From the IMG/VR virus record IMGVR_UViG_3300010885_030941, positions 1 through 32,660 of that record: a DNA stretch of 32,660 nucleotides; one strand, written 5' to 3'. Positions 1 to 32,660 of the stretch are shown piece after piece. The DNA is from a virus. Position 1 is the first letter of the stretch. Every line of letters starts with the position of its first letter. Both the position numbers and the translations under genes were made by a program. The notes beneath the pieces are model-generated. The model was not told where the DNA came from and did no database searches. It saw only the letters and a program-made list of their open reading frames with translations.

Positions 1-118
1 AAGAAACCTGAAGGCGAAGATAAGAAACCTGAAGGCGAAGATAAGAAACCTGAAGGCGAAGATAAGAAACCTGAAGGCGAAGATAAGAAACCTGAAGGCG
101 AAGATAAGAAACCTGAAA
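1..118 (+). repeat. 21-bp tandem repeat, over five copies
   Basis: The unit aagaaacctgaaggcgaaga(t) repeats five times without a base change and then starts a sixth, degenerating copy. It encodes KKPEGED in frame. The array continues beyond the left edge, so the total number of copies is unknown. Perfect identity at silent positions suggests recent expansion by slippage or recombination. Confidence 0.95.
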
Positions 119-432
119 ATAGTGAGTCCGATAAAATACAATCTGAAATCGATAAGAACGACGAAGATATTAAAAAGTTGGAAAAAGATTATGATGATAT
201 GGACACATCTGGTGAAGATGGTTACGAAAAAGGCAAGGAAAAAATGAAAGAGATTCAGAATCTCAAAGATAAGAACTCTGAGTTGAGAGACAAAAAAGTT
301 GAAGCTCAGAAAAAAGAAAATGAGAAACCATCAACATCAGAAAATGAATCTGTGGAGACCGCTGAAAAGCCGGAATCATCGCCATCTAAAACTTTAAGTT
401 TTGAAGATTTCATAAAAATAAAATCTAAATAA
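1..432 (+). CDS. Repeat-rich charged protein, 3' end only
   Basis: The reading frame is open from the first base of the window, so the gene starts upstream and only its last 143 codons are seen. It opens with five perfect copies of the heptapeptide KKPEGED, followed by a Lys/Glu/Asp-rich, probably disordered and coiled-coil stretch. It ends in SKTLSFEDFIKIKSK. The C-terminal LSFEDFI resembles the TFExFLNE peptide carried by several small proteins further along (18994-20932), here placed at the C-terminus. The next gene starts directly after the stop codon, so the two are probably co-transcribed. A TTG at 178 could be read as a start, but the uninterrupted upstream frame argues against it. Function unknown. 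An internal head or scaffold-like protein is possible from composition, but this is inference. Confidence 0.75.
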   Translation, partial: KKPEGEDKKPEGEDKKPEGEDKKPEGEDKKPEGEDKKPENSESDKIQSEIDKNDEDIKKLEKDYDDMDTSGEDGYEKGKEKMKEIQNLKDKNSELRDKKVEAQKKENEKPSTSENESVETAEKPESSPSKTLSFEDFIKIKSK

Positions 433-870
433 ATGTCAACACTAAATCAGACAATCATTCTTAACACAGACCTGTTCCCATTAGGTTCTGCAATCAATAA
501 AACATTTCAAAACAATGTAGATATTGATGGTAACGCAACACTCTTTGGAACAATTTCTCTTGATCCTACTGCAGGACCACTTGCAATTGAACCAATAGAA
601 CTTAGTCCTATTGATGATAGAGCTATTGTGTTTTTACAAGCTAATAGCTTAAATGGTGTTGACCGCATTAATGTAGGTCTATGGGATCCGATTGGATTGA
701 CCTTTGACGCATTCATGCAGTTAGCTGCTGGTGAAGTTGCTCTTTTTCCGTTTAAATACACGCCTGCTGTAGCACCTGCAAATCCTTTAAAATTGGCAGT
801 GACACTTGATGGAACACCATCAGGAACTACTGTCAGAACGATTAATTTTGCAATTCTTGAAACACTTTAA
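433..870 (+). CDS. Small beta-rich protein, probable virion component
   Basis: This 145-residue protein begins MSTLNQTIILNTDLFP. It has no cysteine, no membrane segment and no signal peptide. It is rich in Thr, Asn, Val, Ile and Pro in alternating patterns typical of beta-sandwich virion proteins such as decoration or fibre-associated proteins. The start codon follows the upstream stop codon directly, and a strong terminator follows at 894, so it is the last gene of an operon. I do not recognise the family. The structural role is inferred from composition and the phage context. Confidence 0.7.
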   Translation: MSTLNQTIILNTDLFPLGSAINKTFQNNVDIDGNATLFGTISLDPTAGPLAIEPIELSPIDDRAIVFLQANSLNGVDRINVGLWDPIGLTFDAFMQLAAGEVALFPFKYTPAVAPANPLKLAVTLDGTPSGTTVRTINFAILETL

Positions 871-893
871 TTAACTTTAACGATTACATATTC

Positions 894-921
894 AAACCTG
901 GACAATGTCCAGGTTTTGTTT
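894..921 (+). terminator. Rho-independent terminator
   Basis: A perfect 10-bp stem (AAACCTGGAC / GTCCAGGTTT) with a 3-base loop AAT is followed by TTTTGTTTG. It closes the operon ending at 870. Confidence 0.9.
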
Positions 922-956
922 GTTATTAACAATAGGAAACTAATGGTATAAGAATG

Positions 957-964
957 TATATAAA
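957..964 (+). promoter_or_regulatory. TATATAAA late-type promoter, clamp loader operon
   Basis: The octamer TATATAAA lies 24 bases before the ATG at 989 and just after a terminator. No -35 element is evident. It matches the same octamer upstream of many other operons in the window. Confidence 0.7.
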
Positions 965-988
965 AACCATTAAATTAAAAAACAAACT

Positions 989-1939
989 ATGGTCAACGAG
1001 TTATTCACCGAAAAGTATCGTCCTAAAAATTTAGATACTGTTATCCTTCCTGAAAGAATCCGAAAAAGTATCGGTCCTGGTAATCTTCAGCAAAACTATT
1101 TATTCTACGGATCGCCTGGATTGGGTAAGACTTCATTAGCAAAAGTTCTTGCATCAAACTATCCTGTCTTATACATTAATGTATCTGATGAAAGTTCCGT
1201 TGATGTCATCCGTGATAAGATAACAAACTGGTGTTCTACAATATCTCTTCTTGATGGCGCTGAAAAGTATAAGGTAGTTATTCTTGATGAGATGGACGGT
1301 GCGAGTGATCAATTCTATAAAGCACTCCGTGCAACTATCGAGAAATTCGCTGCTACTGCTCGTTTCATTGGGACGTGTAATTACATCAATAAAGTTCCTG
1401 AGCCTGTTCAATCTCGTTTCACGTGTATTAATTTCGATTTTGTCAACAAAGAAGAAGAACGTGATGTAATGTTACAATATGCTAAACGTGCTGTGGGTAT
1501 TATGAACAAGCATGGAATTAAAATTGAGAGAGATGCATTAGCAGAATTCATCAAACGGAATTTTCCTGACATGCGTTCTATCGTAAACAAGATACAAACA
1601 TTTGTAATTCAAGGTATCACTGAAATTAAAACCGAGGACATCAAAACATTAAACTATTCTTATCGTGATATCTTTGAGATTATCGTTAAGAGTACTGACG
1701 CATACGAAAACTATAAATTCTTGATGTCTAACTATTCTTCTAAGGTCGATGATGTACTTAATTCATTATCAAATGAACTACCCGAATACATTCGAGAACA
1801 TCATCCAACAAAAGTTGCAAAGATACCACAGTTGGTTATTAAAGCCGCGGAGTATCAAGCACAGCGTGTACATGTTATTGACCCAGCCGTTTCTATGCTT
1901 GCTGCAGTCTTCTCTTGTCAAATGATTATAAATCAATAA
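989..1939 (+). CDS. 44: Sliding clamp loader large subunit (T4 gp44-like AAA+ ATPase)
   Basis: This 316-residue protein is the ATPase that opens the DNA polymerase sliding clamp and loads it on primer-template DNA. The Walker A motif GSPGLGKTS is at residues 41-49, Walker B VVILDEMD at about 96-103, a sensor-1 region GTCNY at 128-132, and the SRF arginine-finger motif at 142-144. The order and spacing fit the T4 gp44/RFC small subunit family, and the later KRNFPDMR segment matches a conserved region of T4 gp44. Length is close to T4 gp44 (319 residues). Its likely partner gp62 is at 3891 in the same cluster, with RNase H in between. A TATATAAA promoter sits 24 bases upstream of the start. Confidence 0.93.
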   Translation: MVNELFTEKYRPKNLDTVILPERIRKSIGPGNLQQNYLFYGSPGLGKTSLAKVLASNYPVLYINVSDESSVDVIRDKITNWCSTISLLDGAEKYKVVILDEMDGASDQFYKALRATIEKFAATARFIGTCNYINKVPEPVQSRFTCINFDFVNKEEERDVMLQYAKRAVGIMNKHGIKIERDALAEFIKRNFPDMRSIVNKIQTFVIQGITEIKTEDIKTLNYSYRDIFEIIVKSTDAYENYKFLMSNYSSKVDDVLNSLSNELPEYIREHHPTKVAKIPQLVIKAAEYQAQRVHVIDPAVSMLAAVFSCQMIINQ

Positions 1940-1943
1940 TAAA

Positions 1944-2183
1944 ATGGAAATAGTAACATCAGAAGGTCGGGAATGGACTTCCACCTTAATCAAACGAACC
2001 GAGTATACTCCGGATTGTAAAAATTTGGTAGTAGAGTTCAATAATGGACAATCATATACATATTCAGAAATATCTGATGTGGAATACGCTGAATTTTGTA
2101 ATGCCGAATCTCAAGGAAGATATTTTGGCACAAATTTCAGAACAAAGAAACCTTACAAGAAAACTGAGGAAACACCTCAATAA
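1944..2183 (+). CDS. KTSC-domain protein
   Basis: This 79-residue protein starts four bases after the clamp loader stop, so it is in the same operon. Residues 12-65 follow the KTSC pattern: a hydrophobic strand, a short turn, LVVEFNNGQSYTYSEI, then an aromatic-rich helix and RYFGTNFR. KTSC domains occur alone in many phages and at the end of some lysyl-tRNA synthetases. They are thought to bind nucleic acid, but the role of the stand-alone phage form is not established. The C-terminal tail is charged and probably disordered. Confidence 0.75.
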   Translation: MEIVTSEGREWTSTLIKRTEYTPDCKNLVVEFNNGQSYTYSEISDVEYAEFCNAESQGRYFGTNFRTKKPYKKTEETPQ

Positions 2184-2208
2184 TGTTAATAACTTTTTAA
2201 CCAATCTC

Positions 2209-2239
2209 TTTGAGTTGTGTTAAAAAAGTATTATATTTA
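2209..2239 (+). promoter_or_regulatory. Host-type (Bacteroidota) promoter upstream of RNase H
   Basis: TTTG at 2209-2212 and TATATTTA at 2232-2239 are separated by exactly 19 bases. The known Bacteroidota housekeeping consensus is TTTG-N19-21-TAnnTTTG. The start codon at 2260 lies 20 bases downstream. An AACTTTTTAAC / GTTAAAAAAGT imperfect inverted repeat overlaps the region. Confidence 0.6.
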
Positions 2240-2259
2240 ACTAACTAAAAAAAACTAAA

Positions 2260-3381
2260 ATGGCTACAATTATTTTCGACGGAAATTATTTATTCTATAA
2301 AACTCTATTTGCATTAGGCGGATATTCAAAAGGTAGACTCTTGGAAACAAAACAAGACCAGGAAATGTTCATCAGGAAAATAGCAACCGATATGGCTTAT
2401 GCCGTACGTGCTTTTGGTTCTCCTGAAAAAATCGTATTTACAATCGATTCTAAATCTTGGAGAAAAGATGTACTTATTGAAGACGGCGCATATAAAGGAC
2501 ATCGTACTAAAGATGAGTCAACGGTTGACTGGGATGCATTTTATAAATCTATGAATGAATTTGCTCTGGTTCTTGAAAATAAAGGTGTAATCGTATCTCG
2601 TATTGAAAAAGCTGAAGGCGATGATTTAATGTACTTGTGGGCAAAATCTTTAAATGAAGACGGTAAAGATGCAATCATTGTAACTGGTGATAAAGATTTA
2701 ACACAATGTGTTCGTTTATGGAATGGACCCGCTGGTGACTGTTTTACTGTTGTGTATAACTCCAACTCAAAAACTCGTAAGATCGTTGCTCCTAAAGGTT
2801 TCGGCGAATGGTTAAAAGAAGAAGAGATTAATATCTTTGATGCGTCCTCTTATATGGGTCGTGGTAAGGATCTTATCCAGAAAGCATTAACATCTATTGA
2901 GATACAAGAGATTTCCACTGATTATGTTATTTTTGAAAAAGTAATAGGCGGGGATGCTGGTGATGCTGTTCCGCCAATTTGGACATGGACTAAAGGTGGT
3001 AAAACATTCCGAGTGACTCCTGCAAAGATTCAACGTATATATGAAATTATGACTGCTAACCGTCCTATTACTGATGTATATGATTTACCGAATCGTGCCC
3101 AGGAAATCTCTGATGCAATTACAGCAACTACTAAAGAAGTCGCTCCCGCGGATGTGATTAAAGATAATCTTGTTCGTAATCTTAAATTAGTATTTCTTGA
3201 TACTCGTGTAATACCACAAAGCATACAAGATTCATTCGTTGATGAATACGCAGGAAATAAAACTGGAAATGAATTGAGATTAAAATCTTTTGATATGTCA
3301 TCAATACTTGAAGGAACACGTTTCCTATCAGCCGGGAAAACATTTGAGGCGGACATATTTGCACAACTAGGAAAAATCTAA
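2260..3381 (+). CDS. rnh: RNase H / 5'-3' flap exonuclease (T4 Rnh-like)
   Basis: This 373-residue protein has the acidic metal-binding motifs of the FEN-1/T4 RNase H family: D7 in IIFDGNY, D63 in FTIDSKSWRKD, the YKGHR segment near residue 78, EGDD at 119-122, TGDKDLTQ at 142-149, and a helix-three-turn-helix-like GGDAGD near 232-237. Proteins of this family remove RNA primers and 5' flaps from lagging-strand fragments. At 373 residues it is longer than T4 Rnh (305). It lies between the two clamp loader subunits and has a host-type promoter, which suggests expression earlier than the TATATAAA operons. Confidence 0.88.
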   Translation: MATIIFDGNYLFYKTLFALGGYSKGRLLETKQDQEMFIRKIATDMAYAVRAFGSPEKIVFTIDSKSWRKDVLIEDGAYKGHRTKDESTVDWDAFYKSMNEFALVLENKGVIVSRIEKAEGDDLMYLWAKSLNEDGKDAIIVTGDKDLTQCVRLWNGPAGDCFTVVYNSNSKTRKIVAPKGFGEWLKEEEINIFDASSYMGRGKDLIQKALTSIEIQEISTDYVIFEKVIGGDAGDAVPPIWTWTKGGKTFRVTPAKIQRIYEIMTANRPITDVYDLPNRAQEISDAITATTKEVAPADVIKDNLVRNLKLVFLDTRVIPQSIQDSFVDEYAGNKTGNELRLKSFDMSSILEGTRFLSAGKTFEADIFAQLGKI

Positions 3382-3393
3382 AAAACACAAACT

Positions 3394-3666
3394 ATGAATT
3401 ATATTTACGCGCTAAAATTTCTAACTGTAATGTCTTCTATGATATTAGCTGACATCTGTTGGACATATTATTTTATTAAAGTTGAAGAACGCAAAAGTTT
3501 ATACGCTGGTTTGTGGTCTGCGCTGATTATTGTTTTTGGTATGATCACCACATTAAATTATGTTGATGATCGTTCATTAACTATTGCTGCTGTACTCGGT
3601 GCTTTCATAGGAACTTATATCGCCGTTGAGATGAAACGTCGTAATGAATTAAAAAACAAAAAATAA
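3394..3666 (+). CDS. Small membrane protein, 2-3 transmembrane segments
   Basis: This 90-residue protein starts 12 bases after the RNase H stop. Hydrophobic segments lie at about residues 4-25, 36-53 and 62-79, followed by a basic tail (KRRNELKNKK). The topology suggests an inner-membrane protein with a cytoplasmic C-terminus. Its stop overlaps the next start by one base (TAATG), so the two are probably translationally coupled. Function not recognised. Confidence 0.75.
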   Translation: MNYIYALKFLTVMSSMILADICWTYYFIKVEERKSLYAGLWSALIIVFGMITTLNYVDDRSLTIAAVLGAFIGTYIAVEMKRRNELKNKK

Positions 3667-3875
3667 TGCAATCTATAGAAATACTTGGGTATGGTGCAAT
3701 GATAATCGTTCTGATATCTATGACCATGAAAGATATTAGATCTTTAAGAACAGTTAATACTATTGCGTGCGCAATGTTTGTACTGTACGGTATTGCCATT
3801 GGATCATACCCAGTTGCTATTATGAATTCTTTAGTGATATTCATAAATCTTTACCAGAACTATAAACACAAATAA
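3666..3875 (+). CDS. Very small membrane protein
   Basis: This 69-residue protein has two hydrophobic stretches, about residues 5-22 and 31-62, separated by a short charged segment (KDIRSLR). It ends in NYKHK. It is coupled to the preceding membrane protein by a one-base TAATG overlap, so the two may act together in the inner membrane. The repeat-like two-helix architecture resembles PQ-loop/SemiSWEET hairpins in length only. I do not claim that family. Confidence 0.65.
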   Translation: MQSIEILGYGAMIIVLISMTMKDIRSLRTVNTIACAMFVLYGIAIGSYPVAIMNSLVIFINLYQNYKHK

Positions 3876-3876
3876 G

Positions 3877-3884
3877 TATATAAA
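3877..3884 (+). promoter_or_regulatory. TATATAAA late-type promoter very close to a start codon
   Basis: The octamer is followed by only six bases (aacaat) before the ATG at 3891. If transcription begins at the usual distance, the message would be leaderless or nearly so. Confidence 0.55.
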
Positions 3885-3890
3885 AACAAT

Positions 3891-4304
3891 ATGGCAGAAC
3901 TATTTGATGTAATCAATTGCATGTTCAGCAAACCTGCTGAATTTAAGAAACTCTCGATGAATGAAAGAGGAAAACATTTTTTCATGATTAATAGATTCAT
4001 GAGCATTAAGTATCCTGTACAGGCATCTTATATGAATCATACCAAAATTAATCCTTCACAGGTTGTAACATATTGGCAAGAATCAATCGGAAAAATGTAT
4101 TCTAAGACCCCGACTTGGATGTATGCTAAAGTCAATAAAAAGAAAGCTGTAAAAGACGGTGTTTCATTTGAAGAGTCTACTCTTAATTATTATTGCCGTA
4201 AAAAACAAATCTCTCGTAAAGTTCTTGAAGATGCTATTAAATATGTTGGTGAACCAATGATTAAAGAGCTGAAAGAAATAGAAAAGATGATCAAAAGTTC
4301 TTAG
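3891..4304 (+). CDS. 62: Probable clamp loader small subunit (T4 gp62-like)
   Basis: This 137-residue protein has the general layout of the short gp62 proteins of T4-like phages: an N-terminal part with FFMINRFMS, then a helix with YMNH, a basic TPTWMYAKVNKKK segment in the place of the KRFxKWxKK region, and a C-terminal part with YYCRKKQISRKVLEDAI. In T4, gp62 joins four gp44 subunits to form the clamp loader. Its location in the same block as gp44 supports the call. The match is by pattern only and gp62 proteins are poorly conserved. A later in-frame ATG at 3921 is an alternative start. Confidence 0.5.
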   Translation: MAELFDVINCMFSKPAEFKKLSMNERGKHFFMINRFMSIKYPVQASYMNHTKINPSQVVTYWQESIGKMYSKTPTWMYAKVNKKKAVKDGVSFEESTLNYYCRKKQISRKVLEDAIKYVGEPMIKELKEIEKMIKSS

Positions 4305-4330
4305 AGATAATCCACGACTTCCTCTGAGAA

Positions 4331-4338
4331 TATATAAA
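4331..4338 (+). promoter_or_regulatory. TATATAAA late-type promoter, neck/terminase/sheath operon
   Basis: The octamer in gagaaTATATAAAat lies 14 bases before the ATG at 4353. It marks the start of the head-to-tail block. Confidence 0.7.
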
Positions 4339-4352
4339 ATAAATGGAAGTCA

Positions 4353-6572
4353 ATGCCCACACTTAATAGTCCCGGTGACTTTGTTGTATTTGAAACACAA
4401 AACCCTATCCCATATGTCACAGCCCTAACAGGGTTTGTGGACGATCTTGCTGGCAATCCTATGGCGATTGTCAAAAAAGAATATCGTTATGCTTTTACAA
4501 ATAAGGTAAAATCAAATTGGGTCGAACTAACTCCAGCAAATTTAGCAAGTGCTCTTCTTAACCCTAATGAAGAGTTATATGTAGATTTCCGTTACACTTT
4601 AATTGCTAACGGTCCTATCACATTAACGCATGTCAATATCAAGTACACACAAGATCCGATAGCTAAAGATAAATTTCTAGGTTTTGAACCTGTTATGGTT
4701 TGCTGCCAAAGTGGTAACATAACATCACTAACAAAAATTGAGAATTTTACATTTGAGCCGTATAAAGTTAATTCGGCTATTGCTATGTATAAGGATCTCT
4801 CTTATACGATTAATACACTATTTGGTCATGAAGTTCACTACGCAAGAGCTAGTCCGCTTGCAAATGGACGCGACGTTACTCTTCGTGAATGGACACTTTA
4901 TGATGTTGATGAACCACAATGCTTTAAGATACTAGTTCCTAATAATGAATTTCCCGACAACAAGATTGCATTCGGAGAATACGGCCTAGATTTTGAGATG
5001 CCGTTTGAAGTTCATATTGTTAAACAATACTTTGAAGATAATTTTGGAGTAGGAACAGGACCACAAAAACGAGACATAATCTATTTCCCTCTTACAAATC
5101 GTATCTATGAAGTTGGTTCATCCTACTTATTTAGAGATTTTATGCATAAGGATTCATATTGGAAAGTTAGTCTTGTTAAGTATTCACCTAAAGCAAATCG
5201 TTATGAAACTACCAATCTTAGAGAATCACTTGATGAGATATCATGGGATGCTGAGGAAAGGTTTGGCGAAGAGATTCGTGAAGACGAACTTAAGAAAACA
5301 AAGCCACAGCAATACAATCCTAAATTGGGATCTAATACAGTTGATCCTGTTCGTGTGTATTTAAATGATAAACTTAATATTGTGGAAAATAAGTTTATGA
5401 ACTATCATACTGTTATTTCAGAAACACAATATGACTTAAGATCTATCTACGATCCCAAAAATCCTGGACTTGCTGTTAGATATGCTAATGCTGCAACCTT
5501 TACAGAAACAGAAAATAGATCATTCACAGCATGGTTTAAAGATATCCCACCGCGCGTAAGAGTTCCTCGTGATGTTATTTTTAACATAACACAAATGTCG
5601 CCTACACCAGTTTATGATAATTACCTTAAAACTGATGTGTATTACTTTAATATAACTTTAAATGTACAAAGATTATACGCGGTAAATGATCTCATTAAAA
5701 TTACCAGGTTTAATGGTTTTAGTACTTTTGGGTATTGGTTATCGTCAGTGGGTATGAATCACGTGATACGTATTCCTGCAGATGTGCTGAGCGCGGTTAA
5801 TGCAATGTATCCTAACTGGGTTACGCAATCTTCAAATTATGCAGAAATATCACAAGAAAAAGTTTTATTCAGTGGGTATAACACAACTAACTATACGGGT
5901 TGGGAACTTAACATACTCGCGAAAAGATTCTTCTTATTTAAGTCAAATGATAAACGATACTATTTTGTAATGCAAAATGATATCAGTGATAGCGAATGGT
6001 ATGGAATATTCTTTAATGTTTCAAATACATACGGCCAAGTTTCAATTGACTTATGGAAACGTAAATGGAGCGAGACATCATTAACACCTGATCCAACCAC
6101 AGATCTTGAGAAGATATATAATAAAACACTCACTGGTATTCTTCCAACAGATAGAAGTTATCTGAATGATCCAATAATATTTATAGGAACATATGAATTG
6201 GGTAATGATGCAATAACTGTTATTACTACTGGAGGATTATCTACCGGCCTAGTAGTTACAGGACCGGGTATACCTGACAATTCTATAATAACTTATATAA
6301 ACACAGCAGATAATGTAATTAAAATTAGCAAGCCACCTATTATATCACTGGATGCTATTAATCTTGAAGCGCGTGAAACTGAAAATAGATACTATCTATT
6401 ACCATCAGAATTACTATTAACAAACATTCGTTTATTTTTGGAAAATGAAACCGATGATATGAAGCAAATGTTTATACTAAATCAAAATATTGTGAAAGAT
6501 TCACATCTTGCAATTGTTATAGATAATGCTCTTCAAAGATTAAGATTACCTTTTATAGCGCAAACAAAATAA
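4353..6572 (+). CDS. Large probable neck protein (T4 gp14-like segment)
   Basis: This 739-residue protein has no signal peptide or membrane segment. Residues about 226-320 contain KRDIIYFPLTNRIYEV and a following YWKVSLVKYSP stretch. These closely resemble the (G/R)DxIYFPLxxxxxEI...YxxxCxLFxYS pattern of gp14 neck proteins of T4-like phages, which connect portal and tail. It is immediately followed by the terminase genes, as gp13/gp14 are upstream of gp16/gp17 in T4. The protein is far longer than T4 gp14 (256 residues). Residues about 610-677 hold a beta module (TGLVVTGPGIPDN... then KISKPP) of a type seen repeatedly in virion proteins, and a similar module sits in the sheath. The gp14 identity is inference from one motif and synteny. 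Confidence 0.5.
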   Translation: MPTLNSPGDFVVFETQNPIPYVTALTGFVDDLAGNPMAIVKKEYRYAFTNKVKSNWVELTPANLASALLNPNEELYVDFRYTLIANGPITLTHVNIKYTQDPIAKDKFLGFEPVMVCCQSGNITSLTKIENFTFEPYKVNSAIAMYKDLSYTINTLFGHEVHYARASPLANGRDVTLREWTLYDVDEPQCFKILVPNNEFPDNKIAFGEYGLDFEMPFEVHIVKQYFEDNFGVGTGPQKRDIIYFPLTNRIYEVGSSYLFRDFMHKDSYWKVSLVKYSPKANRYETTNLRESLDEISWDAEERFGEEIREDELKKTKPQQYNPKLGSNTVDPVRVYLNDKLNIVENKFMNYHTVISETQYDLRSIYDPKNPGLAVRYANAATFTETENRSFTAWFKDIPPRVRVPRDVIFNITQMSPTPVYDNYLKTDVYYFNITLNVQRLYAVNDLIKITRFNGFSTFGYWLSSVGMNHVIRIPADVLSAVNAMYPNWVTQSSNYAEISQEKVLFSGYNTTNYTGWELNILAKRFFLFKSNDKRYYFVMQNDISDSEWYGIFFNVSNTYGQVSIDLWKRKWSETSLTPDPTTDLEKIYNKTLTGILPTDRSYLNDPIIFIGTYELGNDAITVITTGGLSTGLVVTGPGIPDNSIITYINTADNVIKISKPPIISLDAINLEARETENRYYLLPSELLLTNIRLFLENETDDMKQMFILNQNIVKDSHLAIVIDNALQRLRLPFIAQTK

Positions 6573-6576
6573 TCAC

Positions 6577-7254
6577 ATGAACAAAAGAAAAATTAATCAA
6601 AACCAAAGAAATGAAGAAGGTAACACTCGTGAACAATTAGAGAAGTTACTTACTCAGGACAGTCGTGAGTTAACAATACTAACTCAGGAAGTACAAAATT
6701 TACTTCCAGCTCGAACTGGTCTTTTCATGGACTATAATGTCGTAAAGGCATCAACAGACATAAGTGCACGAGATATCGTAGACGCAATCACGGAGTTTTA
6801 TCTTGACAGCGAAACTGTATCAAAAATTAGTTATGTCAAACAAAAAACAAATGTTGACAAGATAACCGTTTCCAATTTGTTATTCCAGATGAAAACAGCA
6901 GAGCATGCAATTATCAAATTGCTTGAAGAGATTGATGGCGGAAATTTACACGCAAGATCATTCGAAGTTTTAGCATCACTGCAAAAATCAAAAATGGAAA
7001 TCGTAAAACATCTTGCACAATTTATGGTAATCATGGAAACTAATTACAAAAATTTACGTGATGATTATCGATTCAAGAAAGCAGAAAGTACTACGACTGT
7101 GGACGGAGAGATTACTATTGAAAGTAATCCTGACCAAAACAAATTCCGTGGTACTCGTAACTTGATAGAACAATTACGTGATGCAATTCCAGAAAGAAAA
7201 ACTAACGATAGAGACTTAAAGAAAGATGGCACAGGGGAAAATATGGACAAGTAA
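6577..7254 (+). CDS. 16: Terminase small subunit (T4 gp16-like)
   Basis: This 225-residue, largely helical and charged protein starts five bases after the neck gene. The central part (about residues 45-165) is predicted to form long helices with a basic-acidic pattern, as expected of the coiled-coil core of the small terminase that forms rings and recognises concatemeric DNA. The LFMDYNVVKASTDISARDIVD stretch resembles the N-terminal region of the gp16 family. Its end overlaps the large terminase gene by 29 bases, the normal arrangement for the pair. The call relies mostly on position directly upstream of gp17. Confidence 0.7.
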   Translation: MNKRKINQNQRNEEGNTREQLEKLLTQDSRELTILTQEVQNLLPARTGLFMDYNVVKASTDISARDIVDAITEFYLDSETVSKISYVKQKTNVDKITVSNLLFQMKTAEHAIIKLLEEIDGGNLHARSFEVLASLQKSKMEIVKHLAQFMVIMETNYKNLRDDYRFKKAESTTTVDGEITIESNPDQNKFRGTRNLIEQLRDAIPERKTNDRDLKKDGTGENMDK

Positions 7255-9043
7255 GCGAATAGCTGAACAAGTCGACAGAGTTGAGAAGGGACTGCCAGCA
7301 GACATGTCTCCTTTTTACGAGAACCAACTTTCTGCAAGATCATCAAACATAGTTTTTGAATATACCGATGAAGAACTTAATGAATTGGCAAAATGTGCAA
7401 ATGATGTTGTATATTTTGGTAATAAGTTTTGTTTTTCAATGACAGATGAAGGTATTGCAAAAATTACATTGCGTGATTATCAAGAAGATATGTTAGATGA
7501 CTTTCAAACAAATCGTTTTATTGTTTTGTTGGCATCACGTCAGATCGGTAAAACCGTAACATCATCTATCTTTATTGCATGGTATGTGTGTTTTCATTAT
7601 GATCGTAATGTTATGATCGTTGCGAATAAAGCAGCAACATCATCTGAGATTGTTGATAAGGTTAGAACTATCCTAAAGAATTTACCTTTCTTTATGAAAC
7701 CTGGCACTGTATCACAGGGTGTTACAGGTATTAGGTTTGATAATGGAAATCGTTTATTCTCATCAGCAACAACAAAAACTGCGGCAATTGGTTTTACTAT
7801 TCACTTATTATACGCCGATGAGTTTGCTCACGTACAACAAAACTATTTAGTTCCATTCTATCGTTCAATTTATCCTACGTTAGCTTCATCAAAGATATCA
7901 AGAATTATCATATCATCTACAGCAAATGGAATGGATAACTTATTCTATGAAATCTATTCACGTGCTCAGGAAGGTAAAAACTTTTATCATCCTATTCGTG
8001 TAGACTGGTGGCAAGTTCCAGGACGTGATGAAAAATGGAAAGAACGAGAGATTGCCAATATGGGTGGTGAAGAATTATTTAACCAAGAATATGGAAATCA
8101 ATTCTTAGCATCATCAAGATTATTAATATCAGCCGATACGTTAAGATTCATTCGTAGAATTTCAAAGGAATATGTATATAAAGAAACTGATGACTTTTTA
8201 GATAACCCAGATTTATTTACAAATTTAAAATGGCATCCAGATTTTGATCCTGCTGATGAAAGCTGTAAAGATAAACGAATAATATTATCTGTTGACATTG
8301 GTGATGGTGTTGGGAAAGATTTCAGTGTAGTAAATATATTTGAACTTGAACCAAATTCAATTGTGATGATTAAAAAGATTAAAGATTTCCGCGATGAAAC
8401 GGGTTTCTTTAGATTAAAGCAAATTGGTTTGTATCATTCTAATACACATTCCGTCGAAGAATTATCACATGTAGTAGAGACGTTACTTTTTGAAACATTT
8501 AATTATGAATTGACAAAAATTGTATTAGAAGTAAACTTTAAAGGGAATATCATACAAGAAAGATTATCTAAAAATAAAGATTTCTATCCTGAGATAATAT
8601 TACATACACGTCATAGTGTCGTTAACGAAACATTACGTCCGGGTGTTAAATTACAAAAAGATAATAAAGAAACGTACTGTCGTGAATTAAGATCATTAAT
8701 CGCAAGTAAAAAAATTGTAATCAATGAGAAACGTAACTTTGAAGAATTGGCTTCATTTGGTCTCAATTCACAAGGGAGATATTCTTCACAGGGTGGTCAC
8801 GATGATATTGCAATGACGTGTGTAAACGCAGTAACATTTTTTGAATCAACAGATTTTTACGAAATGGTCGAAGAAATGTTTGATAATCAAGAAACAAATT
8901 TTAGAAATATCGTTTCGAGAAAAATTGAATCATCTGATGGTAATGATCACATGGACACGTTTAGAATGGTTAGAGAACTTGAGGATGGTACTTCTAGTCC
9001 ATATGATCTAATACAAGATTTCAAAAATCGTAAAAGAAAATAA
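7226..9043 (+). CDS. 17: Terminase large subunit, packaging ATPase-nuclease (T4 gp17-like)
   Basis: This 605-residue motor protein drives DNA into the prohead and cuts the concatemer. The ATPase part shows Walker A ASRQIGKT at 103-110, Walker B LLYADE at 194-199 and a coupling SSTANG motif near 231-236. The nuclease part shows an RNase H-fold strand with the catalytic Asp in LSVDIGDG at about 354, a second acidic residue in VLEVNFKGN near 435, and the terminal HDD near 523-525. The length is very close to T4 gp17 (610). The start inside the gp16 gene gives the expected N-terminus. All key residues are present, so the protein should be active. Confidence 0.95.
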   Translation: MAQGKIWTSKRIAEQVDRVEKGLPADMSPFYENQLSARSSNIVFEYTDEELNELAKCANDVVYFGNKFCFSMTDEGIAKITLRDYQEDMLDDFQTNRFIVLLASRQIGKTVTSSIFIAWYVCFHYDRNVMIVANKAATSSEIVDKVRTILKNLPFFMKPGTVSQGVTGIRFDNGNRLFSSATTKTAAIGFTIHLLYADEFAHVQQNYLVPFYRSIYPTLASSKISRIIISSTANGMDNLFYEIYSRAQEGKNFYHPIRVDWWQVPGRDEKWKEREIANMGGEELFNQEYGNQFLASSRLLISADTLRFIRRISKEYVYKETDDFLDNPDLFTNLKWHPDFDPADESCKDKRIILSVDIGDGVGKDFSVVNIFELEPNSIVMIKKIKDFRDETGFFRLKQIGLYHSNTHSVEELSHVVETLLFETFNYELTKIVLEVNFKGNIIQERLSKNKDFYPEIILHTRHSVVNETLRPGVKLQKDNKETYCRELRSLIASKKIVINEKRNFEELASFGLNSQGRYSSQGGHDDIAMTCVNAVTFFESTDFYEMVEEMFDNQETNFRNIVSRKIESSDGNDHMDTFRMVRELEDGTSSPYDLIQDFKNRKRK

Positions 9044-9068
9044 GCTCAATTCCGTATTAGGATAGGAA

Positions 9069-9076
9069 TATATAAA
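9069..9076 (+). promoter_or_regulatory. TATATAAA late-type promoter, sheath/tube operon
   Basis: The octamer in ggaaTATATAAAtt lies 43 bases before the sheath ATG. The leader is A-rich with no Shine-Dalgarno sequence. Confidence 0.65.
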
Positions 9077-9119
9077 TTACTAAATTAGGATAAAGCTAAA
9101 AAATAAAGACAAATAAGAA

Positions 9120-12100
9120 ATGGCAAAAATTACATTGGATCTAAACCAATTCAAAGCATCAGGTGTTTACACCGTAGAATTTGATGCATCTGAAAGGGTT
9201 GTTATATCTACCCAAACAATTCGTCTGGTACCAGGGTTCTCTAGAAAAGGACCTTTCAATGCGCCAGTATTCTTGAGAGACATCAAAAACGCTCGCCGTA
9301 TATTCGGTGAAATTGATAAATTTCTTGAATCTCGTGGATCATTCTTCCACCGTGCACTTGAAATCTGTTTATCAACAGGTCCTGTATTTGCACTGAACCT
9401 TTTACCGTTGAATAACGTACCAGTAAATGAAGGTGGAGATGCAACTACATACCGTTCATTCGCATTATCTGCAGATGATCAAAACGGAAATCTTACAAAG
9501 GCATTACTTGCTTCTTTCTTTAATCAGGAAAGATTCTGGTTCCCTGACACAACGTATTTACAAGCAACTGTTAATAGCAATTTTGCTAATAACGAAAGAC
9601 TGTTTAACGTTGTAAATCTTGGACAAAAACCTTCTTCGGTTATCGTTCGTAAATCTGTTAATGCAAAACAATACAATGTTACTGCTGAAGATTATTACGG
9701 GCCAGGAAATATTCCTGATTATGTTCGTGCTAAAGATTACTTATCTGATTACTTTATTGATGTGATCGTTGTAGAAGGAGATTGGACTAACTTGTCTGCT
9801 TTATCTATCGATCCACTATACAGTACTTATTTCGACCAACGCGGTATTAAACTTGACCAACTAAATCAATTTCTTGGCGCAGACTTTATTACTTTAATTG
9901 GATCTTTCTCTGGATGTATCATTCCTGATTTTCTTGATAACAATGGTTCAAACCAAAGTATCGAGCCAATCGTTAATAATGCATTCGGTTTAACGGGAAT
10001 ATTCCTAAACGTTAATCGCGATGCTTTATCTGATTATGCTAACAGTGTTTATAAAATTGATCTTGTTGGTCACTCATTAATAAACACAACTGATGATACT
10101 ATCGATTTCTTATCGTATAACACTTCTATCAGTTCTGAATTATTGTATAATGACGCATTGTACAATCCAGGAACTCCGTTCTCAAACAGTGCTTCTTACT
10201 TGCAATACGCAATAGGTTCAACTAATCCTTATGTGAAATCTGTTGCTTACGGAAATAATAATCGTACAGGAAACTGGTTAAACACATTAGTGATTGAAAA
10301 ACCAACACCATCTGACATTGTATTTACACAATCGATGTATGAATACATTAAACGATCGTTAACTAATATATCATTAGTAAAAACTTTTGGTACTGACGAA
10401 GCATTCGTTGTAGGTCAAGATGCCAATGATTATGTTAAAGTAGAAAATGTAATTGACACAGGAACAGCTCTTGAGGTTCAATTAAGTTCTCCACTTTGGT
10501 ATCCTGCTAATGCTTTACCAACTTCTGTTGAGGAAACATTTGCAAGTGCTATACCTACTACTACAAATACTATTGACATCACTGCGTTCCCAACCGTTAC
10601 ACCAGCTGTAGGGGATTACATTCTTGTTGAAGCGCCGGGTATTAAAAAATACTATAAAGTATTATCTTATGCAGGTAATACAATTACCGTTGCCTCTCCA
10701 ACCGTGTCAGTTTCGCCATACTATGATTTAAACTGGTGTTCATTAATCGTGTCTGATGGACTTGCGCTTAACTTTGGTTCGTTTATACAACCAACTGATA
10801 TTAAAGTAAGTATCTACGATGTATCTACAGCTGTAGGTACAACTAATGATCTTATCCCTGATTTAACTTCTGTTGGATTTGATTTTGTCTTCGCTCCTGA
10901 TGTTGTGTATTCACGTCCTAATGCAGGATTCTCTATAGATACATTAACAACTGTGGGTACAACAACTCTTGAAATTACAACAGGTTCATATACAACTGCT
11001 GCAGAATTATTAGGTACAGTTGTTTATTCACCAACAAATACTGCTGGTATTACTGCTGGTACTCGTGTAATTGCTGTAACTATTAACGTACCTGTTGGTT
11101 TTGATACAATTACTTTAAGCAAACCACTTCCAACAACTGGAGCTGTAACTGCTGGTGATACTATCACGTTCCGTGAATATCAAATTGAAGCATACCCCGC
11201 AGCTAAACTTGCATCTAAAATCAAAAGTGCTATTATCATTAATGGTGATAAAGTTAATTACTTAGGTGGATCATCTACATTTAATTATCTTGGTGTAACT
11301 AAGAATTATGGTAAAGACGGTCTATCAGGTACAAATGATTTATTCTCAGTAATTGGTTACGGTCTTGTTGGTTCTGCAGTTCAAGAATACGGAGATACTA
11401 CATTGTCTGAATTAACAACAACTAATTGGGTTGGTGTTGATGAAACATTTGAAACTGGTGGTATTACTCCATATGATCCAGGTGCAACAACTGCTGACAT
11501 TGCAATTTACTCACACGTTGCTGGTAATCTTTCTGAAAACGTAACTATCATGGGATCACTATTCGGTGGTGGTAAAAAATTCAAAACCAATGCTGCTAAC
11601 GGTGCTAAAATTGAAATTGGTCAATTCCTTGTGAATAATGATATTAACAATCCACTTTTAACTCGTGTAATTGCAAAAGTGAAAAAAATCAATCCATCAA
11701 CTGGAGCTGTTGAATATGAATTTGAGGTACTTGAAACTCCTGCTGTAAATGCATTAAACCAAGTTACTCGTTTCCAATCAATTCAAAACTTCTGTGATCG
11801 TTTACAGTTTACTTACTTAAGTGGTTTTACTTTAACAAGTTATCATTTACCAAACAAAACTGAAGCGCAAGTAGAAAAAATCTATGGTGTACTTGAAAGA
11901 ACTAATCTTGCATCTGTTTTAAAATCACGTGATGTAATCTCTTTTAGATATATCGTTGATACATTTAATAACGGTCTTGCACCAATGATGGGTTCTAAAC
12001 AATATCTTTCGAGATTAGCTAAGAATCGTCAAAAGTGTTTAGCAATCCTTAACGCTCCTTCAATCGCTGAGTTTCAGTCAAGTACTGACCCAAGATTTAC

Positions 12101-12872
12101 AGAGTTACCGGATCCGCAAACTGGAAACCCAAAACCGGTGTTGAATACTGAATACATTTCAACAGGTGGTAATTTAACACTTGGACCATCATTTAGATTT
12201 ACTCTACCTGATGAAGACCAAGGTGCTAAATTCATTGGGGTATTTACACCAAACATTATCATTCGTGAGAACGGTAAGAATATGTCTATACCTCCTGCAG
12301 CTGATGTGTCAAACAACTTTATCCGTAAGTTCATTAATGGAACACCATACGGTATCGTTGCTGGTCCAAGACGTGGTATTATTTCAAATCCAAAATTCGT
12401 TGGTCTTGAATATGATTTCTTGTTAAAGGATCGTGAATTCATCGAACCAATGGGAATGAATCCTATCGTAATCGTTAGAAATATCGGACCGATGATTTAC
12501 GCAAACCAAACTGCATACCAAAGAACACTATCTGCATTCAACAACTTACATGTTAGAGATCTTCTTATTACAATAGAGGAAGCTATCGAAGATGTACTTG
12601 CACAGTACTTGTTTGAATTTAATGATGCTGCAACTCGTCTAGAGATTCGTACTATCATTGAAAACTATCTTGACACTGTTAGAAATGCTGGCGGTATTTA
12701 TGACTTCGCAGTAATCATGGATGACAGTAACAATACACCTGAAATTATCGACCAAAACTTCGGTATTCTTGACGTTGGTATTGAGCCTGCTCGTGGATTA
12801 CAAAAATTCATTAATAGAGTTACAATCCTTAAAACTGGTGCAATTGCTTCAGGAGGATTCAGTGTATCTTAA
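9120..12872 (+). CDS. 18: Tail sheath protein (T4 gp18-like), unusually long
   Basis: This 1250-residue protein is the contractile sheath subunit. The N-terminal part (VPGFSRKGPFNAPVFL, then the IFGEIDKF and GPVFALNLLPL segments) follows the start of T4-like sheath proteins, and the C-terminal part (about 1000-1250) carries the conserved core: GIVAGPRRGII, the DFLLKDREFIEPMGMNPI segment, and the ADVLAQYL-type helix region before the final beta strands. T4 gp18 has 659 residues, so nearly 600 residues are extra. Much of this is a Thr/Val/Ser-rich beta region at about 470-700, including at 607-685 a module like one in the neck protein. The tube gene follows 33 bases later. Confidence 0.85.
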   Translation: MAKITLDLNQFKASGVYTVEFDASERVVISTQTIRLVPGFSRKGPFNAPVFLRDIKNARRIFGEIDKFLESRGSFFHRALEICLSTGPVFALNLLPLNNVPVNEGGDATTYRSFALSADDQNGNLTKALLASFFNQERFWFPDTTYLQATVNSNFANNERLFNVVNLGQKPSSVIVRKSVNAKQYNVTAEDYYGPGNIPDYVRAKDYLSDYFIDVIVVEGDWTNLSALSIDPLYSTYFDQRGIKLDQLNQFLGADFITLIGSFSGCIIPDFLDNNGSNQSIEPIVNNAFGLTGIFLNVNRDALSDYANSVYKIDLVGHSLINTTDDTIDFLSYNTSISSELLYNDALYNPGTPFSNSASYLQYAIGSTNPYVKSVAYGNNNRTGNWLNTLVIEKPTPSDIVFTQSMYEYIKRSLTNISLVKTFGTDEAFVVGQDANDYVKVENVIDTGTALEVQLSSPLWYPANALPTSVEETFASAIPTTTNTIDITAFPTVTPAVGDYILVEAPGIKKYYKVLSYAGNTITVASPTVSVSPYYDLNWCSLIVSDGLALNFGSFIQPTDIKVSIYDVSTAVGTTNDLIPDLTSVGFDFVFAPDVVYSRPNAGFSIDTLTTVGTTTLEITTGSYTTAAELLGTVVYSPTNTAGITAGTRVIAVTINVPVGFDTITLSKPLPTTGAVTAGDTITFREYQIEAYPAAKLASKIKSAIIINGDKVNYLGGSSTFNYLGVTKNYGKDGLSGTNDLFSVIGYGLVGSAVQEYGDTTLSELTTTNWVGVDETFETGGITPYDPGATTADIAIYSHVAGNLSENVTIMGSLFGGGKKFKTNAANGAKIEIGQFLVNNDINNPLLTRVIAKVKKINPSTGAVEYEFEVLETPAVNALNQVTRFQSIQNFCDRLQFTYLSGFTLTSYHLPNKTEAQVEKIYGVLERTNLASVLKSRDVISFRYIVDTFNNGLAPMMGSKQYLSRLAKNRQKCLAILNAPSIAEFQSSTDPRFTELPDPQTGNPKPVLNTEYISTGGNLTLGPSFRFTLPDEDQGAKFIGVFTPNIIIRENGKNMSIPPAADVSNNFIRKFINGTPYGIVAGPRRGIISNPKFVGLEYDFLLKDREFIEPMGMNPIVIVRNIGPMIYANQTAYQRTLSAFNNLHVRDLLITIEEAIEDVLAQYLFEFNDAATRLEIRTIIENYLDTVRNAGGIYDFAVIMDDSNNTPEIIDQNFGILDVGIEPARGLQKFINRVTILKTGAIASGGFSVS

Positions 12873-12905
12873 TTAAAACATAACTTAACAAAATAAACAT
12901 ATAAC

Positions 12906-13463
12906 ATGGCTGGATTACCGCATTTTAGAAATTCCCAAGCATCGATGAATAAATTCGAACCTGTGTACTTATCACAGTTCGAAATTTTATTGACGCCACC
13001 ACCTGCTGTTGGTGGATGGGACTTAGTAATGGAACAAGTACTAAATGTTAAAGGACTTGATATCAACAAACAACCTGGACAAGTAGTACAAAAATACAAA
13101 AGTGCTTCACGTACTTTCGCTGGTGGTGTCGTTGATGATACTACAATTACTATTACACTTGACTTTGAAGTCAATCTTGATGATAGTAATTCGATGTATG
13201 TATATAAAGCATTGCGTAAATGGACAGATATCATATATGATCCATTAACAGGTCGTATGGGATTAAAGAAAGATTATATTGGTGGACCGATGATTATCAA
13301 TCAGTTTAACAAAAATGGTGATATCTTCAGACAAATTAAAATGGCAATGGTTATGCCTACAACACCATTACCAGCAATGGATCTTGCATTTTCTGAAAAC
13401 GATGTTTACAGATTAACAGGATTTGGTTTTAAGGCAGATTATTGGGAAGAAACTATTCTGTAA
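12906..13463 (+). CDS. 19: Tail tube protein (T4 gp19-like)
   Basis: This 185-residue protein follows the sheath gene, as gp19 follows gp18 in T4, and is similar in size to T4 gp19 (163 residues). It begins MAGLPHFRNSQASMNKFEPVYLSQFEI, a pattern common to T4-like tube proteins (start followed by a short FEPVYLxxFEV strand). The rest is alternating beta strands, with RTFAGGVVDDTTITITLDFEV in the middle. Tube subunits form the rigid hollow cylinder inside the sheath. Its stop overlaps the next ATG by one base (TAATG). Confidence 0.85.
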   Translation: MAGLPHFRNSQASMNKFEPVYLSQFEILLTPPPAVGGWDLVMEQVLNVKGLDINKQPGQVVQKYKSASRTFAGGVVDDTTITITLDFEVNLDDSNSMYVYKALRKWTDIIYDPLTGRMGLKKDYIGGPMIINQFNKNGDIFRQIKMAMVMPTTPLPAMDLAFSENDVYRLTGFGFKADYWEETIL

Positions 13464-13831
13464 TGAATTACTTACAAACATTCGAAAGCTATATCGTCGG
13501 AATTCTTAATGAAGCTTCCGGCGATAGCTTACAGAATCTCCAAGCTCGTATAAAGAATCTAACAGCCACGGCTCAAAAACTTAAAGCTAAAGATTTTAAT
13601 GAACTAATGGATAAAAAGAAGTCTGCATTGGATTCCGCTAAAGAATCCAAAGATAATCTCAGAACACAAGTAGCTCAACGTAATTTAAACATAGTAAAAT
13701 TGAGAATGCAAAAACATCAACTCAGAACAGATATGGTATCAAAAGAAATCGACTTTCTAAATCAAAAACTAACTTACCAACAAGAATCACTTAAGATTAA
13801 AGATGCAATAAACAATCTTCGAGAAACTTAG
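13463..13831 (+). CDS. Coiled-coil protein with capsid-targeting-like N-terminus
   Basis: This 122-residue protein starts at the ATG that overlaps the tube stop codon. An ATG 21 bases earlier, inside the tube gene, would add MGRNYSV but has no support. It begins MNYLQTFESYIVGILNEAS, which resembles the TFExFLNE peptide of the 18994-20932 cluster, with a short insertion before LNE. The remainder is almost wholly charged helix with heptad-like leucines, typical of a scaffold/core or chaperone protein. A terminator follows at 13850. In T4 the portal (gp20) comes after gp19. This is not a portal. It may be a prohead core protein, or a tail assembly factor. Confidence 0.7.
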   Translation: MNYLQTFESYIVGILNEASGDSLQNLQARIKNLTATAQKLKAKDFNELMDKKKSALDSAKESKDNLRTQVAQRNLNIVKLRMQKHQLRTDMVSKEIDFLNQKLTYQQESLKIKDAINNLRET

Positions 13832-13849
13832 AATAAATATTACTTTTTT

Positions 13850-13878
13850 CCGCCGTCATTAATCCGGCGGTTTTTTTG
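13850..13878 (+). terminator. Rho-independent terminator after the sheath/tube operon
   Basis: A 6-bp all-GC stem (CCGCCG / CGGCGG) with a 9-base loop is followed by seven T residues. Confidence 0.92.
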
Positions 13879-13910
13879 TCACAATTTTTAAGAACTATTT
13901 TGAGCAATGA

Positions 13911-13918
13911 TATATAAA
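13911..13918 (+). promoter_or_regulatory. TATATAAA late-type promoter, tail assembly pair
   Basis: The octamer in aatgaTATATAAAct lies 19 bases before the ATG at 13938, just after a terminator. A TTAAGAACTATTTT stretch about 20 bases upstream is also found (as TTAAGAACTTTTTT) before the promoter at 25991. Confidence 0.75.
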
Positions 13919-13937
13919 CTATAAACAATTAGAAAAT

Positions 13938-14930
13938 ATGTCTGAAGAAAATTTTAATGTTGAGGATGAAGCTCAAAGATTAATTGAGCAGGAAGAAAAA
14001 CTTCTCAACTCACAAAAAGCAAAAAAGGCAGCGACCGCTGTTCTTGAAGAAGAAGCACCCCGTGTTACTTCATTAGGTAAAGCAAAATCTTATAATGGAG
14101 ATGATGATGATTCTCCGTTAGCTGCTGAAATCGGTTGGAAAAATGTTCCTATAGAATATTTACCATCTCAAGGTATGTTTTATCCTGATGGTACTCAAAT
14201 TGCAATTCGCGCAGCAACAGTATCAGAAATTCGTCATTGGTCTACGATCGATGAAAATGACTTACTTGGTGTTGATGATTTGTTAACTTTCATTATTGAA
14301 AAATGTGTTCGTATTAAAATACCATCTAAGGCAACATCATTTAAAGATCTAAAAGAAATTGATAGATTCTACTTGATATTTGCTGTCCGCGATTATACAT
14401 TTAAAAATGGAGAAAACAAAATCTTTGCAAATATTCCTGATGAAGAAGGGCAAGACCAGAAGGTTGAAGTAACAAAGGATTTAATTGACTATTTTAATCC
14501 TGATGAAAAACTATTGGAATACCACAGTCAAGATGATAAGTGTTTCATTTTTAAATTAAAGAATGGAGAAACATTTAAAGTATTCTTCCCTTCACTTGGT
14601 GTTATGTCTTTCATTAAAAACTATATGAAGTCAAAACAGCAACAAGGTGGTAAATTCGATAAAAGTTTTATCAAGTTTGCACCATTCCTTTTTGATGACT
14701 GGAGAACACTAACACAATCTACATACGATAAAGCTTCGCATGAATCTATGACATGGAGTTTATCCAAGATATCAGTACTAACAAAAATAACTGAAATGCT
14801 AGCGTCAAGCGTTAATCCGCAGATTCGCTACCAAACACAGGGGGGCGCGGAGTTTAGGGCTCCGCTAAACTTTCAAGGAGGGATTAAGTCTCTTTTCCTT
14901 ATTTCAGATATCTTTGGAGAATTGGAGTAA
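13938..14930 (+). CDS. Baseplate hub / tail assembly protein (T4 gp26-like)
   Basis: This 330-residue protein has an acidic, probably disordered N-terminal 60 residues followed by a globular part that begins IEYLPSQGMFYPDGTQIAIRAATVSEI. The LPSxGxFYxxGxxIxIR pattern is characteristic of gp26-type hub proteins of T4-like phages. In T4, genes 26 and 51 lie before the hub gene 27 and the tape measure gene 29. Here this gene and a short overlapping frame lie directly before the tape measure, the place where many tailed phages encode their tail assembly chaperones. A GC-rich hairpin (14847-14865) and an AAGGAGGG sequence (14875-14882) lie near its 3' end. Confidence 0.5.
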   Translation: MSEENFNVEDEAQRLIEQEEKLLNSQKAKKAATAVLEEEAPRVTSLGKAKSYNGDDDDSPLAAEIGWKNVPIEYLPSQGMFYPDGTQIAIRAATVSEIRHWSTIDENDLLGVDDLLTFIIEKCVRIKIPSKATSFKDLKEIDRFYLIFAVRDYTFKNGENKIFANIPDEEGQDQKVEVTKDLIDYFNPDEKLLEYHSQDDKCFIFKLKNGETFKVFFPSLGVMSFIKNYMKSKQQQGGKFDKSFIKFAPFLFDDWRTLTQSTYDKASHESMTWSLSKISVLTKITEMLASSVNPQIRYQTQGGAEFRAPLNFQGGIKSLFLISDIFGELE

Positions 14931-15180
14931 AGTTGAATACGCAGCTCTTCGATATCTAAAATGCCAATTATCAGAACTTGATAATCTACCATTTTGGAGA
15001 GCTGAAATGTTATTTGAAAATCATAAAGAAGCTGTTGAGGAAGAGAATCAAAAGAACAAGAAACAACAAGATTCTCAAAAAATGCCTGACATGAAATCTT
15101 CTATGGATTCTATGATGAAATCATCTGGAATGAAACTACCAACCGGGTTTTCAACCCCAAGCATGCCATCATTTAAATAA
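14914..15180 (+). CDS. Short overlapping frame, gp51-like or frameshift extension
   Basis: This frame is open from 14869 to 15180 and is coding-like: W..VEYAALRYLKCQLSELDNLPFWRAEMLFEN is a well-formed amphipathic helical domain, followed by a Lys/Gln/Met-rich tail. There is no ATG before 15007, which would remove most of the conserved-looking part. The only early alternative start is TTG at 14914. The frame lies +1 (equivalently -2) relative to the upstream gene and overlaps its end. It is therefore either a separate protein begun at TTG by re-initiation, or the C-terminal part of a frameshift product of the gp26-like gene, as in the G/GT tail chaperones of other phages. The position matches T4 gene 51. 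The start given here is provisional. Confidence 0.55.
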   Translation: MENWSKVEYAALRYLKCQLSELDNLPFWRAEMLFENHKEAVEEENQKNKKQQDSQKMPDMKSSMDSMMKSSGMKLPTGFSTPSMPSFK

Positions 15181-15186
15181 TACCAC

Positions 15187-15215
15187 AAGTCTCCGATTAG
15201 TCGGAGACTTTTTTT
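15187..15215 (+). terminator. Rho-independent terminator
   Basis: A perfect 10-bp stem (AAGTCTCCGA / TCGGAGACTT) with a TTAG loop is followed by a run of T residues. It separates the chaperone pair from the tape measure gene. Confidence 0.93.
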
Positions 15216-15226
15216 ATTCATGAGAA

Positions 15227-15234
15227 TATATAAA
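15227..15234 (+). promoter_or_regulatory. TATATAAA late-type promoter, tape measure gene
   Basis: The octamer in gagaaTATATAAAca lies 22 bases before the ATG at 15257, directly after a terminator. Confidence 0.75.
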
Positions 15235-15256
15235 CAAAATAATCTTATAAAAGATA

Positions 15257-18200
15257 ATGGCAAGTCCAGCAGACGGATATAAAACATTAGCAGGTATTCT
15301 TTCCGTAAACGCGGTGATGGAGAAACGTCTTGCGGCAATTGAGAAAGCACTAACAGGTGGTGACAAAAAAGACAAAGGTCTTGATGTTAAAGCTGCACTG
15401 GGTGGTGGCGGTGCGGATAAGTATGGAAAAGAAATGCTCAAAAATTCTAATGAGCAAACAAAATCACTCAAGAATATTGAAAAGCTTTTAGGCGGTGGTT
15501 CTGGTATGGATAAACTCGGTGGGTTTTTCGGAAAGAAAGAATCAAAAGAAGTAACAGCCATTGATGCTGTCGGTTTAATGAAAGCCGTTCGTATGTATTC
15601 ATATGTAGGTAAAGAAACGTCAGACGAGTTCATAACCTTTATTCAAGATTTTTTCAAAATATTTAATAATGTTGATACTGATAAAGTAGCCGCTGGTTCT
15701 TTAGCTCTTGAAAAGGTTTCGCATAGTGTAGGTAAATTAATCAAATCACTCTTCTTTTTAACACCATTAATGAAAGTTGCAGAGAGCTCAACTGTTCTAC
15801 TTATTTCCATCGCAACAAAAATTAATGAAGCATTAGCAAAATTTGATAAGGAAACTGTAGAGAACGCAAGTAACGCAGCAAAAACATTAGGTATATTAGC
15901 ACTCTCTATGTTGGCTATTACTGGGACTTTAGTACTTGTCGGAATGGCCGTAATGTCTTTCGGAGCTGAGATGGCATTAGGTGTTTTGGCAATCGCTGGG
16001 GTGGCTGCAGTATTTTATTTAATAGGTCAAGGTGCCGAAAAAATTGATCAAGGCGCTAAAGCAATGAGTTGGGTAGGTTTATCTATGATTGCTGTTGCTG
16101 CTGGCTTTTACATATTTGCATTAGGTATATCTGAAGCAGGGAAAATAATAAGTGGTGGAGCGGGTAATTTTTTAGTTGGTCTTATCGCAGGTATTGGAAC
16201 CATTGCATTATTAGCATTTATATACGGCGTTGCTGGAGAGTTTTATAAAGAGATATCATTAGGAGCTCTTGCTTTTGCCGCGGTTGGTGTATCATTAATC
16301 GTTTTAAGTTATGGATTAGAAAAATACTTTGGTACAGTTGCCAAAATCTTTGGTATGGATCAAGGAGATGGTGGAGGTTCAATTGGTGGAGCATTAGGCG
16401 GAGTCTTTGGTGGTATTGTAACATCACTTGGCGGTATAGCACTTCTTTTAGGAGTAGGTGTTGTATTTGCACTAGCTGGTTTATATGAATTGGGTATTCC
16501 TTTTATGATATTGGCAGGTGCTGCGGCATTTGCGTTTATAGGTCTTTCTTTAATGGTTTTATCACCGGCGTTAGAACAATACTTCAATACAGCAGGTAGA
16601 ATACTAGGTACTAAATCTGAAAAACCTGATATTGGTGGAAAGGTGGGAGACCTGTTTAGTGGCATCGGAACAACCATCGGTGGTTTATCCTTATTGTTAT
16701 TTACTGGTGCTGTATTTGCAATTGCTGGTTTAGCGTCACCTTTAATTTTAGCAGGTGCTGCTGCATTTGCACTTGCAGGCGTTGCATTAAAATCGATAGC
16801 AGATGGCTTGGTTTATTTTGATGAAGTTGCTGGTGATACAACGATTAGCGATAATTTAAAGAATTCGTTAATTACTGTTAAAGATGCTATACTAACTTTT
16901 GTTACTGATGATCCGCAAGGAGGTGTTCTTGGTGTACTCGATTCTGTAGTTGGCGGTGGAGTCATTGGTGCTGTAACTGGGGCTAGTAAAATGGCTCTGG
17001 GACTTGCAACAGCTGTTATGATAGGTCCTGCACTATCAAGTATTGCACAAGGAATTGGAGCATGGGCCAATTTACAAAATATGGCTGCTATCAGCGGATA
17101 TGATAAAATGGGACAACCTATTTTTGATAAGTCTCGTACTGTTAATGTAGAACAAGCATTAGATAACATCACAAATTATTTACCTTCTATAATCACACCA
17201 TTTGTTAATTTATCAACAGATGCAGCGCTGGGTCAACAAGCAAGCGTGTTAAGTGTACTTACAGGTATTCAATTATCAAGTAGTCCGTTCGCTCGTGGTG
17301 TTAGTGTAGCCGGTGATATTGGATTAGCTTTGTCGGGTATTGCCGGTGGAATTTCCGCATGGGCAAATTTATCAAACATACCATCTATCATAGGCTATAA
17401 TACAAAAGGACAACCTATTTATGATAGTAAGAAAACTGCTGATGTTAGAGGTGCATTACAAAACATAACAGATTTTTTACCACAGATATTAACACCATTC
17501 ATAGATTTATCGACTTCTGCGGCATTGGGCCAAGAACCAAGTTTATTAAGTGTTCTTACAGGTATTCAGTTATCTGATAGTCCTTTTGCTCGTGGTGTAA
17601 GTACTGCTTTAGAAATGGGTCGTGTATTAACAGAGATTGGTAATGGCTTAGGCGTATTTGTAAATATTAATCAAATACCTGAAATCACCGGATATGATGA
17701 AAAGGGAAAACCTATTTATAGTGGTAAGACTGTTGACTCAACGCAAGCAATTGCAAATGTTAGTCAAGTTCTAAAAGATATCGTAAAAGTATTTTCTGAT
17801 AATGCAAGTTCACTCGAAGATCTTGAGGATGTAGAAGGAAGTTCTATCGGCCAAATGATTGGCGGTATTTTAACAGCAATATCATCATCAATAGAAACAT
17901 TTGCAAACCCTGACAAAATTAAGTTAATTGAAAGTTATGATGATAAAGGTAAAGCTATCTATAGCAAAACAGTATTTGTCAATCTTGATTCTGTTATTAC
18001 CAACATGTCATCAGCTATTACACGAATCGTTGATATTTTTGCTGATGATAAATTAACTGATACTTTAGAAGATTTAGACGATGCTTTAAGTGGTGGTGAT
18101 ACGATAGGAAAATTTATAACAAGCTTAGTCAAACCGTTGGAAACATTTGCCAAAGCTGATACAGCCAATAAGGACAAAAAGGGATTAGCTGGTATAGCTA

Positions 18201-18943
18201 AATTATTATCGGAAGTTTTCACTTCTATATTGACTTTAGCTACTGATGGAAAGGATAGGTTTGTAACTGCTCGAAGTTCAGCAGAGAGTCTTTCCGCTAT
18301 AAGTAAAATACTAAGTGGTAATTTTATCAATTTTGTAGAAGATTATGCAAAAATTAACAGTGAAAAATTCAAAACCAATGCTATTAATGTAAATATGGGT
18401 ATGAAGGTGTTATCTGCTCTTAATGCAACTGATGCAAAGAAACGTCCATTCTTAGCACAATTCGGTGATGAAATGCAAAGGCTATCAGCAATATCAAGTC
18501 CATTCTCGAAATTCGTAGATACATTTGGTAAATTTGCTGAGCATATGGGAACATTCAAGGAAAACTTCAGTTTCATGAATCCCGATGGTATTATGGCGTT
18601 CGAGAAATGGACGGCTGCAGTTGAGCATCTTGTGTTATCTGCAGAAAAATCAGGTGTCTCCGGCGGCGGTTTACTTAACACTATTGTTGAAAAAGCAAAT
18701 GGTTTAATATCATCTGCCTTTGGTTCAGAAGGTGGCGGAAAAGGAACTGACATGAAAGCCGCGGATAAACAAGCCGCTGTTAATAAAGCAAACAAACCCG
18801 CTGAAGATAAAACAAAGGATAAAGATAAAACTGATATGAAAGAAGTCGTAGCAGCAATTAAAAATCTTGAGAAAGCAATTCAAGGTATGGCCTTTCCTAA
18901 AAATGTTATTGACGGAAATACTATCCGAATAGTTGAAGGATAG
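15257..18943 (+). CDS. Tail tape measure protein
   Basis: This 1228-residue protein is the largest single product after the sheath. The N-terminal 130 residues are helical and charged with glycine-rich breaks. Residues about 165-510 contain a series of strongly hydrophobic Ala/Gly/Leu/Ile helices, as in tape measure proteins that insert in the host membrane. Residues about 608-910 hold a repeated unit of about 100 residues, marked by the signatures GYDKMGQPIFD, GYNTKGQPIYD, GYDEKGKPIYS and SYDDKGKAIYS. The C-terminus is a Lys/Asp/Ala-rich linker and a final helix. The length, the hydrophobic core, and the position after the tube and the gp26/gp51-like pair fit a tape measure that sets tail length. 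T4 gp29 has 590 residues, so a longer tail would be expected. Confidence 0.75.
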   Translation: MASPADGYKTLAGILSVNAVMEKRLAAIEKALTGGDKKDKGLDVKAALGGGGADKYGKEMLKNSNEQTKSLKNIEKLLGGGSGMDKLGGFFGKKESKEVTAIDAVGLMKAVRMYSYVGKETSDEFITFIQDFFKIFNNVDTDKVAAGSLALEKVSHSVGKLIKSLFFLTPLMKVAESSTVLLISIATKINEALAKFDKETVENASNAAKTLGILALSMLAITGTLVLVGMAVMSFGAEMALGVLAIAGVAAVFYLIGQGAEKIDQGAKAMSWVGLSMIAVAAGFYIFALGISEAGKIISGGAGNFLVGLIAGIGTIALLAFIYGVAGEFYKEISLGALAFAAVGVSLIVLSYGLEKYFGTVAKIFGMDQGDGGGSIGGALGGVFGGIVTSLGGIALLLGVGVVFALAGLYELGIPFMILAGAAAFAFIGLSLMVLSPALEQYFNTAGRILGTKSEKPDIGGKVGDLFSGIGTTIGGLSLLLFTGAVFAIAGLASPLILAGAAAFALAGVALKSIADGLVYFDEVAGDTTISDNLKNSLITVKDAILTFVTDDPQGGVLGVLDSVVGGGVIGAVTGASKMALGLATAVMIGPALSSIAQGIGAWANLQNMAAISGYDKMGQPIFDKSRTVNVEQALDNITNYLPSIITPFVNLSTDAALGQQASVLSVLTGIQLSSSPFARGVSVAGDIGLALSGIAGGISAWANLSNIPSIIGYNTKGQPIYDSKKTADVRGALQNITDFLPQILTPFIDLSTSAALGQEPSLLSVLTGIQLSDSPFARGVSTALEMGRVLTEIGNGLGVFVNINQIPEITGYDEKGKPIYSGKTVDSTQAIANVSQVLKDIVKVFSDNASSLEDLEDVEGSSIGQMIGGILTAISSSIETFANPDKIKLIESYDDKGKAIYSKTVFVNLDSVITNMSSAITRIVDIFADDKLTDTLEDLDDALSGGDTIGKFITSLVKPLETFAKADTANKDKKGLAGIAKLLSEVFTSILTLATDGKDRFVTARSSAESLSAISKILSGNFINFVEDYAKINSEKFKTNAINVNMGMKVLSALNATDAKKRPFLAQFGDEMQRLSAISSPFSKFVDTFGKFAEHMGTFKENFSFMNPDGIMAFEKWTAAVEHLVLSAEKSGVSGGGLLNTIVEKANGLISSAFGSEGGGKGTDMKAADKQAAVNKANKPAEDKTKDKDKTDMKEVVAAIKNLEKAIQGMAFPKNVIDGNTIRIVEG
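17080..17990 (+). repeat. Internal ~300-bp repeats in the tape measure gene
   Basis: Two well-conserved units (about 17080-17380 and 17380-17680) are followed by two more diverged ones. Each begins with a Gly/Ser-Tyr-Asp-x-x-Gly-x-x-Ile-(Phe/Tyr) signature and, in the first two, ends with an LSVLTGIQLS...SPFARGVS segment. Conservation is at the protein level and the DNA has diverged. Confidence 0.8.
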
Positions 18944-18964
18944 AATCACATAGTCATTATAAGA

Positions 18965-18972
18965 TATATACT
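18965..18972 (+). promoter_or_regulatory. Variant late-type promoter TATATACT
   Basis: TATATACT lies 21 bases before the ATG at 18994. It differs from the octamer at the last two positions, but the same variant also precedes the mini-gene at 21737. Confidence 0.45.
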
Positions 18973-18993
18973 ACACAAATAAAAATTACATGA

Positions 18994-19320
18994 ATGAAAC
19001 ATATATCATTTAAAGAGTTTGAATCTCAAAAACAATCACAGGTAAGTAAAGCTGTTGATGAAGACACTCTTGTTTCTGCCAAAGGAAAATCAAATGCAGA
19101 GATACTTGCGGAAATAACTTCCCTAAAAGAAAAGAAAGGTTTAGCTGCTAAAAACAAAAGTGCGTATGAACATCAAATACATGAGATAGATATTAAGCTT
19201 CTTGAGTTGGATCTTGAAAGAAATAGATTGATTTCTAAAAAACAAGAATTATCTGAAGCATCTGAAATTGCAAAATCAAAACAAGTTAAAGATGGTAGAC
19301 AGCAAGAAGAAGAAAAGTAA
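18994..19320 (+). CDS. Small coiled-coil protein with MKHISFKEFES N-terminus
   Basis: This 108-residue protein begins MKHISFKEFESQ, a form of the MKxxxTFExFLNE peptide shared by the next genes, although it lacks the LNE cleavage-like end. The rest is a long charged helix with heptad spacing (about residues 30-95) and a Gln/Glu/Lys-rich end. First gene of a five-gene set of small proteins that appear to be destined for the head. No known family recognised. The next gene starts inside its last 29 bases. Confidence 0.75.
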   Translation: MKHISFKEFESQKQSQVSKAVDEDTLVSAKGKSNAEILAEITSLKEKKGLAAKNKSAYEHQIHEIDIKLLELDLERNRLISKKQELSEASEIAKSKQVKDGRQQEEEK

Positions 19321-19834
19321 ATACGTAGAATTACAGGATGATCAAAAATCACCTGCTGATACGGATAATTTCCCACCACCGGAATTTTTGGCAAAGCCAG
19401 CAGCCGGTGATACGGGATATGAAATTGTATCTGCAGCATATCATGACCAAACAGAATACTTCCGTCCGGGAATTCGTTCTACCAATCAAGATATTGCAAA
19501 AACTCGTGGTGCTAAGGAAAAGTCACGCAGAGTATATGAACATGTGTTTACATTCGAAGAATTCTTAAATGAATCCGTTGAAAAGATAACTGTTGATAAC
19601 TTACTCGATTGGGCTGCATTAAAAATTGTTGGTAAGACAGTTAATGTAGAAGAAGCTATCGAAGATTATGCAAAAAGCAAATCTATACAGCCTGAAGATA
19701 TTGCTCAAGCAGCTGTTACTTTTTTGAAATCTACCAATTATGATGGAAAAGAACCTCAAGATCTTGACCAAGCAACTCTCATTGAAATAATCGATAAGAT
19801 TGATGAAATTTACGGAACAGAAACAAAACTTTAA
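19292..19834 (+). CDS. Protein with internal TFEEFLNES peptide
   Basis: The start chosen is the ATG at 19292 (MVDSKKKKSKYVELQ), which gives 180 residues. A TTG 24 bases upstream also lies in frame but is weaker. The N-terminal 80 residues are polar and probably disordered. Residues 85-95 read VFTFEEFLNES, the same peptide found at the N-terminus of the next three proteins, here internal. After it comes a compact helical domain of about 85 residues. If the peptide is a processing site, cleavage after LNE would remove the first 94 residues as a propeptide. A GTG at 19544 falls exactly at the start of the peptide and could be an internal start. Function unknown. Confidence 0.7.
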   Translation: MVDSKKKKSKYVELQDDQKSPADTDNFPPPEFLAKPAAGDTGYEIVSAAYHDQTEYFRPGIRSTNQDIAKTRGAKEKSRRVYEHVFTFEEFLNESVEKITVDNLLDWAALKIVGKTVNVEEAIEDYAKSKSIQPEDIAQAAVTFLKSTNYDGKEPQDLDQATLIEIIDKIDEIYGTETKL

Positions 19835-19853
19835 TACTTATAGATTATATGTG

Positions 19854-19861
19854 TATAAATA
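19854..19861 (+). promoter_or_regulatory. TATAAATA, T4-type late promoter
   Basis: TATAAATA, identical to the T4 late consensus, lies 92 bases before the ATG at 19954. The intervening 92 bases are AT-rich and contain no gene that I can support. Confidence 0.4.
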
Positions 19862-19953
19862 GTTTATCTAAGTACATTAGTTAAACTTTATAATACCTTA
19901 TAATAGATACACTAACACAAATTACAAAGATCATTAAAAAGCATTAAAAGATA

Positions 19954-20184
19954 ATGAAAAACCTACACACATTTGAAAAGTTCTTAAATGAATCTTCTAA
20001 ACTAACTCTAAAGACTAGTGTTTCTAATGATGATGAATACACAGCAGTAAGTAAACAACTTAGATCTGCTGGTATAGACTTTAAATGGTCGGCTGAAAGT
20101 GGTTGGCTTATTTTTAATACTGAAGCCGATAAGAAAAAAGCTGAAGAGATTCTAAAAGAAAGTCTGAATACAAATAAACAATAA
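19954..20184 (+). CDS. Small protein with capsid-targeting-like N-terminus MKNLHTFEKFLNES
   Basis: This 76-residue protein begins MKNLHTFEKFLNESS, then a short alpha/beta domain of about 60 residues with a hydrophobic centre (DFKWSAESGWLIFNT) and an amphipathic last helix. The N-terminal peptide parallels the T4 internal proteins IPI-IPIII, which start MKTYQEFIAEA, direct the protein into the prohead and are cut by the gp21 protease after the glutamate. Here the cut would be predicted after LNE, leaving about 62 residues. The homology of the signals is an inference. The next gene starts five bases downstream of the stop. Confidence 0.78.
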   Translation: MKNLHTFEKFLNESSKLTLKTSVSNDDEYTAVSKQLRSAGIDFKWSAESGWLIFNTEADKKKAEEILKESLNTNKQ

Positions 20185-20189
20185 AAGAT

Positions 20190-20561
20190 ATGAAGAACGT
20201 ACATACATTTAAAAGTTTCCTATATGAAACATACTATAACAAGGAATGGAATTTAACAAACATTCAATCTTGGATTACAACATACGCAAATGAAAACAGG
20301 TTAGAATTGAAATTAGTTAATAGGATTGACAAAAAGAGTTCTAATAGCAAGTCAAAAACAACGTTTCATATTTATGACTTGGGTGACAAGTTTGGTATTG
20401 TTATTATAGATGATAAAGTTGAAGGTGCTCCAAGATTATCTGAAATTGAAGTTGCTGTTGGTATTAAAGGATCGGCATTAGGCAGTCTTACCAAATCATT
20501 TAAGATTTCCGATTCGTCGGAAAAAGGTCTTGCTGACATGATGGATAAAGTTACAAAATAA
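20190..20561 (+). CDS. Small protein with capsid-targeting-like N-terminus MKNVHTFKSFLYET
   Basis: This 123-residue protein begins MKNVHTFKSFLYETY, the same pattern as its neighbours with Tyr in place of Asn before the glutamate. The body is a mixed alpha/beta domain: a helix (NIQSWITTYANENR), several strands including FHIYDLGDKFGIVIIDD, and a C-terminal Lys/Asp-rich helix. No catalytic motif or known family is recognised. It belongs to the same run of closely spaced genes, with five bases to the gene before and eight to the gene after. Confidence 0.76.
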   Translation: MKNVHTFKSFLYETYYNKEWNLTNIQSWITTYANENRLELKLVNRIDKKSSNSKSKTTFHIYDLGDKFGIVIIDDKVEGAPRLSEIEVAVGIKGSALGSLTKSFKISDSSEKGLADMMDKVTK

Positions 20562-20569
20562 TTATAATT

Positions 20570-20932
20570 ATGAAACACATTAAAACATTTGAAAGTTTCT
20601 TAAACGAAGGAGTAATCATGAGTTTTTACTACTCAAAGAAATCATCAGAAATTGATGGGGACGTAAAGGAATTACAGAGCAAAGCTCAAGAATTTATTAA
20701 AATGGCTCGTGATAAAGATTATAACATATCTTCTAATGATTCTGTACTCTATTTTCCAAATTTTACATGGGCTGGCGGCAAACAAATCTTAGGACCGTCA
20801 TTCGGTATTTTAGCAGGATCTGATACTATGTTGGTTAGCCCAATAGGCTCTGATAAGATAATGAAAATTGGAGAAAGCCTACTTGTTCGTTTTATTAAGG
20901 ACGGTAGAATAGAATCATACAACTTATACTAG
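20570..20932 (+). CDS. Small protein with capsid-targeting-like N-terminus MKHIKTFESFLNEG
   Basis: This 120-residue protein begins MKHIKTFESFLNEG, the clearest form of the shared peptide, followed at once by VIMSFYYS. The body carries a long helix (about 25-50), then beta-rich segments with YFPNFTWAGGKQILGPSFGIL and a hydrophobic end. An internal ATG (residue 18, MSFYYS) lies directly after the peptide, so a form without the peptide could in principle be made. No known family. Last gene of the cluster, followed by a structured terminator region. Confidence 0.76.
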   Translation: MKHIKTFESFLNEGVIMSFYYSKKSSEIDGDVKELQSKAQEFIKMARDKDYNISSNDSVLYFPNFTWAGGKQILGPSFGILAGSDTMLVSPIGSDKIMKIGESLLVRFIKDGRIESYNLY

Positions 20933-20943
20933 CAATGAAACAT

Positions 20944-21016
20944 ACGGCTTAGGACCGTTGTCTGTTACGCAGACGAAAACCCGGAGGAGTCGCTACCTAC
21001 CGGGTTTTCCTTTTTT
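20944..21016 (+). terminator. Three-hairpin region ending in a rho-independent terminator
   Basis: Three consecutive hairpins can be drawn: CGG...CCG (20945-20957), GTCTG-TTACG-CAGAC (20960-20974), and AAAACCCGG (20976-20984) paired with CCGGGTTTT (21000-21008), the last followed by CCTTTTTT. The last is a clear terminator for the preceding cluster. The stacked array could also be a small RNA released from the 3' end. A five-codon frame, MKHTA-stop, begins at 20936 with the same ATGAAACATA as neighbouring genes. Confidence 0.8.
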
Positions 21017-21033
21017 AATATGACCGTTTTAGA

Positions 21034-21041
21034 TATATAAA
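21034..21041 (+). promoter_or_regulatory. TATATAAA late-type promoter, secreted protein gene
   Basis: The octamer in agaTATATAAAtt follows a terminator and lies 77 bases before the ATG at 21119. The leader is long for this window. Confidence 0.6.
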
Positions 21042-21118
21042 TTAGGGAAAAGGTATTGTAAGTTCTAAGAGTATCATATAGAAAAATATAGATACCATAC
21101 AAAAAACAATATACTAAA

Positions 21119-21640
21119 ATGAAAAAAATCTACTCGCTAATCTTATTAATCTTATTGTCGAGCATCGGATATTCACAATGCGATAGCTTAGACGCTACCA
21201 TCGTTGTAAAATTATACAATTCAAATCTTGAAGCGGTTAACTTTCAGTTATGTTATATGGACACTGCAGATTATCTTATAGTAAGTCAAGCTTATGCAAA
21301 ATCTGAATTATCACACCCAAAAAATGCACCCAGCAAGTATATAGGAAATTATTTATTGACAGCTGAACGTGTAGTTGTATTCGTTACAGACAATAGTAAA
21401 TTCCGAATAAAATTAGATAACGAACAGCTTACAGGAAATTTTCCTAATGATTGGATTACGGTAAAATGCTATTATAAAATAACTCAAAACAAAATTAGAT
21501 ATTTACTACTCGGTAGTGTAGAAACTATTCTAATTGTGAAAAGTGATGAGATACAAGAATTTCGATTAACCAAGTCTGAAGCTTCAGAAATATACCAAAT
21601 GTGTTATAAGTATTCCAAATGGAAAGGTTGGAAGCTTTAG
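21119..21640 (+). CDS. Secreted protein with signal peptide
   Basis: This 173-residue protein starts MKKIYSLILLILLSSIGYSQC, a standard signal peptide with a basic start, a hydrophobic core of about 13 residues and a predicted cut after GYSQ or just before it, a form typical of Bacteroidota. The mature part (about 150 residues) has three cysteines and mixed strands and helices with many Tyr residues. It is flanked by its own promoter and does not belong to the neighbouring operons. A role at the host envelope such as superinfection exclusion or envelope modification would fit, but no family is recognised. Confidence 0.75.
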   Translation: MKKIYSLILLILLSSIGYSQCDSLDATIVVKLYNSNLEAVNFQLCYMDTADYLIVSQAYAKSELSHPKNAPSKYIGNYLLTAERVVVFVTDNSKFRIKLDNEQLTGNFPNDWITVKCYYKITQNKIRYLLLGSVETILIVKSDEIQEFRLTKSEASEIYQMCYKYSKWKGWKL

Positions 21641-21706
21641 AAAAACAAATAATCTTTAAGGCAATGGATATTATCGTATGTCCGAAAACTAATTAATCTT
21701 GATGTA

Positions 21707-21714
21707 TATATACT
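21707..21714 (+). promoter_or_regulatory. Variant late-type promoter TATATACT, mini-gene
   Basis: TATATACT, inside TATATATACTATAC, lies 22 bases before the ATG at 21737, the same spacing as the variant upstream of 18994. Confidence 0.5.
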
Positions 21715-21736
21715 ATACAATTTTTAATACTAAATT

Positions 21737-21832
21737 ATGAAAACTTTAACAACCACATCGTTATCCTTATGGCATTCACTCTCTCCGAGTAGATGTTCCG
21801 TATTGGTCCGTGATGGTAAATTCTTTGAGTAA
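21737..21832 (+). CDS. 31-residue mini-protein or leader RNA with own promoter and terminator
   Basis: The frame encodes 31 residues beginning MKTLTTTSLSLWHSLSPSR and ending VRDGKFFE. It has an A-rich upstream region as do other genes here, a late-type promoter 22 bases before it and a strong terminator 28 bases after it. The transcript would be about 170 bases. The peptide is rich in Ser/Thr/Leu with one Trp and one Cys and has no recognised family. It could instead be a non-coding RNA in which the frame is incidental. Confidence 0.45.
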   Translation: MKTLTTTSLSLWHSLSPSRCSVLVRDGKFFE

Positions 21833-21859
21833 ATAAATTAAGCATAAAGATATATCGTA

Positions 21860-21889
21860 CCGGATCTCAAAAGGATCCGGTTTTTTTTG
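21860..21889 (+). terminator. Rho-independent terminator
   Basis: A 7-bp GC-rich stem (CCGGATC / GATCCGG) is followed by eight T residues. It separates the mini-gene from the tRNA array. Confidence 0.93.
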
Positions 21890-21913
21890 TCATTAATATT
21901 GTGATTATAAATT

Positions 21914-21997
21914 GGAAGAGTAATCAAGCTGGCGCTTGACCTAGTCTTGAAAACTAGCGGTACCTTCGGGTATGGAGATCGATACTTCACTCTTCCG
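21914..21997 (+). tRNA. tRNA-Ser (UGA)
   Basis: Acceptor GGAAGAG/CTCTTCC, anticodon loop CTTGAAA with anticodon TGA, a class II long variable arm (TACC-TTCG-GGTA), and discriminator G as usual for serine. The T-loop reads ATCGATA with A in place of the standard T54. CCA is not fully encoded. Confidence 0.9.
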
Positions 21998-22002
21998 CAT
22001 AA

Positions 22003-22072
22003 GCCCAAGTTGATCGTGGTGGTCGGTAAGTCTGCAAAACTTATGGTGTTGGTTCGATTCCAACCTTTGGCT
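22003..22072 (+). tRNA. tRNA-Cys (GCA)
   Basis: Anticodon arm TAAGT-CTGCAAA-ACTTA gives anticodon GCA. D stem GATC/GGTC and T arm GTTGG-TTCGATT-CCAAC are complete. The acceptor GCCCAAG/CTTTGGC has one C-T mismatch at the fourth pair. The discriminator is T. The gene begins five bases after the serine tRNA. Confidence 0.88.
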
Positions 22073-22080
22073 CTAATATG

Positions 22081-22153
22081 TTGACCGTAGCTCAGTTGGT
22101 TAGAGCGCTTGATTGTGGTTCAAGAGGTCATGGGTTCGATTCCCATCGGTCAC
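22081..22153 (+). tRNA. tRNA-His (GUG)
   Basis: Anticodon arm CTTGA-TTGTGGT-TCAAG gives anticodon GTG. T arm ATGGG-TTCGATT-CCCAT is perfect. The acceptor stem pairs TGACCG/CGGTCA. The terminal pair is not Watson-Crick, and a G one base upstream could serve as the G-1 typical of histidine tRNA. Confidence 0.88.
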
Positions 22154-22161
22154 CCTCATAT

Positions 22162-22232
22162 ACGTGTATGGTGCAATGGTAGCATACGGGTCTCCAAAAC
22201 CTTTGATGGGAGTTCGAATCTCTCTATACGTG
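22162..22232 (+). tRNA. tRNA-Trp (CCA)
   Basis: Acceptor ACGTGTA/TATACGT with discriminator G. The anticodon loop CTCCAAA gives anticodon CCA, and the T-loop TTCGAAT is standard. Confidence 0.88.
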
Positions 22233-22238
22233 CAAAAT

Positions 22239-22312
22239 GATTCTATAGCTCAATTGGATAGAGCACAAGTTTTCTAAACTTGCGGTTACAAGTTCGATTC
22301 TTGTTAGGATCA
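22239..22312 (+). tRNA. tRNA-Arg (UCU)
   Basis: Acceptor GATTCTA/TAGGATC, anticodon arm CAAGT-TTTCTAA-ACTTG with anticodon TCT, T arm ACAAG-TTCGATT-CTTGT. It reads AGA/AGG, the arginine codons most used by the AT-rich genes here together with CGT. Confidence 0.9.
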
Positions 22313-22322
22313 CTATTAAAAA

Positions 22323-22395
22323 CGGGATGTAGTACAGTTGGTAGTACGCCGCATTTGGGATGCGGAGGTCGTCAGTTCGAGTCTGGCCATCCCGA
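22323..22395 (+). tRNA. tRNA-Pro (UGG)
   Basis: Acceptor CGGGATG/CATCCCG, anticodon arm CCGCA-TTTGGGA-TGCGG with anticodon TGG, discriminator A. The T-loop TTCGAGT is standard. Confidence 0.92.
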
Positions 22396-22400
22396 CTTCA

Positions 22401-22487
22401 GGAAAGTAATCCGTTGCAGGCGCACGGTCATGTTTGCTAAACATTGAGAGCCCGGAAGGGCTTGGAGATCGTTACTTCTGCTTTCCG
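22401..22487 (+). tRNA. tRNA-Ser (GCU)
   Basis: Acceptor GGAAAGT/GCTTTCC, anticodon loop TTGCTAA with anticodon GCT, class II variable arm (AGCCC-GGAA-GGGCT), discriminator G. The T-loop ATCGTTA has A54 and T58, the reverse of the normal T54-A58 pair, and shares the unusual A54 with the other serine tRNA. Confidence 0.88.
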
Positions 22488-22490
22488 CAT

Positions 22491-22600
22491 TCAAGAGGTG
22501 GTGTTACACGGTCCATAGACGTATGGATTGATCTCGTATAATAAGTGATGATCAGATCGTCAACGAAAAGAGGTAGCGTAGGTATAGAATCCTACCTTGA
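22491..22600 (+). ncRNA. Unassigned cloverleaf-like RNA between tRNA-Ser and tRNA-Thr
   Basis: This 119-base gap in the tRNA array folds by eye into a closed multi-branch structure: TCAAG (22491-22495) with CTTGA (22596-22600), a 7-bp hairpin GTCCATA-GACG-TATGGAT (22511-22528), GATCT (22530-22534) with AGATC (22554-22558), and GTAGG-loop-CCTAC (22578-22595) stacked directly on the closing stem like a T arm. No tRNA identity can be assigned. T4 also has small stable RNAs of unknown function (species 1 and 2) in its tRNA cluster. It might instead be a decayed tRNA. Confidence 0.45.
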
Positions 22601-22606
22601 TAATTT

Positions 22607-22679
22607 GCCTTCGTAGCTCAACTGGTAGAGCACTTCACTTGTAATGAAGGGGTTGTAGGTTCGATTCCTATCGAAGGCT
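22607..22679 (+). tRNA. tRNA-Thr (UGU)
   Basis: Acceptor GCCTTCG/CGAAGGC, anticodon arm CTTCA-CTTGTAA-TGAAG with anticodon TGT, T arm GTAGG-TTCGATT-CCTAT, discriminator T. Confidence 0.92.
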
Positions 22680-22690
22680 CAAAATTTATT

Positions 22691-22770
22691 GGCCCATTGG
22701 TGAAATTGGCAAACACGTTCGGCTTAAGATCGAATGCTTCGGCTTAAAGGTTCGAGTCCTTTATGGGTCA
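22691..22770 (+). tRNA. tRNA-Leu (UAA)
   Basis: Acceptor GGCCCAT/ATGGGTC, anticodon loop CTTAAGA with anticodon TAA, short class II variable arm (TGCTTCGGCT), T arm AAAGG-TTCGAGT-CCTTT, discriminator A as usual for leucine. Confidence 0.88.
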
Positions 22771-22799
22771 CTTATAGTAAAACTATTTATACTGTTATG

Positions 22800-22807
22800 T
22801 ATATAAA
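22800..22807 (+). promoter_or_regulatory. TATATAAA late-type promoter inside the tRNA array
   Basis: The octamer in tatgTATATAAAct lies 19 bases before the tRNA-Leu (UAG) gene, so the last tRNA can be transcribed separately from the others. Confidence 0.65.
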
Positions 22808-22826
22808 CTGTATAAATTTTAATCAT

Positions 22827-22906
22827 GCCCAGGTGGTGGAATTGGTAGACACGCAGGTCTTAGGAACCTGTGCTTCGGTGTAAGGGTTCGAGTCCCTTCT
22901 TGGGTA
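22827..22906 (+). tRNA. tRNA-Leu (UAG)
   Basis: Acceptor GCCCAGG/CTTGGGT (with G-T pairs), anticodon arm CAGGT-CTTAGGA-ACCTG with anticodon TAG, class II variable arm, T arm AAGGG-TTCGAGT-CCCTT, discriminator A. Confidence 0.9.
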
Positions 22907-22945
22907 CTTAAAGTTTATTATTATGAAAACAATTTTCATATTCTG

Positions 22946-22953
22946 TATATAAA
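22946..22953 (+). promoter_or_regulatory. TATATAAA late-type promoter, accessory operon
   Basis: The octamer in ttctgTATATAAAct lies 14 bases before the ATG at 22968. Confidence 0.7.
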
Positions 22954-22967
22954 CTATAAATTAAACT

Positions 22968-23207
22968 ATGAAGATAGAACTTATCAGAGGATCAAAAGTT
23001 GTAACACTTTCATATGCGGATATAACCGCGGAAGGGCAACAATCAGTTAACGAAGGATATGCACCGGCACTTGCTCAGGTGGATTTAAAAAATCCTGAAC
23101 TTGTTAATGAAGCAGACATTGTAGTCTTTCATAATCAAGGTTTATCGACAATTATTAAAAGTTCATTTAGTGAACAAGAAACGGATCAAATTTTAGGTAT
23201 ATGTTAG
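22968..23207 (+). CDS. Small soluble protein of unknown function
   Basis: This 79-residue protein begins MKIELIRGSKVVTLSYADI and has an N-terminal beta hairpin followed by helices. It has no signal, membrane segment or recognised motif. It is the first gene of a three-gene run and overlaps the next gene by seven bases, which suggests coupled translation. Confidence 0.65.
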   Translation: MKIELIRGSKVVTLSYADITAEGQQSVNEGYAPALAQVDLKNPELVNEADIVVFHNQGLSTIIKSSFSEQETDQILGIC

Positions 23208-23512
23208 ATCATGAGAAAAGTGATCTATTAAAAGCTAAGTTGTTAGCTGATAGGTCTAAAGATGGAAAACCATCCGAACCAAAGAATCCTACCGATATTG
23301 CAAAAGCATTAGACTCGTCAGTATCATTACTGACGTTTGCATTAGGTTTTGCGTCTACATTTTTTACACAGAAAATTTTACTAACTAAATTCACAACGGT
23401 AGTCCCGTTTACTTTTTGGGAATCAGTAGCAATTTACTTTTGCTTTACGTCTACTCTAAAGCTGTTTACCAAAGCATTACATTTAATCCTTAGTTCACTT
23501 AGAAAAGCATGA
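23201..23512 (+). CDS. Small membrane protein, two transmembrane segments
   Basis: This 103-residue protein has a charged N-terminal third (MLDHEKSDLLKAKLLADRS) followed by two hydrophobic segments, about residues 41-58 and 72-92, and a short basic end (LRKA). The size and topology are compatible with a holin-like protein, but also with many small phage membrane proteins, and no lysis gene is adjacent. It overlaps the genes on both sides by a few bases. Confidence 0.68.
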   Translation: MLDHEKSDLLKAKLLADRSKDGKPSEPKNPTDIAKALDSSVSLLTFALGFASTFFTQKILLTKFTTVVPFTFWESVAIYFCFTSTLKLFTKALHLILSSLRKA

Positions 23513-24063
23513 TGAAACGAGTTATACTTGTCGGTAAAAGTGGCGCGGGTAAAGATCACGCTCGCAAGATTTTTGAAAATGTTATAGGTGGTAAATACGC
23601 AGTGTCTTATACTACAAGACCTGCTCGTGAAAATGAAGAAGACGGCAAAGATTATATCTTTCTAACTCCAGAACAAGCCGTCTTGATGATTGAGAGTGAT
23701 CAATTTTATGAGTGGGTAGAATTTAACGGTTGGGTATATGGAACAACCAAAGATCAATTCTACGGTGATTGCTTTACATTCATAATGACTCCTAAAGGCC
23801 TATCACATCTATCAGAACAAGATCGTAATGAATCGTGTGTTATCTATTTTGATATAGATGAATCCGTTCGTAAAGTTCGTATGATGGAGAGACAGGGAAA
23901 TGCTGACACTGTAGATAGAAGAATCGAAGCCGACCGTATAGATTTTGAGTTTTATAATGACTACGATTATATAATTACCAATCCCAACTATAGAGTTGAT
24001 GATATGATTGAAATCGCGCGTCAAATTTCTCAAAAGACAATCTCATTAGTGGATAAAAACTAA
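23509..24063 (+). CDS. Guanylate kinase-like nucleotide kinase
   Basis: This 184-residue protein has the P-loop GKSGAGKD at residues 9-16, the GMP-binding pattern SYTTRPARENEEDGKDY at about 33-49, and the VEFNGWVYGTT segment where guanylate kinases bind the base. Guanylate kinases make GDP from GMP with ATP. The final P-loop residue is Asp instead of Ser/Thr, which is unusual and could change metal/phosphate contacts. The middle TPKGLSHL is also atypical. It may act on another (deoxy)nucleoside monophosphate, as T4 gp1 does. The start at 23509 overlaps the upstream stop. A second ATG follows directly. Confidence 0.78.
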   Translation: MMKRVILVGKSGAGKDHARKIFENVIGGKYAVSYTTRPARENEEDGKDYIFLTPEQAVLMIESDQFYEWVEFNGWVYGTTKDQFYGDCFTFIMTPKGLSHLSEQDRNESCVIYFDIDESVRKVRMMERQGNADTVDRRIEADRIDFEFYNDYDYIITNPNYRVDDMIEIARQISQKTISLVDKN

Positions 24064-24090
24064 ATCATAAAACATAATATAAATAATAAA

Positions 24091-24420
24091 ATGGAAAACC
24101 AAATGGAAAACAAAGTACCCACTCCACAGTTTTTTGAGATCTCGCCTGAGTTCAAAACTGCTGCTGTAAAAATCATGACTGCGCGTTCTTTTGCTGAAGT
24201 GTCAAATCAAATGGCAATCATGCGTAAAGATACATTCGTGTATCACATTGAAGAACTTAACATCGTAATTGGATATCTTGGCGAATTGCCATATTCAGAA
24301 GTTTCAAAATTCTTTGATAACGTCCGCGGATGGGTTAAAGAAGTTAAAGAAGAAACTGAACCAACAACAGACGGTCCAGTTGCTCAACCTGAAATGAGCA
24401 TCGTTGATAAAGAATCTTAA
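24091..24420 (+). CDS. Small acidic protein of unknown function
   Basis: This 109-residue protein is largely helical (about residues 18-90) with an acidic, Pro/Thr-rich tail. No motif is recognised. Its stop overlaps the ATG of the deaminase gene by one base (TAATG), so the two are probably coupled. Confidence 0.68.
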   Translation: MENQMENKVPTPQFFEISPEFKTAAVKIMTARSFAEVSNQMAIMRKDTFVYHIEELNIVIGYLGELPYSEVSKFFDNVRGWVKEVKEETEPTTDGPVAQPEMSIVDKES

Positions 24421-24875
24421 TGGATTACAATCAAGTAAACAGAAGCAAACAAAAACTATCAATTTTTTCCAACATTGTTGAAGAAATCTCTTCACTGTCA
24501 ATCTCTAGCCGATTAAAGGTTGGAGCATTGGCTGTGAAGTATGATTATACAAAAATTGCTTCTTTCGGTTATAACGGAAGTTATAAGAATGCTCCGGTTT
24601 ATGAAGACACTGGTACCGAGGAAGAAAGTCTGATACCAGGTGAGAGTGGACTAATTCATGCTGAAATTAATATGATTGCTAAATTCAGAGAACCCGACCC
24701 GGAAAATTATATTGTACTACTTACCCATTCACCATGCAAGATGTGTACAAAAGTTTTAGTTAATGCTGGGTTTAAACACGTTCACTGGATAAACGACTAT
24801 CGCGAAACGGATCACCTGAAAATATTTGCAGATTGCGGTATAGAATATGGTAACATAAATAATTTAAGTTGTTAA
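24420..24875 (+). CDS. dCMP deaminase-like zinc deaminase
   Basis: This 151-residue protein has the zinc-binding pattern of the cytidine/deoxycytidylate deaminase family: HAE near residues 80-82 (LIHAEINMI) and SPCKMC near 102-107, with the catalytic glutamate in HAE. The N-terminal strand-helix part (SRLKVGALAVKYDYTKIASFGYNGS) is as in dCMP deaminases, which make dUMP for thymidylate synthesis. T4 Cd is a longer homologue (193 residues) with an extra zinc site that is not evident here. It lies two genes after the guanylate kinase-like gene, so the operon appears to serve nucleotide supply. Confidence 0.85.
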   Translation: MDYNQVNRSKQKLSIFSNIVEEISSLSISSRLKVGALAVKYDYTKIASFGYNGSYKNAPVYEDTGTEEESLIPGESGLIHAEINMIAKFREPDPENYIVLLTHSPCKMCTKVLVNAGFKHVHWINDYRETDHLKIFADCGIEYGNINNLSC

Positions 24876-24897
24876 AAACTTTTACCGATAAAGTTTT
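24875..24897 (+). terminator. Possible weak terminator
   Basis: AAAACTTT (24875-24882) can pair with AAAGTTTT (24890-24897) around a 7-base loop. The stem is AT-only and the run of T residues is part of the stem, so termination would be weak. It overlaps the -33 region of the sigma gene promoter. Confidence 0.3.
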
Positions 24898-24925
24898 ACA
24901 ATCTCATTTATTTTAGTTATATTTA
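24895..24925 (+). promoter_or_regulatory. Host-type promoter upstream of the sigma factor gene
   Basis: TTTA (24895-24898) and TATATTTA (24918-24925) are separated by 19 bases, the same geometry as the promoter at 2209-2239 and as the Bacteroidota consensus. No TATATAAA octamer is present before this gene. The ATG is 28 bases downstream. Confidence 0.55.
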
Positions 24926-24953
24926 TACTATAATTTAAAAACCAAACAACTAT

Positions 24954-25571
24954 ATGGAAAAAGAAAAAAGTCTGCAAGAACTAGGTCTTGATTTTTACAA
25001 TCAAAGGAATGAAGTATCATTTACTAAAATGTACTATAGGTTGAAACCAGGAGTTGCAAAGTATCTTAAAGATTATGTTAAGGAGTACAGTGATCGCGAG
25101 GAAGTCATCGCAACTGCATTTGCTAAGGTTTGGATAAAAATTCATCAGTATGATCCCTATTGGAATTTCAGTACTTGGGTTTATCGTATAGCTCGAAATG
25201 AAGCTTTATTATCAAAACGTTATACATCAAGAAATTATTCTTATGAAGCAATGGAAGAATTGGGTATTAACATGCAAGCCAAATCTGACTCATATGAAAT
25301 GAATTATGAACTGAATGAACAAGATCAAGATGTCGAATCTTCTTTATGTGATATGATCGCTGATGAGATTCCAATGTTACCTGAAATATATAGTAAGGTA
25401 TTAACTCTTCGTGAAGTTGACAAACTTAAATATGAAGAGATTGCGGATCAACTTGGTTGGAAAATAAATACTGTAAGAACAAGAATACACAAGGCCCGTG
25501 AACTTGTAAGAACAAGTTTAAAGAGCAAGTATCCTGAGCTTGTAAAAGTTTATACGGACAAACACATCTAA
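24954..25571 (+). CDS. ECF-type RNA polymerase sigma factor
   Basis: This 205-residue protein has a sigma region 2 (about residues 44-87) with DREEVIATAFAKVWIKIHQYD and the classic FSTWVYRIARNEAL, and a C-terminal region 4 helix-turn-helix (about 143-195) with LREVDKLKYEEIADQLGW and INTVRTRIHKARELVR. There is no region 1 or 3. The total length and layout are those of extracytoplasmic-function sigma factors common in Bacteroidota. It is likely to redirect host RNA polymerase to the TATATAAA promoters, as gp55 does for T4 late promoters. That function is inference. A host-type promoter precedes the gene, and a gene for a C-terminally anchored membrane protein follows. Confidence 0.85.
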   Translation: MEKEKSLQELGLDFYNQRNEVSFTKMYYRLKPGVAKYLKDYVKEYSDREEVIATAFAKVWIKIHQYDPYWNFSTWVYRIARNEALLSKRYTSRNYSYEAMEELGINMQAKSDSYEMNYELNEQDQDVESSLCDMIADEIPMLPEIYSKVLTLREVDKLKYEEIADQLGWKINTVRTRIHKARELVRTSLKSKYPELVKVYTDKHI

Positions 25572-25575
25572 AACA

Positions 25576-25971
25576 ATGATTTATAAAATTTACAGAGACA
25601 TTGTTAATTATTTTGCTATTCGTAAGATAGTTAAACGTTCATCTAAAAGTGTTGATTGGGAAAAGCATCAACTACGTGTTGACTGGGTTTATAGAATATA
25701 CACGGTCGTCAACCCAACGAAGTATGAGATTGGAGATGATCCGATTGTACTTAAACAAAAAATGTTAGAGAAAACCTATCCTATCAATGCTTATATTGAT
25801 AAGTTAGGCATCTCTGACTTAGTAGCTGCATCTTGGGAACCCATCCCAAACTCCAATGCATACCTATTGGTTTACTACCCAATATTTAATTACCTAACAG
25901 TTTGGAAAGTTACTGTCTTCACGTTCTTCTTATTAGTAGGAAGTATCATGGCATATTTACATTTCTGTTAA
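25576..25971 (+). CDS. C-terminally membrane-anchored protein next to sigma factor
   Basis: This 131-residue protein starts four bases after the sigma stop. The first 105 residues are soluble, with a basic start (KIVKRSSK), a DWVYRIYTVVNP segment and many Tyr/Pro residues. The last 20 or so (VWKVTVFTFFLLVGSIMAYLHF) form one transmembrane helix. ECF sigma genes are often followed by a membrane anti-sigma factor, so that role is considered, but the topology (anchor at the C-terminus, no zinc motif) gives no direct support. Family not recognised. Confidence 0.65.
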   Translation: MIYKIYRDIVNYFAIRKIVKRSSKSVDWEKHQLRVDWVYRIYTVVNPTKYEIGDDPIVLKQKMLEKTYPINAYIDKLGISDLVAASWEPIPNSNAYLLVYYPIFNYLTVWKVTVFTFFLLVGSIMAYLHFC

Positions 25972-25990
25972 GAACTTTTTTAAGAAAAGA

Positions 25991-25998
25991 TATATAAA
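25991..25998 (+). promoter_or_regulatory. TATATAAA late-type promoter
   Basis: The octamer in aaagaTATATAAAct lies 19 bases before the ATG at 26018. The TTAAGAACTTTTTT upstream resembles the sequence before the promoter at 13911. Confidence 0.72.
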
Positions 25999-26017
25999 CT
26001 AATAAATAAACAAACAT

Positions 26018-26548
26018 ATGAGCAAAACATCAACACTACAAGTTGTATCATCTGCGGATGAGAAAAAAGAAAAAACTCAGAAAAAGATTACTGGGGTTAT
26101 TAATGAACTTACCAAACTGAAGGAAAAAATCGAAAAGACTGGTTACCTTGTTGAAGGCGGCGAGAAAACTGGATTGGCTATCGCGGATTGGATTGAAAAC
26201 AATGCTTCATGGAAATTTACTGAAGCTATGGGCGTGATAGAAGCTACAAAACAAGTACGCAAGGCTGTTGAAGATATTAAAAAGGGTAAAACGAAGGAAT
26301 TACTTTTAAATAATCTTTCATTAGAAGCTATTTACTATTTCGTTTCGAAGCAAGAAGGAAAAGGACTTGATGAAGCAAGAAACTACTACGAAGGCCTATT
26401 AAAACCTGTTGCTGATGGATTGGGTCGTGCTAAACACGATAAAGATGCTGTAAAGGATCTTGAGTTTAAATTAGCTTCACTTGAAAATGGCATAGATGTA
26501 GAAGAAAATACTTCTGTTGCTAATGAAGAACCTGTTGCCGCCAAATGA
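26018..26548 (+). CDS. Helical protein of unknown function
   Basis: This 176-residue protein is mostly charged helix, with Lys/Glu-rich coiled-coil regions at about 15-45 and 120-155, and a Glu/Val/Ala tail. There is no signal or membrane segment and no recognised motif. The next gene starts inside its last 26 bases. Confidence 0.68.
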   Translation: MSKTSTLQVVSSADEKKEKTQKKITGVINELTKLKEKIEKTGYLVEGGEKTGLAIADWIENNASWKFTEAMGVIEATKQVRKAVEDIKKGKTKELLLNNLSLEAIYYFVSKQEGKGLDEARNYYEGLLKPVADGLGRAKHDKDAVKDLEFKLASLENGIDVEENTSVANEEPVAAK

Positions 26549-26780
26549 TGAATCATTTGAAGATTATGTATCTGGTATAGAAACTGAAAAACTTTGGGAA
26601 GCTTACTTTTTCATATGTGAATCTTTGGAAATGCTTCCCAAAATTTCTTCATATAAAATGATGTTTATAATACTACATTCATTTCAGAACAAAGAAAAAC
26701 CTATATATGAATATGCCAAAGTTGCTTTAAGTCTACTGAAAAAACTAAGAAAAGAACTTGAGAATAGAAACACTAACTAA
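26523..26780 (+). CDS. Small helical protein of unknown function
   Basis: The ATG at 26523 (MKNLLPPNDESFEDYVSG) is preferred over the TTG six bases earlier. The 85-residue product is helical, with hydrophobic face residues (YFFICESLEML, MMFIILHSF) and a basic C-terminus. It overlaps the preceding gene by 26 bases, so it is probably translated by coupling. No family recognised. Confidence 0.62.
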   Translation: MKNLLPPNDESFEDYVSGIETEKLWEAYFFICESLEMLPKISSYKMMFIILHSFQNKEKPIYEYAKVALSLLKKLRKELENRNTN

Positions 26781-26787
26781 AAACTAA

Positions 26788-27540
26788 ATGAAAAACAAAA
26801 ACGACATTAGAAATCAAAGGTATGAATACATTTTTCAAAAAGTCAACGAAACTTTAGGAACGAACAAAATTTTAAACAAGGAAATCGACTATTTCGGTAG
26901 ATCCAATGAAATTTGGAAAGCTGAATACCGCGATACCGGTAGAGACATGGAATTTTATGATCTACCTGAATATCTTTGGGGATGTTTAGGTTCATATGCA
27001 ATTTCATCAAGAACATACGTGCCAAAATTATCTAAAGCTTTTAGAGAAATGAATGTTGTACCAAAATCAATTTTAGATTATGGCGCTGGTATTGGTTTAT
27101 CAACTTTCGATCTTGCTGATGCGTTTCCTGACACCACGATTTATTACTATAACATTAGTGATTTCCAATTAGTTCTCTTTAATGACCTAATGGAGAAATT
27201 CCCAACTAAAAATATTGTACATATTACAAGTCTTGAAGGTATTGATGCTGAAGCTGTATTCTGTAGTGAATTCTTTGAACATATCAAGGAACCTATTCCA
27301 ATGGCAAAACATATTGCTGATATAGCTGGTGTTAAATATATCGTTGAGGCTTCATCTTTTAAGTTTGATGATTTTGCTGGTCACTATCCGTTTTTCATTT
27401 TTAACGGAGAAGAAGTTCCTGCAGCTTTAGGACAAAGGATGTTTAACAAAGGTATCCGTTCACTCGGTTTTGATAATTCACGAAGAACTCACGGAGTTAC
27501 TTGTTGGAACTCAAGACCGAACATATGGGTTAAATTATAA
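26788..27540 (+). CDS. SAM-dependent methyltransferase-like protein
   Basis: This 250-residue protein has the class I methyltransferase motif I ILDYGAGIGLS near residues 94-104, then alternating strands and helices with the acidic end of strand two replaced by YYYNIS, and a motif-IV-like FCSEFFEHI near 165-173. The FEHI form is common in small-molecule or glycan-related methyltransferases of the type found in phages and capsule clusters. The substrate cannot be inferred. A DNA methyltransferase is unlikely, as no (D/N)PPY motif is seen. Confidence 0.7.
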   Translation: MKNKNDIRNQRYEYIFQKVNETLGTNKILNKEIDYFGRSNEIWKAEYRDTGRDMEFYDLPEYLWGCLGSYAISSRTYVPKLSKAFREMNVVPKSILDYGAGIGLSTFDLADAFPDTTIYYYNISDFQLVLFNDLMEKFPTKNIVHITSLEGIDAEAVFCSEFFEHIKEPIPMAKHIADIAGVKYIVEASSFKFDDFAGHYPFFIFNGEEVPAALGQRMFNKGIRSLGFDNSRRTHGVTCWNSRPNIWVKL

Positions 27541-27551
27541 AAACAAAACAC

Positions 27552-27866
27552 ATGAAACATATAAACGATTTCATAAACACGCATTATCAAAAGATAGCAC
27601 TCATATTTATGTTTGCTATCTTTTTTAATACTTGCGGTAATCCTAATAAGATTACAAACAAAAGAATTGATTCTCTAAATTCTAAGATTGATTCGCTATC
27701 AGAAATGGTAGTGATATTACAAAAAACTACGGTATCTCACCAGGATCTTAAAATAGAAGGCCTTAGGTCTGAGAAGAGAATGATTCAATCAATTGATAGA
27801 AGACTAATCGATGTAAATCGCCAGACAGATATTGATAATGAAATAAAACAGTTAGAATCAAAATGA
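27552..27866 (+). CDS. Small envelope protein, membrane anchor or lipoprotein, coiled coil
   Basis: This 104-residue protein begins MKHINDFINTHYQKIALIFMFAIFFNTCGN: a short polar start, a hydrophobic stretch (about 15-25) and a cysteine at 28 that could be a lipid-attachment site. The rest (about 38-104) is a charged coiled coil (DSLNSKIDSLSEMVV). The topology is like that of outer spanin-type proteins or of small envelope anchors, which I cannot distinguish. It overlaps the next gene by four bases. The first residues MKHINDFIN also recall the small head proteins at 18994-20932, but lack the FLNE end. Confidence 0.65.
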   Translation: MKHINDFINTHYQKIALIFMFAIFFNTCGNPNKITNKRIDSLNSKIDSLSEMVVILQKTTVSHQDLKIEGLRSEKRMIQSIDRRLIDVNRQTDIDNEIKQLESK

Positions 27867-28780
27867 AAAAAATAACAACACGATTTATAATTGGCACATT
27901 CGTTGCCTTATACGCGGTTGTGAGTGTCATATCTACAATTCACGTTATAGATTTCTTTTTATTAAGCAATCCACCTTGGCTTGCGGTTTCTTTAGCAATC
28001 GCATTTGAAATTGGTGCAGCCGCTTCACTCGCATCCTTAATAGCATTGGATAAAATGAATAAAGCATTGATTTGGTTTCTATTCATTTTACTTACTTGTA
28101 TGCAGATGATGGGTAATGCTTACTATGCTTATATGCATATTGTCCATTTCCAAGGTTGGATAGAACTGTTTGGATTGGTTGATGAAGAAGTCATTTATCA
28201 AAAACGAATCTTATCAATTATAAGTGGTGCAATTCTTCCACTTGTGGCTCTTGGTTTTATTAAGTCATTAGTTGACTACATTAAACCTGATGAAGAAGCA
28301 GGAATTGATATTATAATTGACGACGGCGGAATTAGTCAATATATTAAAGATAAAAAAGAGAAAGAAGCTGAACTTAAAGAGAAAGAAGCTGAATTCAAAA
28401 AACATGCTGAAGCTATTGCTGCACGACGTGCAAAAGATTGGGAAGAGACAGAAGCTTCTAAATTACATGATAGCGGTGATAACGATAGCGATTGGAACGA
28501 AACCGTTGAAAATATTATAGAAGATATAGAAAACGAACCAACGTCCTTTGCATTTACAAATTTTGAAGACAGCCAGGAAACTGAATCTCAAGTAGAACAA
28601 CTTCACACAGAAGAAGAGAAAAAACAAGTTATCCAAGCAGCGACAGATAGTTCTAATAGTCAATCATCAGTAGAGATAAATAATATAAATAAAGAACTAA
28701 CTGAAGATGATATTACAAAATACAGAGAAGCCACTAAAACTAAGGCAGAAACTACGTTTCATCCACAGGTGTTTCGTTAA
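27863..28780 (+). CDS. Four-helix membrane protein with long charged tail
   Basis: This 305-residue protein has hydrophobic segments at about residues 8-30, 38-60, 68-90 and 112-135. After them comes a 165-residue cytoplasmic-type tail that is highly charged, with KEKEAELKEKEAEFKKHAE coiled coil and acidic low-complexity regions. No transporter or enzyme motif is seen. It is coupled to the coiled-coil envelope gene upstream by a four-base overlap, and both coiled coils could interact. Function unknown. Confidence 0.7.
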   Translation: MKKITTRFIIGTFVALYAVVSVISTIHVIDFFLLSNPPWLAVSLAIAFEIGAAASLASLIALDKMNKALIWFLFILLTCMQMMGNAYYAYMHIVHFQGWIELFGLVDEEVIYQKRILSIISGAILPLVALGFIKSLVDYIKPDEEAGIDIIIDDGGISQYIKDKKEKEAELKEKEAEFKKHAEAIAARRAKDWEETEASKLHDSGDNDSDWNETVENIIEDIENEPTSFAFTNFEDSQETESQVEQLHTEEEKKQVIQAATDSSNSQSSVEINNINKELTEDDITKYREATKTKAETTFHPQVFR

Positions 28781-28798
28781 AATGACCGACGATGAAAA

Positions 28799-29911
28799 AT
28801 GTCAATAATACCTAGACTTAAATGTCCACCAGATTACTCTATTCTTTCATTCAGATTTGTTGAATGTAAAAAAGTTGGTATAGTTAAGGGCATCAGTAAA
28901 GAGGTCGATGTAGATCTTAAAGATTTCTTTATCCCAGTTACTGAATATTCAGAAAGAAGATTTACTCTTAAACCTGGTCAAGTACAACGTATTGATGCAG
29001 GAAATCTATTTAATTTTGGTGAACAGAATGAATCGTACAGTTTCAAACCTGACATTCTTCTAAACGTAGCTAATGGGACTACACACGTTATAGAAATTTA
29101 TAGTTCGGAAGATGGTGAGTTACTTTACACCACTTCCTTTACGGTTGTTTTATCCCCTACAGTTCCCGATTTTCTAACAGCTTTTTCTAACTTTTATAAC
29201 CTAAATACAACTCTACAATCATACGTAACATTTAGTAGCGGTGATATAGCAACGCAATCGTTTTCTCTAACTGCAAAAACAGCTGGAGTAAAACAGTTGT
29301 ACAGATTCATTTTTAATAGTGCTACTATAGCTCCTTTCTACCATCCTGGTAATTTAACTGTTCCATATAGAAAATGGGAAAATGGTAGACTGAAAATTGT
29401 ATTTGCTTTAGCATTATATGCTGATAAATTTACTCCAACAAATCAAAAGAATTTTCAATGGGCATTTGACGATGACTATAAAAAACTCATCAACCCAAAA
29501 ACATGGAACGTAAAGATTAATACGAATGCTGACCCGTTGTCTACAACGATTACATGGTTTGATTCATTTGATGCAAACGGAAATTTGTTATCATATAAGA
29601 CAAGACCTGCGTATAATGTATTTGTAAATGATCTTATACGTACTGATACATCTAATGCATCATCATTCATAAGTTCAATAGACGGATACACAATCAATCT
29701 ATTAACTGATGGCATAGGAACAAATGTATCAAATCAACTTATTCAAAAAGTTTACTCACCAAATACAATTACTTGGCGTACTTCTGGAGAATTACTTACA
29801 CTCACTGGTGGAGAAGAAGTAAACTCAACAGATATGTTAAACATAGAAACCATTTGGTTAAAAAATAATCAAACATTCGACATAGAATTCGAAATTATAT
29901 TAGCAAGTTAA
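28799..29911 (+). CDS. Beta-rich structural protein, probable tail fibre or baseplate component
   Basis: This 370-residue protein has no signal, membrane segment or catalytic motif. It is rich in Asn, Thr, Ser, Tyr and Phe in alternating strands, a composition common to receptor-binding and baseplate-periphery proteins. The position in a run of fibre-like genes ending in a collagen-like protein supports a virion role. An eight-codon frame (MTDDEKCQ) begins at 28782 and ends at the start of this gene. I regard it as incidental. Confidence 0.65.
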   Translation: MSIIPRLKCPPDYSILSFRFVECKKVGIVKGISKEVDVDLKDFFIPVTEYSERRFTLKPGQVQRIDAGNLFNFGEQNESYSFKPDILLNVANGTTHVIEIYSSEDGELLYTTSFTVVLSPTVPDFLTAFSNFYNLNTTLQSYVTFSSGDIATQSFSLTAKTAGVKQLYRFIFNSATIAPFYHPGNLTVPYRKWENGRLKIVFALALYADKFTPTNQKNFQWAFDDDYKKLINPKTWNVKINTNADPLSTTITWFDSFDANGNLLSYKTRPAYNVFVNDLIRTDTSNASSFISSIDGYTINLLTDGIGTNVSNQLIQKVYSPNTITWRTSGELLTLTGGEEVNSTDMLNIETIWLKNNQTFDIEFEIILAS

Positions 29912-29927
29912 AAACAAACAAAAAAAC

Positions 29928-30728
29928 ATGTCATACACAATTGGTAAAACATACGTATTAGCAAATGATACAGATTACACTCCTGGAATTAAAGGAATGG
30001 TAGACACGATCACGGTAATAAATCAACCTACATACCTACAGCCTGGTCCACATTTAGACGTTCCTACTCAAAGTAATTTAGGGCCGGGTAAGGGTCTAAC
30101 TGTTGATATCACAACTATAGATGGGATCGTCACTGGTTGTATAAATTTTGTACCTGGAAGTGGTTACACGCCAGGCATTCATGCAAATGTGCCAACTACA
30201 AATGGTACTGGGACAGGATTAACTTTAAGAATCACTGTAGATGGTTTAGGCAATGCAACTAATTTTCAACTTGATAATCCTGGTATTAACTATTTACCTG
30301 GTGATATTATCACAATTCTTGGTGCAGATATACCGGGTGGAGCTACACCAGCTGATAATGTCACGTTTCAAATTTCAGCCATCACAAGCGAAATCGATAC
30401 TATTGTAACAAACAAATATGGGAAAAACTATATGGCTGGCCTATATTCCACAGTTTTAATTGATTCTAATGATGCAGTAATTGACTACACTACAATAGAC
30501 GGTCCAGTGGCAATAACCGATTCAAACATTCTCGGTTTTCATGTTTTAGTAACTAATACTGCTGATGTTATTGTAACACACGCAAACGGCAACCAGTCAA
30601 CTTTTACAACAGGATCATTAATGGCAGGTGCTATCTACCCTTATTCTGTTATTGGAGTTGTACTAGATCCAGGTGATGCGAATTCATTATTAGGAACTGC
30701 ACCTGGTATAAAGACCGTTATGTTCTAA
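29928..30728 (+). CDS. Repeat-containing fibre-type protein
   Basis: This 266-residue protein contains two or three copies of a glycine-rich unit: YTPGIKG..., then GKGLTVDITTIDGIVTG, again SGYTPGIHANVP...GTGLTLRITVDGLGNAT, and NYLPGDIITILGADIPGG. This beta-repeat type is frequent in phage head-fibre and tail-fibre proteins. The C-terminal 120 residues form a second beta-rich part ending in KTVMF. No enzymatic motif is present. Confidence 0.68.
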   Translation: MSYTIGKTYVLANDTDYTPGIKGMVDTITVINQPTYLQPGPHLDVPTQSNLGPGKGLTVDITTIDGIVTGCINFVPGSGYTPGIHANVPTTNGTGTGLTLRITVDGLGNATNFQLDNPGINYLPGDIITILGADIPGGATPADNVTFQISAITSEIDTIVTNKYGKNYMAGLYSTVLIDSNDAVIDYTTIDGPVAITDSNILGFHVLVTNTADVIVTHANGNQSTFTTGSLMAGAIYPYSVIGVVLDPGDANSLLGTAPGIKTVMF

Positions 30729-30736
30729 GTTTAGAA

Positions 30737-30744
30737 TATATAAA
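30737..30744 (+). promoter_or_regulatory. TATATAAA late-type promoter, collagen-like fibre operon
   Basis: The octamer in tagaaTATATAAAcg lies 28 bases before the ATG at 30773. Confidence 0.7.
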
Positions 30745-30772
30745 CGGAAGAGATAAAAAATAACTATGCGAA

Positions 30773-31189
30773 ATGAATACAATACATACCGTCATAGAGA
30801 GTGTAATACATTCAATCGACTGGAGAAAAATAAAAAGTTTTCATAAAAAGTTAGGTATAAAATGGGTATTTGAATTTAATGAACAAAAAATCGAAAGACT
30901 ACCCACAGTATCAGAATTACGCGGTGATTTAAGAAATATGTTAGAACATATGTACTCTGAAAAACTAACATACATATCATACGGCAACTGGATAATTTTC
31001 TGGGATGCACAACATAAAGAGAATGGTGACATTCGAGTTATTTTTAGATTATCAGACTATGTGTTTGAAAATCACACAAAGGAAAATTTAGAATTAGCAC
31101 TGAACAAAGCAATTGAGAATGAAGATTACGAATATGCTGCAATGATCAGGGACGAGATAAATAAAGAAAAACAACTAAATGGCAAGTAA
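30773..31189 (+). CDS. Protein with C-terminal UVR-like helical hairpin
   Basis: This 138-residue protein ends in [28 protein letters not shown], which matches the UVR motif pattern (Lx..AL..A...EDYE.AA.IRD.I) known from UvrB, UvrC, McsA and Clp proteins as a short protein-protein interaction hairpin. The first 100 residues are mixed alpha/beta ([23 protein letters not shown], then [14 protein letters not shown]) and not recognised. The next gene, the collagen-like fibre, starts within the last 11 bases, so the two are probably translated together. A chaperone or attachment role for the fibre is conceivable but not shown. Confidence 0.65.
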
Positions 31190-32660
31190 TTTAATTACCA
31201 AGTTTGCTCGAAGAATCGAACGCTACTTTCAAGACATATCAGCTGGATTGTGGTATAGACCTAATGCTGCAGAAACAGGTAGAAATCATATTGATGATCC
31301 TACCTACTTTGATGAAAAGACAGTATATAAAGGTGAGCATATAGCTGACCTAAACCGTGGCCGTTTATACACAAATGACGGTGCTGAAATACTACAGCTC
31401 AATGCACAAGATCTAATTTTGGTAGGACTTAAATTAAAACAGCCAGTCGGGACATACGGAACACCCCCATACGGTTCAGGTCTAACACCATTAGATTTAA
31501 CTGTTGAAACTGGTGTTTTTAGAATCGGCGGTAAAACATACTATTGGGTATCTAACGAAGATGCAAATCCTGGACAATCAGATTTTCAAGTTGAAGCAAA
31601 TCCAGAAGAATGCGCAGGTCGTATTGATATAATTACTATTAAAGGTGCATACCCAACACCAGTTCCAACTAATACACTTGGTTGGGACTCAAAAGAATTC
31701 ACCGGTCAAATCGTTGTTCATAAAGGTGATTTTAGCAACGGTGGTTTAGGTGACACTAGTAGTGCAAGTGGAAACATTATAGAAAACATTCTAAATGGTC
31801 CATTAAATTTACCCGCTGACATATATCCAGAGATTCCTGATGATGAATTGCTACTTGGTATAGTACTTGTTCCACCAGGATATGGTTCAAACAGTTTGGA
31901 CCCACATTGTTTAAGACCAATTTCTGTCGCGAGTAGATGGAACACACTGGTTCCTGGATATGATGGTGTTTACCCAGACGAACATATTTTCGAAGTTCCA
32001 AGAATTACCGTTCAAAAACTTATAAAAGATAAACTTAATACTTCACCACAATATGTTCCAGATGGTTCAGGAGTATCAAATGAATTTATACTTACAGATC
32101 AAATCTTGCATGACATTCCAGGATTAGGTTTATACCAATCACTTGAAACACATTATAGCCAATCATTAGCCGCTTCATTTGCAGGATCAAATCCTTTCCG
32201 AGGTGGATGTGTTAGCGGTCAACAGATACAAATATTGTCAGGATACTTTGGCCCTCCGGGACCAACCGGAGAAACTGGTCCAAGTGGTCCAAGTGGTCCA
32301 AGTGGTCCTACAGGTCCGCAAGGTGACACAGGTCCGCAAGGTGACATAGGAGAAACGGGTCCTACAGGTCCTACAGGTCCTTATGGTTTACCTGGAGCAT
32401 TAGGTCCTCAAGGTTATACAGGTCCTACAGGTCCTACGGGTCCACAAGGTTACACTGGTTTCACTGGACCAACGGGTCCAGTGGGTTTAAGTGGTCCCAC
32501 TGGTCCAACGGGTTTAACTGGTCCCACTGGTCCTCAAGGTGCAACTGGTCCCACTGGTCCTGCCGGCGCGGTTTCGTTCTTTTATCAAGATACCACTCCA
32601 ATAGGAACAGGAACCGCGTTAATTTCTACAGGTTCTTTATGGTATCATACAATTACAGGC
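31179..32660 (+). CDS. Collagen-like fibre protein, 3' end missing
   Basis: The frame runs from ATG 31179 to the last base with no stop: 494 codons are visible. Residues 1-357 are a non-repetitive N-terminal region with Tyr/Pro-rich beta-type sequence that begins [17 protein letters not shown], presumably the virion attachment part. Residues 358-465 are 36 uninterrupted Gly-X-Y triplets (mainly GPT, GPQ, GPS), a collagen-like triple-helix rod. A new domain starts with SFFYQDTTP and continues off the window. Collagen-like rods followed by a globular tip are known in phage fibres and form trimers. A receptor-binding or chaperone tip is expected downstream. Confidence 0.82.
32250..32573 (+). repeat. 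Collagen-like Gly-X-Y coding repeats
   Basis: Thirty-six consecutive 9-base units each encode Gly-X-Y. Most second and third positions are Pro and Thr. The DNA is repetitive (ggtcctacaggtcc and similar) and GC-rich for this window, so it is prone to length change by recombination. Confidence 0.93.

Follow-up and report, generated by a model that had tools for sequence, protein, structure and literature searches.

A capsid-targeting-like N-terminal tag on unrelated small proteins of a large T4-like phage and its relatives

The stretch of viral DNA analysed here (the window) is a 32.7-kb IMG/VR fragment of a T4-like myovirus. Its plus strand encodes a T4-type terminase large subunit (7226-9043; PF03237, E 3.5e-18), the tail sheath (9120-12872; in T4-like order), the tail tube (12906-13463; phrog_3629, E 9.4e-5, and phrog_45, E 1.5e-4), and a probable tape measure (15257-18943) recognised by the length, composition and gene order that it has in common with relatives. 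No annotated close relative of the window was found by DNA similarity; by identity of the terminase (61%), the sheath (56%, full length) and the tube (67%), its closest relative is G018, a record of 238 kb. Relatives infect Bacteroidota, and the group to which the window phage belongs probably consists of large phages of Bacteroidota. The left end of the window truncates a plus-strand gene, leaving its C-terminal end (178-432), and a tandem repeat encoding KPEGEDK at 1-180 continues past that end. As judged by position and character only, this gene is probably the counterpart of the gene that follows the capsid gene in relatives; no firm sequence match to the latter was found. The gene order of G026, another relative bearing the tag described below, would put the portal, protease and capsid genes immediately beyond the window's left end.

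Downstream of the tape measure, three consecutive plus-strand genes share an N-terminal tag of the form MKxxxTFExFLNE, as a sequence-only reading of this DNA had claimed. ORF 19954-20184 (76 aa) begins MKNLHTFEKFLNES, ORF 20190-20561 (123 aa) begins MKNVHTFKSFLYET, and ORF 20570-20932 (120 aa) begins MKHIKTFESFLNEG. With an arrow marking the predicted cut after the Glu that ends each tag, the tags themselves are MKNLHTFEKFLNE↓S (19954-19992), MKNVHTFKSFLYE↓T (20190-20228) and MKHIKTFESFLNE↓G (20570-20608), giving the sites LNE↓S, LYE↓T and LNE↓G, respectively. When a tag profile trained without the window was applied to 83 window ORFs at a threshold of 9, these three genes scored 25.7, 18.7 and 31.4, and the best ORF below them, 13463, scored 7.4. 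No match was found in codon-shuffled versions of the window, and a DNA pattern for TFExFLxE has three matches in the window versus none in a reversed control.

Searches of Pfam, PHROGs, PADLOC and PDB sequences returned nothing firm for the bodies of these three candidate cargo proteins, including no firm match to a known inhibitor, defence or effector family. The 19954 protein weakly resembles phrog_2667, “internal head protein” (E 0.022), and this is also the only likeness of the three bodies to those of the T4 internal proteins IPI, IPII and IPIII, and its alignment with other small tagged proteins shows reliable conservation in the tag only. Internal-protein bodies are highly variable, too much so for the lack of a match to carry any weight against an anti-restriction role. 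For 20190, no homologue was found in IMG/VR or among the relatives, and its structure model is poor (pLDDT 54.6). Finally, two other large phages encode tagged homologues of 20570 (46-52% identity); fold searches with the 20570 model (76.6; one of five models good) gave no match at E <0.001.

Three further instances named in the sequence-only reading fared less well. The 122-aa coiled-coil-like protein at 13463-13831 (plus strand) does begin with MNYLQTFESYIVGILNEAS, from an ATG at 13463 right behind the tube gene, but it scores below the threshold, and its start is probably a weaker variant of the tag, MNYLQTFESYIVGILNE↓AS. Tagged genes also adjoin the tube gene in L012, L034, L044 and L056. 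The plus-strand ORF at 19292-19834 carries the reported VFTFEEFLNES at about residues 85-95 (TFEEFLNE at 19550-19573; internal profile score 29.6), although this tag is internal, not N-terminal, and the instance is doubtful. In G018, a stand-alone gene of 64 aa corresponds to the first ~68 residues of this ORF and stops at that point; the window ORF thus resembles a conserved gene fused to a tagged domain. There is no ATG just upstream of the internal tag, only a GTG at 19544, and the joining may reflect a real fusion, an alternative start or an assembly error. The last of the three, the plus-strand gene at 18994-19320 with its MKHISFKEFES start, was rejected as a tagged gene, since its profile score is -3.8 and its G018 homologue, which starts MSNFVKFTDWEKTK, is tagless; no (L/I)xE follows its aromatic residues, and it is a conserved, untagged small gene following the tape measure.

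In G018, a homologue of 24091 comes immediately after the 64-aa gene, and a plus-strand block of approximately 19530-24063 is missing between them. In the window, this block holds the fused tagged domain, the three tagged genes, ORF 21119, eight tRNAs (22003-22907), and the ORFs at 22968-24063. Together, the window's tagged genes resemble an island acquired by insertion, and one tagged domain in it seems to have been joined to the neighbouring gene.

The consensus of the 13-residue tag is MKHIxTFESFLNE, with the highest information content at the two F and the E (F7, 3.5 bits; F10, 3.7 bits; E13, 3.2 bits), and conservation ends directly after the Glu. A degenerate DNA pattern for the tag has 80 sites in 52 viral stretches of IMG/VR, where a scrambled pattern (same codons, other order) has none, and the tag pattern has no matches in 84,980 cellular (bacterial and archaeal) genomes; the tag is phage-only. 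A loose pattern, which admits a few chance members, applied to the IMG/VR tag regions, seven relatives and phage PAU, gave 245 distinct tagged ORFs. Their bodies fall into 164 BLAST groups, 129 of which are singletons, bearing out the earlier claim that the bodies are unrelated to each other. By profile, G018 and G038 (~240 kb) have 24 tagged ORFs each, with 0-0.2 in codon-shuffled controls, and internal matches are rare in G018 (8 of 63,707 internal 10-mers). Further matches occur in the huge phages LR756500 (462 kb; 22 versus 1 in the control) and LR756502 (10 versus 2), and essentially no tag of the MKxxxTFExFLNE form was found by profile versus control in Lak-A2, PTm1, pT24, MA9V-2 and MaF61. 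Many of the LR756500 tags end in FVYE, FLLE or FINE, not FLNE, and the capsid protein of this phage has LYE↓N at the matching site; the tag and the capsid site may co-vary between phages.

Most tagged bodies belong to no recognised family. Among the most widespread is a cytidylyltransferase-like enzyme (FPGRFQPFHxGH) with seven members (G018, G019, G038, L011, L018, L032 and L047). Ferritin/Dps-like tagged proteins (DUF5856; phrog_858 for L084) are found at L084:1-414, G020 80522-80938 and G038 153000, and a head-loaded Dps-like protein could shield incoming DNA. Other tagged bodies include a cyclic-phosphate-processing receiver domain, a weak ATP-grasp match, a paralogous group of DUF285-repeat proteins in G018, and a 579-aa ORF of G018 with an intein-like/Hint domain (L070:15252-16988; PF14890, E 1e-12). 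An ADP-ribosyltransferase reading of L053:3298-3747, L032:5258-5785 and PAU gp144, which have YHGT, YHYT or YHVT stretches, was rejected as lacking Pfam support, and a PDB sequence search gave no support for it in the case of L053.

The proposed likeness to the T4 internal-protein signal was recovered blind. A profile of 10 positions, built from 97 tags of phages other than T4, PAU and the window phage, ranked IPIII first and IPII second among the 470 ORFs of complete T4 (hypergeometric p about 2.7e-5); IPI, whose leader departs from the tag spacing, was not recovered. Residues 4 and 7 of IPIII are required for targeting, and residues 8 and 10 for processing (PMC9026906). These critical positions (Y, F, I and E) align with F7, F10, L11 and E13 of the tag at the same spacing. 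Propeptides of this kind comprise about 10-19 residues on unrelated proteins, and the tag is a 13-residue start found on 164 body groups. In the same T4 ranking (AF158101), gp61.1 (complement 18966-19130; MKTFKEFIKEDMV...) scored 12.3 and a 76-aa ORF at 114210 (plus strand; start MLLEFKQFLYEAS) scored 9.3, placing third and fourth of 470; both are possible candidates for unrecognised head-targeted proteins.

In PAU, the blind profile placed gp142, gp270 and gp154, all annotated as “internal capsid proteins,” at ranks 3, 4 and 5 of 441 (hypergeometric 1.4e-5). Four of the five PAU proteins so labelled (gp142, gp154, gp199 and gp270), from separate places in the genome, have the PAU form of the tag, MKTLTxLYEaKLNEA, with gp199 near background by the blind profile; no tag was found on the fifth, gp70. 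In all, PAU, which grows on a Sphingobacterium host, has 17 ORFs bearing its own type of tag. These labels are record annotation and constitute support, not proof. The nicknames that the PAU record also gives to structural parts (“mango” and “banana”) make it probable that its notes derive from analysis of virions, although the record gives no source.

Several features of the tag and of the head genes are consistent with proteolysis. When ORFs were selected by the aromatic pair alone, Glu stood at the expected place in 72% of them, versus 8% in the background. Among 118 cluster representatives, 80 have S, A or G directly behind this Glu (p 9e-30; 67% of ORFs), in keeping with the earlier claim that LNE plus a small residue fits the gp21 rule, and a second (L/I/V)NE lies within 14 aa in 22 of the 118, versus 17 of 968 body windows (p 1e-12). 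The gp21-type protease expected on that claim was found in relatives, including G018, but not in the 32.7-kb window, where no protease, capsid or scaffold gene was found; matching specificity is therefore read from relatives, among which G018, being the closest, offers the best proxy in its protease and capsid site. Of 39 records that bear the tag or are closely related, 11 encode a Peptidase_S77 (gp21-type) protease, the two largest among them; the 11 comprise G018, G038 and nine others, some of them near-duplicates of each other. Eight records lie above the curated cut-off of PF03420 (E to 1.8e-16), phrog_207 matches at E 7.7e-38, and the G038 protease was detected by an alignment profile (E 3e-74). 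No protease was detected in most tag-bearing records, the majority of which are fragments, nor in one record of 202 kb.

In most protease-bearing records, including G018, the protease is fused to the scaffold in a protein of 576-791 aa, the scaffold repeats of which include YSEYIAENLDKSI and YSEYLAENLDKSI. The repeat is similar to YQEFIAEA of the T4 signal, the G018 scaffold has 26 (L/I/V)xE sites versus 10.6 expected, and we infer that the tag mimics the scaffold repeat. Capsid proteins of relatives have LNE↓S, LNE↓G, LNE↓N or LYE↓N/D at matching positions near residue 45 (the T4 capsid N-terminus used for comparison was taken from its GenBank record), and that of G018 has an LNE↓G site matching the tag. 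The PAU capsid protein has been shown by N-terminal sequencing to be shortened from 585 to 520 residues (PMC5646251); its LME↓N site lies behind residue 64, and a cut after the Glu would leave 521. Tag-like C-termini are seen on two proteins whose genes lie at or close to the capsid gene, TLSFEDFIKIKSK in the truncated window gene at 178-432 and RFMKFEEYMAFKK in L076 5313-7145 (G018 185313-187145). Because T4 Alt and gp21 undergo C-terminal processing, the signal may also exist in a C-terminal form.

The common N-terminus very probably serves as a capsid targeting sequence like that of the T4 internal proteins, and its cargo would be packaged, trimmed and injected. Sequence comparison directly shows the tag and its residue pattern, which is T4-like, as well as the presence in relatives of the protease and of sites that match. 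Packaging of tagged proteins is a well-supported prediction, and would be expected in the window phage itself; cleavage probably takes place at LNE or LYE; and injection into the host is suggested by analogy with T4. Each of the three T4 internal proteins (Ip1-3) enters the host by injection and inhibits type IV restriction enzymes (PMC12373910), and the T4 signal has been proposed as a general loading route for proteins of T4-like phages (PMC9026906). By analogy with IPI-IPIII and Alt, it is tempting to speculate that some cargo proteins may counter restriction or remodel host enzymes. Late in infection, the tag would bind cargo to the prohead scaffold core, mainly through the aromatic residues three apart, and the shell would form around the scaffold-bound, tagged cargo. 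The prohead protease would then cut after (L/I/V)xE, removing the tag, the N-terminal piece of the capsid protein and the scaffold, and the freed cargo would be kept in the head beside the DNA, with which it would enter the next host.

A less likely explanation, to which we would give perhaps one chance in a handful, is that the tag recruits only assembly helpers, namely scaffold or core parts that undergo processing, remain in the head and do nothing in the next host. T4 gp67 and gp68, and partly IPIII, are scaffold or core parts of this sort. This would suit the acidic or coiled-coil-like character of several tagged bodies (13463 and L024:2912), the tag-like repeats in the scaffold itself, and the influence of T4 IPIII on head assembly (PMC9026906). 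Essential parts should be conserved, however, whereas the tagged bodies vary enormously, with 245 ORFs split into 164 groups; several of them resemble enzymes (cytidylyltransferase, cyclic-phosphate receiver, ferritin/Dps-like, and weakly ATP-grasp), and the window's tagged block is missing from G018 at the matching site. Considerably more improbable is that the tag directs proteins to a different phage structure (the tail, for instance, or a replication compartment or membrane) and that its likeness to T4 is convergent. The blind match to T4 IPIII/IPII and the PAU internal capsid proteins argues against it, as do the LNE sites common to the capsid protein and the scaffold, and the small residue after Glu and repeated LNE sites, which fit proteolysis; on its side are the position of the window cluster next to tail genes and the recurrence of tagged genes beside the tube gene. 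Finally, that the common start is a relic of diverged copies of one gene and not a signal can hardly be right, for although some bodies form paralogous groups, such as the DUF285 proteins of G018, a sharply conserved 13-aa start precedes 164 body groups with 129 singletons, its conservation is concentrated at functional positions and ends with the Glu, and internal matches are as rare as 8 in 63,707 10-mers in G018.

Capsid targeting of T4 internal-protein type, the preferred reading, may be extended to a broader one, to which we give slightly less than an even chance. The head would then be a multi-effector delivery device, in which an exchangeable label mimicking the scaffold repeat (YSEYIAE-like) is borne by well over 100 unrelated families, including enzymes; about two dozen proteins per genome would enter the head, lose their tags to the protease-scaffold fusion and be injected as soon as infection begins, and islands encoding them would be exchanged among phages.

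It is established that a short leader directs unrelated small proteins into the heads of T-even phages, and the T4 signal has so far been catalogued mainly in these phages. What is new here is how extensively the tag is used and in which lineage, its longer consensus and the many more cargo types, together with the association with a protease-scaffold fusion bearing tag-like repeats. In the open-access literature, no paper with the peptide TFESFLNE was found, nor any on such tags in Bacteroidota jumbo phages, nor any report of the signal beyond T-even-like phages at such scale. With a readable tag on ~160 groups of mostly unknown proteins, the phage proteins of unknown role that are earliest to act in the host could be found by sequence search, and the tagged proteins are concrete anti-defence candidates for a group in which defence has received little study. 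The tag may also serve for loading proteins into very large phage heads.

Several known systems invite comparison. PAU, like the window group, is a large T4-like phage of a Bacteroidota host, and its internal capsid proteins likewise have tagged genes that are both clustered and scattered, often with LNE↓A (MKTLTxLYEAKLNEA). Unlike the window group, its consensus has LYE and then LNE, with no common bodies established, and its protease and scaffold are separate genes (gp151 and gp152), not a G018-type fusion. Similarly, T4 gp21 and gp22 have their likeness in the Peptidase_S77 homologues of tag-bearing phages and in a scaffold full of (L/I/V)xE, but protease and scaffold form one protein here; such a fusion is annotated in Tenacibaculum phage PTm1. 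T4 Alt, a head-carried enzyme delivered to the host (T4 annotation; PMC9026906), provides an analogy for the tagged enzymes, although no tagged ORF is established as an ADP-ribosyltransferase, the YHGT/YHYT stretches being suggestive at most. Finally, the tag has in common with the T4 internal proteins (MKTYQEFIAE↓A) the MK start, aromatic residues three apart, an (I/L)xE with a small residue after it, small bodies unrelated to each other, and a gp21-type protease, found here in relatives. It differs from the T4 signal in having 13 residues versus 10, many of its bodies are larger or enzyme-like, and there are about 24 tagged ORFs per genome in two phages of ~240 kb, versus three internal proteins in T4.
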